DNA from: Pseudomonadota bacterium
GTDB lineage: Bacteria > Pseudomonadota > Gammaproteobacteria > Burkholderiales > Rhodocyclaceae
Length of the DNA: 64,000 bases
Assembly: GCA_018262095.1 (NCBI GenBank)
Contig: JAGTRW010000009.1
Location: 1-64,000 of the forward strand
Direction: 5' to 3'
Positions 1 to 64,000 of the stretch are shown here, piece after piece. Positions within the stretch are counted from its first letter, which is position 1, and each line of letters starts with the position of its first letter. The position numbers and the translations under genes were made by a program. Under the pieces are notes generated by a model, which was not told the DNA's origin, searched no databases, and was given only the letters and a program-made list of their open reading frames with translations.

Positions 1-184
1 CGGCCGGGTCGTGGTCGACGATCGCGGGAATGCGGTTGTTCGGCGAGATCCTGAGGAATTCGGGAGCGAACTGCTCGCCCTTCGAGATATTGACCGGAAC
101 GATCCGGTACGGGATCTGCGCTTCTTCGAGAAATATCGTGATCTTGTGACCGTTCGGGGTCGTCCAGTAATAAAGATCAAGCAC
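1..184 (-). CDS. Glutathione S-transferase, Nu/Ure2-like (partial, N-terminal part)
   Basis: Only the first 61 codons are inside the window; the rest runs off the left edge. The visible thioredoxin-fold half has the signature of bacterial Ure2/YfcG/YghU-type transferases: [11 protein letters not shown] near the start and [14 protein letters not shown] near the end of the visible part. In that family the TPN turn binds glutathione, and members act on organic hydroperoxides or disulfides in the cytoplasm. The start is GTG at 184, chosen because AAAGGAG lies about seven bases upstream. It follows the YciI-like gene by 26 bp on the same strand, so co-transcription is likely. No substrate can be inferred. 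Confidence 0.85.
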
Positions 185-210
185 GTCAACACTCCTTTTT
201 TACGTTTGTC

Positions 211-537
211 CTAGATGGCCGGGGTCGTCGCCGCCACCGCGGCATTCGGCACCCAGTGTTCGGGAACCTCGCTGGCGCGCAGGCCGGGAGCCCAGGCGAT
301 GATTTCGTGGGCGGCGATTCCAGCTTGCTTGAACGGGTCCTCGTCGACCCAGCGTGCCACGTCTGCCAGCGATTCGGCACGCGCCAGGATCACGCCGCCG
401 GTGCGCGGCTCACGGCGCCCGGAGAGCAGGAAATGCCCGGCCGCGTAATGTCGGGAAAGATACTCGCGATGCGCCGCCAGATGCACTTCCACCTCGGCAA
501 GTGGGCGCAGGTAGTCAAGCAGGATCAAGTACAACAT
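211..537 (-). CDS. YciI-family (YCII domain) protein
   Basis: A 108-residue protein of the ferredoxin-like YCII family. It opens with MLYLILLDYLRP, and has a histidine-containing helix (AAHREYLSRHYAAGHFLLSG) and the DEDPF-type motif DEDPFKQAGIA typical of the family. Family members are small cytoplasmic dimers; a few are dehalogenases or domains of larger enzymes, but most have no known reaction. I chose ATG 537 rather than an upstream in-frame start because the conserved YLILLDY strand begins there and GGAG lies about nine bases before it. It precedes the glutathione S-transferase and follows the truncated aldolase by 149 bp, so it may belong to a separate small operon. Confidence 0.8.
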   Translation of the reverse strand: MLYLILLDYLRPLAEVEVHLAAHREYLSRHYAAGHFLLSGRREPRTGGVILARAESLADVARWVDEDPFKQAGIAAHEIIAWAPGLRASEVPEHWVPNAAVAATTPAI

Positions 538-686
538 GGTCTGTCTCCGTAAAAAAACGACCAATCCTCCCGGTCGGCTTCCCGCTGAGAAACGGCAGTG
601 GGAAAAATACAGTTATTGGCTGCTCAGTATGATCGCCTTGGCGCCACCGTGCACGATTGCAGCGGACAAATGCGAACTTGCAACTT

Positions 687-1103
687 TCAGCTCTGCTGCC
701 CGTAGTGGGCAAATTTTTCGAGCACGGTCGCCATTTCTCGCGCATCGAGCAGTACCGGTTCGCCGAGCTGGCAGGCGCGCCAGTATTGCTCGCAGAGCGC
801 CTCGAGTTCAACGGCCAGGTCGAGCGCCTGATCGAGGTTGCGGCCAAAGACCAGCATACCGTGGTTGGCCAGCAGACAGGCGTTGCGCTGAGCCATCGCC
901 GCCAGCGCGGCGTCGGACAGCGCTTGCGTGCCGAAGGTAGCGTAGCTCGCGCAGCGCAGCGTATCGCCGCCGAAGCGGGCGATCATGTAGTGGAAAGCCG
1001 GGATGTCGCGGCGCAGGCAGGCGAGGCTGGTAGCGAACGGCGAGTGCGCATGAACGATGGCGCCGGCCTCGCGGCGCGCGACGTAGACGTCGCGGTGAAT
1101 CAT
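687..1103 (-). CDS. N-terminally truncated class II (zinc) aldolase, FucA/AraD family
   Basis: A 138-residue reading frame that matches only the C-terminal two thirds of class II sugar-phosphate aldolases (usually about 210-220 residues). The zinc ligands are kept: H18 and H20 in VHAHSP, and H81 in ANHGMLVFG. The first 70-80 residues of the fold are missing; these normally carry the phosphate-binding loops and the catalytic glutamate. Homology begins at the initiator (IHRDVYVARREAGAIVH), so no better start was found. Its ATG overlaps the stop of the RuBisCO-like gene (ATGA), which gives translational coupling. It is either a decayed gene created by a deletion at the junction or a reduced zinc protein. 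A complete paralogue lies at 9451-10062. Confidence 0.75.
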   Translation of the reverse strand: MIHRDVYVARREAGAIVHAHSPFATSLACLRRDIPAFHYMIARFGGDTLRCASYATFGTQALSDAALAAMAQRNACLLANHGMLVFGRNLDQALDLAVELEALCEQYWRACQLGEPVLLDAREMATVLEKFAHYGQQS

Positions 1104-2410
1104 TGTGTATTGTGCCTGATCGACATGGCCAGTTCCTGGTGCTCGCGCGCGTAGTCCGCCAGCGATACGCCGGTTTTGATCGCGTCCCAGCCCTGATGCA
1201 GGCTGATCGCGCCAGCGCGCGGTCCCCCCGGGTGACCGAAAACGGCGCGGCCGGGAACGATGGCGAAATCGGTCGATCCGATATCCTGATGCAGTGGTGC
1301 CAGCGAGCCCGCCCATTGCGAGCCGCCCGGAACCGGCAATGCCGCCTTGACCGGGCATCCGGCGTCCGCCGGGCAAAGCGTGTCGCGGCAGGCCTTGACG
1401 TCGTCGAGAACGGCGCTGCGATAGGTCTTCATGCGTGCGCCCATGCCGGCGAAGATGATCGCGTCGAAACCGGCGAGCCGCTGCAGCTTGGTGATCACGC
1501 GCGAATGGACGCCGTAGTACGGCGATTTCGAGAAAGGTGCGACGAAATCGAAGTGGGCGACCAGCGGCACTTCGGTGTGCTTGCGCACCATCCGCGCCGC
1601 GGAGAGGCCGGTCGCCATGGCGTTGATCATCAGCATATTGGCGCCGTTGCGAACACCGATATCGTGCAGCTCGATCAGTCGATCGACTTCGTCGGTGATG
1701 TTGGCGAGGTAGCAGCACTTCTTGCCGGTCTTCTGCTCGGCGTCGCGCCGCGCTTCGCCGAGCAGCCGCGTGCGTTTTTCGAACGGCGACCAGGCACTGT
1801 CGAAGATCAGTTCGTCGTCCTTGGCGACGTCGAGTCCGCCCAGCCAGCTCTCGTAGGCGATATCGCGGAAGGGCTCGGGAGCCAGGCCGATATTGGGTTT
1901 GATGACGCCGAAGAAAAGCGGACGGTGGTGGACGCCGGTCCATTCGCGCAGTCCGGCGACGCCGAATTTGGGTCCTTCGAACTGTTCGAGGTAGCCGGCC
2001 GGGAAAATGATGTCGTGCAGCTTGATGGCGTGAATTCCCGGGCTGAAAAACGCGCCTTCGCCACACGCGGCGGTGATCAGGTTGGGGATCGACGCGCCGA
2101 TGTTACGGATCGGGTAGGCGATCTTGACGCGGCAGGCCCAGAGCTTGGTCCACGCCTCGATCTGGAACGGGATGCACGGCTGCGCCGGGTTGCGCTCGAC
2201 GATCAGATCGATGACCTTGGCCGCATGCCGCGGTCGCATGTCTTCGTCGACGCCGACGCGCTTCCACTGCGCCGTTGATTGCTCTTGGCAGAGGTGGGCC
2301 GCGGCCTCGGCGGGCTCGACGGTTGATTCGAAGAAATAGTCGAGGACGACGTAGTCGCTCATGTCGAGCGTTCCGGGTTCGGCAAAGAAGGCTTTTTGGT
2401 CGCTATTCAC
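1100..2410 (-). CDS. RuBisCO-like protein (form IV large-subunit fold), substrate unknown
   Basis: A 436-residue RuBisCO large-chain homologue. The active-site region reads GVIKPNIGL (K171, equivalent to Lys175 of plant RuBisCO) and GGLDVAKDDE (K197, the carbamylated lysine, with D199 and E200 as magnesium ligands). The second phosphate/lysine position is Asn173, and the loop-6 GKLEG motif is replaced by GARMK, so CO2 fixation on RuBP is not expected. Known relatives catalyse enolisation, isomerisation or decarboxylation/transcarboxylation, for example in methionine salvage and apionate catabolism. Start GTG 2410 has AAAGGA seven bases upstream; an internal ATG at 2362 lacks one. It lies 97 bp after a sugar permease gene and overlaps a truncated aldolase by 4 bp, which suggests a sugar or sugar-acid phosphate substrate. 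Confidence 0.9.
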   Translation of the reverse strand: MNSDQKAFFAEPGTLDMSDYVVLDYFFESTVEPAEAAAHLCQEQSTAQWKRVGVDEDMRPRHAAKVIDLIVERNPAQPCIPFQIEAWTKLWACRVKIAYPIRNIGASIPNLITAACGEGAFFSPGIHAIKLHDIIFPAGYLEQFEGPKFGVAGLREWTGVHHRPLFFGVIKPNIGLAPEPFRDIAYESWLGGLDVAKDDELIFDSAWSPFEKRTRLLGEARRDAEQKTGKKCCYLANITDEVDRLIELHDIGVRNGANMLMINAMATGLSAARMVRKHTEVPLVAHFDFVAPFSKSPYYGVHSRVITKLQRLAGFDAIIFAGMGARMKTYRSAVLDDVKACRDTLCPADAGCPVKAALPVPGGSQWAGSLAPLHQDIGSTDFAIVPGRAVFGHPGGPRAGAISLHQGWDAIKTGVSLADYAREHQELAMSIRHNTQ

Positions 2411-2507
2411 TGTGTTTTCCTTTCGCGATGGTCGAGTCGGTGCTTCCCGGGCGATGTCGGTCGCCAGGATGGAAGCGTCGAAGGGGGGGCGGCTTCGTGC
2501 CGCCGGC

Positions 2508-3505
2508 TTACTGGCTGGCGGTCTGCCCGGGCGCGCGGTCTGGTCGGCGAAGTCTCTTGATGAAGCCCGGAAGGCTGACGCCCTGGTTCATGATCAGCGC
2601 GACCAGGATGACGATGCCGGTGGCGATCGGGTGGTACGACGAGGGCATGTCGAGCAGGTTGAGTCCGTTGTTGATGAAGCCGACCATCACGGCGCCGATC
2701 AGCGCGCCGGCAACCGACCCGTTGCCACCCATCAGGCTGGTTCCGCCGATGACGATGGCGGTGATTACGTCGAACTCGTAGCCGGTGGCGTTCATCGCGT
2801 AGGCCTGTTGGGTGAGCGAGGCCATGACGATTCCGGCGATCGACGCGGTCACCGCCGAGATGATGTAGGCGATGATCCGAGTGCGGTCGGGATTGACGCC
2901 CGACAGCTTGGCCGCAACCTCGTTGGCGCCGACCGCGATGCACTGGCGGCCGAACACCGTGTGCTTGAGCAGGAGGTGACTAAAAACAACCAGCAGCGCC
3001 ATGAGGTAAATGGGGATCGGGATGCCCAGATACTTGTCGATGCCGATCGCCAGGAACGCTTTTGGCTGCATGATGGTGATCTGGTCGCCGTTGGAGACCA
3101 GCATGGCGATGCCGAAGAGGTAGGTCTTGGCGGCCATGGTGACGATGAACGCCGGTACGTTGAACTTGGTCGTGACGATGCCGTTGACCCAGCCGATCAG
3201 CACGCCGATGCCCAGCGTGATGGCGATGGCGAGCAGCCAGTTGAGGTCACAGACGTTCATCAGCAGATTGGCGATGATTCCGGCCAGCGCGGCGATAGTC
3301 GCCACCGACAGATCGATGCCACCGGTGATCGGCGCGTAGATGGCGCCGGTGCACATGATGCCGATCAGGCAGACCGACCACAGCACGTTGGTCAGATTGT
3401 CGATCGTCAGGAAGCGGTCCGACGCGACCGACAGCAAGGCCATCAGCAGCAGCAGGATCCAGAACAGGCGAAGATCGAGAAGCAGTTGCCGCCAATTGAA
3501 CGCTT

Positions 3506-3509
<4 letters not shown>
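2508..3509 (-). CDS. Ribose-type sugar ABC transporter permease (RbsC family), second of two
   Basis: A 333-residue inner-membrane protein of the BPD_transp_2 family with about ten hydrophobic segments. Family motifs include ITGGIDLSVATIAALAG near residue 65 and the cytoplasmic loop with VVIGGTSLMGG that contacts the ATPase. It imports a monosaccharide or derivative with the ATPase encoded just upstream. Its ATG overlaps that gene's stop by 4 bp. A short GGCGGC/GCCGCC hairpin lies just after the stop, before the RuBisCO-like gene. Because the operon has two non-identical permeases, the channel is probably a heterodimer. Confidence 0.9.
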
Positions 3510-5043
<1,534 letters not shown>

Positions 5044-5047
<4 letters not shown>

Positions 5048-6048
5048 ACGCCCTCCCTGGTCGGCATCTGTTTTTGGCGCGCCAGTTTGGCGACGCGCTG
5101 CTCGGCAAATCCCTTGTACCAGACGTCCAAAACGACGGTGACGACGATGATCCCGCCGATGACGATCGGCTGGATGTACGGCGATAACCCGAGTTTAAGG
5201 ATGCCGTTCTTGATCAGTGCCAGGAACAGCGTGCCGATCACCGTTCCCCAGATGTCGCCGATGCCGCCGGTAAACGGCGTGCCGCCGATGACGACCGAGG
5301 CGATGACGTCCATCTCCGAGCCGATGCCGAATTCGGGCATCGCGGTCATCATCCGTGCGCACAGGAAAATCGACGCCAGCGCTGCGCAAAACCCCGAGAA
5401 CATATAAACGCCGATCAGCGTGCGATCGGTGTCAATTCCGGTCAACCGCGCCGCGGTCGGGTTGGCGCCGGTGGCGTAGACGTTGCTGCCCGCCCGGGTG
5501 CGCTTGATGAAGAACTGCGTGGCCAGCGCCAGTACGAAAAAGACGATGACGACGATATAGACGGGGCCGACCGTTTCACCGAACGAGAGAAACAGCTCGT
5601 CCTGGATAAAGACGTTCTTGACGAAGCCCTGGCTGTCCTTGACTGCCGCGATCAGCGCGAGTCCGGTCAGGATGCCACGAGTCGCCAGGGTGACGATGAA
5701 TTCGGGCAGCTTGAAGTAGGTGATGAAGAAGCCGTTGAACCAGCCGATCAGGCAGCCCATCGCCAGCGCGATGGGGATGAAGATGTAGGCCGGCAGGCTG
5801 GTGTAGGAAATGAAATTGACGCAGATCATCGAGGTGATCGCGATCACCGCACCGATCGACATGTCAATTCCGGCGGTGATCAGGACCAGGGTGAAGCCGA
5901 TGGCCACGATCCCGGTCAGGGACGCTTCCTGAAGCATGGTCATCAGGTTGTCCAGCGTCAGAAAGCTTGGGTTGGCAACTGAAAGGGCGGCGCCGATGGA
6001 TATCAGCAGCCCGATCAGGATGAGTCGTCGAATAGCGCTGACCGACAC
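5044..6048 (-). CDS. Ribose-type sugar ABC transporter permease (RbsC family), first of two
   Basis: A 334-residue membrane protein of the same family as the product of 2508-3509 but clearly distinct in sequence. It carries ITAGIDMSIGAVIAITSM and VVIGGTPFTGG motifs and about ten membrane spans. Start ATG 6048 has AGGTGTCA about six bases upstream. It is separated from the binding-protein gene by 185 bp holding a strong stem-loop. It probably pairs with the second permease around a shared ATPase dimer. Confidence 0.9.
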
Positions 6049-6190
6049 GATGACACCTCCAAATTATTGTTTATGGGTAAAGCGGGTTCGCTGTCCCGGC
6101 AAGTCAAGGGCTGATTACGGGCGGCAACTTCCCCCAATGCGGCGTATCAGGAACGCTGCAATGTGGGTCAGCAATTGAATTGACGGGACC

Positions 6191-6220
6191 GGGTGACGGC
6201 GCCGGTCGGCGCCGTCACCC
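6191..6220 (-). other. Perfect 13-bp stem-loop between binding-protein and permease genes
   Basis: GGGTGACGGCGCC (6191-6203) pairs with GGCGCCGTCACCC (6208-6220) across a 4-base loop, 13 bases after the binding-protein stop. No T-run follows on the minus strand, so it is not a typical intrinsic terminator. In ABC operons such structures often protect the upstream binding-protein mRNA from 3' decay so that it is made in excess; that role is inferred. Confidence 0.7.
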
Positions 6221-6233
6221 GTCGCGGAACGCC

Positions 6234-7175
6234 TTACCAGCGATCTTCGGCCTTGATTTGGGCGACCGTGTCCTTGGTCGCAGCGAACGGCGGAACGACG
6301 ATGATCTCGGTCTTGGCGCCCTTTTTCTTGACTCCGGTCAGCAGCTCCATGGCGTACTTGGCCGCTGTTCCCCCCTGGTTGAAGGCATTGGTGTAGGCGG
6401 TGCCGGTGATCTTGCCCTGCTCGATCAGCGTCAGCGTGCTCTTCTGTCCGTTGAAACCCCAGATCTTGATCTGCCCGAGACGGCCGGCCGATTCGGCGGC
6501 GATCGTGGCGCCTTCGGCCATGTTGTCGTTGACCGCGAAGACGGCGTCGAGGTCCTTGTTGACTTGAAGGAAGCTGTTCATCACTTCGATCGCCTTGTCC
6601 TTGACCCACAGGGCGTTTTGAGCGCCAACGATCTTGATATTGGGATAGCTTTTGGCCAGAGCGGCGCGGAATCCCTTCTCACGATCGATGCCGGCCTGGG
6701 CACCGGGAGGCGACTGGATAATCGCGACGTTGCCCTTGCCGCCCAGCGATTCGCCGATTTTCTCGCCGATCAGATAACCCGAGCCGGAATCGTCCATCGT
6801 GACATTGGCCGCATGGGGCAGCAGCGTGTCGGTATTGAGCGTAATCACCGGAATGCCTTTGGCTTCGGCCTTTTTGACGCTGGCGGTGAGCGCCGCGGCG
6901 TCGGCCGGCTGCAGAATGATCGCGTTGTATCCCTGGTTGATGAGGTCGTCCATCAAGGTCACCTGGGTTTCGGCCTTCATGTTCGCGTCGTAGGCCTGGA
7001 ACGTCACATTGCTTTCCTTGAATACCTTTTCGGCACCGGAGCGCCAGGCCTGGGTCAGCGCCTGTCCGATGGACGTCGGTATGTAGCCGATCTTGTAGGC
7101 GGTCTGGGCCTGCGCTGCGCCGGTCGCCATGACCGACAGCGCGACGGAAAACAACATCGATTTTGCTCTATTCAT
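6234..7175 (-). CDS. Periplasmic sugar-binding protein of ribose-type ABC transporter (RbsB family)
   Basis: A 313-residue type I periplasmic binding protein. Residues 1-23 form a signal peptide with a cleavage site after GAAQA. The mature chain starts with YKIGYIPTSIGQALTQAWRSGAE and has the family's ILQPADAAAL and VFAVNDNMAEGA strands. It captures a sugar or related solute and delivers it to the two permeases. It opens a transport block whose remaining genes overlap one another. Upstream lies 198 bp of AT-rich spacer after the UPF0261 gene, with a weak hairpin at 7243-7259. Ligand identity cannot be read from the sequence; linkage to the RuBisCO-like gene points to the substrate of that pathway. 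Confidence 0.92.
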   Translation of the reverse strand: MNRAKSMLFSVALSVMATGAAQAQTAYKIGYIPTSIGQALTQAWRSGAEKVFKESNVTFQAYDANMKAETQVTLMDDLINQGYNAIILQPADAAALTASVKKAEAKGIPVITLNTDTLLPHAANVTMDDSGSGYLIGEKIGESLGGKGNVAIIQSPPGAQAGIDREKGFRAALAKSYPNIKIVGAQNALWVKDKAIEVMNSFLQVNKDLDAVFAVNDNMAEGATIAAESAGRLGQIKIWGFNGQKSTLTLIEQGKITGTAYTNAFNQGGTAAKYAMELLTGVKKKGAKTEIIVVPPFAATKDTVAQIKAEDRW

Positions 7176-7373
7176 GATTGACTCCGAAAAATACAGGATT
7201 CACGTCAATTCGTTCCGGTCCTGTTGGTCCCTGAAAATAATTGTGCTTGAAAAAAGCACCACTGCACCCCTGTTTTACCAATTGCGAGTATAAAATTCCT
7301 GAAAACCTTATTTTTCCTGAGTCTTGATGGCCTTCTCTTTCTATGAAAAATTAATAGAATGACGATGAAATTC

Positions 7374-8597
7374 CTATGCCAGATACCTCAATAACTCCGT
7401 CGCCGCCAGTTTGCCTAATTCGGGTTGGCTGATATTAAGATCGGCCTCGATCCATTTTATTTTCGGATCGATCCTGCTTTTTAAGCTGGTGATGAATGCC
7501 TGATCGACTTCCGGATCATGCAATGCTTTTCCCGGCGCCGATGCTTCGCAAAATCCGCGCAGCGGGATCAACACCGTGGCCGGACCGGTGCATTGGTTGA
7601 GCCGTTCGGCGATGACCTCGGCTATTTTTATGATTTCCGCGCGGAGCACTTTGAGATGAATGAGGCTTGAATTGTGCAGAACCTGCTTCCGGGTCTGCCA
7701 GTCGCTAGGAAAGCTATCAGTCCCAAAATCGGTACAGCAACTGATCATGTCGACCGCCCCCGGGACGATCACCTGCGGAATCCCAGCCTTTGCGGCAGCG
7801 AGCAAACGCCCGCTGGCCCCCGAACAGTAGCCACCGAGCACTTCCGAAGTGATTTCATGCAGCGTCATGTCGAGCGTCGCGCGGATCACCCCCTGGGCGA
7901 TGAAATCTTCCATTGCCGATCCGCCGACGCCTGTGGCGTGAAATGAAACCGTTTCAAATCCCGAATTCTGCATGGCTTGCGCGGCGGCGGTGACACTGCC
8001 GCTGGTCACCCCGAGCATCGTCGCGCCGACCACGGTATTTTCCGGCTTGATAATCGGGCCCAAGCCGTGCGCGGTCATTCCGGCGATGGCCGCTATTGCT
8101 GTGGAGATCACGCTTTTCGTAATCATGTTGATGCCCGAGATATCGGCAACCGAATGCATGATCGCGATGTCCTTGGTTCCGATAAAGGGGCCAAACAAAC
8201 GCTGACCACTGGCCATCGTCGAGAGAATCAGTTTTGGAATGCCGACCGGGAGCATTTTCATAGCGCTGGCGGCCATCAGGGTGTTTTGAATTCCCCCCAT
8301 CGAGAAGACGGCGTCAAATTCCTTGTTTTCGTACAGATCGACGATTTTTTGAGCGATGGCTTTGCTCATCAACTCGATTCTTTTCCTCTTTTCAATGTGG
8401 GCGATCTGATCCCAAGTCAGTCCGCACGAGGCAAGCACGTCCTGGCTCGTCACGTCTGGATCAATTTCCGGGTTTCGCCTGACGCCGACATCGATGAGCA
8501 GTGTATTGAGACCCCATTGCGCTATCAGCTCCTTCGCAAACGCAACTTCAACGCCTTTTGTATCCAGGGAAGCGATAATCGCAATGGTTTTCCTCAT
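7374..8597 (-). CDS. UPF0261 / Tm-1-like ATP-binding domain protein
   Basis: A 407-residue protein of the UPF0261 family, which is homologous to the N-terminal part of the tomato Tm-1 resistance protein. Visible marks are the N-terminal strand KTIAIIASLDTKGVE, GGIQNTLMAASAMK, the glycine-rich FHATGVGGSAMEDF and PLRGFCEASAPGKALHDPE. The related part of Tm-1 binds ATP; no bacterial reaction is established to my knowledge. The C-terminal TIM-barrel partner found in some relatives is absent. It starts 13 bp after the stop of the lactonase-like gene and is clearly co-transcribed. Base composition is lower in G+C than in the transporter genes. A kinase- or isomerase-like role on the imported substrate is speculation. 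Confidence 0.85.
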   Translation of the reverse strand: MRKTIAIIASLDTKGVEVAFAKELIAQWGLNTLLIDVGVRRNPEIDPDVTSQDVLASCGLTWDQIAHIEKRKRIELMSKAIAQKIVDLYENKEFDAVFSMGGIQNTLMAASAMKMLPVGIPKLILSTMASGQRLFGPFIGTKDIAIMHSVADISGINMITKSVISTAIAAIAGMTAHGLGPIIKPENTVVGATMLGVTSGSVTAAAQAMQNSGFETVSFHATGVGGSAMEDFIAQGVIRATLDMTLHEITSEVLGGYCSGASGRLLAAAKAGIPQVIVPGAVDMISCCTDFGTDSFPSDWQTRKQVLHNSSLIHLKVLRAEIIKIAEVIAERLNQCTGPATVLIPLRGFCEASAPGKALHDPEVDQAFITSLKSRIDPKIKWIEADLNISQPELGKLAATELLRYLA

Positions 8598-8610
8598 TAT
8601 GTCGACCGTC

Positions 8611-9414
8611 CTAGATCTTTTTGCCTAATACGGTTCTTTTCTTGAACAGTTCGGCCATTTGCGGTTCGTGGGTCAGCAGGATAAACGAATTGTCCTTGGC
8701 GCGCCGCTTGATGTTTTCGATGCTGCGCCACGATTCGGTAATGTTTTCGAATCTGGCTGGAGGGGTGACGGTATAGAATATTTCCGGGATCTCTTTTAGA
8801 TTGTCGTAGACGAAGAGCGCGTCGCCACAGCAGTGGTATTCACCGACTTCGGTATTGACGACGACGACTTGGTGGCCGATCGAGTGACCTGGAGTCGGGT
8901 AGACGCTGATGCCATCAATAATCGTCTGCTCGCCGTCCAGAAATTCGAAATCAACCCCTTTGAATTGAGGTTCCAAACCAAGCAAGGGGAATTCGTATGA
9001 TTTGTAATAGAGTGGGATGGGGTTCATCGCAAAATCGTATTCCTTTTTCTGGACGTAGAATTTCGCGTTGGTGAATTTTCCCATGTTATAGACATGGTCC
9101 CAGTGCAGATGTGTGAACACCACGATATCGATTTCTTCGGGCTTTATTCCAAGCTTTTCAAGTTGCTCGTGGATGGCATAGCCTTCAGGCTGATACGAGC
9201 CCGGATGATGGTATTTATGGGCGATTTCGGTGCACGACATTCCGGTGTCTATCATTATTTTTTTGCCGTTCCCTTCGACCAGAAAAACGGTGACCGGAAG
9301 CTCGGCGTAACCTTCGGCGTCATAATATTTGTGCGTGCTGTGGTGATAGACATAAGTGCCCTTGTGGGTGTGCGTATAGCCAGTGACAATGGGGCGGATG
9401 GTGTAAACGTTCAT
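8611..9414 (-). CDS. Metallo-beta-lactamase-fold hydrolase, AHL-lactonase-like
   Basis: A 267-residue dinuclear metal hydrolase. The HxHxDH motif is HLHWDH (residues 102-107), followed by H177 in TPGHSIGHQ, D198 in CCGDALF and H249 in LLTHEPQ, so all metal ligands are present. The arrangement matches N-acyl-homoserine lactonases such as AttM/BlcC, whose wider family opens lactone rings. No signal peptide is seen. Given its neighbours (sugar importer, aldolase, RuBisCO-like protein), hydrolysis of a sugar-acid lactone is a more likely job than quorum quenching; this is inference from context. It lies between the aldolase (36 bp gap) and the UPF0261 gene (13 bp gap). Confidence 0.87.
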   Translation of the reverse strand: MNVYTIRPIVTGYTHTHKGTYVYHHSTHKYYDAEGYAELPVTVFLVEGNGKKIMIDTGMSCTEIAHKYHHPGSYQPEGYAIHEQLEKLGIKPEEIDIVVFTHLHWDHVYNMGKFTNAKFYVQKKEYDFAMNPIPLYYKSYEFPLLGLEPQFKGVDFEFLDGEQTIIDGISVYPTPGHSIGHQVVVVNTEVGEYHCCGDALFVYDNLKEIPEIFYTVTPPARFENITESWRSIENIKRRAKDNSFILLTHEPQMAELFKKRTVLGKKI

Positions 9415-9450
9415 CGATGTTCCTTTTTTCGACAGTTAAAAACGTAATCG

Positions 9451-10062
9451 TTATTTGATGATGCCAATATTCCGTCCGATGGCATCGAGCCAGCAGATTT
9501 TTGCAGTCTCCTCGACCAGTTCGGCAAGCTGCTCGGCAAGAACAGCCGAGTTTCCGGTCGCGACTATTCCATGACCCTTGAGAACAAAAGCCTGTATCCC
9601 CGGATTGTTTCGCAGCAAATCGAGGATCATCGGCAGGTGATCTTTGGTCACTTCCGGCGTTTCCACATCGATGACCGGAACGGGGCAGGTCATTTTCAAT
9701 TGAGCGTGTTTGGTGATCAGCGGGATATCTCTGCCGGTGAATGACCAGGCGATCGAGTACGGCGAGTGGGTATGTACAACAGCCCCAAGATGGGCAAACT
9801 CGCGATACAGGGCACTGTGCAGAACGATCTCGCGTGTTGGCTTGAGGTTACCTTCGATGATCTTTCCGTCGAGGTCGGTTACCGCAATGGTGTCGGTGGC
9901 CGATTCGCCAAAACTGACGCCGCTTGCTTTCACCGCCATGAGTTCCTGATTGCCGACGCGGACGCTGATATTCCCACCGTTTCCTGTTTGCATTCCGGAC
10001 GTATGGGCACGCTTTGCGGCGGCGATAAAGTCATTTTTGGCGTTTTCAATCTCACCTTTCAC
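9451..10062 (-). CDS. Class II (zinc) aldolase/adducin-family aldolase, full length
   Basis: A 203-residue class II aldolase. GNGGNISVR and KASGVSFG form the N-terminal phosphate-binding region. E78 in PTREIV is the expected catalytic acid/base. H97, H99 (VHTHSP) and H164 (KGHGIVA) bind zinc. Related enzymes cleave L-fuculose-1-P, L-rhamnulose-1-P or similar phosphorylated ketoses, or act as epimerases or decarboxylases. Start GTG 10062 is preceded by AAGGAG at ideal spacing. It is the first gene of the catabolic operon, downstream of two candidate operators for the adjacent GntR-family regulator. Substrate is unknown; it could replace the damaged paralogue at the far end of the operon. Confidence 0.9.
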   Translation of the reverse strand: MKGEIENAKNDFIAAAKRAHTSGMQTGNGGNISVRVGNQELMAVKASGVSFGESATDTIAVTDLDGKIIEGNLKPTREIVLHSALYREFAHLGAVVHTHSPYSIAWSFTGRDIPLITKHAQLKMTCPVPVIDVETPEVTKDHLPMILDLLRNNPGIQAFVLKGHGIVATGNSAVLAEQLAELVEETAKICWLDAIGRNIGIIK

Positions 10063-10109
10063 TATCTGAACTCCTTGAAAATTTCATACAAACACCTCTT
10101 GATATGAGG

Positions 10110-10120
10110 AGGTCTAACAA
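10110..10120 (-). promoter_or_regulatory. Candidate FadR-type operator, proximal to aldolase operon
   Basis: TTGTTAGACCT on the minus strand matches ten of the eleven positions of the perfect palindromic site found before the regulator gene, apart from the last half-site base and one spacer variation. It lies 48 bases upstream of the aldolase start. FadR-subfamily regulators bind TNGTNNNACNA-like sites. Confidence 0.55.
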
Positions 10121-10176
10121 CATGAAAAAAAGCGATTTTTCCCCGATTACTTGAATATCTAGATCATGAAGTTTGG

Positions 10177-10187
10177 AGGTCTAACAA
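10177..10187 (-). promoter_or_regulatory. Candidate FadR-type operator, distal to aldolase operon
   Basis: A second copy of exactly the same 11-mer (TTGTTAGACCT, minus strand), 67 bp upstream of the first and with the same orientation. The identical repeat in non-coding DNA between the regulator stop and the aldolase start supports a real binding site. Confidence 0.55.
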
Positions 10188-10236
10188 CTTGCCCGAATCT
10201 ATTTTTATTATCGAAAATTAATCCGGCGTCAATTCC

Positions 10237-10959
10237 CTATCCTGCTTGTTGGTGTTTTTTTTCCAGCGCAATGTCTATCATGTCCTCGACTCGATTCATG
10301 TGCGTCTCCATCATCCGCGCCGCTTTATCCGGATTTCGCTCGGCGATGGCTTCGCAAATATTCCTGTGATAACTGATCACCTCGTCGCGCTGAGGAGATT
10401 CTTGCAGACTCAAGAACTGGTGAATATGCAAGGTTTCATGGATCGAATTGATGAACTGAACATAAATGCCGTTGTGCGATGCTTCGGCGATTGCCACATG
10501 GAGCTTCAAATCGGCCGCGTAGAATGAATTGTCTTTTCCAAGTCGGTGTTTGGTGACCTCTTCTTTGGTGACTTTTTCATAGTGCAAAATCTTTTCTATA
10601 TCGAGATCTGTGGCGTTGATCGCAGCCATTCTGGCTGACTCGACTTCAAGGAGCTTTCGTAATTGGAGCATTTCCTTGATCGACTTTTCCTGCAGAAACA
10701 TGAATGCGTTAAATTCACTCCCCAGAATATCGGGGCTCGCAATGTTTACAAATGTGCCAATTCCGTGTTTGGTTACGAGATACCCCGCCTGACGTAGCGA
10801 ACGAAGCGCTTCGCGAATCGGGACACGACTGACCCCAAACATTTCGGTCAGCTGCAATTCGGTCGGCAGTCGCTCGCCAATTTTGAATTCGCCACTTATG
10901 ATCGATCGCTTGATCTTTTCCATGACTTGATCACAAGCGTTTGTTTTTTGAATCAACAT
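10237..10959 (-). CDS. GntR-family transcriptional regulator, FadR/FCD subfamily
   Basis: A 240-residue repressor or activator. Residues 10-75 form the winged helix (IISGEFKIGERLPTELQL then FGVSRVPIREALRSL). The C-terminal FCD helical domain has the metal-ligand pattern Asp/His in AADLKLHVAIAEASHN and a histidine in METHMNRVEDM. FCD domains bind small carboxylic acids, so a sugar acid from the adjacent pathway is a natural effector. The ATG at 10959 lies 34 bp downstream of a perfect TTGTCTAACAA palindrome, which suggests autoregulation. Two near copies lie before the aldolase gene. It heads the AT-rich minus-strand gene set. Confidence 0.9.
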   Translation of the reverse strand: MLIQKTNACDQVMEKIKRSIISGEFKIGERLPTELQLTEMFGVSRVPIREALRSLRQAGYLVTKHGIGTFVNIASPDILGSEFNAFMFLQEKSIKEMLQLRKLLEVESARMAAINATDLDIEKILHYEKVTKEEVTKHRLGKDNSFYAADLKLHVAIAEASHNGIYVQFINSIHETLHIHQFLSLQESPQRDEVISYHRNICEAIAERNPDKAARMMETHMNRVEDMIDIALEKKHQQAG

Positions 10960-11576
10960 AAGGTCACTTTCTCAATGCGGCTCGTTGTGATGTTGTCTAA
11001 CAACAGAGTCTGTCACGGATTCTATTTCACATCTCAGTACGACGCAAGTGTTTCTGGAAGTTTGTGAAAGAGAAGTAGCCACGAAGCGGCACGGAAGGAA
11101 AGCTGGCAGGCCGAAATGGGTCGTGAGCACGAATTTGCAATTCGAGGAAGTTGCCATCCAGGTTGATCGCGGGCAGAGCGGCAGCTGTCCGGCGCATTGC
11201 CGCCCGAGTCTTGCCAGTGTGTCAAGGTCGGCTCGCGCAGGCTGTCTGGCAGGTTTTAAAGCGAAGCAGTCGTCCGTATGGCCGGTTCATGGAACCGGCG
11301 ACGGTCCACTGATGGCCGAGTCCGGGCAACGCGGGCATCAATTTGCTCGCCGGGTAGCGGACATTCAGCGGGGTCAGGGGGCTCCCAAGCTATTCAAATT
11401 GGGAGACCACCTGGACCGGCCGCTTGTGGCCGATTGTACGCATAGAGGATTGCGCCGGAAAGCAGCCTTTCAAGCAGAGGGTGAATTTGCGCCCGATAAC
11501 TACTCTACGACTTGAAGTCGTGAACGGCAGCAATCCGACATCCCGCGGTCGTTAAACCGTCGCCCGGCACATTGCC
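10960..11576. other. 617-bp spacer without a convincing gene
   Basis: Apart from the GntR operator near its right-hand start, the stretch holds no reading frame that I can assign. A plus-strand frame of 155 codons (11048-11515) has erratic composition and no domain. A short inverted repeat (ACGACT/AGTCGT) lies near 11506-11520, past the end of the HpaI-type gene. The stretch separates the AT-rich RuBisCO-like-protein locus from the G+C-rich HpaI/xylose genes and may be a recombination border or a decayed gene. Confidence 0.5.
10992..11004. promoter_or_regulatory. Perfect FadR-type palindrome upstream of the GntR gene
   Basis: GTTGTCTAACAAC is a 5+3+5 palindrome matching TNGTNNNACNA exactly at its core (10993-11003). 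It sits 33 bp upstream of the regulator start, where a repressor would block its own promoter. Confidence 0.65.
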
Positions 11577-12359
11577 TTAGCGGGCGAGCTCCTCGTTGGT
11601 TCGTTGCCAGGCGTCGTCGATGGCCTTGGTGAATAACATGCTGTCGACGGCGATGGCGACAAAGTTCGCTCCGGATGAAATATGCTGTTTGGCGGTGGCC
11701 GGTTCGGTGCCCATGATTCCCGCCGCCTTGCCGAGCGCGCGAATGCGCCGGATCGCCGTGTCGATCGCCGCACTGACTTGCGGGTGTCCGGGATTGCCCA
11801 GATGGCCCATCGACGCGGATAGATCGGCCGGCCCGATAAACACCCCATCGACGCCTTCGACCTGGGTGATTTCGTCGAGGTTGGCGAGGCCCCGTTCGGA
11901 TTCGATTTGCACCAGCAGGCAAAGCTCGCGTTCGACGACGTCGGTGTAATCGGCAATCCGTCCCCAGCGTGACGCCCGCGCGGCAATCGGTGCGACGCCG
12001 CGAATGCCGCGCGTCGGGTAGCGCATGGCCAAGACCAGATCGCGCGCTTCCTGGGCGGTGTCGACCATCGGCACGAGCAGTGTCTGCGCGCCGCAATCGA
12101 GAACCTGCTTGATCAGCGCCGGGTCCTTGTTGACCGTGCGCACGATAGCGTGGCTGCTGTAGGCCGCCACCGCCTGCAATTGCGCAAGGATCGTCGGCAC
12201 GTCGTTGGGTCCGTGTTCGCCGTCGATCAGCAGCCAGTCATAGCCTGAGGTCGCCGCGATTTCCGCGGTGTAAGGATTGGCGCAGGTCAGCCACAGACCG
12301 AGTTGAGTACGGCCGGCCTTGATCGCTGCCTTGAATGCGTTGTGCGGAATGCTGTTCAT
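11577..12359 (-). CDS. HpaI/GarL-family class II pyruvate aldolase
   Basis: A 260-residue TIM-barrel aldolase of the HpcH/HpaI family. Key elements are WLLIDGEHGPND (with the catalytic histidine and metal-site region), LLVQIESERGLANLDEI (metal-ligand Glu), GVDGVFIGPADLSASMG (metal-ligand Asp) and the GSRGVAP-like IRGVAPIA. Relatives cleave 2-keto-3-deoxy-glucarate or 4-hydroxy-2-oxo acids to pyruvate plus an aldehyde. ATG 12359 is chosen because MNSIPHNAFK begins the conserved fold. It stands alone between a 617-bp spacer and xylB, on the same strand. It could serve either the sugar-acid locus or a 2-keto-3-deoxy-pentonate branch; the sequence does not decide. Confidence 0.88.
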   Translation of the reverse strand: MNSIPHNAFKAAIKAGRTQLGLWLTCANPYTAEIAATSGYDWLLIDGEHGPNDVPTILAQLQAVAAYSSHAIVRTVNKDPALIKQVLDCGAQTLLVPMVDTAQEARDLVLAMRYPTRGIRGVAPIAARASRWGRIADYTDVVERELCLLVQIESERGLANLDEITQVEGVDGVFIGPADLSASMGHLGNPGHPQVSAAIDTAIRRIRALGKAAGIMGTEPATAKQHISSGANFVAIAVDSMLFTKAIDDAWQRTNEELAR

Positions 12360-12635
12360 GATTGGATTCTTGTTCCCCGTCAATTGTTGTTGAGAAAACT
12401 GCCCCTTGTTTGATCCAAACAGAATACGTAATTTGGGCTGCGGCTGACAGCTTTTTTGATTCTCACGCGCCATGTTCGGCCCGACGCAGCATTCCGGTGT
12501 TGTAGAAAAGACGACTCGGGGCATCGCCCGCAGTCGGCTCGATGCGCCCATCGATGCTGGGCTTGTCGGGCTTAATTCCCTGGCGGTTGATTGCCGCGGC
12601 GAGATCGCTGAGCGCCTGGCAATCAGCGGATTTTT

Positions 12636-14273
12636 TCAGCTGTTGCGAAGCTTTTCAAAAGCAATTTCCAGTTGGTCGAGGTATCCGCCCGGCGCGTGAT
12701 AAGCCTGAACCATCGCCGAATCGGGCTGGACGATACGCTTGCCGGTAAAAAGAGACCGGCGCAGTCTCTCGGCCAGAGCCTCGCGTTCGGCTTCCGGGAC
12801 CAGCGCCACGGCGGCGGCCAGCGCTGCGCCCAGGGCGGCGCCGGCTTGCCCGGCCTGGATCGCCGGGCGGTTCCAGATCGCCGCAATGCGGCTCATGATG
12901 CCCGGGCTGGCGGACGGTCCGCCGCAAACGCTCATGGGGTGCTGGTGCGAATTGACGCGAGCGCCAACGATCTTGCGTCCATAGCGGTAGAGCAGGCCTA
13001 GCGAGCTGTCGACGACGGCGGAATAATCGCTGGCGAAGTCGACCGCTGACTGATCGAGCCGCACCGGTTCAGGACTGGCGGCGATCATCGGAAAGGATTC
13101 TGCGTCGGGATGCCAGAAGCGGATCAGGCTGCCCGCTGCAGTATTGGCGAGAGCGGCATCACACGCCGCGTAGTCCTTGGCGCCCAGACCATGGCGCAAG
13201 CGCAGCTGATCCCAGGCCAGCGCACCGTTGGTCCGACAAGCGAAGTTGAACGGGCGGCCGAGACCGTCGTACATGGCGTTGGCCGTGCCGCTGGCGTCGA
13301 CGCCGCCATCCGGGCTAACGATCATGTACACGAAGCTGGTGCCCAGACTGAGCAGGTCGCCGCTGGCCAGAACCTTGGATTGGGGATTGTCGCCCGAGCC
13401 CGCGATGATCTGGCAAGTGGCGGCCAAGCCGTATTTGATCTGAAAGTACGCGGCTACGGTGCCGCAGACGGCCAAGGGGTGGGCGATCGGCGGCAGCTTG
13501 GCGGCCAGGGCGGCGGCGCCACCCGGGAGGTCGCCTGCGACGGCCTGCATGACGACGTCGTCCCAGGCGCGCGCCTGGTAATTCATCAGCCCGGTGCCGC
13601 AGGCATTGCCGAAATCGATGGGGATGGCGCAGTCTCCCACCAGGATCGCCGGAATGAAGCTGGAGATTTGCTGGATGTGGCGCGTCGCCGCATAGGCCTC
13701 CGGGTAACGGACGGCCAGTTTGCGATGCACGGTGGCGGAAAAGCGCAGCGGGATGTCGCTGCCGGTGCGTTCGATGGTCGCCGCCTTGCCGCCGATGGCG
13801 GAACGGATATGGGCGGCTTCGGCGGCGGTGTTGGCGGTCTTCCAGATCGGCGCGCCACCGTAGGCGAAAGCGTTGGCGAGGTGAGTCAACAGGGAATCGC
13901 CGGCGCTCGCCGCTTGGCGCAGGCGAGCAAAGGCGGCCTGCGCCTGAGCGTTCAGGTAGACGTGGCCATGTTGCTGGCCGGAGGTGTTGATTGCGGCAAT
14001 CGCCGCGGTGTCGATGCCGGCGGCCTGAAGATCGCTGAACAAGGCATCGAGGGCGGCGATGAACAGGCGTGGCGGTTGTTCGGCTTCGCCCGCCTCGCGC
14101 GGCGGGATGATCAGTGTGTCGTGCTCGAAACCGAGTCCGCACAAGCGGGGATCGTCGCGGTAGGGCAGCGAGCCGCTCCAGAGGATTTCACCCGAGGGGC
14201 TGTGCAGCACCACAGCACTCAGGCTTTGCGTGCTGACGTCGATTCCGAGGACGGTTTGGCTTGTCGCTGGCAT
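12636..14273 (-). CDS. xylB: FGGY-family carbohydrate kinase, probable xylulokinase
   Basis: A 545-residue sugar kinase with the FGGY fold. The ATPase phosphate-1 motif is LGIDVSTQSLSAVV, the sugar-binding loop INTSGQQHGH, and the ATP-binding region GSGDNPQSKV and the C-terminal CGGPSASPGIMSRI. Expected reaction: D-xylulose plus ATP to xylulose-5-phosphate in the cytoplasm. The assignment to xylulose rests on linkage to xylA, xylR and a GH43 enzyme; the protein is somewhat longer than E. coli XylB (about 484 residues), so a related ketose is possible. It is the last gene of the xyl-type operon, 116 bp after the ATPase gene. Confidence 0.85.
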   Translation of the reverse strand: MPATSQTVLGIDVSTQSLSAVVLHSPSGEILWSGSLPYRDDPRLCGLGFEHDTLIIPPREAGEAEQPPRLFIAALDALFSDLQAAGIDTAAIAAINTSGQQHGHVYLNAQAQAAFARLRQAASAGDSLLTHLANAFAYGGAPIWKTANTAAEAAHIRSAIGGKAATIERTGSDIPLRFSATVHRKLAVRYPEAYAATRHIQQISSFIPAILVGDCAIPIDFGNACGTGLMNYQARAWDDVVMQAVAGDLPGGAAALAAKLPPIAHPLAVCGTVAAYFQIKYGLAATCQIIAGSGDNPQSKVLASGDLLSLGTSFVYMIVSPDGGVDASGTANAMYDGLGRPFNFACRTNGALAWDQLRLRHGLGAKDYAACDAALANTAAGSLIRFWHPDAESFPMIAASPEPVRLDQSAVDFASDYSAVVDSSLGLLYRYGRKIVGARVNSHQHPMSVCGGPSASPGIMSRIAAIWNRPAIQAGQAGAALGAALAAAVALVPEAEREALAERLRRSLFTGKRIVQPDSAMVQAYHAPGGYLDQLEIAFEKLRNS

Positions 14274-14389
14274 GGTTTTTCGGTTCTGTCGCGTTGATCG
14301 AGTTGGGCTGAATCATTGGCGATTTTTCGATGCGACGGAGGGCCCGGACGCACGCCTTCTCGTTGGATGATCGAGAGCGGCGGGTTCGC

Positions 14390-15388
<999 letters not shown>

Positions 15389-15434
15389 TTGATCCTCGAA
15401 CTGATTCAACGCCGGTTATCGATTCTTGCTGGAT

Positions 15435-17054
15435 TCAGAGCAGATCCTGGTATTCAAAGTAATCAAAATCAGCCGTCATCGCCTGGCCACTGACATCGTG
15501 CGCTGCCATTCCGACAAAGGCGCCGGTGAAGTTGCCGTGATCTCCTTGCCCGACCTCGTCGGACAACAAGGAGGCGTCATTGACCGGGCCGATCCGTGTC
15601 CACGGACCTGAGCCGAGGGCGTAGAAGAAGCGCAGTGCGCAGTCATGAACGTCGACCCGCAAGCGAACCGGTTGATCGGCAGGGACCGCTACCGGATGTT
15701 CGAGCGGGACGGTCAGGTTGCCGACGGGCCAGTCTCCGGCACACGAAAATACCTGCAGACAGGTTCCGGCAACGTCGTCGAAAGTGAGCGCCAGGTAATG
15801 GAAGGCGCAACGGTTGTAATAGGCGATCAGCCCGGCCATCTGCTGGTAGTTTTGCGGATGGGCGTCAACGACGGTTTCTGCCCGGTAGGCGAGTGAGGTC
15901 TGGCGTCGCGCAACCAGCGACTGTTCGAACGAACTGCCGATCGATTCGCGACCGATCAGGCGCAGATGGCCGGCGCGGGCATCGAGCGTGAAAATCCGTT
16001 CCGGGAACGGTGTGCGCAGCCACTGGAAGACGGGCGGCAGCGTTTCTGAATCGAAATCGTGCCGGATCGGATCCTCCGGGAAACGGTGGCACGGAAGGTC
16101 TGGCGCGGGAACCTGCATTTGCGGCTCCTGAGGGATGCCGCACAGGCGCAGCCAGCCATCATCGTCCCATTGCACTTTCTGGATCGCCGTCTCGCGTCCG
16201 CGAGGGCAGCGCTGTAAGCCGGCGATGGGGCGCCCGGCGAGATGCACAAGATAGGTTTCGCCAGCCGGCGTTTCAACGAGGTCGCCGTGACCGGCACGCT
16301 GCAATTCGGCGTCAGGAAAGATACGCGACGTCACGACATGCCACTGCGGGTGCAGTTCATACGGGCCGGTGATGGTTCTTGAGCGAGCCATAGAGACGGC
16401 ATGGCCGTAGCCGGTGCCGCCCTCGGCCGTTATGAGATAGTAGAAATCGCCCCGCTTGTAGAGATGCGGGCCTTCGGTTTTTCCCAGCGGACTGCCTGGG
16501 AAGATATTGTGTGTCTGGCCAACGAGACGTTTGGCAAGCGCATCATATTCCTGGAGCAGGATGCCGCCGAATTTTGTCGGACGTGCGCGGTGATCCCAGA
16601 CGAGATTGACGAGCCACTTTCGTCCATCGTCGTCGTGGAAAAGCGACGCGTCAAAACCGCTCGAATTGAGGTAAACCGGATCGGACCACGGACCTTCGAT
16701 GCGGGGAGCGGTGACCAGGTAATTGTGCACATCCTTGAAGTTTCCTTCCCTGCGTTTGACATCGCTGTAGACGAGCCAGAACAGGCCGTCCGAGAAAGTC
16801 AGGCAGGGCGCCCAGACGCCACAGGAATCGCCGTTTCCGCGCAGGTCAAGCTGCGACGCGCGATTGAGCGGGCGGGTGGCCAACTGCCAATGAATCAGAT
16901 CCCTTGAGTGGTGAATCTGTACGCCGGGGTACCATTCAAAAGTCGAGGTGGCGATGTAGTAGTCGTCGGCAACCCGGACAATCGATGGGTCGGGGTTGAA
17001 GCCCTTGAGAATGGGGTTTTGAATGAACGATCCGGTAGCGGAGGTGTTGCTCAT
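15435..17054 (-). CDS. Glycoside hydrolase family 43, probable beta-xylosidase
   Basis: A 539-residue five-bladed propeller enzyme. FNPDPSIVRVADDYYIATS carries the general-base Asp, SGFDASLFHDDDGRKWLVN the pKa-modulating Asp, and KTEGPHLYKRGDFYYLITAEGG the catalytic Glu. A C-terminal beta-sandwich domain follows after about residue 320, as in XynB-type xylosidases. It has no signal peptide, so it should cut imported xylo-oligosaccharides in the cytoplasm. ATG 17054 follows AAGG at good spacing; another ATG two codons earlier overlaps the permease stop. It matches the ABC importer and xylose-isomerase genes around it. Arabinofuranosidase activity is possible within this family. Confidence 0.9.
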   Translation of the reverse strand: MSNTSATGSFIQNPILKGFNPDPSIVRVADDYYIATSTFEWYPGVQIHHSRDLIHWQLATRPLNRASQLDLRGNGDSCGVWAPCLTFSDGLFWLVYSDVKRREGNFKDVHNYLVTAPRIEGPWSDPVYLNSSGFDASLFHDDDGRKWLVNLVWDHRARPTKFGGILLQEYDALAKRLVGQTHNIFPGSPLGKTEGPHLYKRGDFYYLITAEGGTGYGHAVSMARSRTITGPYELHPQWHVVTSRIFPDAELQRAGHGDLVETPAGETYLVHLAGRPIAGLQRCPRGRETAIQKVQWDDDGWLRLCGIPQEPQMQVPAPDLPCHRFPEDPIRHDFDSETLPPVFQWLRTPFPERIFTLDARAGHLRLIGRESIGSSFEQSLVARRQTSLAYRAETVVDAHPQNYQQMAGLIAYYNRCAFHYLALTFDDVAGTCLQVFSCAGDWPVGNLTVPLEHPVAVPADQPVRLRVDVHDCALRFFYALGSGPWTRIGPVNDASLLSDEVGQGDHGNFTGAFVGMAAHDVSGQAMTADFDYFEYQDLL

Positions 17055-17059
17055 GACCA

Positions 17060-17890
17060 TCAGCCTTTCACTGAGCCGCGGGTGAGCCCCGCGACGATAT
17101 ATTTTTGGGCGGCGACGAAAAAAACGATCGCCGGGAAAATCGTGAGCGAAACGAAAGCCAGAATCTTGTTCCATTCAACGATGTACTCGCCGCGGAATTG
17201 CATCATTCCCAGCGGCCAGGTAAACAACTCCCGGTTGTTGATCACCACCAGCGGCAGAAGATAGTTGTTCCAGCTCTGAACGAAAACGAAGGTACCGACC
17301 GTCGCCAGAATGGGGGTTGAGAGCGGCAGGGTGAACTGAAAGAAGAACCGGATATAACCGCAGCCATCGACGTAGGCGGCTTCGAACAGTTCATGCGGCA
17401 ACTGCTCGAAGAAGCTCTTGAAAAGCACGATGGCAAAGGCCATTGAGAAAGCGGCTTGCGGCAGAATGACGCCGAGATAGTTGTCGAGCAACCCCAGGTC
17501 GCGGATCATGATGAACAGCGGCAGGATCGCTGTGGCAAAAGGAAACATCATCCCGAGCAACAGGTAGGAAAGCAGCATTTTCGACCCGAAAAAACGGATA
17601 TGGGCAAAGACATACGCCGCCATTGATGAACACAGAAGCGTGATTACCACGGCGCTGAGCGAGACGAACAAAGAGCTTTTCAGATAGGACCAGAAGACGG
17701 GATTGCGCAGAATGTCCATATAGAACTCGGTGTGCCACTGGCTGGGCAGACCGAAGGGCGAAGCGCGCAGTTCGCCGATCGTCTTGAATCCACCGAGGAC
17801 GGTCGCCAGTAAAGGAATAATGACAAACGCGGCGGCCATTGAAAGCGCTGCAGCGCGCGAGAGACTGCCGATTCCGGATTGGCGGCTCAT
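17060..17890 (-). CDS. Sugar ABC transporter permease, MalG type
   Basis: A 276-residue inner-membrane protein with six predicted spans and the binding-protein-dependent permease EAA loop (ELFEAAYVDGCGYIRFFFQFTLPLS). It forms a heterodimer with the MalF-type subunit. ATG 17890 overlaps the upstream permease stop (ATGA). Its stop sits directly at the start of the GH43 gene. The context suggests xylo-oligosaccharide import. Confidence 0.92.
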   Translation of the reverse strand: MSRQSGIGSLSRAAALSMAAAFVIIPLLATVLGGFKTIGELRASPFGLPSQWHTEFYMDILRNPVFWSYLKSSLFVSLSAVVITLLCSSMAAYVFAHIRFFGSKMLLSYLLLGMMFPFATAILPLFIMIRDLGLLDNYLGVILPQAAFSMAFAIVLFKSFFEQLPHELFEAAYVDGCGYIRFFFQFTLPLSTPILATVGTFVFVQSWNNYLLPLVVINNRELFTWPLGMMQFRGEYIVEWNKILAFVSLTIFPAIVFFVAAQKYIVAGLTRGSVKG

Positions 17891-18822
17891 GTGGTTTTCC
17901 CCTCGCGGATGACGATCCGTTTGTAAGTCAGCGCGGTGAATATGCAGAAGACGAACAACACGACGCCGACGGCGCTGCCATAACCCACGTTGAGCCGGGT
18001 GAGACCGAAGGTATAGAGGTAGCTCACGATCGAATGCGTCGAGTTGGACGGTCCGCCGTTGGTCAATGGAATAATGACGTCAAATACCTGGAGCGACCCG
18101 ATGATGGCGAAAAACACGCTGAGCTTGAGCGCATGGGCGATCAGCGGCAGTTTCACGTAGGTCACCACCTGCCGTGGGCTGGCACCATCGAGTTCGGCTG
18201 CCTCGATCAGTTCGGTGGGTACCGACTGCAAGGCGGCGATGAAAATCATCATGTGAAAGCCGAAGTATTTCCAGACGATCACGGTGATGATGGCGAGGAA
18301 GGCGAAACGCTTGTCGGCCAGGATATAGAACGGGTCGATCGACAGGGCGGAAGCAATCTGGGCGGAGACACCGTAGTCGCCATCGAAAATGAAGCTCCAG
18401 ATCAGCCCGGATGCAATTTCGGCGAGGATGTACGGGGCCAGGAAAACCAGCCGGAACAGCGTGTTGGTCGGCGTCTTGCGGTAGATCAGCAGGGCCAGTC
18501 CCAAGGCCAGCGGTATTTGCAGCAGGATCGAGGCGAGGATGATCTTGACCGAGTTCCACATCGACTGGTGAAACACCGAATGCGAGAGCAGGTTGGCGTA
18601 ATTTTTCAGGCCGACAAAATCGGTGACCTCACCAAATCCGCTCCATTTGTAGAGACTCAGTTCGGCCGCGTTGAAAATCGGCATGACGACAAACAGCGAG
18701 AACAAGAGCAGCGAGGGGGGAAGAAACAACAGAATCGCGCCGAGTTTCCCGTCGTGGTACATGCGGGCAATTCGCCTTGCTGTACTCAAAGTCGGTCGGG
18801 GCGGAAGGGTCGTGTTGGACAT
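17887..18822 (-). CDS. Sugar ABC transporter permease, MalF type
   Basis: A 311-residue membrane protein with six spans and an EAA loop (ELIEAAELDGASPRQVVTYVKLPL). The start is placed at ATG 18822 (MSNTTLPPRP) because the upstream in-frame region is unlike family members. It is separated from the binding-protein gene by 111 bp containing two stem-loops, and overlaps the MalG-type gene by 4 bp. Role: channel subunit for oligosaccharide uptake. Confidence 0.9.
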   Translation of the reverse strand: MSNTTLPPRPTLSTARRIARMYHDGKLGAILLFLPPSLLLFSLFVVMPIFNAAELSLYKWSGFGEVTDFVGLKNYANLLSHSVFHQSMWNSVKIILASILLQIPLALGLALLIYRKTPTNTLFRLVFLAPYILAEIASGLIWSFIFDGDYGVSAQIASALSIDPFYILADKRFAFLAIITVIVWKYFGFHMMIFIAALQSVPTELIEAAELDGASPRQVVTYVKLPLIAHALKLSVFFAIIGSLQVFDVIIPLTNGGPSNSTHSIVSYLYTFGLTRLNVGYGSAVGVVLFVFCIFTALTYKRIVIREGKTT

Positions 18823-18858
18823 CGTTCTGGGCCAATAAGGAAGCGGCGAAACTCCAGA

Positions 18859-18925
18859 GCGCCAGGCGTGCATGGCGCCACTCTTGAGTACGGGTGAAGT
18901 CAGTGGGCAGGCGATGGGCCTGCCC
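18859..18925 (-). other. Two stem-loops after the binding-protein gene
   Basis: GGGCAGGC (18905-18912) pairs with GCCTGCCC (18918-18925), and GCGCCA (18859-18864) pairs with TGGCGC (18873-18878). They lie just after the binding-protein stop and before the permease genes, the same position as the stem-loop at 6191-6220 in the other sugar ABC operon. No T-run follows. A role in raising binding-protein mRNA stability is inferred. Confidence 0.55.
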
Positions 18926-18933
18926 GGGGACGG

Positions 18934-20196
18934 CTAGCGCATTTTCCGCGCTTCTTCGACGCGTTTTGCGGCTTGCTGCGGCGTGATTTCGCCCGTCGCA
19001 ATTTCGGCGGTCACATCGTTGAGCGTCGCGCCGACGCTGGCGCCGAGCGCCTGGTCCAGATACAACTGGTGGTATCCGGCTTTGTCGAACTGTCCAACTA
19101 CCTGACGCAAGATAGGATTGGAGATTCCCGAACCCGAATTCTTGACGATCGGCAACCACAGGGCTTGCCGGCCGCCCTCAATCTGGTTTTCCTTGCTGAG
19201 CAGGAATTGAAGCCATTTCACCGTTGACGGCGCGGCATTCTTTGTCACCAGCCAGCCGTTGATTCCGCCAAAGGTGTCGTTGGCGCCGCCTTTCCCTCCT
19301 GCCACTGTCGGGAAGCTGATGAACCCCAGATCTTCGTCAGCAATCCCTTTGCCTGAGGTCGAGTTTTGTTTCTGGGTGCCATAAAGCCAGTTGCCCATCA
19401 GATGGAACGCACCCTTGCCGTCGCCAAAGAGACCTGAAGCCTTGTTGTTGTTGGTATCCATGAAGCCAGGCTGGAAGGGTTGCAGATCGACGAGGCGCTT
19501 GAATTCACTGCCGACGCGGACAAAATCCGGATTGTCGAAGCCGCCGGCAATTCCGGCATCCGCATTGGCAATTCCTTCCTTTCCGGCAATCCGGGTAGTG
19601 AGGAAACCATAATAGAAAGCCAGAGGCCATTTGTCCTTGCCGCCGGCGACAATCGGGGTAATGCCGGCAGCCTTCAGTTTGCTGACCGCGGCAAGGAAAT
19701 CATCCCAGCTCTGGATCGCCGCCGGATCAACCTTGGCCTGGGCAAGCAGTTTCTTGTTGTACCAGAGCACGACACTGGCCGCATACATTGGCGCACCGTA
19801 GTACTTGCCCTTGTAGTTTAGGGCGCCGACGCCGCCTTCGGGGAACGTGTCTTTCCACCCGGCGTTCATGTCGGCCGAGATATCCTTGAGGATGCCGGCC
19901 TTGGCCTGTTCGAAGAAGACGCCACCCGTCCAGGTGAAAAATACGTCGGGGCGGGAATTCGATTGCAGCAAGGTAGGCAGTTTTGCCTTGTACGAGGTGT
20001 CGTCCATGTAGTCGATCTGAACGGTTACGCCCGGATTCTTGGCTTCAAAGGCATTCTTGATGGCTGAGTAATAATCCTTGCTGGCGACGGTGTTGGGTTC
20101 GACCAGCAGCATCTTGACCGTGTCGGCCTGTACGCCCTGAACAAATAGTGTTGACGCAGCAAACGCGATGTGAACGAAGAACTTGGCAAGTTTCAT
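18934..20196 (-). CDS. Extracellular sugar-binding protein of ABC transporter (family 1)
   Basis: A 420-residue periplasmic solute-binding protein. Residues 1-24 form a signal peptide (cleavage after VQGVQA). The mature chain begins DTVKMLLVEPNT and has the long hinge-and-lobe pattern of oligosaccharide-binding proteins, with several aromatic positions (FFTWTGGVFFEQ, YGAPMYAASVVLWYNK) suited to stacking on sugars. GAGGGGA precedes ATG 20196 at good spacing. It is the first gene of the import operon; the spacer before it (20197-20341) should hold the promoter. The ligand is probably xylo-oligosaccharides, judged from the GH43 and xylA neighbours. Confidence 0.9.
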   Translation of the reverse strand: MKLAKFFVHIAFAASTLFVQGVQADTVKMLLVEPNTVASKDYYSAIKNAFEAKNPGVTVQIDYMDDTSYKAKLPTLLQSNSRPDVFFTWTGGVFFEQAKAGILKDISADMNAGWKDTFPEGGVGALNYKGKYYGAPMYAASVVLWYNKKLLAQAKVDPAAIQSWDDFLAAVSKLKAAGITPIVAGGKDKWPLAFYYGFLTTRIAGKEGIANADAGIAGGFDNPDFVRVGSEFKRLVDLQPFQPGFMDTNNNKASGLFGDGKGAFHLMGNWLYGTQKQNSTSGKGIADEDLGFISFPTVAGGKGGANDTFGGINGWLVTKNAAPSTVKWLQFLLSKENQIEGGRQALWLPIVKNSGSGISNPILRQVVGQFDKAGYHQLYLDQALGASVGATLNDVTAEIATGEITPQQAAKRVEEARKMR

Positions 20197-20341
20197 ATCA
20201 TTTCCCCTCTTGTTTTCTGTCTGTCGGGAACTGCCGTGTGGCCGATCCCGCTATCGATCATCGCGGCCCTGACCGCTGATGTCACGGAAATTACCCGATA
20301 CTTCGCAATTTACCAGCCATCGTTACGTTATTTTTCTGTAT

Positions 20342-21658
20342 TCAGCCGAACAAGGTCTGGTTGACTCGGGCTTCAAGCCATTCCTGCCTGCCGCTCACCG
20401 GTTGCGGCGCCAGCTTGGCTTCGCTGGCCAGGTCGGCCAGCGTCGCCAAGGTGTGCTCGCCGCCGAGAATCGAGCGACCCAGCGTCAAGTCCCATTGCGC
20501 ATAGCGCTGACGGCGGAAGTCCCCCAGCACGTCGTCTTCGACCAGCCTGGAGGCTTTCTCCAGCGCCAGGGCGAGCGTGTCCATCGCGCCGATGTGGGCG
20601 TGGAACATGTCTTCCAGGCTCAAGCTCTGGCGTCGCACCTTGGCGTCGAAATTGAAGCCGCCTTGTCCAATGCCGCCGCCCTTCAGAATTTCGTAGAGGA
20701 CCAATGAAAGTTCCTCGACACTGTTCGGGAACTGGTCGGTATCCCAGCCGTTCTGCGGGTCGCCGCGGTTGGCGTCGATGCTGCCGAGAATCCCGAGCGC
20801 CAGCGCCTGCGCCACTTCATGCTGGAAGCTGTGGCCGGCGAGCGTCGCGTGGTTGGCCTCGACGTTGACCTTCATCTCGCCTTCAAGGCCGAATTCCTTG
20901 AGGAAACCGTGCACCGTGGCGACGTCGCGGTCGTATTGGTGCTTGGTCGGTTCGTGCGGTTTGGGCTCGATCAGCAGCTGCCCCTTGAAGCCGATGTGGT
21001 ACTTGTGTTCGACGACCATTTGCATGAAGCGGCCGAGCTGCTTGCGCTCGCGTACCAGGTCGGTATTGAGCAAGGTGTCGTAGCCTTCGCGACCGCCCCA
21101 CAGCACGTAGTTGTCGCCGCCAAGTTTTTGCGTCGCGTTCATCGCGCAGAACACCTGCGTTGCTGCGCAAGCAAACACCTCGGGGTCGGGATTGGTTGCC
21201 GCGCCAGCCGCGTAACGGGGGTGGCTAAACAGGTTCGCCGTTCCCCACAGCAGCTTGATGCGGGAACTCTCCTGGTGCCGGCCGAGGACATCGACGATCT
21301 CCTCGAGGTTGCTGCGATACTCGTTGAGCGTGACGCCATCAGGCGCGGCATCGACATCGTGAAAGGTGTAGTACGACACCCCCAGCTTCTGGAAGAATTC
21401 GAACGCCGCCTCGGCCTTGCGCTTGGCCTGCACCATCGGCTCTGCGCTGGCGAACCACGGGCGATTGAACAGCTCGTTGCCAAACATGTCCGCGCCTGGC
21501 GAGCAGAAGGTGTGCCAGTAGCACACCGCGATGCGCAGGTGCTCCTCCATGCTCTTGCCGAGCAGCACGCGCTTGGCGTCATAGTGGCGGAAGCTCAAGG
21601 GCGAGCGGCTTTCAAGGCCTTCATAGCGAACGCGGTCAACGAAATCAAAGGTGCTCAT
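20342..21658 (-). CDS. xylA: Xylose isomerase
   Basis: A 438-residue class II xylose isomerase. The catalytic histidine lies in [13 protein letters not shown], and the metal-binding residues in [32 protein letters not shown] and [20 protein letters not shown]. It converts D-xylose to D-xylulose in the cytoplasm with Mg or Mn. ATG 21658 has GGAGGT eight bases upstream. It is transcribed away from xylR and towards the importer operon; the product feeds the kinase at 12636-14273. Confidence 0.97.
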
Positions 21659-21746
21659 CTTTACTACCTCCGTCAAGCGCAGAGCGCGAGGCCTGGTGAG
21701 AGAAACCGAGGAAGGTTCGCATGCCTCGGCGATTAAATCGAGGTCA

Positions 21747-21779
21747 ATAATAGGTTCCGGATGACCTGCTGACTATTAT
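21747..21779. promoter_or_regulatory. Inverted repeat in the xylA-xylR spacer, candidate XylR site
   Basis: ATAATAG (21747-21753) and CTATTAT (21773-21779) form a perfect 7-bp inverted repeat, centre to centre 26 bp, in the 135-bp region between the divergent xylA and xylR genes. AraC-type regulators such as XylR bind paired half-sites here. The match to a known XylR box was not established. Confidence 0.4.
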
Positions 21780-21793
21780 GAAATCCGCCGATC

Positions 21794-23050
21794 GTGATAT
21801 CATTTTTGACGCGATCTTCCTCGGAAAGCGTTTTGCCACCTTCCTCTGAATTCCGGCATGACCCCTCGGGCAAGCAGCGGCGGCCACCGCTCCACGTTGC
21901 GCTGCTCTTTAACGCCAACAAGATCTACGACCGAGAGATCATCGCGGGAATCGGCGATTACATTCGTTCAACCCGAGTCGAGTGGGATTTGCTGATTGAG
22001 GATGATTTTCGTGCCCGCATTGCCAACATCGCCCAATGGCAAGGTGACGGGATCATCGCCGACTACGACGACCCGAATATCAGCGAGGCGCTCGCCGGAA
22101 TCCCTCTGCCGGTGGTGGCGGTCGGCGGATCGTATGCTGAGCTCTCCGACTACCCCAAGGGCGTGCCCTACGTGGCGACTGACAACTTCCTGATCGTCAA
22201 GCTTGCCCACGACCATCTCGTCGAGGCCGGCGTGCAACAGCTTGCCATGTACAGCCAGCCCGAAGCCGCGGCTAGCCGTTGGGCACAGGAGCGCGAGAAA
22301 GCCTTCGCCCGCCTGGCGCCCACGGGTCATATCTACCGTGGCGTGCAGACCAACGCGGTGGCGTGGAACACCGCCATCGAACACTTGGCTCAATGGATCT
22401 CTTCTCTGAGCAAGCCGGTGGGGATCATTGGGATCACCGACGCTCGCGCACGTCACCTGATGCATGCGTGTATGGTTGCCGGTATAGCCGTTCCCGAGCA
22501 GGTCGCGATCGTCGGCATCGACAATGACCCGCTGACCCAGTCGCTGACTCGCATCGGCCTAAGCTCGGTGCGCCAGGGAACGCACGAGATGGGGCGCGTG
22601 GCGGCGCAGTTGCTTCACCAGATGCTGCATGGTTCTCGCTTCACCGACAAGCGCGTGGTGGTGCCACCGGCGGGGCTCAATGTTCAAGCTTCGAGCAAGC
22701 ACACCCGGCCATTCAGCGCCCTGGTGACGAAAGCACGCTACTACATCCGCCAGTATGGCTGCCAAGGCATAAAGAACGAACAAGTGGCGGAGTATGTCGG
22801 CGTTTCGCGCTCGACACTGGAGCACTGCTTCCGCGTCGAACTCGGTTCTACGGTCCATCGGGCGTTGCTGCTGCATCGGCTCGAAATCGCTCAGCAATTG
22901 TTGCGAGACACCAATCTTCCTGCCGCTGAGGTGGCCAAGCGGGCCGGCTTCACGACCCCTCAGTACATGCACTCGGTTTTCAAACGAGAGCTTGGCATGA
23001 CGCCAACGGCGATTCGGCGTGGCGAATTCACCTCGGACAACGCCTTGTGA
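21794..23050 (+). CDS. xylR: Xylose operon regulator XylR (periplasmic-binding-protein fold plus AraC HTH)
   Basis: Up to 418 residues. After a variable N-terminus, residues 33-300 form a LacI-type sugar-binding domain (HVALLFNANKIYDREII, then VAIVGIDNDPLTQSLT). Residues 310-410 form an AraC double helix-turn-helix (VAEYVGVSRSTLEHCFRVELG and VAKRAGFTTPQYMHSVFKRELG). This order is diagnostic of XylR, which activates xyl genes when xylose is bound. The frame opens with GTG at 21794, but homologues begin close to HVALLF, so the true start is uncertain. Its 3' end abuts a cut aceF remnant. Confidence 0.92.
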   Translation: MISFLTRSSSESVLPPSSEFRHDPSGKQRRPPLHVALLFNANKIYDREIIAGIGDYIRSTRVEWDLLIEDDFRARIANIAQWQGDGIIADYDDPNISEALAGIPLPVVAVGGSYAELSDYPKGVPYVATDNFLIVKLAHDHLVEAGVQQLAMYSQPEAAASRWAQEREKAFARLAPTGHIYRGVQTNAVAWNTAIEHLAQWISSLSKPVGIIGITDARARHLMHACMVAGIAVPEQVAIVGIDNDPLTQSLTRIGLSSVRQGTHEMGRVAAQLLHQMLHGSRFTDKRVVVPPAGLNVQASSKHTRPFSALVTKARYYIRQYGCQGIKNEQVAEYVGVSRSTLEHCFRVELGSTVHRALLLHRLEIAQQLLRDTNLPAAEVAKRAGFTTPQYMHSVFKRELGMTPTAIRRGEFTSDNAL

Positions 23051-23062
23051 GTGCTCAACCCT

Positions 23063-23107
23063 GTAGTCGCCGATATCTGGCACCCGAATATCAATCGTTT
23101 GGCTCAT
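23063..23107 (-). pseudogene. aceF: Remnant of aceF (first ~15 codons of dihydrolipoamide acetyltransferase)
   Basis: Fourteen bases after the aceE stop, a minus-strand ATG at 23107 begins MSQTIDIRVPDIGDY, the N-terminus of the lipoyl domain of pyruvate dehydrogenase E2. The next codons no longer match, and the frame simply runs antisense through xylR. The expected continuation with the lipoyl-lysine motif is missing. The breakpoint is therefore between the end of xylR (23050) and about 23062. This shows that an aceE-aceF operon was cut when the xyl genes came to lie here. A functional E2 would have to be encoded elsewhere. Confidence 0.8.
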
Positions 23108-23120
23108 CGCGGTCGCGTGA

Positions 23121-25817
23121 CTATTCGATCGGGTTCGGTTTGTCGGCCGCAATTGCCAATCGTTCGATCGCCGAGGTGAGATCGCTGCGCGCAATCGCGC
23201 CTTGCTCGGCGAGACTCGTGAGCGCCGCCAGCGCGATATAGCGCGCGTCGATCTCGAAGAAGTCGCGCAAGGCGACGCGTGTGTCGGAGCGACCGAAACC
23301 GTCGGTGCCGAGCACGCGGTAAGGACCGGGGACCCAGTTGCGGATGAGGTCCGGGTAAGCGCGAATGAAGTCGCTGGCGGCGATGAAAGGGCCGCCATCC
23401 CTGGGCAGTTGTTCGGCGACGTAGGGGACGCGCGGCGGCTCGTCCGGATGCAGCAGATTCCAGCGATCGCAGGCAATGCCGTCCTTGCGCAATTGGCCAA
23501 AGCTGGTCGCGCTCCAGACGTCGGCGGCGACGCCGAAGTCGTCCTCGAGTCGCGCCGCGGCAGCGACGACCTCGCGCAGGATGCTGCCGCTACCGATCAA
23601 CTGAACGCGTGGCTTGTCGTTGGCCAGCGTCGACCGACGCAGCCGGTAGATGCCGCGCCGGATGCCTTCTTCGGCGCCCTCTGGCATCGCCGGGTGCGGG
23701 TAGTTTTCGTTGTACAAGGTGACGTAGTAAAAGCCGTTTTCGCCTTCGCTCATCATTCGCCGGACGCCGTCCTCGGCGATCACCGCGACTTCGTAGGCGA
23801 AGGCCGGGTCGTAGGCGCGGCAGGTCGGAATCGTTGCGGCGTAGACCTGGCTCTGGCCGTCCTCGTGCTGCAGGCCCTCGCCCGACAGCGTCGTTCGTCC
23901 GGCGGTGGCGCCGAGCAGGAAGCCGCGCGCCTGGCAGTCGGCGGCATTCCAGATCAGATCGGCGACGCGCTGGAAACCGAACATCGAATAAAAGATGTAG
24001 CACGGCAGCATCGGCCGGTTGCTGTGCGACCAGGCGGTGCCGGCAGCGATCCACGAACTCAATGAACCCGCTTCGGTGATTCCTTCCTCGAGGATCTGGC
24101 CTTTGACGTCTTCGCGGTAGAACGCCAGCTGATCCGAATCCTGCGGCGTATAGCGCTGTCCCCACGGCGAATAGATGCCGAACTGGCGGAACATGTCCTG
24201 CATGCCGAAGGTGCGCGCTTCGTCGGAGACGATAGTCACGACGCGTGAGCCGAGCGCGCTGTCGCGCATCAGCTTGGAGAGGATGCGAACGAAGCTCATG
24301 GTCGTCGAGATTTCCCGCGTTCCCGAATCGCCATGCGCCGCGCCGAAAAGCTCGGGGTTGGCGACCTTGAGCCGGGTCGCCTGCTGGCGACGCTGCGGAA
24401 CGAAGCCGCCGAGCGCCGCGCGACGCGCCTTGAGATAGCGCACCTCGGCGCTGTCTTCACCGGGGTGGTAGAAGCGCGCGTGGTCGAGATCGTCGTCGGA
24501 AAGCGGCAAACCGAAGCGGTCGCGAAAATGCCGCAGGTCGTCGGCGGCCAGCTTCTTGGTCTGGTGCGAGGTATTAGCGCCTTGACCCGAAGCGCCCATG
24601 CCGTAGCCCTTGGTCGTCTGCACCAGAATCACCGTCGGTTGCCCGCGAGAGCTCATCGCCGCCGCATAAGCCGCGTAAATCTTGACCGGGTCATGACCGC
24701 CGCGCATCAGTGCGTCGATGTCCCTGTCCGACATATTGGCGACCAGCGCGGCCAGTTCCGGGTAGCGCGAGAAGAAGTGCTGGCGGTTGTAATGGCCGTC
24801 GGTGGCCGACAGCTTCTGGAATTCGCCATCGACCGCTTCGGCCATTCGCTTGAGGATCCAGCCGTCGCGGTCGCGCGCGAAGAGCACGTCCCAGTTGCTT
24901 CCCCACAGGCACTTGATGACGTTCCAGCCGGCGCCGGCGAACAGCGTTTCGAGCTCCTGGACGATATTGCCGTTGCCGCGAACCGGACCGTCGAGCCGCT
25001 GCAGGTTGCAGTTGACGACCAGGATCAGATTGTCGAGTTGCTCGCGCGCGGCAAGCGAAATTCCGGCCAGCGATTCGGGTTCGTCCATTTCGCCGTCGCC
25101 GACGTAGGCCCAGACCTTGCGGTCGCTGGTCGGCATGATTTCGCGATGCAGCAGGTAGCGCTGGAAGCGCGCCTGATAGATCGCCGTGAGCAGGCCGAGC
25201 CCCATCGATCCGGTCGGGAACTGCCAGAAATTGGGCATCAGCGTCGGGTGCGGATACGAAGACAGGCCGCGGCCGACGCCGCCCGAGACTTCGCGCCGGA
25301 AGTGCTTGAGATTGTCTTCGCCGAGGCGCCCCTCGAGGAACGCGCGCGCATAGACGCCAGGCGCGGCGTGCGGCTGGAAATAGACCAGGTCGCCGGGATG
25401 CTCGTCGCTGGCGGCGCGGAAGAAGTGGTTGAAGCCCACTTCGAAGACATCGGCGATCGACGCGTAGGTCGCGATGTGGCCGCCGAGTTCGGGATGCGCC
25501 TGATTGGCGCGCGTCACCATCACCAGCGCGTTCCAGCGATGGATCGCGGTAATCCGGGCTTCCAGGTCGAGATCGCCGGGGTAGGGCGGCTGCGCTTCGA
25601 CCGGGATGGTGTTGCGGTAGGGCGTCGTGTGGCGGGTGTGGAAGCGGCCACCGGCCCGGCGTCCTGAGTCGATCAGCCGGTCGACCAGGAACTCGGCGCG
25701 CGGCAGCCCGTCACGCTCGATCACCTCGGCCAGACTCGCTGTCCAATCCTGCGTTTCATCGCAATCGACATCAGCGCTATCGCCGCCGATGGCCATGTCG
25801 TTGGTGACCCTGTCCAT
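23121..25817 (-). CDS. aceE: Pyruvate dehydrogenase E1 component, homodimeric type
   Basis: An 898-residue thiamine-diphosphate enzyme. The ThDP motif starts at VGDGEMDEPES and ends LVVNCNLQRLDG. The pyrimidine-binding domain contains ARTFGMQDMFRQFGIYSPWGQRY and the C-terminal domain LIGSGSILREV. It decarboxylates pyruvate and acetylates the lipoyl domain of AceF. ATG 25817 follows GAGGAGG at ideal spacing; an upstream in-frame start lacks this. Normally aceF follows directly, but here only the first 15 codons of aceF survive. Confidence 0.96.
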   Translation of the reverse strand: MDRVTNDMAIGGDSADVDCDETQDWTASLAEVIERDGLPRAEFLVDRLIDSGRRAGGRFHTRHTTPYRNTIPVEAQPPYPGDLDLEARITAIHRWNALVMVTRANQAHPELGGHIATYASIADVFEVGFNHFFRAASDEHPGDLVYFQPHAAPGVYARAFLEGRLGEDNLKHFRREVSGGVGRGLSSYPHPTLMPNFWQFPTGSMGLGLLTAIYQARFQRYLLHREIMPTSDRKVWAYVGDGEMDEPESLAGISLAAREQLDNLILVVNCNLQRLDGPVRGNGNIVQELETLFAGAGWNVIKCLWGSNWDVLFARDRDGWILKRMAEAVDGEFQKLSATDGHYNRQHFFSRYPELAALVANMSDRDIDALMRGGHDPVKIYAAYAAAMSSRGQPTVILVQTTKGYGMGASGQGANTSHQTKKLAADDLRHFRDRFGLPLSDDDLDHARFYHPGEDSAEVRYLKARRAALGGFVPQRRQQATRLKVANPELFGAAHGDSGTREISTTMSFVRILSKLMRDSALGSRVVTIVSDEARTFGMQDMFRQFGIYSPWGQRYTPQDSDQLAFYREDVKGQILEEGITEAGSLSSWIAAGTAWSHSNRPMLPCYIFYSMFGFQRVADLIWNAADCQARGFLLGATAGRTTLSGEGLQHEDGQSQVYAATIPTCRAYDPAFAYEVAVIAEDGVRRMMSEGENGFYYVTLYNENYPHPAMPEGAEEGIRRGIYRLRRSTLANDKPRVQLIGSGSILREVVAAAARLEDDFGVAADVWSATSFGQLRKDGIACDRWNLLHPDEPPRVPYVAEQLPRDGGPFIAASDFIRAYPDLIRNWVPGPYRVLGTDGFGRSDTRVALRDFFEIDARYIALAALTSLAEQGAIARSDLTSAIERLAIAADKPNPIE

Positions 25818-26001
25818 GTGCTGCCTCCTCGATCCAATCGTTTCAAGCCGGTGTTGGCATGAGGACATTGTAATGACCCCGGGCTACGCATGTGTTGCCA
25901 AATGCGTTATGAGTAGCGGCCAGTCAGATGACTGGCGACTGGCCTGTGCGGTGCCAGGCGGCAAAACACGGCCGTTCACACGCGATCCAGGAGGCATTTC
26001 C

Positions 26002-26037
26002 ATGACCGCTTTCGACTGCTATGCTGTCTCCGGATGA
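26002..26037 (+). other. 11-codon ORF with strong ribosome-binding site before the PocR-domain gene
   Basis: AGGAGG lies seven bases before an ATG that opens an 11-residue frame, MTAFDCYAVSG. A second mini-frame (ATG 26034, six codons) overlaps its stop. The main gene begins 93 bp further on. This could be a leader peptide or upstream ORF controlling the downstream signalling gene, or chance. Confidence 0.3.
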
Positions 26038-26129
26038 ATACGTCAGCGTCTTGACGCGTTCATGAAGGAATCATCAATCGGTATCGGTAACCGGCGTCTG
26101 GCAAGCAACACGAAGAACGGCAAGCGCAG

Positions 26130-28541
26130 ATGTATGAGTCGGATAGGCGCCACATTCCTGAGAGGCCTAGGCAGCGCATGGACGCACAAGAGATGGAAAA
26201 AACCGGCCCCGCCGAGATTCGTTCGGCCGATGCCTCGACTCCCGATCAAGCGTGTTTCTCATCCAGCAGCGGACCCGACGAAGCGGCGACAGTCCGCTTT
26301 GAGACGCTGTTCCAGCTCGACGAAATCCAGCGTATACAAAATGAGTTTTCCCTGGCGACTGGCGTCGCCTCGATCATTACGCACCCTGACGGTACGCCGC
26401 TGACGGAGCCGAGTAATTTCACCAAACTATGCAGTGAAATCATTCGCAAGACCGAGCAGGGCTGCGCCAACTGCTACAAATCCGATGCCACGATCGGGCG
26501 CCACAAAGCCTCCGGTCCTGTCGTTCAGACATGCCAGAGTGGCGGCCTCTGGGATGCGGGTGCGAGTATCAGCATTGGCGGCAATCACATTGCCAACTGG
26601 CTGATCGGGCAAGTTCGCGACGAAACCCAAACCGACGAGAAGATGAGGGCGTACGCGCAGGCCATCGGCGCTGAAGAGTCGGCTTTCATGGACGCATTTG
26701 ATGCGGTGCCGGCGATGTCGCGCAAGCGCTTTGAACACATTGCAAACGCGTTGTTTACTCTGGCCAATCAGCTTTCCGCAAAGGCTTTTCTGAATGTTCA
26801 GCAGCAACAAGTCATTGCCGAGCTGCAGGTTCTTCAAAAAAACCTGCGGGATAGCGAGCATTACAACAAGACCTTGTTTGCCGATTCGGGAATTGCGCTG
26901 GTTGTCATGGACCCCGAAACATGGACGATGATCGATTGCAACGAGGCGGCGCTGGAGATTTATCGACTGCCCAGCCGTGACGCGGTGATCGGCCTGTCGC
27001 CGCTTGATGTTTCCGCCCCGCGCCAGCATGACGGCAGCGAGTCCGAGCTTGCGGCACGCTATCAGGTGGAGCAAGCGCTGGCGAAGGGAAGTCGGGTTTT
27101 TGAATGGCGCCACCGGCGCATGGATGGGCAGGAGTGGGATGCTGAAGTCCATTTGATGTCCTTCGAGCATGGCGGGCGAACGCTTCTGCAATTTAGCCTG
27201 CAGGACATTACCGAGCGCAAGCTGGCCGATGAGAAAATCAATCACTTGGCCTTCTTTGATCAGCTGACTGGGCTGCCCAACCGCACGCTGCTGCTCGATC
27301 GTCTCAAGCAGGCGATGGCCAGCAGTCTGCGCAGCGGCAATCATGGTGCGCTGCTGCTCATCGATCTCGACTACTTCAAAACGCTCAACGACACGCTCGG
27401 TCACGACATGGGCGACCTGCTGCTCAAGCAGGTCGCCCGGCGTCTGACCGAATGTGTGCGTGAAGAAGATACGGTGGCGCGGCTGGGCGGCGATGAATTT
27501 GTCGTGATGCTGGTGAATTTGAGCGAAAGTCAGCGCGAGGCGGCGTCACGAGTCGAACTGATCGTTCGGAAAATCTACGCGACGCTCAACCAAAGCTATG
27601 AACTCAAGGCGGTTTCCTACCGCATCAGCCTGAGCATCGGTGCCAGCGTCTTCCTGGGGCAACAGACCGCGATCGAGGCGGTTCTGAAACAAGCTGATCT
27701 GGCCATGTACAAGGCCAAGGATGCAGGGCGTAATAGCCTGCGCTTCTTTGATCCGGAGATGGCGCTTGACGTCTTGAAACGCGCTTCTCTCGACAAGGAC
27801 TTGCGCGAGGCGATCGAGAGGAAACAATTCGTCGTCCACTATCAAGCGCAGGTGACCGGCTGTCAGGTGACCGGCGCAGAGGCTTTGTTGCGCTGGCAAC
27901 ACCCCGAACGCGGGCTGGTATGCCCCGGCGAATTCATTTCGGTGATCGAAGAAAACGGACTCATCCTTGCGGTCGGTCAATGGGTGCTCGATGTCGTCTG
28001 CGAACAACTGGCTGACTGGGCCACGCAAGCCGCGATGTCGCAGCTCACGGTGGCGGTGAATATCAGCGCCCGCCAGTTAAACCAGGACGGCTTTGTCGAT
28101 CAGGTTCTGGCGGCGCTCGATCGCAGCGGCGCAGACCCCCAGCGTCTCAAATTGGAATTGACCGAAAGCCTGCTGGTCGAAAACGTCGAAGACACCATCG
28201 GTAAAATGACGGCATTGAAAGCGAAAGGGGTGGGTTTTTCACTCGATGACTTTGGTACCGGCTATTCGTCGCTCTCGTATCTGAAGCGTTTGCCTCTCGA
28301 TCAATTGAAAATCGACCAGAGTTTTGTCAGGGACATCCTTAGCGATCCGAATGATGCCGCGATTGCCAAGATGATCGTTGTCCTTGCCGAGAGTCTGGGG
28401 CTGGCGGTGATCGCCGAGGGTGTCGAGACCGAGGCGCAGAGAGTTTTTCTCGCGCAATATGGTTGCCATGCCTATCAGGGGTATTTGTTGAGCCGGCCCT
28501 TGCCGCTCGCTGAGTTCGAGTCGTTTGTGAAGCGCTTTTAG
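26130..28541 (+). CDS. PocR-PAS-GGDEF-EAL cyclic-di-GMP signalling protein
   Basis: An 803-residue cytoplasmic protein without membrane spans. Residues of about 56-220 form a PocR sensory domain (EIQRIQNEFSLATGVASII, with the cysteine cluster GCANCYKSD). A PAS domain follows at about 245-365. A GGDEF domain has an intact GGDEF motif near residue 452. An EAL domain has EALLRW near 583, DDFGTGYSS and VIAEGVET. All catalytic signatures look intact, so it may both make and break c-di-GMP, with PocR setting the balance. The PocR domain of the propanediol regulator senses a small metabolite. The start is uncertain (26130 or ATG 26178). It is transcribed alone, divergent from aceE. Confidence 0.93.
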   Translation: MYESDRRHIPERPRQRMDAQEMEKTGPAEIRSADASTPDQACFSSSSGPDEAATVRFETLFQLDEIQRIQNEFSLATGVASIITHPDGTPLTEPSNFTKLCSEIIRKTEQGCANCYKSDATIGRHKASGPVVQTCQSGGLWDAGASISIGGNHIANWLIGQVRDETQTDEKMRAYAQAIGAEESAFMDAFDAVPAMSRKRFEHIANALFTLANQLSAKAFLNVQQQQVIAELQVLQKNLRDSEHYNKTLFADSGIALVVMDPETWTMIDCNEAALEIYRLPSRDAVIGLSPLDVSAPRQHDGSESELAARYQVEQALAKGSRVFEWRHRRMDGQEWDAEVHLMSFEHGGRTLLQFSLQDITERKLADEKINHLAFFDQLTGLPNRTLLLDRLKQAMASSLRSGNHGALLLIDLDYFKTLNDTLGHDMGDLLLKQVARRLTECVREEDTVARLGGDEFVVMLVNLSESQREAASRVELIVRKIYATLNQSYELKAVSYRISLSIGASVFLGQQTAIEAVLKQADLAMYKAKDAGRNSLRFFDPEMALDVLKRASLDKDLREAIERKQFVVHYQAQVTGCQVTGAEALLRWQHPERGLVCPGEFISVIEENGLILAVGQWVLDVVCEQLADWATQAAMSQLTVAVNISARQLNQDGFVDQVLAALDRSGADPQRLKLELTESLLVENVEDTIGKMTALKAKGVGFSLDDFGTGYSSLSYLKRLPLDQLKIDQSFVRDILSDPNDAAIAKMIVVLAESLGLAVIAEGVETEAQRVFLAQYGCHAYQGYLLSRPLPLAEFESFVKRF

Positions 28542-28561
28542 CGAAAGGATGGCGCTTTCGC
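28541..28561. terminator. Possible bidirectional terminator hairpin
   Basis: GCGAAAG (28541-28547) pairs with CTTTCGC (28555-28561) between two convergent genes. The stem is only 7 bp and T-runs are weak, so this is tentative. Confidence 0.35.
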
Positions 28562-28562
28562 C

Positions 28563-29819
28563 TCATAGCCAGCAGACGCCGAAGGCGATGGTCAGCGCCG
28601 TGAGCGGCGCGCCGACCTTGAAGTAGGACCAGAAGCCCAGCGTGATTCCGGCGCCCTGGGCGCGCTGCGCGACGATCAGGTTGGCGACCGAGCCGACCAG
28701 CGTGAAGTTGCCGGCCAGCGTCGACGCCATGGCGACCACCAGCCAGGCGCGTTGCGGGTCGGCCATGTCGGCGACGAAGGGCTTGAGCATGAGCACAGCC
28801 GGAACGTTGCTGACCACGTTCGACAAGGCGGCGGTGACCAGCGAGAGGATTCCCGTGTGGTCGAGGTGCTGGCGCGCCACCGCGGCGATCACGTCGGGCG
28901 TCAGCGCGATTCGCTCGAAGCCGGCGACGACGACGAACAGTCCGGCGAACATCACCAGCGTCGGCCAGTCGATTTCGCGATAGACCTTGTGCGCCTTGAT
29001 GCGGCGCGTCAGCAGCATGACGGCGCCGCCGACGATGGCGACCTGGGCGACCGGTTGGCCGCAGAAGAACAGAATCACCATCAGCAGCGTGACGGACAGC
29101 GATTTGATGACGATCGGTCGATTGAATCTGATCGGCGCCGCCGCGACGACGCGAAACGGCTCGCGGGTCAGGAACTCGTCTCGATAAGCGAGCGCGATCA
29201 GCGCGACGGTGAGCAGCAGGCCGGCGGCGGCGACCGGCGACAGCGCCGCGGCGAAGCTGCCGTAATGGATCTGCGACAGGCTGCCGATAATCATGTTCTG
29301 CGGATTGCCGGTAATCGTCGCGACGCTGCCGACGTTCGACGCCATGGCGATGCCCAGCAGATAGGGGATCGGGTTGCGTTTGAGGCGCGTCACCAGGTCG
29401 AGCACCAGCGGCGTCAGCGCCAGGCAGATCGTGTCGTTGACCAGAAACGCCGAGAGCGCGCCGGCGATCAGCACGATGGCGGTCAGCAAGGCGAGCGGGT
29501 AGCGCGCGCGTTTGACGACCCACTCGTTGACCAGCAGGAAGAAGCCCGAGAGCCGCAGGTTGGCGACGACGATCATCATTCCCAGCAGCAGCGCGATGGT
29601 GTCGAAGTCGATGGCACGATACGCCTCGTCGAGCGACAGTACGCCGAGCCAGACCATCAGGCTGGCGCCGAGCAGCGCGGCGCCGGCGCGGTCGAGGTGG
29701 TAGCCGGGCAACTTGCCGATGGCGATGAAAAGATACGTCGCGGCAAAGACCGCCAGCGCGGCGATCGTCGCGGCGTCGTGCCATAGCGTTTGAGCGCTCG
29801 CTGGAAACGGCATGGTCAT
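28563..29819 (-). CDS. ArsB/NhaD-superfamily ion transporter (SLC13-like)
   Basis: A 418-residue polytopic membrane protein with eleven to twelve hydrophobic segments. MASNVGSVATITGNPQNM and LSNVVSNVPAVLMLKPF are the paired re-entrant-loop motifs of the ArsB/NhaD and citrate-type ion transporter superfamily. It moves an anion or Na+/H+ across the inner membrane; the ion cannot be told. Start ATG 29819 overlaps the stop of a 14-codon ORF (ATGA), linking it by translational coupling to two tiny frames after emrB. Two codons further on is an alternative ATG. Confidence 0.85.
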   Translation of the reverse strand: MTMPFPASAQTLWHDAATIAALAVFAATYLFIAIGKLPGYHLDRAGAALLGASLMVWLGVLSLDEAYRAIDFDTIALLLGMMIVVANLRLSGFFLLVNEWVVKRARYPLALLTAIVLIAGALSAFLVNDTICLALTPLVLDLVTRLKRNPIPYLLGIAMASNVGSVATITGNPQNMIIGSLSQIHYGSFAAALSPVAAAGLLLTVALIALAYRDEFLTREPFRVVAAAPIRFNRPIVIKSLSVTLLMVILFFCGQPVAQVAIVGGAVMLLTRRIKAHKVYREIDWPTLVMFAGLFVVVAGFERIALTPDVIAAVARQHLDHTGILSLVTAALSNVVSNVPAVLMLKPFVADMADPQRAWLVVAMASTLAGNFTLVGSVANLIVAQRAQGAGITLGFWSYFKVGAPLTALTIAFGVCWL

Positions 29820-29859
29820 TGCCTTGGCTGGCCGAGGTTCTGATCGACGATCGTCGCCA

Positions 29860-29979
29860 TCAGTGCATCAGCCCCGCGGTGGTCAGCGCCAAGCCGAGCG
29901 TCAGACCGAGCACGAAGCCGCGCAGCAGTTTTTTGGACAGGCGGTGCCAGCGCCGGCAGGTTTCTGGTGAATTGCGCAT
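29860..29979 (-). CDS. Small membrane-like protein (39 aa) following emrB
   Basis: ATG 29979 starts four bases after the emrB stop and encodes 39 residues: a basic N-terminus (MRNSPETCRRWHRLSKKLLR) followed by the hydrophobic stretch GFVLGLTLGLALTTAG. That is a plausible single transmembrane helix. Its stop overlaps the start of a 14-codon frame (29816-29860, MATIVDQNLGQPRQ), whose stop in turn overlaps the next transporter's ATG. This chain of overlaps suggests translation. Small helices that associate with efflux pumps exist (AcrZ), but no homology is claimed. Confidence 0.45.
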   Translation of the reverse strand: MRNSPETCRRWHRLSKKLLRGFVLGLTLGLALTTAGLMH

Positions 29980-29983
29980 GGCG

Positions 29984-31540
29984 TCAGTGCGCTCCGCCGG
30001 CGTCGACCGGGCCGCTGCGGTGGCTCGGCTGGGCCAGCCAGATCACCGCGATCAACACCAGAAACAGCACCGACGACGCGGCGAAGATGTCGTTGGCGCT
30101 GAGCATGAAAGCCTGCTGGTCGACCTGCCGGTTGATGTAGGCAAGGCCCTGTTCCGGGCTCAGGCCGAGCGACGCGAGGCCCGATAGCGCCTGCTGGGTG
30201 GCCAGGCTGGCACCGTTGATCGCTTCGCCAAGCTCGGCGTGATGCAGCGCGGCGCGGTTTTCCCAGAGCGTGGTGGTGATCGACGTGCCGAAGGCGCCGG
30301 CGGTGATTCGCGCGAAGTTCGACAGGCCCGACGCCGAAGGGATCCGCTCGGGCGGCAGCCCGGACATGATCAGGGTGACCAGCGGGACGAAAAAGAAAGC
30401 CATCGCGATTCCCTGGATCAGCGTCGGGATCAAGAGCGTCACGACGTCGGCCTGGGTATTGAACTGTGAGCGCAGCCAGAGCACCAGCGCGAAGGTGATG
30501 AAGGCGACGGTCGCCAGGCGGCGCGGATCGATGCGGTGCGTGTTGCGGCCGACGAAGGGCGTGAGCACGATCGCCAGCACGCCGACCGGCGCCATGATGA
30601 AGCCGGCCCAGGTCGCCGTATAGCCCATGTACTGCTGCAGCCAGAGCGGCAGCAGCACGACGTTGCCGAAAAAGACGCCGTAGCCCAAGGACAGCGCCAG
30701 CGTGCCGACCCAGAAGTTGCGCCGCGCAAAGAGCGAGAGGTCGACCACCGGGTGGTCCTCGGTGAGTTCCCAGATCAGGAAGAAGACGAAGCCGATGAGT
30801 GCCACGAGGCCGAGAACGACGATCTGCGTCGAAGCGAACCAGTCGAGTTCCTTGCCCTTGTCGAGCATGATCTGCAGCGCGCCGACCCAGATCACCAGCG
30901 AAGCGAGCCCGACGCTGTCGATCGGCCGCTGGTGGGTCGGCGTTTCGCGCGGCCGGTAAATGTTCCAGGTGACTGCAGCGGCGATCAGCCCGACCGGAAC
31001 GTTGATGTAGAAGATCCACGGCCAGGTCATATTGTCGGTGATCCAGCCGCCGAGCAGCGGCCCCATGACCGGCGCGACCAGCGTCGTCATCGACCACATG
31101 CCGAGCGCGGTCCCCGCTTTCTCCTTGGGATAGCTTTGCAGCAACAGCGACTGCGAGAGCGGAATCATCGGCCCGGCGACCAGCCCCTGGACGACGCGGA
31201 AGAAGATCAGCAGACCGAGGTTGGGCGCCAGGCCACAGAGCAGCGAGGCGAGCGTGAACAGCAGGATCGAGAGCGTGAACAGCCGCACCATGCCGAAGCG
31301 CTGGGTCAGCCAGCCGGTCAGCGGCACCGCGATGGCGTTCGACACGGCGAAGCTGGTGATCACCCAGGTGCCCTGGTTGGGGCTGACGCCAAAATCGCCG
31401 GCGATCGCCGGAATCGAGACGTTGGCGATCGACGAGTCGAGAACGTTCATGAAGGTGGCGAGCGACAGCACCAGCGTGCCGATCACCAGTTCGGCGCCCT
31501 TGAGCGGCGGCAGCGCGTAGCCGTTCGGTTTTTCAGCCAT
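29984..31540 (-). CDS. emrB: Multidrug MFS efflux transporter, DHA2 family (EmrB-like)
   Basis: A 518-residue protein with fourteen predicted spans. The DHA2 motif C region lies in LDSSIANVSIPAIAGDFG and WVITSFAVSNAIAVPLTGWL. It exports drugs or other hydrophobic compounds by proton exchange, together with the EmrA-type adaptor and the NodT-type outer-membrane channel encoded just upstream. The gene follows emrA by 48 bp. The MarR gene at the head of the operon is the likely repressor. Confidence 0.92.
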   Translation of the reverse strand: MAEKPNGYALPPLKGAELVIGTLVLSLATFMNVLDSSIANVSIPAIAGDFGVSPNQGTWVITSFAVSNAIAVPLTGWLTQRFGMVRLFTLSILLFTLASLLCGLAPNLGLLIFFRVVQGLVAGPMIPLSQSLLLQSYPKEKAGTALGMWSMTTLVAPVMGPLLGGWITDNMTWPWIFYINVPVGLIAAAVTWNIYRPRETPTHQRPIDSVGLASLVIWVGALQIMLDKGKELDWFASTQIVVLGLVALIGFVFFLIWELTEDHPVVDLSLFARRNFWVGTLALSLGYGVFFGNVVLLPLWLQQYMGYTATWAGFIMAPVGVLAIVLTPFVGRNTHRIDPRRLATVAFITFALVLWLRSQFNTQADVVTLLIPTLIQGIAMAFFFVPLVTLIMSGLPPERIPSASGLSNFARITAGAFGTSITTTLWENRAALHHAELGEAINGASLATQQALSGLASLGLSPEQGLAYINRQVDQQAFMLSANDIFAASSVLFLVLIAVIWLAQPSHRSGPVDAGGAH

Positions 31541-31588
31541 GAGTGGCGCCTATCTGCGTCGCAGTACTCAGGATGCGCGGTAGCACGA

Positions 31589-32824
31589 TCAGCCCGCCCG
31601 CTTGAGCGAAACGTGGCGGCCGAGGTTGGCCGAGACGATGGCGTTGACGCGCTCGTCGGCGCCCTTGTCGAGTTCGCTGAAGATGCTGGTGCTGGCGACC
31701 GGCTCGTTGGGACGAGCTTCTGCCACCGACGCGCCTGACTGGTCGTGGACATCGACGCGAACTTCCATCGACAGGCCAACGCGCAGCGGATGCTTGGCTA
31801 CTTCTGCGGCGTCGAGCACGATGCGCACCGGGACCCGCTGCACGATCTTGATCCAGTTGCCGGTCGCATTCTGCGCCGGCAGCAGCGAGAACGCCGAGCC
31901 GGTGCCGGCACCGAGGCCGGCGATGTGTCCGCGATATTCGGTGCGCTGCCCATAAACGTCGGCGGTGAGCTGCGCGCTCTGCCCGACGCGCAGGCTGGAG
32001 AGCTGCGATTCCTTGAAGTTGGCGTCGACCCACAGCTCGTCGAGCGGGACGATGGCCATCATCGGCACGCCGCTGGCGATGCGCTGTCCGACCTGCACGC
32101 TGCGCCGCGCGACGGCGCCGGCGACCGGCGATGCGATGTCGGAGCGCTTGAAGGCGAGCCAAGCCTCGCGGTACTTGGCGGCGGCCGCCAGCACGCGCGG
32201 ATGCGTTTCGACACTGGTGCCTTCGGTCATCGTTTCGTTCTTGAGCAACTGTTCGCGCGCTTCAGCAAGACCGGCGCTGGCGGCAAGTTGAGCCGAGCGC
32301 GCGTTGGCGATCGACGTCTGCAGGTGCTGCAGTTCCTCGACCGAGACGGCGCCGCCGTCGACCAGTCCCTGGCGTCGGCCAAGGTCGGCGCGCCAGCGCG
32401 CGCTGTCGGTTTCGCTGCGCGTCACGTCGGCTTGCCGGGCATCGACCGTCGCCGCCAGCGTCTTGTTGGTGGCAAAGGTGGCGCGTACCTCGCGTACCGT
32501 CTGCGCCAGCTGCGCTTCGGCCTGGTCGAGCGCGACGCGCGCGTCGACCGGGTCGAGCCTGACCAGCAACTGGCCGGCCTTGACGTTGTCGGTGTCGTTG
32601 GCCTCGATGGCGACGACGGTGCCGCCGACCTGCGAGGTGATCTGTACGATATTGCCCTGGACGTAGGCGTTGTCGGTATCGACATGAAAGCGCGCCACAA
32701 AGAACCAGTACAGGCCATAGGCGATCGCGCCGAGCAGACAGGCGGTGGTCAGCAGGATCAGGTTGCGTCGGCGCTTTTGATCAGGCGAGGTGGGGGTTGC
32801 AGGATGCGTGTTGGCGGTGGTCAT
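31589..32824 (-). CDS. emrA: Membrane-fusion efflux adaptor (EmrA/HlyD family)
   Basis: A 411-residue protein with one N-terminal transmembrane helix (residues about 24-45). A split lipoyl/barrel-sandwich domain (VDTDNAYVQGNIVQITSQV and SPVAGAVARRSVQVGQRI) flanks a long alpha-helical hairpin at about 95-205. It bridges the EmrB-type pump and the outer-membrane channel across the periplasm. It lies 32 bp after the channel gene. Confidence 0.93.
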   Translation of the reverse strand: MTTANTHPATPTSPDQKRRRNLILLTTACLLGAIAYGLYWFFVARFHVDTDNAYVQGNIVQITSQVGGTVVAIEANDTDNVKAGQLLVRLDPVDARVALDQAEAQLAQTVREVRATFATNKTLAATVDARQADVTRSETDSARWRADLGRRQGLVDGGAVSVEELQHLQTSIANARSAQLAASAGLAEAREQLLKNETMTEGTSVETHPRVLAAAAKYREAWLAFKRSDIASPVAGAVARRSVQVGQRIASGVPMMAIVPLDELWVDANFKESQLSSLRVGQSAQLTADVYGQRTEYRGHIAGLGAGTGSAFSLLPAQNATGNWIKIVQRVPVRIVLDAAEVAKHPLRVGLSMEVRVDVHDQSGASVAEARPNEPVASTSIFSELDKGADERVNAIVSANLGRHVSLKRAG

Positions 32825-32856
32825 CGGTAGGTTCCGTGGGGATTTTGGAGTGCAAT

Positions 32857-34287
32857 TCAGTTGGTAGCCAGCGCGGCGGTGCCGTCAGCGAAGCCGCCGC
32901 CGAGCGCGCGGGTCAGCTGCAGGCGGCTGTCGATCCAGCGTGCCGCAAGGTCGACGGCGATCCGCCGCTGGGCGATCAGGTTGGTTTCGACGGTCAGTAC
33001 GCTCAGGCGGTCGCTGATGTCGGCCTGGTAACGCTGCAGCGCCAGCTCGTAACTGCGCGCGGCGCTGGCCAGCGCCGCCTGTTGTCGAGAAAGCTGGGCG
33101 TCGAGCGATTTGAGCGTCGACAGTTGGTCGGCGACGTCGCGCAGCGCATCGAGCAGCGTGCTGTTGTAGCTCGCCACCGAGCTATCCACCGCGGCCGCCG
33201 AAGTCCGATACTGGTTGCGCAGCCGGTCGGCGTCGAACAACGGCAGGCTGATCGCCAGACCGAGTCCGGGGTGGCGGCTGCCGGCGGCTAGCCATTGATC
33301 GACGCCGATCGCCGAAAAACCGGTGAAGGCGCGCAGGTTGATGTTCGGGTAAAAGAGCGCGCGCGTCGATTCGAGGCTGCGCAGCGAAGACTCGACGCGC
33401 CAGCGCGCGGCGACGACATCGGCGCGGTGGCCGAGCAGCTCGGCCGGCAGCGTCGCCGGCAGCGCCAGCGGCGCGACTGCCGGCAGCGTCGGTGCGATCG
33501 CATTGACCGCCTCCGGACCCTGGCCGATCAACGCCGCCAGCGCATGGCGCGCAAGCTCGATCTGTTCGTCGACGCCGGCGATGTCGCGCGCGTTTTCGGA
33601 GAGCACGCCGCGCGCGGTCTCCAGTTCGACGCGGGTGTCGAGTCCGGCCTTGACGCGCCGTTCGGTCAGCGATGCGAGTTCGCCGCGCTGCCGGCCGCGC
33701 TGCGCCGACAGTTCGCGTTGCGCCAGCAGGCGCGCGAGGTTGTAGTAGCTGCGCGCGACCGAATTGCTGAGCAGCAGGCGCGCCGCCTGATGTTCGGCTT
33801 CGCTGGCGCGCAATTCGCCGAGCGCTGCCTTGAGCGCTGCGCTGTTCTTGCCGAAGAAGTCGAGTTCCCTGTGGCCGCTGATCTGCAGTTCGTTGACGCT
33901 CTGCGTCGTTCCGGCGTACGGCGGCGGGATCAGGCCGCGTTCGCTGAAGCGCTCGCGGCTGTTCGACGAACTCGCGTCGACCGCTGGCCACTGTGCGCTC
34001 TCGGCCTGGCCGGCGATGGCCTGGGCGCGCCTGAGCTTGGCGCTGGCCGCCTGCAGCGTCGGGCTGTCGTCGAGCGCCTGCGCGATCAGCTTGTCGAGTA
34101 CCGGGTCGGCCAGCTCTCGCCACCAGTCCTGGGTCGGCCAGCCGGCAAAGCTGGTGGTCGGTGCGCTATCCTCGAGCGAAGTCAGATCGAGTGATTTACC
34201 CTGCGGCGCGATTCCCGAATAGCTGGCGCAGCCGCCCAGGACCAGGCCGCTTGCGGCGAGCAGGGCAATGAGTCGGCGCTTCAGCAT
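32857..34287 (-). CDS. Outer-membrane efflux lipoprotein, NodT/OprM family
   Basis: A 476-residue TolC-like channel. The signal peptide ends in the lipobox LGGC (cysteine 20), so the mature protein is a lipoprotein. Two repeated halves carry the family's long helices (ALAGYDSSP-type region DDSPTLQAASAKLRRAQ and the LFYPNINL motif). It provides the outer-membrane exit duct for the EmrAB-like pump. Its start overlaps the end of the MarR gene by 7 bp. Confidence 0.93.
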   Translation of the reverse strand: MLKRRLIALLAASGLVLGGCASYSGIAPQGKSLDLTSLEDSAPTTSFAGWPTQDWWRELADPVLDKLIAQALDDSPTLQAASAKLRRAQAIAGQAESAQWPAVDASSSNSRERFSERGLIPPPYAGTTQSVNELQISGHRELDFFGKNSAALKAALGELRASEAEHQAARLLLSNSVARSYYNLARLLAQRELSAQRGRQRGELASLTERRVKAGLDTRVELETARGVLSENARDIAGVDEQIELARHALAALIGQGPEAVNAIAPTLPAVAPLALPATLPAELLGHRADVVAARWRVESSLRSLESTRALFYPNINLRAFTGFSAIGVDQWLAAGSRHPGLGLAISLPLFDADRLRNQYRTSAAAVDSSVASYNSTLLDALRDVADQLSTLKSLDAQLSRQQAALASAARSYELALQRYQADISDRLSVLTVETNLIAQRRIAVDLAARWIDSRLQLTRALGGGFADGTAALATN

Positions 34288-34763
34288 GATGCGTCGGCCT
34301 CGCTGAGGGCCCTGGCGTTGAGCAGCGCGCGGCCGAGCAGATCCTTGAACTGGGCGAACTCATCGGGCGAAAAGCCGACCAGTACCTGATTGGCCAGGCC
34401 GATGATGATCTTGGGAACTTCGGCGGCGATTTTCTCGCCGGCCTCGGTCAGTTCAAGATTGACAACTCGTCTATCCTCGGCCGAGCGCAGACGACGGATC
34501 AGCCCCTTGGCTTCGAGCCGGTCGAGCAGCCGCGTCACTGCTCCCGTGTCGTGACAAGCCATTCGCGATAGATCGGCAGCCGTCGAACACTCGCCTTGAT
34601 GCAGCATGAGCAGCGGCTTCCACTGCGCGTCGGTGAGCCCGAGATCGGCCATTCGCCGGTCGAGTTCGCGAGCAACGGTCTGCGCCAGCCGATTGATGAG
34701 GTAACCGACGCTCTCTTCGACGCGATAGGTTTCGGCCTGGTAAAAAGGGTGAATGTCTGTCAT
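34281..34763 (-). CDS. MarR-family transcriptional regulator of the efflux operon
   Basis: A 160-residue winged-helix protein: recognition region CSTAADLSRMACHDTGAVTRLLDRLEAKGLI and wing RLRSAEDRRVVNLELTEAG. MarR-type repressors release DNA when they bind a phenolic or drug-like ligand. It is the first gene of the four-gene efflux operon, and two near-identical palindromes overlap its promoter, so autorepression is expected. Confidence 0.93.
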   Translation of the reverse strand: MTDIHPFYQAETYRVEESVGYLINRLAQTVARELDRRMADLGLTDAQWKPLLMLHQGECSTAADLSRMACHDTGAVTRLLDRLEAKGLIRRLRSAEDRRVVNLELTEAGEKIAAEVPKIIIGLANQVLVGFSPDEFAQFKDLLGRALLNARALSEADASC

Positions 34764-34784
34764 AAGTGATTGCCTGGTAGGTTA

Positions 34785-34796
34785 CTGCCAAGGCAG
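34785..34796. promoter_or_regulatory. MarR operator 1 (next to the -10 box)
   Basis: CTGCCAAGGCAG is a palindrome (5-bp arms, 2-bp centre) immediately downstream of the TATATT -10 box, around the expected transcription start. It shares ACTGnCAAGGCAGC with the second site 35 bp away. Confidence 0.75.
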
Positions 34797-34797
34797 C

Positions 34798-34826
34798 AAT
34801 ATACCTGTCTGAACAATGACTGTCAA
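34798..34826 (-). promoter_or_regulatory. Consensus sigma70 promoter of the MarR-efflux operon
   Basis: On the minus strand TTGACA (34821-34826) and TATATT (34798-34803) are separated by exactly 17 bp, 35-63 bases upstream of the MarR start. This is near-perfect for sigma70 and would be strong unless repressed. Confidence 0.8.
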
Positions 34827-34831
34827 GGCAG
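34820..34831. promoter_or_regulatory. MarR operator 2 (over the -35 box)
   Basis: CTGTCAAGGCAG differs by one base from operator 1 and overlaps the -35 hexamer. Two sites flanking the promoter elements are what a dimeric autorepressor needs. Confidence 0.75.
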
Positions 34832-34913
34832 CTATTGTTTTTGCAGGGAATCGCGCGCGTGCGGTCTTGCTTGCGCTTCGGTGACTGCGCGATGGCGGCT
34901 TGGCGCGCCCGCT

Positions 34914-35573
34914 TCAGCGCGAGGCAAAGTGCCTGGCGAACCACTGCGCCGCATCGCCGGCGGCGACGTGGAAGCCCGGCGATGCCGCAAAGCCGATTTC
35001 AGGGATCAACTTAAGATCGTGCGGGCAATGCACTTCCTGCAAGGCGCGTCGGCTGCTGGCGAGGTGCTGCTCGTCGGATTCTTCGACGAGCAGCAGCAAC
35101 GGCGACTCGAGCGAGCGCAGGTAGAGCATTCCGGCAAGGTCGATCAATCCGTCGCGGCAAACCACTGCGGCGATGTCGTGATCGCGCAGCGCTGCGACGC
35201 GAACGACGGCCGGCGATGTGGCGTTGGCACCATGGAGGCCGAGTGGCTGCGTCGCGATTTCGCCGAGCAGCATCCGGTTCTTGAGCAGCGCCAGGAAATC
35301 GAGCAGCCGTCTGGCGAGCAGCGGGACGTTGTGGCAGGCGTCGGCGAAACGTTCTTCCTGCCGCGACAGCAGGTCGATATTGAGCGTCGACAGCCCGGCG
35401 TTGTGGAAGACCGCAGCGACGATCTCTTCGCGCGCATCGAGCGTTGGTGCCGCATGCGCCAGAACGACGAGGCCGCAGGATTCAGGCAGCAAGTCGAGCT
35501 GGCCATGCAGCGGGCCGTGTTCGGACGCGATCGTCAGCGTTGCTGCGCGCCCCTCGGCACTCACGGTGCTCAC
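34914..35573 (-). CDS. Alpha/beta-hydrolase-fold protein of dienelactone-hydrolase type lacking the catalytic Ser
   Basis: A 219-residue protein: LDLLPESCGLVVLAHA near the oxyanion strand, STLNIDLLSRQEE, the nucleophile-elbow region PLGLHGANATSPA, and VVCRDGLIDLAG then SPLLLLVEE. Relatives read G-A-S-T-G at the elbow. Here the serine is replaced by asparagine (GANAT) and the following glycine is lost, so ordinary esterase activity is not expected. GTG 35573 overlaps the AmrS stop (GTGA), making it the fourth coupled gene of the amrB-amrA-amrS operon. It may be a binding or scaffold protein. Confidence 0.75.
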   Translation of the reverse strand: MSTVSAEGRAATLTIASEHGPLHGQLDLLPESCGLVVLAHAAPTLDAREEIVAAVFHNAGLSTLNIDLLSRQEERFADACHNVPLLARRLLDFLALLKNRMLLGEIATQPLGLHGANATSPAVVRVAALRDHDIAAVVCRDGLIDLAGMLYLRSLESPLLLLVEESDEQHLASSRRALQEVHCPHDLKLIPEIGFAASPGFHVAAGDAAQWFARHFASR

Positions 35574-36682
35574 CGCCGTGCCAGTCTGACCGGGATGCGC
35601 TGGGCGCCGAAAGGCTTGTCGAACTTGCCGAAATGCCCGGCGATCAGCGTCTGGCAATGCGGGCAGCAGGCGTCGTCGGGCAGGTCGTAATGGCGGATGG
35701 TGTAGCCGTCGCGCTCGATCAGCGCGGCCTGGCACGTCGGGCAGAAGGTGGTGCCGCCTTCGCTGTCGTGCACATTGCCCGTATAAACGTAGTGCAGGCC
35801 TTCGTCGATCGCCAATTGACGAGCGTGGCTCAGCGTCGAAGTCGGCGTGCGCGGCAGATCGCCCATTTTCCAATCCGGATGGAAGGCCGTGAAGTGCAGC
35901 GGAACTTCAGCGCCGAGTTCGCGCGCGATCCACTTGGCGAGCGCCCTGATCTCGCCGGCCGAGTCGTTGTGCCCGGGGATCAGCAGCGTGGTGATCTCGA
36001 GCCAACAGTCGGTTTCGTGGTGGATGTACGCCAGTTGATCGAGCACGGGTTGCAGATGGCCGCCGCACAGCTTGACGTAGAACTCGTCGGAAAACGACTT
36101 GAGGTCGACATTGGCAGCGTCGATCACCGCGTAGAATTCGCGCGCCGGTCGCCGGTGCATATAGCCGGCGGTGACGGCGACGCTCTTGATGCCGCGCGCC
36201 TTGCAGGCGAGCGCGGTGTCGATCGCGTATTCGGCGAAGATCACCGGGTCATTGTAGGTAAAGGCCACCGAACGCGCGCCGTAGGCGGCCGCCGCGCCGG
36301 CGATGCCGTCCGGGCTGGCGGCGTCCATCAGGCGGTCCATGTCCTTCGACTTAGAAATGTCCCAGTTCTGGCAGAACTTGCACGCGAGGTTGCAACCGGC
36401 GGTGCCGAACGACAACACCGACGAGCCGGGATGGAAATGGTTGAGCGGCTTTTTTTCGATCGGATCGATGCAGAATCCAGACGATCGGCCGTAGGTGGTC
36501 AGCACCATCTGGCCGCCGACGTTCTGCCGTACGAAGCAGGCGCCGCGCTGGCCGTCGTGCAGCTTGCAGTCGCGCGGGCAGAGGTCGCACTGGAGCCGCG
36601 CTGGCCTGTCTTGCTCGGCGGGCAGCGCGTGCCACCAGCGCGCCGGATACGCTGATTCGGGAGTTTTCACGCTTCTTTCCAT
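35570..36682 (-). CDS. amrS: AmrS family radical SAM protein
   Basis: A 370-residue radical SAM enzyme. The iron-sulfur motif is CNLACKFC, with GTAG just before it. An N-terminal cysteine cluster (CDLCPRDCKLHDGQRGAC) and a C-terminal zinc-ribbon-like region (CPTCQAALIERDG, CCPHCQ) flank the barrel. The family is found next to AMMECR1 and MEMO1 homologues across bacteria and archaea; its reaction is not firmly established. ATG 36682 follows GAGGTG and overlaps the end of amrA by 16 bp. Confidence 0.92.
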   Translation of the reverse strand: MERSVKTPESAYPARWWHALPAEQDRPARLQCDLCPRDCKLHDGQRGACFVRQNVGGQMVLTTYGRSSGFCIDPIEKKPLNHFHPGSSVLSFGTAGCNLACKFCQNWDISKSKDMDRLMDAASPDGIAGAAAAYGARSVAFTYNDPVIFAEYAIDTALACKARGIKSVAVTAGYMHRRPAREFYAVIDAANVDLKSFSDEFYVKLCGGHLQPVLDQLAYIHHETDCWLEITTLLIPGHNDSAGEIRALAKWIARELGAEVPLHFTAFHPDWKMGDLPRTPTSTLSHARQLAIDEGLHYVYTGNVHDSEGGTTFCPTCQAALIERDGYTIRHYDLPDDACCPHCQTLIAGHFGKFDKPFGAQRIPVRLARR

Positions 36683-37215
36683 TTTTTCACCTCATAACGT
36701 GCGAGGCTGATGTCCTGATCCCAGAAATCGCCGGGCAAGCCGGCCTTGAGCTTGAGCTGGGCGATGAAGCGATGCGCGTCGGGCAGCGTCTCCCAGACCT
36801 GCGGCAGGAAGGTCGCGCGCCGCGAGCCATGGCTCAGGATCAGGCCGTCGATTCCCGGACGCAGTTGCGCGATGGCGTCGTCTTCGTCGATAAAGTCGAT
36901 CGCCTGAGCGGCGGCGAGCAGCGAGACTTCGATTCGCGTTCGCGCCAGTTCGTCGCTTGCCAGCGGCGCGAAGCGCGGGTCGCGAAAGGCCGCGGCGAGC
37001 GCGTTTTCGGCGACGTCGACGGCCAGCGTGCGGTACGGCTCAAGACTGCCGATGCAGCCGCGCAATTGCCCATTCTGCGTCAGCGTGACAAAGGTCGCGC
37101 CGGGTTGGCCAAGCTCGGGCTGCGGCGTAAAGGCGCTCGCTTCGCGCCCGAAACGCGCACCGATCGCGTTGCGCGCGATGACGAGCAGCGCCAGGCCGAG
37201 CGGATCAGTGGACAT
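36667..37215 (-). CDS. amrA: AmrA, AMMECR1-domain protein
   Basis: A 182-residue AMMECR1 homologue. The family's nearly invariant LRGCIGS motif appears as LRGCIGSLEPYRTL, followed by DPRFAPL and the C-terminal ATFLPQVWETLPD. The conserved cysteine suggests catalysis or metal/radical chemistry, but the biochemical function is not known. The human homologue is linked to the AMME syndrome. ATG 37215 overlaps the end of amrB by 11 bp. Confidence 0.94.
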   Translation of the reverse strand: MSTDPLGLALLVIARNAIGARFGREASAFTPQPELGQPGATFVTLTQNGQLRGCIGSLEPYRTLAVDVAENALAAAFRDPRFAPLASDELARTRIEVSLLAAAQAIDFIDEDDAIAQLRPGIDGLILSHGSRRATFLPQVWETLPDAHRFIAQLKLKAGLPGDFWDQDISLARYEVKKWKEA

Positions 37216-38017
37216 GGTGCTCTTCTTCACTAAAAGCGAAGGCGCCGTAGCCGACGACGCGCGCCTTGTCGCCCGCCGTGTCGCCTGAGTTGCGCAGGTC
37301 GAGCAGCTGTCCCTGCAGGCCATGAGCGCGTGCGGCGAGCAGCAGACCATTGACCGGCGTTGCGCCGCAGGCCTGCTGGTGATCGATCTGCGGGTCGAGA
37401 TCGACGATGCTTTGCGCCGTTTGCGCATCGATTCGCCGCGCCTGCCCATAGGGCAAATAGTGCGACAGGTCGGAACTGACGACGATCAGCGTTTCGTCGC
37501 CGCCCCAGAGCCGTTCGAGCACTTGCGCGACCGCCTGCGGCGAGGCGTCGCCGACGGCCAGCGGCAGCAGCGAAAAATCGCCGAGTACGGCCTGCAGAAA
37601 AGGTAGCTGCACCTCGAGCGAGTGCTCCTGCGCGTGCGCGGCTTCGCTGACGATGACCTGCGGCAGGTCATCAATGGCTGCGACCGCGCGCTGATCGACC
37701 GGGATCATGCCGAGCGGCGTGGCGAACGCCCGGCTGGCCGGCAACGCCAGCCCGTCGACGGCGACGCGGTGCGTCGGGCCGAGCAGCACGACGCGCGAAA
37801 TGGTGCCGCGCAGTGCGATCAGCGGCGCGTAGATGCTGGCGGCGACCGGACCCGAATAGACGTAGCCGGCGTGCGGCACGATGATCGCCTTGGGGCGCGG
37901 TGTTTTTGCCTGCGGCGACGCGGCGGCGAGCATCCGCTCGACCTCGCGCGCCAGAACGGTGGCCGATTCCGGATAGAACATTCCGGCGACTGCGGCTGGG
38001 CGGATACTCTGGATCAT
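37205..38017 (-). CDS. amrB: AmrB, MEMO1-family protein
   Basis: A 270-residue homologue of eukaryotic MEMO1, related in fold to class III extradiol dioxygenases. PHAGYVYSGPVAASIYAPL, LLGPTHRV, the histidine in EHSLEVQLPFL, and VSSDLSHYLPYGQA carry the putative metal-site residues. It heads a four-gene overlapping operon with AmrA, AmrS and a hydrolase-like protein, a combination that suggests a shared pathway. Confidence 0.94.
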   Translation of the reverse strand: MIQSIRPAAVAGMFYPESATVLAREVERMLAAASPQAKTPRPKAIIVPHAGYVYSGPVAASIYAPLIALRGTISRVVLLGPTHRVAVDGLALPASRAFATPLGMIPVDQRAVAAIDDLPQVIVSEAAHAQEHSLEVQLPFLQAVLGDFSLLPLAVGDASPQAVAQVLERLWGGDETLIVVSSDLSHYLPYGQARRIDAQTAQSIVDLDPQIDHQQACGATPVNGLLLAARAHGLQGQLLDLRNSGDTAGDKARVVGYGAFAFSEEEHHVH

Positions 38018-38146
38018 GGCAGGAGACCTCCTTCGAAACCATTATGGGGTGGGTGCGGGCAAATGCAAGCTCGCTGCGCGGCTCTTATGCCGATAAGATA
38101 GTCGGCAGGCTGGCCCGGCGGCCAGGGTTTCCGCTAGAATGGCGCG

Positions 38147-38836
38147 ATGCCACGTCATTACGCCATTGTCCCCGCCGCGGGTAGCGGTGCGCGCTTCGGG
38201 TCAGAAGTGCCCAAGCAGTATCTTGAGCTTGGCGGCAAGCCGCTGATTTATCACGCGATCAAGGCACTCTGCGATTGCTCGCGCATCGACGCCGTGTGGG
38301 TCGTCCTGTCGCCCGAAGATGGCTGGTGGCAAGCGTACGACTGGACCAGCCTGGGGGCCAAGCTTGGCGCGCTGTTCTGTGGCGGCGCCTGCCGCAGCGA
38401 CACCGTGGTCAACGGTCTGGCCGCGATCGCCGATGTGGTCGCCGACGATGATTGGGTGCTGGTGCACGACGCGGCGCGCCCCTGCCTGTCGCAACAGATG
38501 CTTGCTGCGCTGTTCGATCAACTCGCCGACGATCCGGTCGGCGGCATTCTGGCGGTCCCCGTCGCCGATACGCTCAAGCGCGCCGATGGGCAGCAGCGGG
38601 TGGTCGCCACCGAGTCGCGCGACGGCCTGTGGCAGGCGCAAACGCCGCAGATGTTCCGTTATCGCTTGTTGCGCGAAGCGCTGGCCGGAAAACAGGCGCT
38701 CACCGACGAGGCGGGAGCGATCGAAGCGTCCGGCTTCCAGCCGCGTCTGGTGCGCGCCGACGCGAGCAATCTCAAGGTGACTTTTCCCGCCGACCTGCGT
38801 CTGGCGGAGTTCATTCTGCAAGGGAGGGAACAATGA
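38147..38836 (+). CDS. ispD: 2-C-methyl-D-erythritol 4-phosphate cytidylyltransferase
   Basis: A 229-residue nucleotidyltransferase. [18 protein letters not shown] is the CTP-binding loop, [12 protein letters not shown] the metal/CTP region and [10 protein letters not shown] the substrate-binding part. It makes CDP-methylerythritol in the non-mevalonate isoprenoid pathway. It overlaps ispF by 4 bp (ATGA), the usual arrangement in proteobacteria. It is divergent from amrB across 129 bp. Confidence 0.97.
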
Positions 38837-39312
38837 TTCGCATCGGGCAGGGCAGCGACATCCATGCGCTGGTCGCCGGGCGCAAGCTGATCATCGGCGG
38901 CGTCGAGATTGCTCATGAGCGCGGCCTGCTCGGTCATTCGGATGCCGACGTGCTGGTGCACGCGATCATCGACGCGCTGCTCGGCGCGGCAGGGCTGGGC
39001 GACATCGGACGGCATTTTCCGGACAGCGACGAGCGTTATCGCGGCGCCGACAGCCGGGTATTGCTGCGCGCCACCCGCGATTTGCTCGGCGCAGCCGGTT
39101 GGACCATCATCAACGTCGATTCGACGATCAATGCGCAGCGTCCAAAAATGGCGCCGCACATCCCGCAGATGGTCGAACGCCTGGCCGCCGATCTGCAACT
39201 GCCGGCTGAGCGCGTCAACGTCAAGGCGAAGACCGCCGAAAGCCTCGGTTTTGTCGGCCGCCAGGAGGGGATTTCGGCCGATGCAGTGGCGCTGATCGAA
39301 GTGTTGCGCTGA
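38833..39312 (+). CDS. ispF: 2-C-methyl-D-erythritol 2,4-cyclodiphosphate synthase
   Basis: A 159-residue trimeric zinc enzyme. GQGSDIHAL contains the metal-binding Asp and His, [20 protein letters not shown] the second metal site, and [16 protein letters not shown] the nucleotide-binding end. It cyclises CDP-ME-2-phosphate. GGAGGGAA precedes the ATG within the end of ispD. The 243-bp gap that follows carries the ppdK promoter region; I could not pick a convincing promoter in it. Confidence 0.97.
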
Positions 39313-39555
39313 TCGGCTTTGCGCCGATCGCAGTGGGCGGTTTTCGGTGCGTCACAAATCGTCGCGCCGAAGTGCAGTTTGGCTTAAATGAGCGGTATTC
39401 AGTTGTGTTCCTTGCTATAGTTGTGCGCGCAAAGTTTCCTGCAAGTCGGAGTATGCAGGGTGAAAGTCGCGGTATTCATCGTTTCGTAAATTGCAAACCA
39501 AGAAATGCTATAAGCATTCCGTGCTGTCCCATTTTTCTGTTCAAGTGAGGTCAAT

Positions 39556-42276
39556 ATGTCAAATAAGTTTATTTACGTTTTTGGTCCATCGAAGACCGAA
39601 GGCGCCGCTGATATGAGGAATCTGCTTGGTGGCAAGGGGGCCAATCTCGCCGAGATGTGCCGCCTGGGGATTTCAGTGCCGCCGGGCCTCACTATCAGCA
39701 CTGAAGCGTGCACCGTCTACACGGAGCAGGGGGCATCGAGCGTGCAGCGGCTGATCGAAGCCGAGGTCAAGCAGGGCATGGCTTTCGTCGAACAGGAAAT
39801 GGGCAAGACCTTCGGCGACGCCGCCGACCCGTTGCTGGTTTCGGTGCGCTCGGGTTCGCGCGCATCGATGCCGGGAATGATGGACACGATCCTCAATCTG
39901 GGCCTCAACGACGAGGCGGTCGTCGGACTCGCCAAGAAATCCGGCAATGAGCGTTTTGCCTGGGACTCGTACCGTCGCTTCATCCAGATGTACGGCGACG
40001 TGGTGATGGGCTTGAAGCCCGTCGCGAAGGAAGATCACGACCCGTTCGAAGTGATCATCGACGAGATCAAGCAGAAGAAAGGCGTCGAACTCGATACCGA
40101 ACTCTCGGCCGACGACCTCAAGCAGATGGTCGGCGAGTTCAAATCGCTGATCCGCACCCGCCTCGGCCGCGAGTTCCCGAACGACCCGTGGGAGCAATTG
40201 TGGGGCGCCGTGATGGCGGTGTTCGAGAGCTGGAACAACGACCGCGCCAAGCTCTACCGCCAGATGAATGACATCCCCGATTCCTGGGGAACCGCCGTCA
40301 ATGTGCAGTCGATGGTTTTCGGCAACCTCGGCGAGCACAGCGGAACCGGCGTCGCCTTCACGCGCGACGCGGCTTCCGGCGAGGACATTTTCAACGGCGA
40401 ATTCCTGGTCAATGCGCAGGGCGAGGACGTCGTCGCCGGTATCCGTACGCCGCAGCAGATCACGCTCGAAGGCTCGCACCGCTGGGCAGAACTCGCGCAG
40501 GTCAGCGAAGGCGAGCGGGCGTCGAAGTATCCGTCGCTCGAAGAGCTGATGCCCGAGATCTACGCGCAGCTCTTGAAAACCGAGACGGCGCTCGAGACGC
40601 ACTACAAGGACATGCAGGACATCGAATTCACCATCCAGGAAGGCAAGCTCTGGCTGCTGCAGACGCGGTCGGGCAAGCGCGCCGGGCCGGCGATGGTGCG
40701 CATCGCGGTGGAAATGTTGAAGCAGGGGCTGATCGACGAAAAGACGGCGCTGCTGCGCGTCACGCCGGATCGCCTCAACGAACTGCTGCATCCGGTGTTC
40801 GATCCGATCGCCATCAAGCGGGCAACGTCGATCGCGCACGGCCTGCCGGCGTCGCCCGGCGCGGCGACCGGCCAGATCGTCTTTTTCGCCGACGAAGCCG
40901 AGGACTGGGTCAAGGCCGGCAAGGACGTGATTCTGGTGCGTCAGGAAACGTCGCCCGAGGATCTGCGCGGCATGGCGGTGGCCAAGGGCATCCTGACCGC
41001 ACGCGGTGGCATGACTTCGCACGCCGCGGTGGTCGCTCGCGGCATGGGCAAGTGTTGCGTTTCGGGCGCCGGCGCCGTTCGCGTCGACCCGCGCGCACGA
41101 ACGATGACGGTCGGCAGCAAAGTTTACAAGGAAGGCGACTGGATTTCGCTCGACGGGACTTCCGGCCAGGTTTATGAAGGCAAGGTACCGACGCGCGACG
41201 CCGAACTGTCGGGCGACTTTGGGACGCTGATGCAACTGGCAGACCGCTACAAGCGGCTGGCCATTCGCGCCAACGCCGACACGCCGGAAGACGCCAAGGT
41301 GGCGCGCAACTTCGGTGCGGTCGGCATCGGCCTGTGCCGTACCGAGCACATGTTCTTCGAAGGCGATCGCATCAAATCGGTTCGCGAAATGATCCTGGCC
41401 GACGATGAAGCCGGCCGCCGCAAGGCGCTGGCCAAGTTGCTGCCGATGCAGCGCGGCGACTTCGAGGGGCTGTTCCGCGAAATGAACGGCCTGCCGGTGA
41501 CCATTCGCCTGCTCGATCCGCCGCTGCACGAATTCCTGCCGCACGACGAAGCCGGCCAGAGCGCGATGGCCAAGGAAATGGGCGTTTCGTTCGAAGAGAT
41601 CAAGCACCGCGTCGACGATTTGCACGAATCGAATCCGATGATGGGGCACCGCGGTTGCCGGCTCGGCATCAGCTATCCCGAGATCACCGAAATGCAGGCG
41701 CGCGCGATCATCGAGGCGGCGCTCAACGCGCGTGCCGCGGGCAGCGACGTCAAGGTCGAGATCATGGTGCCGCTGGTCGGTACGGTGCGCGAGTTCAACG
41801 CCCAGGCCAAGGTCATTCGCGAGACGATAGACGCCGTCTTCAAGGAGCGCGGCAGCCAGATCGCCTACCTGCTCGGGACCATGATCGAAACGCCGCGCGG
41901 CGCGCTGGTCGCCGACAGCATCGGCAAGCAGGCCGAGTTCTTCTCGTTCGGTACCAACGATCTGACGCAGATGACGCTGGGCTTTTCGCGCGACGACATC
42001 GGCAAGTTCCTGCCGTTCTACCTGCGCGATGGCATGTACGAATGCGATCCGTTCGAGTCGATCGACCAGAGAGGCGTCGGCCTGCTGGTCAAGATGGCGG
42101 TCGAAAAGGGCCGTGCGGCGCGTCCGGGAATCAAGCTCGGCGTCTGCGGTGAGCACGGCGGCGATCCGGCGTCGATCGAGTTCTTCCATCGCGCCGGACT
42201 CGATTACGTGAGCTGCTCGCCTTTCCGCGTGCCGATCGCACGGCTCGCCGCGGCGCAGGCGGCGATCAGTAATTGA
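39556..42276 (+). CDS. ppdK: Pyruvate, phosphate dikinase
   Basis: A 906-residue three-domain enzyme. The N-terminal ATP-grasp region begins LLGGKGANLAEM. The central phosphohistidine domain has GGMTSHAAVVARGMGKCC with catalytic His489. The C-terminal TIM barrel ends with GVCGEHGGDPAS, including Cys864. It interconverts pyruvate, ATP and phosphate with PEP, AMP and pyrophosphate. GAGGT lies just before ATG 39556. It is transcribed towards the tartrate cluster, whose glycerate kinase product leads to PEP, so it may act there in the pyruvate- and ATP-forming direction. Confidence 0.97.
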   Translation: MSNKFIYVFGPSKTEGAADMRNLLGGKGANLAEMCRLGISVPPGLTISTEACTVYTEQGASSVQRLIEAEVKQGMAFVEQEMGKTFGDAADPLLVSVRSGSRASMPGMMDTILNLGLNDEAVVGLAKKSGNERFAWDSYRRFIQMYGDVVMGLKPVAKEDHDPFEVIIDEIKQKKGVELDTELSADDLKQMVGEFKSLIRTRLGREFPNDPWEQLWGAVMAVFESWNNDRAKLYRQMNDIPDSWGTAVNVQSMVFGNLGEHSGTGVAFTRDAASGEDIFNGEFLVNAQGEDVVAGIRTPQQITLEGSHRWAELAQVSEGERASKYPSLEELMPEIYAQLLKTETALETHYKDMQDIEFTIQEGKLWLLQTRSGKRAGPAMVRIAVEMLKQGLIDEKTALLRVTPDRLNELLHPVFDPIAIKRATSIAHGLPASPGAATGQIVFFADEAEDWVKAGKDVILVRQETSPEDLRGMAVAKGILTARGGMTSHAAVVARGMGKCCVSGAGAVRVDPRARTMTVGSKVYKEGDWISLDGTSGQVYEGKVPTRDAELSGDFGTLMQLADRYKRLAIRANADTPEDAKVARNFGAVGIGLCRTEHMFFEGDRIKSVREMILADDEAGRRKALAKLLPMQRGDFEGLFREMNGLPVTIRLLDPPLHEFLPHDEAGQSAMAKEMGVSFEEIKHRVDDLHESNPMMGHRGCRLGISYPEITEMQARAIIEAALNARAAGSDVKVEIMVPLVGTVREFNAQAKVIRETIDAVFKERGSQIAYLLGTMIETPRGALVADSIGKQAEFFSFGTNDLTQMTLGFSRDDIGKFLPFYLRDGMYECDPFESIDQRGVGLLVKMAVEKGRAARPGIKLGVCGEHGGDPASIEFFHRAGLDYVSCSPFRVPIARLAAAQAAISN

Positions 42277-42305
42277 CGGTGTTGCGAGCGAGTAGGTAAA
42301 GATAG

Positions 42306-42332
42306 CGCCAGTTCCCCGGAACTGGCGTTTTT
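42306..42332 (+). terminator. Rho-independent terminator of ppdK
   Basis: CGCCAGTTC pairs with GAACTGGCG across a 4-6-base C/G loop and is followed directly by TTTTT. It lies 30 bp after the ppdK stop. Confidence 0.9.
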
Positions 42333-42367
42333 CTGGCGCTGTTCATCGATGCCCGGAGTCTGGTCAC

Positions 42368-43660
42368 TTAGCCCGCAATAACGATGGCGCGGAAATCATT
42401 CACATTGGTTAGCGTCGGACCGGTCAGCAGCGAATCACCCAGTGCTGCAAAGAAACCATGGCCATCGTTGCGTTCCAGACTGTCGGTCGGACTGATGCCT
42501 TGAGCCCAAGCGCGCGCGAGCGTCTCAGGCGTAAGGAATGCTCCGGCGATTTCGTCCTGTCCATCAACACCGTCGGTGTCACCGGCAATGGCATGGACGC
42601 CAGATGCGCCTTGCAGCGCGATGGCCAGCGACAGCAAGAACTCAACATTGCGCCCCCCGCGTCCATTGCCGCGTACGGTGACCGTCGTCTCGCCACCGGA
42701 AAGAAGAACGCATGGCGGCGCGAAGGGCTGCTGGCGTTTGGCGACCTGCAAGGCGATGCCGGCCAAGACCTTGCCGACGTCGCGCGCTTCGCCTTCGATC
42801 GAGTCGCCCAGAATGTGACTTGCGAAGCCGTTTTGACGCGCAATTTCGGCGGCCGCCTCAAGCGCCATTTGTGGCGTCGCGATCAGCTTCGTTTCTATCG
42901 TAGGCAGTCGGGGATCGCCAGGTTTGATCGACTCAGCTTGGCCGCTTTCGAGCACCTCCAGAACGTGGCGCGGCGCGCTGATTTCATAGCGCCGTAAGAT
43001 AGCGAGCGCCTCCGCGCAGGTACTGGCATCGGGGACGCTTGGTCCCGAAGCGATATCGACCGGGTCGTCGCCGGGAACGTCAGAGATGATCAGATTCACC
43101 AGGCGTGCCGGATAACACGCAGCGGCCAAACGGCCGCCCTTGATCGCCGACAGATGGCGCCGAACGCAATTCATCTCGGAGATCGTGGCCCCGCTTTTGA
43201 GCAGCGCACGGTTGATCTCTTGCTTGTCTTTCAGAGAAAGGCCGGCCGCAGGCAAGGGCAGAAGGGCCGAACCGCCACCCGAGATCAGGCACAGCACCAG
43301 ATCGTCGGCAGTCAATCCGCTGACCAGTTTGAGGATCCGCGCGGCGGCCTCGTATCCCGCTGCGTCCGGCACGGGATGCGCCGCTTCGACGATTTCGATG
43401 GCCTTGCAGGCAACGGCGTAACCATAACGAGTGACCACCAGTCCTTCAAGGGGGGCGCCCTGCCAGCAATTCTCGACGGCACGCGCCATGGCCGCTGACG
43501 CTTTGCCGGCGCCGATGACGATCAGTCGGCCGCGCGGCGGATCCGGCAAATTGGGCGGAATGCAGAGCTCTGGCTGGGCGGCCGCGACAGCGGCATTGAA
43601 CATCTTTTTCAGGAGTTCGCGCGCGTCGCGACTTTCCGTTCTCTTGGCTTCGATCCTCAT
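42368..43660 (-). CDS. ttuD: Glycerate 2-kinase (MOFRL family; TtuD-like)
   Basis: A 430-residue protein with the GckA/MOFRL fold: VIGAGKASAAMARA, CLISGGGSALLPLP, MNCVRRHLSAIKGGRLA, and the C-terminal MOFRL motif ending in DGVDGQDEIAGAF. It phosphorylates D-glycerate to 2-phosphoglycerate; older annotation calls TtuD a hydroxypyruvate reductase. ATG 43660 overlaps the stop of a short frame. It belongs to the tartrate cluster: tartrate dehydrogenase can yield D-glycerate, which this enzyme channels to 2-PG and PEP. Confidence 0.9.
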   Translation of the reverse strand: MRIEAKRTESRDARELLKKMFNAAVAAAQPELCIPPNLPDPPRGRLIVIGAGKASAAMARAVENCWQGAPLEGLVVTRYGYAVACKAIEIVEAAHPVPDAAGYEAAARILKLVSGLTADDLVLCLISGGGSALLPLPAAGLSLKDKQEINRALLKSGATISEMNCVRRHLSAIKGGRLAAACYPARLVNLIISDVPGDDPVDIASGPSVPDASTCAEALAILRRYEISAPRHVLEVLESGQAESIKPGDPRLPTIETKLIATPQMALEAAAEIARQNGFASHILGDSIEGEARDVGKVLAGIALQVAKRQQPFAPPCVLLSGGETTVTVRGNGRGGRNVEFLLSLAIALQGASGVHAIAGDTDGVDGQDEIAGAFLTPETLARAWAQGISPTDSLERNDGHGFFAALGDSLLTGPTLTNVNDFRAIVIAG

Positions 43661-43758
43661 GTTTTCAACGCTCCGTATTCGATGACAGCGGCCTTGCCGA
43701 CGTCGCAGGTGGCCCACGTGCCGTCACCAGCAATGAGCGCTCTATTGTGGGTTTTCAC
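43657..43758 (-). other. Possible 33-codon ORF coupled to the glycerate kinase gene
   Basis: A frame starting at GTG 43758 (VKTHNRALIAGDGTWATCDV at its beginning) ends with a TGA that overlaps the kinase ATG. There is no ribosome-binding site and no recognisable family. It may be a real leader, the tail of a lost gene, or chance. Confidence 0.25.
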
Positions 43759-43779
43759 CGCATCTGCGCGGTAAGAAAT

Positions 43780-43814
43780 AGCGCGATCGCCCCATGGCCA
43801 GAGGCGATCGCGCT
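43780..43814 (-). terminator. Long hairpin downstream of the tartrate transporter gene
   Basis: AGCGCGATCGCC (43780-43791) pairs perfectly with GGCGATCGCGCT (43803-43814), loop 11 bases. On the minus strand it is followed by ATTTCTT. It lies 30 bp after the transporter stop and would end or attenuate that transcript before the glycerate kinase gene. Confidence 0.6.
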
Positions 43815-43844
43815 CATTTGACGCCTTCGTTGATAAAGGAAATG

Positions 43845-45125
43845 CTACTCGACTCTCTTCTTGCCCCACTTGGCCAGAGCCAGTGTCATGATTGCCGAGA
43901 GGACCAATAGCGCAGAAACGAAGTAGAGGCCGCCGGCGTAACTCCCGGTGGTCTGCTTGATCCAGCCGATCATCGCTGGCCCGGCAAAGCCGCCCAGGTT
44001 GCCGATCGAGTTGATCGTCGCAATGCCGGCAGCCGCCGCGGGCCCGGTCAGGAACAGCGTGGGCATCGACCAGAGCGGCGGCTTGGCCGAGCTGATGCCG
44101 ATGTTTACCAGGGTCAGCGTCAGGATGACGCCGATCAGACCGGTCGACCAGCCGGCCAGCGCCAAGCCTGACGAGGCAATCAGGCAGGCGAACACGACAT
44201 GCCAGGAGCGCTCGTTGGTCCGGTCGGAATGGCGCGACCAGAGCACCATGGCGACCACGGAAGCGATCGGCGGGATCATGTTGAGGTAGCCGACGGTCAT
44301 GGTCGACACGCCAAGCTGCTTGATGATCTGTGGCGCCCAGATGCCGAGCGTGTAGAGACCGGCGGAAGTCCCGAAGTAGATCAGCGCGAGCGCCAAGACG
44401 CGCGGATCGACCAGCGAGCGCCATACTGACGAGTGGGCTGCTCCGGCACGGGCAGCGACTTCGGCGTCCATGGTCTCGACCAGCCAGGCTTTTTCGTCTT
44501 CCGGCAACCATTTGGCCTTGGCCGGGCGATCGGTCATGTAGAAGAACGTGACGAAAGCCATGATCAGCGCCGGGACGGCTTCGAGGATGAACATCCACTG
44601 CCATCCTTTGATCCCCATCACCCCGTCCATTTGCAGCAGGGCAGCGGAAAGCGGCGAACCGAGCGCCACCGAGATCGGTGCAGCGGCCATGAAAATTGCC
44701 GTGACGCTGGCTCGGGATCGCTGCGGGAACCAGTAGCTCAAGTAAAGGATGATGCCGGGAAAGAACCCGGCTTCGGCGGCGCCGAGCAGGAAGCGCAGCA
44801 CGTAGAAGCTGGTTTCGCCGGCGACGAACGCCATCGTACCCGAGATGATCCCCCAGGTGAGCATGACGCGGGCAATCCACAAGCGAGCGCCTACCCTTTC
44901 GAGGATCAGATTGGACGGCACCTCGAAGATGAAGTAGCCGAGGAAGAAAATCCCGGCACCAAAGCCGTAGGCCGCCGGCGACAAGCCGATGTCCTTGTTC
45001 ATGCTCAGCGCGGCAAAGCCGATATTGACGCGATCGATGAAGGCGATGAAGTAGAGGAACATGATGAAGGGGACGATTCGCCAGAACAGCCGACGCAATG
45101 TTCGTTTTTCGACCGTGTCCGTCAT
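43845..45125 (-). CDS. ttuB: MFS transporter, anion:cation symporter family (TtuB-like tartrate carrier)
   Basis: A 426-residue protein with twelve spans. FIAFIDRVNIGFAALSMNKD and the GYFIFEVPSNLILERVGAR loop are typical of the ACS family, which includes tartrate, phthalate and hexuronate carriers. It imports an organic acid with protons. Assignment to tartrate rests on the adjacent tartrate dehydrogenase, glycerate kinase and LysR genes. Confidence 0.88.
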   Translation of the reverse strand: MTDTVEKRTLRRLFWRIVPFIMFLYFIAFIDRVNIGFAALSMNKDIGLSPAAYGFGAGIFFLGYFIFEVPSNLILERVGARLWIARVMLTWGIISGTMAFVAGETSFYVLRFLLGAAEAGFFPGIILYLSYWFPQRSRASVTAIFMAAAPISVALGSPLSAALLQMDGVMGIKGWQWMFILEAVPALIMAFVTFFYMTDRPAKAKWLPEDEKAWLVETMDAEVAARAGAAHSSVWRSLVDPRVLALALIYFGTSAGLYTLGIWAPQIIKQLGVSTMTVGYLNMIPPIASVVAMVLWSRHSDRTNERSWHVVFACLIASSGLALAGWSTGLIGVILTLTLVNIGISSAKPPLWSMPTLFLTGPAAAAGIATINSIGNLGGFAGPAMIGWIKQTTGSYAGGLYFVSALLVLSAIMTLALAKWGKKRVE

Positions 45126-45275
45126 GACAAGGCCTCCGCAGCGATGGATGACGCATTGTCAGAACCTGCGCTTCTTGTTCGGAAAACAACTGAAAAGACC
45201 GTTCCCTTTTTCATCACGAACCCCTCATATAAGTTTTGTATTCAAAGCGATGTCGAACAGGAAAAAACGGGAGGC

Positions 45276-46358
45276 TTAGCGGGGTGCGCTGCCCCCGAGG
45301 TCATCGCAGACGGCTTGGGTGACCTCGACGGTACCGGCCTTTCCGCCAAGATCGCGCGTATGCAACGCCGGATTGGCGGTCACCTTCTCGATGGCTTGCA
45401 TGACGCGCCTGGCCGCCTCGTTTTCACCCAGGTGCTCAAGCAACATCACGCACGACCAGAAAGTTCCGACCGGATTGGCCAGGCCTTTGCCCATGATGTC
45501 AAATGCCGAACCATGGATCGGCTCGAACATCGACGGGAAGCGGCGTTCGGGGTCGATATTGCCGGTTGGCGCGATTCCCATGCTGCCCGCCAGCGCGGCC
45601 GCGAGATCGCTCAGGATGTCGGCGTGCAGATTGGTCGCGACGATCGTATCGAGCGACGCCGGGCGATGAACCATGCGCACCGTCGCCGCATCGACCAGTT
45701 CCTTGTCCCAGGTGACGTCAGGAAATTCCTTGGCCACCGCCTTGGCCACCTCGTCCCACATCACCATCGCATAACGCTGGGCGTTGCTCTTGGTGACCAC
45801 CGTGAGCAATTTGCGCGGACGCGACTGCGCCAGCCTGAAGGCAAAGCGCATGATGCGTTCGACGCCGGCTCGGGTCATCACCGACAGGTCGGTCGCGACC
45901 TCGATCGGAAAACCCTGATGGACGCGACCGCCGACCCCGGCGTATTCGCCTTCGGAGTTTTCGCGCACGATCACCCAGTTGAGGTCCTCGGTCCGGCAGC
46001 GCTTGAGCGGCCCGTCGATGCCGGGAAGAATTCGCGTCGGGCGCACATTGGCATACATGTCGAAGCCCTGACAGATCTTGAGGCGCAGCCCCCACAAGGT
46101 AATGTGATCGGGGATGTCCGGATCGCCGGCCGACCCGAACAGTATCCCGTCCTTCTGGCGCAAGGCGTCCAGGCCATCGGTCGGCATCATTTCGCCATGC
46201 GCGCGGTACCAGTCGCCGCCCCAGCCGAAATTTTCGAACTCGAAGCGGAAAGTCGAACTGGTCGAGGCCAACGCTTCAAGCGCCTGTTGTCCTGCCGGAA
46301 TGACTTCCTTGCCAATGCCGTCGCCGGGAATGGTGGCGATCCGATACGTCTTCATCAT
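45276..46358 (-). CDS. ttuC: Tartrate dehydrogenase/decarboxylase (TtuC family)
   Basis: A 360-residue beta-decarboxylating dehydrogenase related to isopropylmalate and isocitrate dehydrogenases. IATIPGDGIGKEVIPAG opens the fold, VIVRENSEGEYAGVGGRVH and the substrate lysine/aspartate region SMFEPIHGSAFDIMGKGLANP follow. It oxidises tartrate (and D-malate) with NAD and can yield D-glycerate. ATG 46358 or 46355 are both possible starts. It is divergent from the LysR gene and followed after 150 bp by the carrier gene. Confidence 0.92.
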   Translation of the reverse strand: MMKTYRIATIPGDGIGKEVIPAGQQALEALASTSSTFRFEFENFGWGGDWYRAHGEMMPTDGLDALRQKDGILFGSAGDPDIPDHITLWGLRLKICQGFDMYANVRPTRILPGIDGPLKRCRTEDLNWVIVRENSEGEYAGVGGRVHQGFPIEVATDLSVMTRAGVERIMRFAFRLAQSRPRKLLTVVTKSNAQRYAMVMWDEVAKAVAKEFPDVTWDKELVDAATVRMVHRPASLDTIVATNLHADILSDLAAALAGSMGIAPTGNIDPERRFPSMFEPIHGSAFDIMGKGLANPVGTFWSCVMLLEHLGENEAARRVMQAIEKVTANPALHTRDLGGKAGTVEVTQAVCDDLGGSAPR

Positions 46359-46432
46359 TTTCTCCTGTTGGTCTGCGGTCGAGGTGATGAGGCACTTTAT
46401 GGATTTGACGGCTTCTTGGTACGCCTTTAGAC

Positions 46433-46447
46433 TTAATGCATTGTTAA
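46433..46447. promoter_or_regulatory. LysR-type binding motif between ttuC and the LysR gene
   Basis: TTAATGCATTGTTAA is a T-N11-A interrupted palindrome in the 102-bp divergent spacer, 14 bp before the regulator start. This is the expected position for a LysR recognition site that both autoregulates and activates the divergent gene. Confidence 0.5.
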
Positions 46448-46460
46448 CCTGAGATTAATA

Positions 46461-47387
46461 ATGAGCCTCGGCATCCAAGCTGCAGAACTCGGGTTTTTTT
46501 CCGCGCTGGCCACCTGCGGGAGCCTGAGCGCGGCCGCCCGCGAGCTTGGCATCACGACGCCGGCGGTCAGCAAGCGGCTGGCGCTGATGGAAGCGCGTAT
46601 CGGCGTGTCCTTGATCAACCGTACGACGCGGCGGATGAGCCTGACGCCGGAAGGCGAGGTCTTGCTCGAACATGCGCGGCGCATCCTGGCCGATCTTGAC
46701 GACCTGGACCAGATTCTGTCGATGTCAAAGGGGTCGCCCAAGGGCTTGCTGCGCGTCAACGCCACGCTCGGTTTCGGGCGCTTACAGGTGGCGCCGGTGA
46801 TCTCGCGTTACGTCCGCCAGTACCCGGAAGTCGATGTGCAGTTGCAATTGTCGGCGACGCAACCGGCGCTGACCGATGACCAGTTCGACGTCTGCATCCG
46901 CTTTGGCGAGCCGTCCGATACGCGCGTCATTGCCAAGCCATTGGCACCCAACCGGCGTCTGCTTTGCGCTTCACCAAAATACATCGAAAGTCACGGCGAG
47001 CCCAAGCTGCCACACGATCTGGTGCGCCATAACTGCATTTGCATTCGGCAGGGTGATGAGGCCTATGGCGTCTGGCGGTTGTTCTCTGGTCGCGCCTCCG
47101 ACCGGCTGGCGGAAGCCGTCAAGGTCCATGGCAACCTGGCGACCAACGACGGCGAAATTGCCGTCAATTGGGCGCTCGATGGCCATGGCATCCTGATGCG
47201 CGCGGAGTGGGACATCGACCGCTATCTGAAGAGCGGCCGTCTGGTTCAAGTGTTGCCTCAATTCCAGACTCCCGACGCCGATATCTATGCGATCTACCCG
47301 CAGCGCCATCAGCTGTCTACGCGTATCCGGACCTTTGTCGACTTTCTGGCGCAGTCCCTGGCACGCTTCAGGGCAAGTGCCGCTTGA
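46461..47387 (+). CDS. ttuA: LysR-family transcriptional regulator (TtuA-like)
   Basis: A 308-residue LysR protein. The helix-turn-helix is at residues 7-65 (LATCGSLSAAARELGITTPAVSKRLALME), followed by a substrate-binding domain. It is divergent from the tartrate dehydrogenase gene, the classical position of its target promoter. The co-inducer is probably tartrate or a related acid. Confidence 0.9.
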   Translation: MSLGIQAAELGFFSALATCGSLSAAARELGITTPAVSKRLALMEARIGVSLINRTTRRMSLTPEGEVLLEHARRILADLDDLDQILSMSKGSPKGLLRVNATLGFGRLQVAPVISRYVRQYPEVDVQLQLSATQPALTDDQFDVCIRFGEPSDTRVIAKPLAPNRRLLCASPKYIESHGEPKLPHDLVRHNCICIRQGDEAYGVWRLFSGRASDRLAEAVKVHGNLATNDGEIAVNWALDGHGILMRAEWDIDRYLKSGRLVQVLPQFQTPDADIYAIYPQRHQLSTRIRTFVDFLAQSLARFRASAA

Positions 47388-47462
47388 CGCCCTGACAGGC
47401 GGCCCGGTCGACGACTCGCGATACTTCGGGCGACCGAAACAGGGCACTTGCTGCGCTCCGGC

Positions 47463-48809
47463 TCAGGGACGTCTCTTGAGCGGCAGGCGCAGGCGCGCGG
47501 TCAGGCCGCCGCCGTCTCGTGGCAACAGTTCAAGCGTGCCTTCGTGCAAGCGCGCAATGCGTTCGACGATGGCCAGTCCCAGTCCAGTGCCGGTCGCGTC
47601 GCTGCGCGCAGTTTCAAGGCGGGTGAACGGTCGCTTGAGCCGCTCGATCTGGCTTGCCGCGATGCCGGGGCCGCGGTCGAGCACGTCGATCACGATGTCG
47701 TCATTTTCGCGACGGGTGTCGACAGTGATCTCGCCGCCACCGTACTTGCGTGCATTTTCGAGCAGATTGGAAAGCGCCCTGGCGAGTGCCTGATGGTAAA
47801 TCAATGCCCGCGGCACCTCGCCGAGCCTGAGGACCACGTCGCGAGCGGTGCGCCCTTGGGCACCGGCAAGTTGCGTCACCAGCGCATTGACGTCGGTCGG
47901 CTCGGCGCGTTCCTCGCTCTCGTCGCGCGCGTAGTCGAGGAACTGGGCAATGATGGCGTCCATTTGCTCGATGTCGTCGCTGACCGCGCTGCGCGCCAGC
48001 GCGTCGCTGATCGACATTTCGGCCTCGAGGCGCAGGCGAGCGAGCGGTGTTCGCAAATCGTGCGAGATTCCGGCGAGCACCTCGGCGCGCTCGGCGTCGA
48101 GGCGTTTGAGATCGTTCGACATGCGGTTGAACGCTTCGGCGAGCTGCTTAAGTTCGATGGCGCCACGTTCGGCGACCGGGTCCGGGTGTTGGCCGCGGCC
48201 GAGTTCGTGCGCGGCGGCGGCCAGCGCGCGCAGCGGCTGGGTGACGCGCGAGACGATCAGCCAGGCGACGAGCAGCGCCAGCGCCAGCGAAGCGCCGCCC
48301 CAGCCCAGCCAGGACCAGGGAAAATCGCTTTCGGCGTGTTCGCCAGGCAGCATCAACCAGTACTCGTCATCGCTGCTGTCGCCGATCGAGAAGCTGACCC
48401 AGATCCCCGTCTGGCCATTGACCGACCTGGCGAAGCGGGTGCCCGAACCGAGTTGCGACTGGGCGGTGTTGAGCATGACTCGGAAAAAGAACGTATCGGG
48501 CAGCGCGCTGACGTTGTCGGTCGGTTCGGCCGGGTAGAGATGGACGCCTTCGCTTTCCGCAAGGTCGCGTAACAAGGCCAGCCGCTTGTCCGGGTCGGCG
48601 GCGACCAGCGCCGCCTGGGTGAGGTTGACGATGCTGACGGTGAGTTGCGCCAGTTCGCGCGCGCGCGGTTCTCGTTCGGCCAGCGCGAACAGCGTGAGCC
48701 AGGTCGCGACGCAAACAAAAATCAGCACGCTGACGAGCAGAAACGTTCGCACCAGCAGCGTGCGCGGAATGAATCGGCGCGCGAGCGTCAGCGCGGGGTC
48801 AGGCGTCAT
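47463..48809 (-). CDS. EnvZ-like sensor histidine kinase
   Basis: A 448-residue membrane kinase. It has a transmembrane segment at about 20-42, a periplasmic loop, a second segment at about 165-190 and a HAMP linker. The H-box is AGISHDLRTPLARLRLE, the N-box LLENARKYGGGEI and the G-boxes DRGPGIAASQ and TGLGLAIV. It overlaps the response-regulator gene by 4 bp (ATGA) and forms an EnvZ/OmpR-type pair, probably for osmotic or envelope stress. Confidence 0.92.
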   Translation of the reverse strand: MTPDPALTLARRFIPRTLLVRTFLLVSVLIFVCVATWLTLFALAEREPRARELAQLTVSIVNLTQAALVAADPDKRLALLRDLAESEGVHLYPAEPTDNVSALPDTFFFRVMLNTAQSQLGSGTRFARSVNGQTGIWVSFSIGDSSDDEYWLMLPGEHAESDFPWSWLGWGGASLALALLVAWLIVSRVTQPLRALAAAAHELGRGQHPDPVAERGAIELKQLAEAFNRMSNDLKRLDAERAEVLAGISHDLRTPLARLRLEAEMSISDALARSAVSDDIEQMDAIIAQFLDYARDESEERAEPTDVNALVTQLAGAQGRTARDVVLRLGEVPRALIYHQALARALSNLLENARKYGGGEITVDTRRENDDIVIDVLDRGPGIAASQIERLKRPFTRLETARSDATGTGLGLAIVERIARLHEGTLELLPRDGGGLTARLRLPLKRRP

Positions 48810-49528
48810 TTGGCTGCAGGCAGGCCATCGGGGACGAAGACGTAACCGAAGCCCCAGACCGTTTGCAGGTAGCGCGGCGTCGCCGGGTCGGCTTCGACCA
48901 GCTTGCGCAGGCGCGAGACCTGGACGTCGATGGCGCGGTCATACGGGCCTTGCTCGCGGCCGCGCGCCAGCGTCATCAGCCGGTCGCGCGAGAGCGGCTG
49001 GCGCGGATGCTCGAGCAGCACCTTGAGGACGGCGAATTCGCCGGTGGTCAGCGGCAGCACTTCGTTGTCTCGTTTGAGCGTGCGGGTGGCCAGATCGACC
49101 TCGACGTCGCCGAAAGCAATCAGCTTGTCTTCACCGGTCGGTGCGCCGGGGACGACGCTGACCTGGCGGCGCAAGACGGCCTGGATGCGCGCGACCAGCT
49201 CGCGTGGATTGAAGGGTTTGGGCAGATAGTCGTCGGCGCCCATCTCAAGACCGACGATGCGGTCGATCTCGTCGCCCTTGGCGGTCAGCATGATGATCGC
49301 CGGCGGCGCTTGGTCGGCGCGCAGGCGGCGGCAGATCGACAGCCCGTCCTCGCCGGGCAGCATCAGGTCGAGGATGATCAAATCGAAGCTTTCGCGTGCC
49401 AGCGATTTGTCCATCGCCTGCGCGTTCTCGGCGGTCCTGACGGCAAAGCCTTGCTCGCCAAGATAACGTTGCAGCAGATCGCGCAGCCTTTTGTCGTCGT
49501 CGACGACGAGGATTTTTCGTTCGCTCAT
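48806..49528 (-). CDS. ompR: OmpR-family response regulator
   Basis: A 240-residue regulator. The receiver has acidic pair VVDDDKRLRD, the phosphoacceptor Asp in LIILDLMLPGEDG and Lys in YLPKPFNPREL. A C-terminal winged helix follows (LTTGEFAVLKVLLEHPRQPLSRD, then RLRKLVEADPATPRYLQTV). ATG 49528 begins the conserved receiver; upstream in-frame sequence is not homologous. It is cotranscribed with the sensor gene. Confidence 0.94.
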   Translation of the reverse strand: MSERKILVVDDDKRLRDLLQRYLGEQGFAVRTAENAQAMDKSLARESFDLIILDLMLPGEDGLSICRRLRADQAPPAIIMLTAKGDEIDRIVGLEMGADDYLPKPFNPRELVARIQAVLRRQVSVVPGAPTGEDKLIAFGDVEVDLATRTLKRDNEVLPLTTGEFAVLKVLLEHPRQPLSRDRLMTLARGREQGPYDRAIDVQVSRLRKLVEADPATPRYLQTVWGFGYVFVPDGLPAAK

Positions 49529-49601
49529 GCGCCAATCGTAACCGGAAAACGGGCGCGAGGTGGCAAACGCTTGGGCGGATGAACCTAGAAACCTCAGTTC
49601 G

Positions 49602-49733
49602 AACCACAACGACACAACGGGCACAACGAAGAACTCTGGTTCTTTGGGGGGCTTTCGAATCAGCTTATGGGTGATACATCACGACGTGGCAAATCATTGC
49701 TTTTTCGTCATGATCGTTGTGTTCGTTGTGGTT
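49602..49733. repeat. Inverted-repeat-bounded intergenic element with CACAACG units
   Basis: AACCACAACGACACAACG (49602-49619) is the reverse complement, with one base missing, of CGTTGTGTTCGTTGTGGTT (49715-49733). The left arm continues as a third unit (GCACAACGAAG), so the arms are short tandem CACAACG repeats. Between them is about 95 bp with an inner AAGAA/TTCTT hairpin. The right arm covers the stop codon of the AbrB-family gene. It resembles a small dispersed palindromic element. Confidence 0.6.
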
Positions 49734-50799
49734 AACTGCTTTTTCCAGAATGAATTCGCCCCTGGACAGCCTGCAGCAGTCGCCACACGGGGAGCGAGCA
49801 AGTGACGACAATCGCCAGGCGGGCGACCTGGAACGAGGTGACCAGCGGCACGCCCAGTTTGAGTATTTTTGCGGTAATGCACATTTCCGAGAGGCCGCCG
49901 GGCGACGTTGCCAGGACCATGGTCGGCGCCGTTTCACCGGTCAGCCAGGCGATCGCCAGCCCCATGAGCACCGACACGCAGACGGTGAACGTCGCGCTGG
50001 CGGCAATTCCGAGCATCAGCCGGCGCGACTCGGAGCGCAGGCTGGGCTTGAATCGCGAGCCGAGCGAACAGCCGATCAGCAGCTGGGCGAGCACCGTCAG
50101 CAGCGGCGGGATTGCCGACATGTCATGGCTGCGGACGGTGGTCAGCAGGCTGACGGTCAGCGGGCCGAGCAGCCAGGCATTGGGAATGCGGGCTTTCATG
50201 AAGACGTAGGCGGTGGCGATCGCCATCAAGGTCAAGCCGATCAGTCCCGGTGTGCTCATCAGCGTCGCCGTCGGCGCATAGAGATCGTTGCCGCTGGCGC
50301 CGGTCAGGGTCACCGAGATCGGGATGATCGATACCGCCATCAGCACGCGCACCGAGTGCGCCAGCGCGACCTGATCGAAGCGTGCGCCGGCGCGTTCGGC
50401 GAGCACCGCCATTTCGGCGGCGCCGCCAGGGACGCTGGCAAAAAAAGCCGTGACCGCGGTAATTCCAGATAAGCGCTTGAGCAGCAGGCCGCCCAGCGCG
50501 CCGATCAGGATCGCGACCAAGGCTGCCGCCAGGATATAAGCGCCGTAATTGAGAATGTGCCGGGTGACGTCGGCGGTGAAGTAGAGTCCGAGGGCGCAGC
50601 CGATCACCAGTTGTCCCGCCTGACGGCCGCCGCGAATCGCTTTGACCCTGACGTCGCTGATGCCTGCCGCGCCGACCGTAAACATCGGGCCGAGCATCCA
50701 CGGCAGCGGCACGTGCAGCAGCTTGAAGAACAGTCCGCCGCACAGGCTGAGGAAGAGTGCGGTGGCAATCGGGCGTAGCGAAGCGAGTAGGGTTTTCAT
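49732..50799 (-). CDS. AbrB-family membrane protein
   Basis: A 355-residue protein of the AbrB duplication family (often misnamed ammonia monooxygenase). It contains two similar halves, each with hydrophobic spans and a PGG motif: ASVPGGAAEMAVLAE near residue 110 and ATSPGGLSEMCITAK near residue 305. No function is established; transport or regulation has been suggested. ATG 50799 (MKTLLASLRP) is chosen over an upstream frame extension. Its stop lies inside an inverted-repeat element. Confidence 0.85.
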   Translation of the reverse strand: MKTLLASLRPIATALFLSLCGGLFFKLLHVPLPWMLGPMFTVGAAGISDVRVKAIRGGRQAGQLVIGCALGLYFTADVTRHILNYGAYILAAALVAILIGALGGLLLKRLSGITAVTAFFASVPGGAAEMAVLAERAGARFDQVALAHSVRVLMAVSIIPISVTLTGASGNDLYAPTATLMSTPGLIGLTLMAIATAYVFMKARIPNAWLLGPLTVSLLTTVRSHDMSAIPPLLTVLAQLLIGCSLGSRFKPSLRSESRRLMLGIAASATFTVCVSVLMGLAIAWLTGETAPTMVLATSPGGLSEMCITAKILKLGVPLVTSFQVARLAIVVTCSLPVWRLLQAVQGRIHSGKSS

Positions 50800-50832
50800 C
50801 GATTCAGCCCGGGAGGGCCTGTCTACATGAAC

Positions 50833-50856
50833 ATGGCCTCCCGCGCGGGAGGCCAT
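50833..50856. repeat. Perfect 24-bp palindrome upstream of the AbrB-family gene
   Basis: ATGGCCTCCCGC is followed directly by its reverse complement. It lies between the citM-like stop and the AbrB-family start, next to another hairpin at 50870-50891. It may act in transcript processing or termination. Confidence 0.5.
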
Positions 50857-50869
50857 GCCTGGGTTGATT

Positions 50870-50891
50870 GAGTCCGGCGCAGGCCGGACTC
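50870..50891 (-). terminator. Hairpin after the citrate-carrier gene
   Basis: GAGTCCGGC (50870-50878) pairs with GCCGGACTC (50883-50891) across 4 bases, 10 bp after the carrier stop. There is no T-run, so termination would need help or the structure serves mRNA stability. Confidence 0.5.
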
Positions 50892-50901
50892 GAAGCGTCG
50901 G

Positions 50902-52212
50902 TCAGAGGGTGATATTGCCCAGCAGCACGGAGGTGGCAAGCCACAGCAGTGAAACGCAGATTGCCGGCAACAGCGCGAACCGTTGCAGATCGCCGAATTC
51001 GACCTTGTTGAGGCCGACCAGCAAGTAGGTCGAGGGCACCAGCGGACTGAGCAGATGCGCGCCCTGTCCGATCAGCGCGGCGCGACCCATCATGTCGGCG
51101 GGAATGCCATAGACCGCGGCAGCCTTGGCGAGGACCGGCAGCACGCCGAAATAGAAGGCGTCGTTGGTCATGAAGAAGGTTCCCGGCAAGCTGATCAGCG
51201 AGGTGATGAAGGCGAAGTGCGGCCCCATCGATTCCGGAACGCCAGCAATGATCATCTTGGCCATGGCGTCGACCATCTTGGTGTCGGCCAGAATTCCCAT
51301 GAAGATACCGGCGGCAAAGACCATCGCGACGACCGGCATGGCATTGGCGCCGTTGGCGGCGATGCGTGCTTGCTGATCCTTGTTCTTGTAGTTGACCAGC
51401 AGCGCCAGCGCGGTCGCGATGATGAACAGGATGGCCAGTGGCAGCACGCCCATCATCAGGCAGGTCATCAGCACGACGACCAGCACCAGGTTGATCCAGA
51501 ATTTCTCCGGGCGCTTGAGCTGGTCGGCTTCGGGATCTTCGGACACGGTGAACTTGTTGTCAGCATGGGTGATGTCGAGGACGCCAAGGCGGGCGCGTTC
51601 CTGCAGGCCCCAACGGTAGCCCATGAAACAAACGAACAGGGTGCCGACCACCATGCACGGAATCATCGGCGTGAATACCTGCGACGAGTCAACGGACAGC
51701 GACGCCAGTACGCGACCCGTTGGGCCACCCCACGGGATAATGTTCATCACGCTGTTTTCGAGAACCGCCAGCGCCGGCAGAATGATCGGGCGGATTCCCA
51801 GTTTTCGATGCACGGCGAGCATCGCCGAGCAGGTCACCAGATAAGTCGTCGAGCCGTCGCCGTCAAGCGAAATGAACGCCGCCAGCACGGCCGTCCCGAC
51901 GCAGACTTTCATCGGGTCGCCATGAACGACCTTGAGAATTTTCTTGATCACCGGGTCAAACAGTCCTGCGTCGATCATGATGCCGAAGAACAGGATGGCG
52001 AAACAGATCATGATCCCGGTCGGCGCGACCTTCTTGACGCCGTCAAACATCATTTTTCCGAGTTTCGCGTCGTGAAAACCCAGGGCAATGGCGAAGACGA
52101 TCGGGATCAGGATCAGGGCATTCATCGCTGACATGCGCTTGGACATGATCAGATACATGAAGAGCAGGATCATTGCGAAACCCGCAATGCCTAGGGTCGT
52201 TTGACTGAGCAT
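50902..52212 (-). CDS. CitMHS-family citrate/H+ (metal) symporter
   Basis: A 436-residue membrane protein with about twelve spans. The family signature ISLDGDGSTTYLVTCSAML and LENSVMNIIPWGGPTGR in the first half, and the paired MTNDAFYFGVLP and LSPLVPSTYLLVG in the second, match citrate-Mg2+/H+ symporters (CitM, CitH). ATG 52212 follows GGAGGT at seven bases. It faces the TctD/E-like regulators across a divergent spacer, and citrate-lyase genes follow them, so citrate uptake is its likely role. Confidence 0.9.
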   Translation of the reverse strand: MLSQTTLGIAGFAMILLFMYLIMSKRMSAMNALILIPIVFAIALGFHDAKLGKMMFDGVKKVAPTGIMICFAILFFGIMIDAGLFDPVIKKILKVVHGDPMKVCVGTAVLAAFISLDGDGSTTYLVTCSAMLAVHRKLGIRPIILPALAVLENSVMNIIPWGGPTGRVLASLSVDSSQVFTPMIPCMVVGTLFVCFMGYRWGLQERARLGVLDITHADNKFTVSEDPEADQLKRPEKFWINLVLVVVLMTCLMMGVLPLAILFIIATALALLVNYKNKDQQARIAANGANAMPVVAMVFAAGIFMGILADTKMVDAMAKMIIAGVPESMGPHFAFITSLISLPGTFFMTNDAFYFGVLPVLAKAAAVYGIPADMMGRAALIGQGAHLLSPLVPSTYLLVGLNKVEFGDLQRFALLPAICVSLLWLATSVLLGNITL

Positions 52213-52608
52213 CAGATTACCTCCGGTAATTTTATATAAATCAACGCGTTGTGCGGCGTCCAAGTTCGCGTGCCTGGTCTTCTTGAGCCAGTTCATCAGA
52301 GCTTGTCCCGTGAGCCAAAAGTTCTTTGACCAACCGGGCCAAGCCGTTGAGAGGGGCGGCAGACCTTTTTGTGCAGGCAACGCCAATTTACAAAAACTCA
52401 GCCTTCTATTTGCCTACAATTCGATTCTTATTCGATATCTTGGCGATCGGCCTTGTTTTGCGCCCGCGCCGCGCCGCTGTTCGCATCAACTCGCCACTGG
52501 TCGAATAGGCGCGGCGCGTGCCATACTGGCGAGCCAATGACCGATCAGGGGCGGCATTCGATGAGAACCTGCGGTCCCCGGGTTTGCCTTTTTCTTATTT
52601 GATCGCTG
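52213..52608. other. 396-bp divergent regulatory spacer (citrate carrier / response regulator)
   Basis: No gene of its own is supported. It must contain both promoters. An ATTCGAT direct repeat lies at 52419-52436 in an AT-rich part. The segment near the carrier gene is also AT-rich, as expected for a promoter. Confidence 0.6.
52419..52436. promoter_or_regulatory. 11-bp-spaced direct repeat, candidate response-regulator site
   Basis: ATTCGAT occurs at 52419-52425 and 52430-52436, one helical turn apart. OmpR-family regulators typically bind direct repeats with this spacing. It lies in the spacer between the citrate carrier and the response regulator. Confidence 0.5.
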
Positions 52609-53280
52609 ATGAAATTACTTCTCGTAGAAGACAATCGCGAACTGTCGTCCTGGCTGACCAAGCTGTTGATTCAATCAGGTTATGCGGTCGAACAGGCGTT
52701 CACCGGCGAAGAGGCGTCGCAGTTTCTGCTGACGCAGAGCTATAACGCGATCCTGCTCGACTTGATGCTGCCGGGAATCAAGGGGCAGACGCTGCTCAAA
52801 CAGATCAGAAGCAAGAACAATGATGTGCCGGTGCTGATCATCAGCGCGCAGGACAAGTTGCAGGACATCATCGAGCATTTGAACCTGGGCGCCGATGATT
52901 ATCTGGCCAAGCCTTTCGACATCAAGGAACTCGAGGCGCGACTGCGTTCGCTGCTGCGCCGCGCCAGCGGCAAGACCAATCCGGTGCTGTCCTGTGGCGC
53001 CTTGCACTACGACACCAACTCCAAGTTGTTTTCCTGCGCCGGCACGGTGCTGGCCTTGACGCCCAGGGAGCACGCGGTGCTCGAAGCATTGATCCGCTTT
53101 CCCGGCAAGACGGTGGCCAAGAAGGATCTGGTCGACAGCCTGTTCACGCTTGAGGATACGGTGTCGGTCAAGGCGCTGGAAATCTATATCGTCCGCTTGC
53201 GCAAGAAAATTGAGAACTCGGGTGCAAAAATCATCACCTTGCGCGGATTGGGCTACATGTTGACCTATGTCGCTGAATGA
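52609..53280 (+). CDS. OmpR-family response regulator, TctD-like
   Basis: A 223-residue regulator. The receiver has VEDNRELSSWL, phosphoacceptor Asp in AILLDLMLPGIKG and Lys in YLAKPFDIKEL. The winged helix follows (LTPREHAVLEALIRFPGKTVAKKD and VRLRKKIENSGAKIITLRGLGY). It resembles TctD of tricarboxylate uptake. The gene overlaps the kinase gene by 14 bp and probably controls the divergent citrate carrier and the downstream citrate-lyase genes. Confidence 0.92.
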   Translation: MKLLLVEDNRELSSWLTKLLIQSGYAVEQAFTGEEASQFLLTQSYNAILLDLMLPGIKGQTLLKQIRSKNNDVPVLIISAQDKLQDIIEHLNLGADDYLAKPFDIKELEARLRSLLRRASGKTNPVLSCGALHYDTNSKLFSCAGTVLALTPREHAVLEALIRFPGKTVAKKDLVDSLFTLEDTVSVKALEIYIVRLRKKIENSGAKIITLRGLGYMLTYVAE

Positions 53281-54673
53281 CCTGATCAGGCTGCGTAGTC
53301 TCAAGAGTCGCCTGATCGTCTGGGTGTTCATGCCGATCGCGCTGATCGTCGCGGTCGATCTGGTCGGGACTTATCACAGTACCGAACAGATCGCGACGAC
53401 GATCCAGCAGCAACTGCTGCACGGGTCGGCGAAAATGATTTCGGAGCAGCTCGTTTTCAGCGATGGCGGCTATGAAATCAGCGTCCCGCCGGCGGCGTTC
53501 GAGCTGTTCGAGAACAAGTTTCAGGATCATGTCTATTTTTCGGTGCGCAGCAAGGACGGCAAGCTGATTGCCGGCGACGACGAATTGGCGGCGTATGAGG
53601 AATCCTTGCCGATCGAGGAGGAACGTTACTTTGTCGCCAGGCTGCACGGCGAGGTGGTTCGCGTCATCGTCTTTGCCCATGCGCTGCCTGATTCGTCGAC
53701 CGGCGACTACGCCATTACTCAGGTTGCCCAGACCTTGCTCAGTCATGAGAACTTCAGGGAAGGGCTGTTCTTTTCGGCGATTGGCCGTCATCTGCTGTTG
53801 CTGGCGATCACCATCGCTTCTCTGGTCATTTCACTGAAATGGACGCTCAGTCCATTGAAGGAGTTCAGCCGGGAACTGCTGCAGCGCCAATCGGGATCGC
53901 TCGAAAAGCTCGACGGTTACAACGCGCCAAGCGAACTCGACCCGGTCATCCGCGCGCTCAATGAGTATGTCGAGCGCTTGAATCGCACCCTGTCATCGTA
54001 TGAGAAGTTCGTCGCCAATACCGCGCATCATCTGCGCACTTCGTTTGCCATCATCGCCTCGCAGATCAATTTCGCCAAGCGCGCAAAGGTACACGACCAG
54101 GTTCAGCGCGAGGTGCTCGACGCGATACAGAAGACCTTGGGGGATTGCACCAAGGTGATCAATCAGTTGCTGGTCCTGGCGTCGATCGAACAGCAGGACG
54201 CTGCGTCGGCCGACGACGTCCAGATCTCGGAAATCATCATGGCGGTGATTGACGAAATGGCGCCGCTGGCGTATCAGAAGCATATTGAACTGGGCATTGA
54301 CGTGTTCGACGACAGCGTTCGCGTCGCGGCGCCCGCTCGTCTGCTGCACGAACTGATTGCCAATCTGATCGACAATGCGATTGTGCATATGGGCAAGGCG
54401 GGTGAGGTAGTGATTTCACTGCGGCGCCAAACGGATCATGTCCTGCTCAGCGTCACTGACGATGGGGTCGGCATTCCGCCGGCGTTGCAGCAAAAGGTAT
54501 TGGAACGCTTTTTTCGCATCGACGAGTCCAGGGCCGGCAGCTCAGGACTTGGGCTGGCGATCGTCAAGGAAATATGTGACCGCTTGAAGGCGCAGCTTTC
54601 CTTGCATACGCCTGCGTCTGGCGCCGGTCTGCAAGTCGATATCCGGTTCCCGTTAAGTGTCAAGGCCAACTGA
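53267..54673 (+). CDS. Sensor histidine kinase, TctE-like
   Basis: A 468-residue membrane kinase. It has an N-terminal span (about 15-36), a periplasmic sensor of about 140 residues of the 2CSK-N type, and a second span (about 172-190). The H-box is FVANTAHHLRTSFAIIASQ, the N-box LIANLIDNAIVHM and the G-boxes DDGVGIPPALQ and SGLGLAIV. It pairs with the regulator encoded just before it. A binding-protein gene follows after only 11 bases, so the periplasmic domain may read that protein. Confidence 0.9.
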   Translation: MSLNDLIRLRSLKSRLIVWVFMPIALIVAVDLVGTYHSTEQIATTIQQQLLHGSAKMISEQLVFSDGGYEISVPPAAFELFENKFQDHVYFSVRSKDGKLIAGDDELAAYEESLPIEEERYFVARLHGEVVRVIVFAHALPDSSTGDYAITQVAQTLLSHENFREGLFFSAIGRHLLLLAITIASLVISLKWTLSPLKEFSRELLQRQSGSLEKLDGYNAPSELDPVIRALNEYVERLNRTLSSYEKFVANTAHHLRTSFAIIASQINFAKRAKVHDQVQREVLDAIQKTLGDCTKVINQLLVLASIEQQDAASADDVQISEIIMAVIDEMAPLAYQKHIELGIDVFDDSVRVAAPARLLHELIANLIDNAIVHMGKAGEVVISLRRQTDHVLLSVTDDGVGIPPALQQKVLERFFRIDESRAGSSGLGLAIVKEICDRLKAQLSLHTPASGAGLQVDIRFPLSVKAN

Positions 54674-54684
54674 GGGAGAACGGC

Positions 54685-55680
54685 ATTAATTCTTTTCTAA
54701 AGCTCGTGGCGTTGATTGCATTGCTCGCGCCCTGTCTCCAGGCGAACGCCCGCGACAAGATCACGATCGTGGTGACCAGCATCGAGAAACAGATTTACCT
54801 GCCGGCCAAGCTCGCCGAGCGGCTGGGCTACCTCAAGGAAACCGGGCTGGATATCGAATTGCTCGGCGAGCAGCCCGGCGTCAACCCGGAAACGCAAATG
54901 CTGTCAGGCGCGGCACAGGGCGTCATCGGTTTTTACGACCATACCATCGACCTGCAGGCGCGCGGCAAGCTGGTGCAGTCGGTGGTGCAACTCAGTCAGG
55001 CGCCGGGTGAGGTGATCCTCGTCGCGAAAGCGGCAGCCAAGGACATCAACTCAGCGGCCGACTTCAGGGGAAAGACCCTGGGCGTGACCAAACTGGGCGC
55101 CTCGACCGATTTTTTGGTGCAGTATCTGGCGGCCAAGGCCGGTGTCAAAAAAAGCGAATTCACGATCGTTCCCGTCGGTGCCGGATCAACCTTCATTACG
55201 GCCATTGAAAAGGGGAAGATCGACGCCGGAATGACCACCGAGCCGACCATCTCGCGTCTGACTTCATCGGGCGCGGCGAGCATCCTGATCGATTTGCGCA
55301 CCGCCAGGAGCAGCGAAGCGGTGCTCGGCGGCGTCTACCCGGGTGCCTGCCTCTATATGCCGACGGCCTGGGTCAATTCGCACAAGGAGCAAGTGCAAAA
55401 AATCGTCAATGCGTTCGTCAAGACGCTGCGCTATATCCAGGCGCACAGCGCCAGGGAAATTGCCGAAAAAATGCCGGAAGACTACTATGCATCGAACAAG
55501 CAGATGTACATCGATGCGCTCGAGGTGAGCAAACTGACGTTTACCGCCGATGGCGCGATGCCGGAAAACGGTCCGCCGACCGTGCTCGACGTTCTGAAGA
55601 AATTCGACAAGGCGGTGCAGAGAAAATCAATCAACCTGGCCAATACCTTCACCTCCGAATTCGTCAATGCCGTGAAATAA
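54685..55680 (+). CDS. Periplasmic binding protein, NitT/TauT-type (NMT1-like), orphan
   Basis: With an ATT start at 54685 the product is 331 residues and opens with a normal signal peptide (a lysine, then VALIALLAPCLQANA). GGGAGAA lies directly upstream at good spacing. The first conventional start, GTG 54706, would give a signal without a positive charge. The mature part is a two-lobe ligand-binding fold (YLPAKLAERLGYLKE, TLGVTKLGASTDFLVQYL, GKIDAGMTTEPTIS). No permease or ATPase genes adjoin it. As the third gene of a two-component operon it may be a periplasmic signal receiver rather than a transport part. Confidence 0.85.
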   Translation: MNSFLKLVALIALLAPCLQANARDKITIVVTSIEKQIYLPAKLAERLGYLKETGLDIELLGEQPGVNPETQMLSGAAQGVIGFYDHTIDLQARGKLVQSVVQLSQAPGEVILVAKAAAKDINSAADFRGKTLGVTKLGASTDFLVQYLAAKAGVKKSEFTIVPVGAGSTFITAIEKGKIDAGMTTEPTISRLTSSGAASILIDLRTARSSEAVLGGVYPGACLYMPTAWVNSHKEQVQKIVNAFVKTLRYIQAHSAREIAEKMPEDYYASNKQMYIDALEVSKLTFTADGAMPENGPPTVLDVLKKFDKAVQRKSINLANTFTSEFVNAVK

Positions 55681-56215
55681 GCTTGCGCCATGTTGCCTCG
55701 CTTGCCCGACGGATTCTGCTTTGAAGGCAAACAGAAGGCTGCGCTTTTGTAACTTGGGCGGCGCGGTCCAGCGTAGCGAAGCTCGCGGCCGGGGTGCTTC
55801 CAAAATAGAACAAGCTTGTGAACATACATCGTTTGCGGTGAGGTCCAAACCCAGTAAGAATGTGACGCTGATGCCTGAGTCGTCCGATGCCAGTCCGTCA
55901 GCTTGCCATGCCATCTGGCGCGGCGTTTTGGGTGAATGGAAAATGACGGCGAACCCGGTGTCGAGAGTTTTCGAACTCGGAGTGCAGAAGGGTTGCAATT
56001 TGGAAAAAGCAGCTTGTTGTCTGGCTGGCTTCTCCATTTGTGTGGTTTTTTAAACGATGAAAGTCCGCGTCGATCGTCATTGCTGTGAATTTCAATCAAC
56101 GTCAAAGCGCCTCGCTACGTGACCGTGCCCTTGGGCGCCAACTGGTATTTTTCACGTTGTTCGTTGCGTGTGCGCAAGCCCTGTGTTGCCGCCCGTCCTC
56201 AAGGAAAAGAGCATC
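55681..56215. other. 535-bp spacer before citC without a recognisable gene
   Basis: Several frames of 60-200 codons cross it on both strands, but none has family features, a good ribosome-binding site or consistent composition. It should contain the promoter of the citrate-lyase operon. The middle part (about 55,690-56,110) reads like degenerate sequence and may be a dispersed intergenic repeat or a decayed gene. Confidence 0.5.
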
Positions 56216-57226
56216 GTGATTTCCGAATTGACCTCAGGCTCCGACATTGCCGCGGCCAAAGACCTCATCGAGCGCAACGGACTTTGTTTCGAAGCGGGCT
56301 ATGACGAGCTGTTCGGCATCCATGAACTCGGCGAACTGGTTGCCGTTGGCGCGCGTTCCGGGAGCATTCTCAAGATGCTGGTGGTCGAGCCGTCTCACCA
56401 GGGCGGCCCCTTGCTCGGTGAACTCGTGACCACGCTGCTTGGGCGCGGATTGGATGCCGGTTTTGAGTCGCTGTTCATCTATACCAAGCCCGAGTATGCG
56501 CAGACTTTCGAGTCGCTCAACTTCACGCTGCTCGCCAGTCAGGGCAAGGTCGCGCTGCTCGAATACGGCAAGGGACTCAAGACCTGGCTGGCTGGTCAGC
56601 GTTCCCTGATCCGGCCTGGACTGAACGGCGCCGTGGTCATGAACTGCAACCCGTTCACCAACGGTCACCGTTATCTGGCTGAAAGCGCCGCACGTCAGGT
56701 CGACAATCTCTACCTCTTTGTGGTGCGCGAAGATCGTTCGCTTTTCCCTTTCGACGTGCGTTTCAGGCTGGTCCAGGAAGGCGTTCGCGATATCGGCAAT
56801 GTGATTCTTCTTGACACCTCGCGCTACATCGTCAGTGGTGCGACCTTTCCGACTTATTTCCTCAAGAAGGACGATCCGGTCGCTCGCATCCAGATGGAAC
56901 TCGACGTCACGCTGTTTGCCTCGCGGATCGCACCTTTTTTTGGCATTACCCGTCGCTTTGTCGGTACCGAGCCGAACTGCCAACTGACCGACAGCTATAA
57001 CGCGACGATGAAGCGTCTGTTGCCCGTCTATGGCATCGAACTGATCGAAATTGAGCGCAAGCAGGCCGCGTCGGGGGTGATCAGCGCCTCTCGGGTACGC
57101 GAACTGATCGCGCGCAACGAGCTTTCTCAACTTGCCGACTACGTTCCAGCCAGCACCCTGGCTTATCTTTTGAGCGAGGCCGGAGAGCCCATTCGAAACC
57201 AACTGCAGCTTAACCTTAGGAGGTAG
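56216..57226 (+). CDS. citC: [Citrate (pro-3S)-lyase] ligase
   Basis: A 336-residue protein: an N-terminal GNAT-like domain (VAVGARSGSILKMLVVEPSHQ) and a C-terminal nucleotidyltransferase domain with the HxGH-type motif NPFTNGHRYL and the later SASRVREL. It uses ATP and acetate to acetylate the thiol of the citrate-lyase prosthetic group and so activates the enzyme. GTG 56216 is preferred because AAGGA lies ten bases upstream; a GTG at 56168 lacks one. It starts the operon citC-citD-PPC-citE-citF-citX-citG. Confidence 0.93.
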   Translation: MISELTSGSDIAAAKDLIERNGLCFEAGYDELFGIHELGELVAVGARSGSILKMLVVEPSHQGGPLLGELVTTLLGRGLDAGFESLFIYTKPEYAQTFESLNFTLLASQGKVALLEYGKGLKTWLAGQRSLIRPGLNGAVVMNCNPFTNGHRYLAESAARQVDNLYLFVVREDRSLFPFDVRFRLVQEGVRDIGNVILLDTSRYIVSGATFPTYFLKKDDPVARIQMELDVTLFASRIAPFFGITRRFVGTEPNCQLTDSYNATMKRLLPVYGIELIEIERKQAASGVISASRVRELIARNELSQLADYVPASTLAYLLSEAGEPIRNQLQLNLRR

Positions 57227-57229
57227 TAC

Positions 57230-57493
57230 ATGATTATTTTGAAGAAAGGGCAGGCCGGTACCATGCAGTCCAGCGACCTGATGGTCATCGTTGAACCGGC
57301 GAGCGAACTGACCATTGAAATCGAATCGACGGTCAAGAAACAGTTCGAGCACCTGATCCGCGCCAGGCTTGAGCAGGTTCTTGCCAAATTCGGGGTCGTC
57401 TCGGGCCGCATCAGCGTCAGCGATCGCGGCGCGCTCGACTATGCCATTGAAGCACGACTTGAAGCCGCGTTGCAGCGGGCCGGAGGCGCATGA
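57230..57493 (+). CDS. citD: Citrate lyase acyl carrier protein (gamma subunit)
   Basis: An 87-residue acyl carrier. Ser14 in GTMQSSD is the attachment site for the phosphoribosyl-dephospho-CoA prosthetic group, at the same position as in Klebsiella CitD. AGGAGG precedes ATG 57230. It overlaps the PPC-domain gene at an ATGA junction. The subunit shuttles acetyl/citryl groups between CitF and CitE. Confidence 0.96.
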   Translation: MIILKKGQAGTMQSSDLMVIVEPASELTIEIESTVKKQFEHLIRARLEQVLAKFGVVSGRISVSDRGALDYAIEARLEAALQRAGGA

Positions 57494-57975
57494 TGGATAA
57501 CAGCAACAAGGGAGTCTGGTACAAGGAATACAAACAGGGACGGCGTTTCCTGATCAAGATTCGTCCCGGCGAAAGCCTGGTGCGGAGCATCGAGCAGATT
57601 GCCCGCCAGGAAGAAATCCACAATGCGGTGGTCCTTTCGGCGATCGGCTCGGTCAAGAATGTTCACCTCAACGACATCAAGAGCGGCGCCAAGTTGCCGA
57701 TCACGCCGGCCCGGCTGACCTTTCACGAACTCGAAGGCCCGCTCGAATTGCTTTCGCTGACTGGAAACATCGTACCGGCCGAGACCGGGCAGGTGAATTG
57801 TCACCTGCATATCATGGGTAGCAAGTCGTCAGGCGACGTCGTCGGCGGCCATATGCAAGACGCCGAGGTGTTTGCGACCTGCGAGATCGTACTGGTCGAG
57901 CTGATGCTTGAGGGAATCGAACGGCATCTGTCCAAGACCGGCGGTACGCCCACCATTTTCTTCGCCGAGGAGTAG
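57490..57975 (+). CDS. PPC-domain (DUF296) protein inside the citrate-lyase operon
   Basis: A 161-residue protein with the PPC/DUF296 fold. The conserved histidine motif appears as CHLHIMGSKSSGDVVGGHM, which in structures of this family can bind a metal ion. The domain occurs in plant AT-hook factors and in stand-alone bacterial proteins annotated as DNA-binding, but its bacterial function is not known. The gene is wedged between citD and citE with a 4-bp overlap on one side and four bases on the other, so it is made with the lyase. It could regulate the operon or assist the enzyme. Confidence 0.9.
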   Translation: MMDNSNKGVWYKEYKQGRRFLIKIRPGESLVRSIEQIARQEEIHNAVVLSAIGSVKNVHLNDIKSGAKLPITPARLTFHELEGPLELLSLTGNIVPAETGQVNCHLHIMGSKSSGDVVGGHMQDAEVFATCEIVLVELMLEGIERHLSKTGGTPTIFFAEE

Positions 57976-57979
57976 TCTT

Positions 57980-58900
57980 ATGGCCGATTACAAATTACGC
58001 CGGTCCTTGCTTTACGTGCCGGGCAACATGCCGTCGATGTTGCAGAATGTTCCCTTGTTTCAGTGCGATGCCGTTCAGATCGACCTTGAAGATGCGGTGC
58101 CGCTGGCCGAGAAGGATGCAGCGCGAATCCTGGTCAGGCGTTTTCTCGATACCTACAAGGAGCGCAACAAGGAAGTCCTGGTTCGCATCAACGGGCTCGA
58201 TACCAAATGGGCGCTCGACGATCTGAAAGCCGTGTTGCCGGGACTCCCCGACGGCATTCGTTTGCCCAAGGCCGACTCGCCTGATGTCGTCGAACGTCTC
58301 GACACCCTGCTCACCGAGTACGAGGAAGAACTCGGGCTCGAAGTCGGTTTCTTCAAGATCCTGCCGTCGATCGAAACGGCGATGGGTGTGATCAACGCGG
58401 TGTTTACCGCGCGCGCTTCGACGCGACTGATCGGCCTGGCATTCGGCGCCGAAGACTACACCGCGACGATGGAAATCAACCGCACCAAGACTGGCGAGGA
58501 GTTGTTCAACGCGCGAATGAACGTGCTGTGGGCAGCCAAAGCCGCGGGAATTCAGGCGCTCGACTCGATTTTTGCCGACGTCAACGACATGGATGCACTG
58601 CGCACCGAGACCGAACTGATCAAGAAGCTCGGTTTTACCGGCAAGAGCCTCGTCAATCCGCGTCAGATCGACGTGGTTCATGAGGTGTTCGCACCCAAGC
58701 AGGCCGAGGTCGACTACGCGCTGCAAGTGATGGACGCCATCAAGCGTGCGCGCGAGATGGGCACCGGGGTGATTTCGCTTAAAGGCAAAATGATCGATCG
58801 ACCGGTCGTCGTTCGCGCCGCTCGCGTGCTGAGCACGGCCCGCGCCCACGGCATGGTCGATGTAGTGATTAACGAGGAGGATATCAATGGCGCTGAATAG
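57980..58900 (+). CDS. citE: Citrate lyase beta subunit (citryl-ACP lyase)
   Basis: A 306-residue TIM-barrel protein: RRSLLYVPGNMPSML, QIDLEDAVPLAEKDAAR (metal-binding Glu/Asp), LPSIETAMGVINA, LAFGAEDYTATMEI and TGKSLVNPRQIDVVHEVF. It cleaves citryl-ACP to oxaloacetate and acetyl-ACP. ATG 57980 begins the conserved fold. It overlaps citF by 14 bp. Confidence 0.96.
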   Translation: MADYKLRRSLLYVPGNMPSMLQNVPLFQCDAVQIDLEDAVPLAEKDAARILVRRFLDTYKERNKEVLVRINGLDTKWALDDLKAVLPGLPDGIRLPKADSPDVVERLDTLLTEYEEELGLEVGFFKILPSIETAMGVINAVFTARASTRLIGLAFGAEDYTATMEINRTKTGEELFNARMNVLWAAKAAGIQALDSIFADVNDMDALRTETELIKKLGFTGKSLVNPRQIDVVHEVFAPKQAEVDYALQVMDAIKRAREMGTGVISLKGKMIDRPVVVRAARVLSTARAHGMVDVVINEEDINGAE

Positions 58901-60425
58901 TGTGGGACGGGACATTCCGGAGACTTTTGCCGGCAAGAAGCTGATTCCCTATAGCGATCCGTGGTCTTTGCAACCGCACGCCGAGCGCTCGACGCGGGCG
59001 ATCCGGCGCATCACCCACAACGGCAGCAAGCTGGTCGGCGGTCTGCGCGATGCGATCATCGCCTCGGGGCTCAAGGATGGGATGACCATCTCGACGCACC
59101 ACAGCCTGCGCAACGGCGACCAGCTGCTCAACGATCTGGTGCGCGAAATCGACGCGCTCGGCATCCGCGACATCAAGATCGCCTCGAGCTCGGTGCACAT
59201 CGTTCATGCCGAACTGATCCCGTTCATCCGCAAGGGCGTGATTAGCGGCTTCGAATGCGGCGTCAACGGTCTGATCGGCGAACTGGTTTCCAAGGGCGAG
59301 CTCGATTGCCCGATCATCGTCCGTTCGCACGGCGGTCGTGCCCGCGCCTTGATCACCGGCGAAGTGCCGGTCGACGTCGCTTTCCTCGCCGCGCCGTATT
59401 GCGACGAGTATGGCAACTTCAACGGCTACTACGGCCCGTCGGCGTGCGGCAGCCTGGGCTATGCCCAGGTCGATGCGCAGCACGCGCACAAGGTCGTTGC
59501 CGTGACCGACAATCTGGTGCCTTTCCCCGCCGTTCCGGTCGGTATTCCGCAGTCGGTGGTGGACTTCGTCTGCCAGGTCCCGCGGCTTGGCGATCCGAAG
59601 AAGATCGTTTCGTCGACGACCAAGATCACCACCGACCCGATCGGTCTGCAGATCGCCAAATACGCCGCGCTGGTGATGGAGTCGTCGGGCTACATCAAGG
59701 ACGGTTTCTCGTTCCAGACCGGAACCGGCGGCATCTCGCTGGCGGTTGCCGAGAACGTTCGCGCCATCATGCGCGCGGGCAAGATCAAGGGCGCCTTCGG
59801 TTGCGGCGGGATTACCGGCAATTTCGTCGATATGCTCGAAGAAGGGTTGTTTGAAGCGCTGTTCGATGTCCAGTGCTTCGACCTCAAGGCGGTCGAGTCG
59901 ATCGGTCGCAACCAGAAACACGTCGAGATGACCGCCGGCACCTACGCCAACCCGTTCAACTGCGGTTCGGTGGTCAATCGCCTCGATTGCGCGATCCTCT
60001 CGGCGACTGAAATCGACGTCAACTTCAACGTCAACGTCAATACCGAGTCGACCGGTTACCTGCTGCACAACACCGGCGGACACTGCGACGTGGCCGCTGG
60101 CGCCAAGGTCTCGATCGTCGTCTGTCCGTCGATTCGCGGCCGTCTGCCGATGATCCGCGACGAGGTGACGACGATCACCACGCCGGGCGAAACGGTCGGC
60201 GTGATCGTCACCGAACGCGGTATCGCGGTCAATGACAATCTTCCTGAACTCAAGGCCGAACTGATCCGGCGTCGTGCGCCGGTCAAGGACATCCGCCAGC
60301 TGCGTGACGAAATCTACGCGGTGACCGGGGTGCCCCGGCCGATCGAGTTCGAGGACAAGGTCGTCGGCCTGATCGAATACCGTGACGGTTCAATCATTGA
60401 CGTCGTCAGACAAGTCTGTCCGTAG
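58887..60425 (+). CDS. citF: Citrate lyase alpha subunit (citrate:acetyl-ACP transferase)
   Basis: A 512-residue CoA-transferase-type subunit. THHSLRNGDQLLNDLV, CGSLGYAQVDAQHAHKVV, GFSFQTGTGGISLAVAE and VVNRLDCAILSATEIDVNFN are typical. It swaps acetyl-ACP for citrate to form citryl-ACP. GAGGAGG precedes ATG 58887 inside the end of citE. Its 3' end overlaps citX by 44 bp. Confidence 0.96.
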   Translation: MALNSVGRDIPETFAGKKLIPYSDPWSLQPHAERSTRAIRRITHNGSKLVGGLRDAIIASGLKDGMTISTHHSLRNGDQLLNDLVREIDALGIRDIKIASSSVHIVHAELIPFIRKGVISGFECGVNGLIGELVSKGELDCPIIVRSHGGRARALITGEVPVDVAFLAAPYCDEYGNFNGYYGPSACGSLGYAQVDAQHAHKVVAVTDNLVPFPAVPVGIPQSVVDFVCQVPRLGDPKKIVSSTTKITTDPIGLQIAKYAALVMESSGYIKDGFSFQTGTGGISLAVAENVRAIMRAGKIKGAFGCGGITGNFVDMLEEGLFEALFDVQCFDLKAVESIGRNQKHVEMTAGTYANPFNCGSVVNRLDCAILSATEIDVNFNVNVNTESTGYLLHNTGGHCDVAAGAKVSIVVCPSIRGRLPMIRDEVTTITTPGETVGVIVTERGIAVNDNLPELKAELIRRRAPVKDIRQLRDEIYAVTGVPRPIEFEDKVVGLIEYRDGSIIDVVRQVCP

Positions 60426-60903
60426 CATCCTTGCGGCCAGGGACAGCCGCCAGGATGGCCTCGCTCGGCGTTTGAGCGAAGGCCACCTGGCGACGGTCTT
60501 TATGTCGCTCAATATTCCTGGTCAGGATAAAACGCCAGCGGGTTCGCAGGCGTTTTTCCTGTCTATTCTCGATCAACTGGCGCAAACTTTTCCGGGCTTG
60601 TCGATGCTCGAAAGATCGTCGGACGCGCTCGGCCCTTTCGCGATCATCGCGCTTGCGATCGATCCGCGCGAAGTCAAGAAAGCCTGCATTGCGCTTGAAA
60701 CAGCACATCCCGCGGCACGCTTGATCGACCTTGACGTCTATTCTGCTGCGGGCGTTCAGATCGACCGCGCCAGCCTCGGCGTTGCTGCGCGCCCCTGCCT
60801 CGTTTGCCAATCGCCGGCGGTCGACTGCATTCGCCTCAAACGGCACTCGCTTGAAGAAGTCATCGCCCAGACCCATGAACTGCTCAGCCCCTTCAACGCT
60901 TGA
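60382..60903 (+). CDS. citX: Apo-citrate lyase phosphoribosyl-dephospho-CoA transferase
   Basis: A 173-residue CitX protein. The family pattern appears as RLIDLDVYSAAGVQIDRASLG, followed by RPCLVCQSPAVDCIR and the histidine in KRHSLEE. It transfers the prosthetic-group precursor to Ser14 of CitD. GTG 60382 lies in the end of citF, and the stop overlaps citG by 29 bp, so expression is tightly coupled. Confidence 0.92.
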   Translation: MTVQSLTSSDKSVRSILAARDSRQDGLARRLSEGHLATVFMSLNIPGQDKTPAGSQAFFLSILDQLAQTFPGLSMLERSSDALGPFAIIALAIDPREVKKACIALETAHPAARLIDLDVYSAAGVQIDRASLGVAARPCLVCQSPAVDCIRLKRHSLEEVIAQTHELLSPFNA

Positions 60904-61741
60904 GACGCTGGCGACCTCGCTGGTCAGCGGCGCTCGCCTCGAACTCCATCTGACGCCCAAGCCGGGTCTCGTCGACCGCGCCGATTGCGGATCGCATCCC
61001 GACCTGTCGATTGAAATCATGGAGCGCTCGATCGGCTACGTTTCTGGCTATCTTGATGAGACGCTCGTCTCGCTGGCCGCGGGCCAGTCTTTCGCGCACC
61101 AGAAGGCGATCGGCGTGCGCGCCGAACAGCGTCTGCTCGCTGATTTGGGAACCAATACCCACAAGGGTTTCATCTTCCTCAGCGGGATGCTGCTGATCGC
61201 GCGCTGGCACGCCGCGTCGGCTGACGAGCGCGCCATTCGCAGCGCGCTCTGCGCGCTCTGCGACGAATTTTTCAGGACCGCCGACGAACGATCGACCAAC
61301 GGTCGCCTGGCGCGAACAAAGTACCAGGCCGGCGGCATCGTCGTCGAGTCGGTCAACGGTTTCCCTTCGGTCTTTGACCAGGGATTGCCGGTTTTTCGCC
61401 GTGCCATGCAGCAACACGGCTGCTTTGAGGCCGCGTCCTTTGCCCTGCTGGCGCGCCTGATGCAGACCGTAGACGACACCACCACGCTGCATCGCGCGGG
61501 GCCGGATGGGCTGGCGCGAGTCAAGCGCGACGGACTGGCGCTTGAGCAGATCGTCGCCGAGGGCGGTGACCATCTGGCTTTTTTGCGCGAACTCAACCGC
61601 TGCTACGTGCAAGCGAACATCACCATCGGCGGGGTGGCCGACATGATCGGCATCGCTTACGGCGTCCTGCTGGCGAGCGGCGAAATTTCGTCGCAACTGG
61701 CAACTGCGCTACCGGCTCAGCCGCCGACCACAAAACGATAG
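60875..61741 (+). CDS. citG: Triphosphoribosyl-dephospho-CoA synthase
   Basis: A 288-residue CitG. LTPKPGLVDRADCGSHPDLS, GTNTHKGFIFLSGMLL and the glycine/aspartate-rich QTVDDTTTLHRAG motif are family marks. It joins ATP and dephospho-CoA to make the prosthetic-group precursor used by CitX. ATG 60875 lies inside citX. Its last 25 bases overlap, tail to tail, the end of kdpE. Confidence 0.94.
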   Translation: MNCSAPSTLETLATSLVSGARLELHLTPKPGLVDRADCGSHPDLSIEIMERSIGYVSGYLDETLVSLAAGQSFAHQKAIGVRAEQRLLADLGTNTHKGFIFLSGMLLIARWHAASADERAIRSALCALCDEFFRTADERSTNGRLARTKYQAGGIVVESVNGFPSVFDQGLPVFRRAMQQHGCFEAASFALLARLMQTVDDTTTLHRAGPDGLARVKRDGLALEQIVAEGGDHLAFLRELNRCYVQANITIGGVADMIGIAYGVLLASGEISSQLATALPAQPPTTKR

Positions 61742-62409
61742 CCGATTCCCGCTTCGGTAATGAGGTGCTTGGGCATCGACGCATCGACCTCGATCTTCTT
61801 GCGCAGGTTGGCCATATGCACGCGAACGTAATGGGTGTCTTCGGCGTGTCCCGGTCCCCAGACGACATTGAGCAGTTGCCGATGCGTGATCACGCGATTC
61901 GGTTGCGCCACCAGATAGGTCAATAGGCGGTATTCGATCGGCGTCAGGTGCATCGGCTGGCCGTCGCGCTCGACGACGCGATGCGCAAGGTCGATGCAAA
62001 TTTCGCCAAAGCGAACCTGCGCGCTCGCCGCCTGGGGTAGCTGGCGCCTGAGTTGGGCGCGCACCCGCGCCATCAGTTCGCCGGCACCGAAAGGCTTGAC
62101 CAGGTAGTCGTCGGCGCCGGCGTCGAGCGCGGCGACCTTGTCGGTCTCGCTGCTGCGCGCCGAAAGAACGATCACCGGGCAGCTCGACCAGCTACGCAAG
62201 TCGCGGATGAAATCGACGCCGTCGCCGTCGGGCAGGCCCAGGTCGAGGACGACGAGGTCGGGACGCCGCGTTCCGGCCTCGATCAATCCGCGCTTGACGC
62301 CGTCGGCCTCGAACGCCTCGTAGCCCTCGCTCTCCAGCGCCATGCGAACGAAGCGCCGGATGTCGGCTTCGTCCTCGACGATCAATACGTGGGTGCGGAT
62401 TTCACTCAT
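61717..62409 (-). CDS. kdpE: KDP operon response regulator
   Basis: A 230-residue OmpR-family regulator. The receiver carries VEDEADIRRFV, phosphoacceptor Asp in LVVLDLGLPDGDG and Lys in YLVKPFGAGEL. The winged helix has LTPIEYRLLTYLVAQPNRVITHRQLL and the KdpE-typical GHAEDTHYVRVHMANLRKKIE. It activates kdpFABC under potassium limitation. It overlaps kdpD by 4 bp. Confidence 0.95.
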   Translation of the reverse strand: MSEIRTHVLIVEDEADIRRFVRMALESEGYEAFEADGVKRGLIEAGTRRPDLVVLDLGLPDGDGVDFIRDLRSWSSCPVIVLSARSSETDKVAALDAGADDYLVKPFGAGELMARVRAQLRRQLPQAASAQVRFGEICIDLAHRVVERDGQPMHLTPIEYRLLTYLVAQPNRVITHRQLLNVVWGPGHAEDTHYVRVHMANLRKKIEVDASMPKHLITEAGIGYRFVVGG

Positions 62410-64000
62410 ACGCGCTCATTCGCTTCGCTCTCAGTTTCAACGATTTCCGACGTGCCGCCGTCGTCGGTCGGTGGTTCGCCGCGCGGCAGCGCGAGAACAA
62501 AGCTGGCACCGCCGACGTCTCGCGTCTGCCCGCGGATCGTTCCGCCATGGGCCTGCATTATCGCGCGGCAGATCGTCAGCCCCAAGCCGACGCCAGTGGT
62601 CGAGCCTTCCTTGCTGCCGCGCTCGAATTTTTCGAAGATCGCGTCTTCGCGTCCGCTCGGCAGTCCCGGACCTTGATCGTTGACGCAGACGATCACGAAG
62701 TCGGTCTCGGCGTGCGCCTCGATGCTGATCGGGGTGCGCGCCGGCGTGTATTTTGCAGCGTTTTCGAGCAGATTGCAGAGCACGCGCTCGATCAATACCG
62801 CGTCGAACTGCAACAAGGGCAGATCCGGCGCCAGATTGACCTTGAGCGGCCGGTCTTCGAGTAGCGCGGCGCAGCCGTTGAGGGCGCTGCCGACGACTTC
62901 TTCGAGCGGCTGCCACTGACGATTGAGATGCACCGCGCCCGATTCGAGTCGCGCCATGTCGAGCAGATTGTTGACCAGCGCGGTCATGCGCATCGCCGAC
63001 GAGCGCATCGACACAATCAGCTCGCGCTGCTCTTCGGTCAGCGGCGGTTTGGTCAATTGCACGGTATCGGCGAGGCCGACCAGCGACGCCAGCGGCGTGC
63101 GCAGGTCGTGCGAGATGGTCGATAGCAGCGAGTTGCGCAGACGCTCCGATTCCATTTGCAGCGTCGTCTTTTGCGCGACGTCGATGTAGTGGATGCGTTC
63201 GATCGAGATCGCCATCAGCGACGCGCAGGTGTCGAGCACCCGGCGCTGTTCCGGGCTGAGCAATCCGGTCTCGGCGAGATCCACCGCCAGGACGCCGCGC
63301 AGCCGCATCGTCGCCTTGAGGGGCAGAACCAGGCAGCGGCTCGCCGGCAGCGTGTCGGTGCCGCGTCCGGCGGCTTCGCCGCGCGCGAAGGTCCACTGCG
63401 CGACGCCCAGGTCGACTTCGGTCGTCGCTCCCGGCAGTACCTTGAGTTGATCGTTTTCGTCGGCGACCAAGAGCGCCGTCTTGACGCCAAATTCGGCGAC
63501 CAGGAAGCGCGCGCCAATCTGCGCAACCTGCTCGACCAGCAGCGCCGCCGAAAGATCGCGCGACATTTCATAGAGACCGCTGACGCGCTGCTCGCGTTCG
63601 GTGACTGCGTCGACCTGAATCTTGAGTCCGGCCGTGAGTTGCCCGACGACCAGCGCGACGAGCAGCATTACGACAAAGGTCAGCAGGTATTGCGCATCGC
63701 TGACGGAAAACGAGAAACGCGGCGGAACAAAGAAGAAATCGAACAGTGCGACGCCGACCAACGAAGCGCAAACGGCCGGGCCGCGGCCATAGCGCAGGGC
63801 GATGCCGATCACGCAGAGCAGGAACAGCATGACGATGTTGGTCAGCTCGAGAACGCCGAGCAGCGGCGTCGCCGCCAGTGCCGTCATCCCGCACGCGGCG
63901 AGCGCCGCAGCATAGCCCTGCCATTTCACCTTGACGTGCGTTACTGACGGTTTTGGCGGCTGGGCCCGCGCCGTGCGCGGCAGCGCCAGGCGCAGCACGT
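62406..64000 (-). CDS. kdpD: Sensor histidine kinase KdpD (partial, C-terminal part)
   Basis: The right window edge cuts the gene; about 531 residues are visible out of a usual total near 900. The four-helix transmembrane DUF4118 region (VMLFLLCVIGIALRYGRGP, FDFFFVPPRFSFSV) and a GAF domain precede the kinase core: H-box STISHDLRTPLASLVGLAD, N-box LLENAAKYTPARTP and G-boxes DQGPGLPSG and TGVGLGLTI. The N-terminal KdpD and USP domains must lie beyond the window. It senses K+ limitation and phosphorylates KdpE. Confidence 0.95.
   Translation of the reverse strand, partial: VLRLALPRTARAQPPKPSVTHVKVKWQGYAAALAACGMTALAATPLLGVLELTNIVMLFLLCVIGIALRYGRGPAVCASLVGVALFDFFFVPPRFSFSVSDAQYLLTFVVMLLVALVVGQLTAGLKIQVDAVTEREQRVSGLYEMSRDLSAALLVEQVAQIGARFLVAEFGVKTALLVADENDQLKVLPGATTEVDLGVAQWTFARGEAAGRGTDTLPASRCLVLPLKATMRLRGVLAVDLAETGLLSPEQRRVLDTCASLMAISIERIHYIDVAQKTTLQMESERLRNSLLSTISHDLRTPLASLVGLADTVQLTKPPLTEEQRELIVSMRSSAMRMTALVNNLLDMARLESGAVHLNRQWQPLEEVVGSALNGCAALLEDRPLKVNLAPDLPLLQFDAVLIERVLCNLLENAAKYTPARTPISIEAHAETDFVIVCVNDQGPGLPSGREDAIFEKFERGSKEGSTTGVGLGLTICRAIMQAHGGTIRGQTRDVGGASFVLALPRGEPPTDDGGTSEIVETESEANERV

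What the first reader, a model, noticed from the sequence alone, without database searches (positions are those of the whole stretch)
1100..10962. RuBisCO-like protein in a complete import-and-degrade operon of unknown substrate
One minus-strand locus combines a FadR-type regulator, class II aldolase, lactonase-like metallo-hydrolase, UPF0261/Tm-1-like protein, a ribose-type importer with two different permeases, and a form IV RuBisCO-like protein (catalytic lysines K171/K197 kept, loop-6 motif lost). RLPs in sugar-acid catabolism are known from apionate pathways, but those use a DUF1537 kinase and dehydrogenases that are absent here. A possible route is import, lactone opening, phosphorylation or activation (perhaps by the Tm-1-like ATP-binding protein), RLP-catalysed enolisation or decarboxylation, then aldol cleavage. 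Substrate and order are inference.
Basis: partly seen in the sequence, partly recalled or inferred. Interest (0 to 1): 0.8.

Follow-up and report, generated by a model that had tools for sequence, protein, structure and literature searches.

The report
RuBisCO-like enzyme in sugar-import operon
A bacterium carries an operon that seems to import and break down an unknown sugar-like compound with a RuBisCO relative whose nearest known kin, from photosynthetic bacteria, have no known reaction, so the operon offers a way to find out what that branch of the RuBisCO family does.

Summary
In detail: nine adjacent minus-strand genes (1100-10959) encode a FadR-type regulator, class II aldolase, lactonase-like metallo-hydrolase (MBL), UPF0261 protein, ribose-type importer and a RuBisCO-like protein (RLP). 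The RLP fails the apionate-type (OiaX) and methionine-salvage (MtnW) cut-offs. It is 55-56% identical to the orphan 'Photo' RLPs of Chlorobaculum tepidum and Rhodopseudomonas palustris and forms a separate clade beside them, with 18 of 19 active-site positions shared. I found this clade in four genomes: three of one genus and one Acetobacteraceae metagenome bin. In all four it occurs with MBL, aldolase 1 and UPF0261. In 29 of 29 other Acetobacterales UPF0261 loci examined, a TIM-barrel PF09370 gene follows UPF0261 (one match partial); in the fourth genome the RLP sits in that slot, and no PF09370 match was found in the four genomes. My reading: the RLP replaces that barrel as UPF0261's partner in sugar-acid catabolism, doing metal-dependent enolate chemistry. 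Substrate and reactions are inferred; a 5-deoxysugar salvage rival remains.

The parts
1100..2410 (-). RuBisCO-like protein, 436 aa, clade sister to Photo RLPs
687..1103 (-). 5'-truncated second class II (FucA/Ald2-type) aldolase, last 138 codons; lacks about the first 75 residues including the Glu of the SSEWRFH motif
   Evidence: intact in L002 1923-2582 and L024
2508..3509 (-). importer permease 2 (BPD_transp_2)
3506..5047 (-). importer ATPase (AraG/RbsA-like, two ABC domains)
5044..6048 (-). importer permease 1 (BPD_transp_2); about 33% identical to the permease-2 homologue of G026
6234..7175 (-). periplasmic sugar-binding protein (Peripla_BP_4); best NCBIfam models allose- and ribose-binding, far under cut-off
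7374..8597 (-). UPF0261 / Tm-1-like protein
8611..9414 (-). lactonase-like metallo-hydrolase (MBL fold); HLHWDH motif visible in the translation
9451..10062 (-). class II aldolase 1
10237..10959 (-). FadR/GntR-FCD regulator

Best explanation
The locus is a regulated catabolic operon for a small carbohydrate or its lactone. A ribose-type (CUT2) ABC importer takes it up (family shown, ligand unknown); the metallo-hydrolase opens a lactone or ester (inferred from family); UPF0261, a family named as ATP-binding, activates or phosphorylates the acid (inferred); the RLP, which keeps the metal-binding K-D-E triad and the K175-equivalent base, forms a metal-stabilised enolate of that product and isomerises or decarboxylates it (inferred from active site and RuBisCO-family chemistry); a class II aldolase cleaves the resulting sugar phosphate (inferred). 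The RLP fills the place that a TIM-barrel PEP-hydrolase-like protein (PF09370) fills in the other UPF0261 gene pairs examined. FadR controls the set (inferred from position).
For: MBL + aldolase 1 + UPF0261 + RLP are present in 4 of 4 genomes where this RLP was found: window, P. dicarboxylicus DSM 5885 (at two contig ends, L048 and L002), G026, and Acetobacteraceae bin contig L003. RLP identity window/L003 is 81% while UPF0261, MBL and aldolase 1 are 33, 45 and 42%, so the set persists although the partners differ greatly. In the window FadR to UPF0261 have GC 47-55% and dS 1.6 to saturated against G026, while importer and RLP have GC 60-64% and dS 0.6-0.75: two halves with different histories, same gene content. 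UPF0261 is followed by PF09370-type sequence in 29 of 29 other Acetobacterales loci examined (the best-scoring 29 of 66 other genomes with a match; one hit only 60 residues) and is beside it in 6 of 6 plasmid loci viewed. In L003 the RLP start overlaps the UPF0261 stop by 4 bases. No PF09370 match in 4 of 4 RLP-operon genomes. Active site: 9 of 19 canonical positions kept, K175, K201, D203, E204 equivalents among them; 18 of 19 as in C. tepidum RLP.
Against: No reaction, ligand or transcript was found for these proteins. In the window and G026 UPF0261 and RLP are separated by the four importer genes. Two other same-family genomes (G051, G028) have UPF0261 with no PF09370 match and no RLP of this clade, so loss of PF09370 beside UPF0261 does not need an RLP. 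L003 is a 6.4-kb contig of a metagenome bin, so its host could be wrong. All genomes but G026 are in tens of contigs or more, or of untold completeness, so absence of PF09370 is not proof. MtnA matches in all four genomes, so a 5-deoxysugar salvage role is not excluded. The UPF0261 model was too poor to search (pLDDT 58.7).
Confidence: 0.5

Rival explanations
1. The RLP, with the downstream aldolase 2 and HAD phosphatase-like gene of the relatives, salvages 5-substituted ribose (5-methylthioribose or 5-deoxyribose), isomerising a ribulose-1-phosphate that aldolase 2 cleaves to DHAP and an aldehyde; the upstream genes serve something else.
For: RLP and aldolase 2 are 13 bases apart in G026. Aldolase 2 of G026 and P. 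dicarboxylicus is 68-69% identical to a class II aldolase encoded right after mtnA in G026 and G005, the gene pair of the DHAP shunt (pathway recalled and named in PMC5893883). MtnA matches in 4 of 4 genomes, over the cut-off in 3; in the window's genome as two pieces at contig ends, below it. A ribose-type importer fits.
Against: The Photo RLP of R. [quoted passage not shown] the same passages cite an earlier report of slow partial conversion), and the window RLP shares 18 of 19 active-site positions with it. Aldolase 2 is truncated in the window; in L003 it does not follow the RLP, though only 0.6 kb of contig is left there. MBL, aldolase 1 and UPF0261 are present in all four.
Confidence: 0.2
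2. OiaX-like chemistry: the RLP decarboxylates a phosphorylated 3-oxo sugar acid as in D-apiose catabolism, with UPF0261 standing in for the DUF1537 kinase.
For: An OiaX-related RLP overlaps a four-carbon acid sugar kinase gene in Haloterrigena; OiaX is the best NCBIfam model for the window RLP; RLPs that decarboxylate 3-oxo-isoapionate-4-phosphate are described (PMC6302742, passage seen); lactonase-like enzyme and importer would fit a sugar-acid path.
Against: 218.8 bits against a cut-off of 700, like the two Photo rows tested (217, 228), while six OiaX-related rows score 402-508 (these too miss the cut-off). G403 and G404, kept in the three OiaX-related rows shown, are R and A here.
Confidence: 0.17
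3. The RLP has a stress or other non-catabolic role, as described for C. tepidum RLP, and only rides in the operon.
For: Nearest kin are Photo RLPs; PMC5893883 describes the C. [quoted passage not shown]
Against: In four Photo-type loci viewed (L028, L058, L059, L061) none of the window's other operon genes is nearby (annotation; tblastn for the last three), and the operon association recurs in a distant genome.
Confidence: 0.08

Closest known systems
Form IV 'Photo' RLPs (C. tepidum RLP 1tel/1ykw, R. palustris RLP2 2qyg)
   Same: 55-56% identity, 18 of 19 active-site positions, joint clade 100/99
   Different: separate clade (100/99); G404 to A and changed residues beside loop 6 and H294; catabolic-type operon, while two Photo-type loci sit by yjbQ-like genes, one of them at a photosynthesis cluster
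OiaX-type RLPs of D-apiose/apionate catabolism
   Same: RLP in a sugar-acid import-and-degrade setting
   Different: 28-31% identity to the OiaX-related rows, far below the OiaX cut-off, no DUF1537 kinase among the nine genes
UPF0261 + PF09370 (Tm-1-like) gene pair
   Same: UPF0261 beside a TIM-barrel gene, in L003 in the same slot
   Different: the barrel is an RLP; no PF09370 match in the four genomes
DHAP shunt (mtnA-ald2)
   Same: aldolase 2 of the relatives is a close paralogue of the mtnA-linked aldolase
   Different: no mtnA, sugar kinase or phosphorylase among the operon's genes; RLP, MBL and UPF0261 added

Membership tests
RuBisCO superfamily (RLP, form IV) | RuBisCO large-chain N and catalytic domains | tested here: met
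   PF00016 1.2e-45 and PF02788 6e-06, both over cut-off
RuBisCO superfamily (RLP, form IV) | catalytic set of true RuBisCO incomplete | tested here: met
   10 of 19 canonical positions changed; K334 is R, K177 is N (list of positions recalled)
Photo RLP clade | falls inside the Photo clade in a tree | tested here: not met
   four operon RLPs form their own clade (100/99) beside six Photo-type rows (92/97); four of the six rows are called Photo by similarity only
Photo RLP clade | Photo active-site pattern | tested here: met
   18 of 19 positions as in C. tepidum and R. palustris RLP2
OiaX (3-oxo-isoapionate-4-phosphate decarboxylase) | NCBIfam NF042437 cut-off 700 bits | tested here: not met
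   218.8 bits
MtnW (methionine salvage enolase) | NCBIfam TIGR03332 and NF007095 cut-offs | tested here: not met
   153.3 of 513.6 and 187.6 of 409 bits
DeepYkr RLP | tree placement with DeepYkr | not tested
   no DeepYkr row in the tree; indirect only: best non-Photo solved protein 193 bits against 511-528 for Photo ones
UPF0261 | both UPF0261 domains over cut-off | tested here: met
   176 and 219.6 bits, cut-off 27
UPF0261-PF09370 gene pair | PF09370 gene present | tested here: not met
   0 of 4 genomes with a match
AHL lactonase (AiiA/AttM) | NCBIfam equivalog cut-off | tested here: not met
   90.4 of 375 and 85 of 390 bits; only the fold family is supported
named class II aldolase equivalogs (aldolase 1) | NCBIfam cut-off | tested here: not met
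   best 111.6 of 251 bits

The most novel reading that the evidence does not exclude
A new RLP clade, sister to the orphan Photo RLPs, has displaced the PF09370 TIM barrel as the partner of UPF0261 in a sugar-acid pathway: UPF0261 makes an ATP-activated sugar acid and either barrel performs the enolate step. Solving it would name a reaction for UPF0261, for PF09370 and, by kinship of active site, for the Photo RLPs.
Probability: 0.3. Interest if true: 0.85.

Novelty: new variant of a known kind. Interest (0 to 1): 0.62.

Why it matters
Photo RLPs have solved structures but no known reaction (recalled; PMC5893883 passages found no part for RLP2 in MTA metabolism). A sister clade inside an import operon turns that into a ligand-and-growth question. 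UPF0261, the family of the tomato Tm-1 protein, also appears to lack an assigned reaction; my searches listed none, in a library without most subscription papers.

Tried and rejected
Rejected: OiaX and MtnW membership. The genome has one PF00016 match, this gene, which argues against a second RLP or a RuBisCO of its own, as far as a draft genome can. Not settled: whether the 5'-truncation of aldolase 2 is a real deletion or an assembly join; which aldolase the fragment descends from (75-78% to the RLP-linked one, 78-79% to the mtnA-linked one). In one search the extracted mtnA-linked rows were in a wrong frame; its alignment and those percentages were not used, only its tblastn lines and the window-versus-RLP-linked values.

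Led nowhere: UPF0261 structure (two-row alignment, pLDDT 58.7), not searched; ligand by homology of the binding protein (solved hits carry mostly general sugar-binding names); literature on RLP with UPF0261, IV-Photo, UPF0261 with operon, Tm-1-like gene clusters, apionate, lactonase, apiose (listings; passages seen of PMC5893883, PMC5028733 and PMC6302742 only).

Distribution of this RLP clade: 3 of 99 relatives; 1 of 398 phylum sample at 1e-70 (own genome); 1 of 369 class sample (own; besides it three Photo-type and four more distant RLPs at 1e-50); 1 of 299 Acetobacterales at 1e-70 (L003's genome); 2 loci in a pattern scan of genome contigs; no plasmid hit of 60% or more (366 records). UPF0261 occurs in 7 of 99 relatives: the three RLP genomes, two with PF09370 (G004, G080) and two without (G051, G028). 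MBL of L003 type: 1 of 299 Acetobacterales at 1e-35; best plasmid hits about 33% or less in the 40 rows listed. I did not search for this MBL in the genus or family without the RLP. One search looked at 30 of the 67 UPF0261 matches, those with a locus. RLP tree: 29 rows; left out L014, L019, L022, L023 and and matches without a locus. UPF0261 tree (15 rows): the four RLP-operon proteins lie across a branch (93/95) from nine PF09370-linked ones, but L003's has a very long branch (2.32) and does not join the other three closely.
Full report
Setting. The window is the first 64 kb of contig C37 (118,297 bases) of a 4.8-Mb genome in 82 contigs. The genome has a single RuBisCO-family match, the gene in question.

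Observation. Nine minus-strand genes run from FadR (10959) to the RLP (1100) with gaps of 13 to 198 bases or 4-base overlaps. The same order FadR, aldolase 1, MBL, UPF0261, binding protein, permease 1, ATPase, permease 2, RLP is present in G026 (L024), there followed by aldolase 2 and a HAD-family gene. P. dicarboxylicus has these genes at two contig ends (L048: FadR to part of permease 1; L002: part of permease 2 to HAD-like; the ATPase falls in the gap). Between window and G026 ten genes show pN/pS 0.19-0.41.

After the RLP the window holds the last 138 codons of a second class II aldolase, in line with about residue 76 onward of the intact 219-aa gene. It lacks the Glu of SSEWRFH, by recall the catalytic acid of fuculose-1-phosphate aldolase. 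No HAD gene follows; the next gene is a YCII-domain one. So this copy of the operon is shorter than that of its kin.

Which RLP. Solved relatives: 2qyg 528 bits, 1tel 513, 1ykw 511, next 3nwr 193. In a tree of 29 rows the window, G005, G026 and L003 RLPs form one clade (100/99) beside six Photo-type rows (92/97), the ten together at 100/99. Two of the six are named Photo in print; the other four are called so by similarity. Rows related to OiaX and the RuBisCO rows lie apart. No YkrW or DeepYkr row was in the tree; that exclusion rests on scores. Of 19 canonical active-site positions (spinach numbering and list recalled; MAFFT alignment) the window keeps 9 of the residues of a form I-like row, K175, K201, D203, E204 and H294 equivalents among them, and shares 18 with C. 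tepidum RLP. Phosphate-site residues R295, K334, S379 and G403 are changed as in Photo RLPs, so a bisphosphate is unlikely as substrate (inference). Neighbouring motifs differ between the clades: HFDF or HFDM against HFPF or HFPM, FAGMGARMKT against mostly MPGFGxRMMT, PGGSQWAG against mostly PGGSDSA.

Context of Photo RLPs. In Thiodictyon the RLP lies at the end of a photosynthesis cluster after idi and yjbQ. In G886 it overlaps by 4 bases a gene that looks YjbQ-like, and in G1093 and G886 a flavocytochrome-like TAT-signal gene is near (families judged by eye). The window's other operon proteins gave no tblastn hit in L058, L059 or L061. R. palustris RLP2 had no detectable activity on 5-(methylthio)ribulose-1-phosphate (PMC5893883, passages).

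A core of four. L003, a 6.4-kb contig of an Acetobacteraceae bin, has a regulator with a sugar-binding domain, MBL, aldolase 1, UPF0261 and RLP in a row. The RLP is 81% identical to the window's but UPF0261 33%, MBL 45% and aldolase 1 42%. The window's own operon also looks mosaic: FadR to UPF0261 have GC 47-55% and dS 1.6 to saturation against G026; importer and RLP have GC 60-64% and dS 0.6-0.75, the aldolase remnant dS 0.71 (in G026 the same genes have GC 59-67%). The GC difference itself inflates dS, so this is a sign of different history, not a dating. Keeping the same four functions across such differences argues that they work together.

The UPF0261 slot. UPF0261 and a TIM-barrel (TBST) family co-occur and co-evolve (PMC5028733, passages; that TBST is PF09370 / 'phosphoenolpyruvate hydrolase family' is my equation). 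In six plasmid loci viewed UPF0261 is beside such a gene. In Acetobacterales 67 of 299 genomes have a UPF0261 match; of the 30 loci returned, 29 have PF09370-type sequence downstream on the same strand (28 nearly full length, one 60 residues only) and the thirtieth, L003's genome, has the RLP there, with a GTGA overlap. No PF09370 match was found in the four RLP-operon genomes. Against a strict rule: G051 and G028 have UPF0261 but neither PF09370 nor this RLP; they form a deep separate branch in the UPF0261 tree. In window and G026 the RLP is not adjacent to UPF0261.

Mechanism. Shown: gene content, conservation, RLP clade, retained metal and base residues, partner slot in L003. Inferred: lactone opening by MBL, ATP-dependent activation by UPF0261, enolate chemistry by RLP, aldol cleavage. 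Both PF09370 and RLP are TIM barrels, and by recall PF09370 belongs with PEP-mutase-like enzymes that also pass through enolates, which makes a swap chemically sensible. The substrate is unknown; in the window the operon lies next to a pentose cluster (several genes judged by eye), but the relatives have other neighbours, so this is only a hint.

Main rival. Aldolase 2 of the relatives is 68-69% identical to the aldolase that follows mtnA in the same genomes, and MtnA matches in all four genomes, in two pieces at contig ends in the window's genome. That keeps a 5-deoxy- or 5-methylthio-sugar salvage role open. It is weakened by the truncated aldolase 2 in the window, its absence directly after the RLP in L003, and the negative assays on RLP2.

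Verdict. A real and coherent operon. RLP in sugar catabolism is a known theme (PMC6302742, passage), but for this RLP clade, its UPF0261 pairing and its closeness to the orphan Photo RLPs my searches listed no description; the library lacks most subscription papers, and the apiose paper itself was not held.

Noticed in passing
window 214-537 (-): YCII-domain gene next to the aldolase remnant; a 50-52% identical gene lies beside FadR, at the other end of the operon, in G005 and G026.
   Followed up: partly
window 11577-23050: Adjacent pentose-use cluster: HpcH/HpaI aldolase and FGGY kinase, and by eye an ABC sugar importer, GH43-like enzyme, xylose isomerase and XylR-like regulator.
   Followed up: no
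L024 3127-5410; L048 6411-8139: In G026 and G005 a zinc alcohol dehydrogenase and an Asp/Glu racemase-family gene lie upstream of the operon, and in G026 an RpiB-type isomerase too.
   Followed up: partly
L054 (G797) and L055 (G796): Two RLPs 31-35% identical to the window's, nearest to Photo RLPs among solved ones, possibly further branches.
   Followed up: partly
L061 4952-6181: Photo-type RLP of G886: the genome search reports one in-frame TAA within the match, while another genome of the same genus (G1093) shows none.
   Followed up: no
L045 (G028) 8807-11539: UPF0261 gene without PF09370 in its genome, close to a gene that looks UbiX-like by eye, perhaps another partner type.
   Followed up: no
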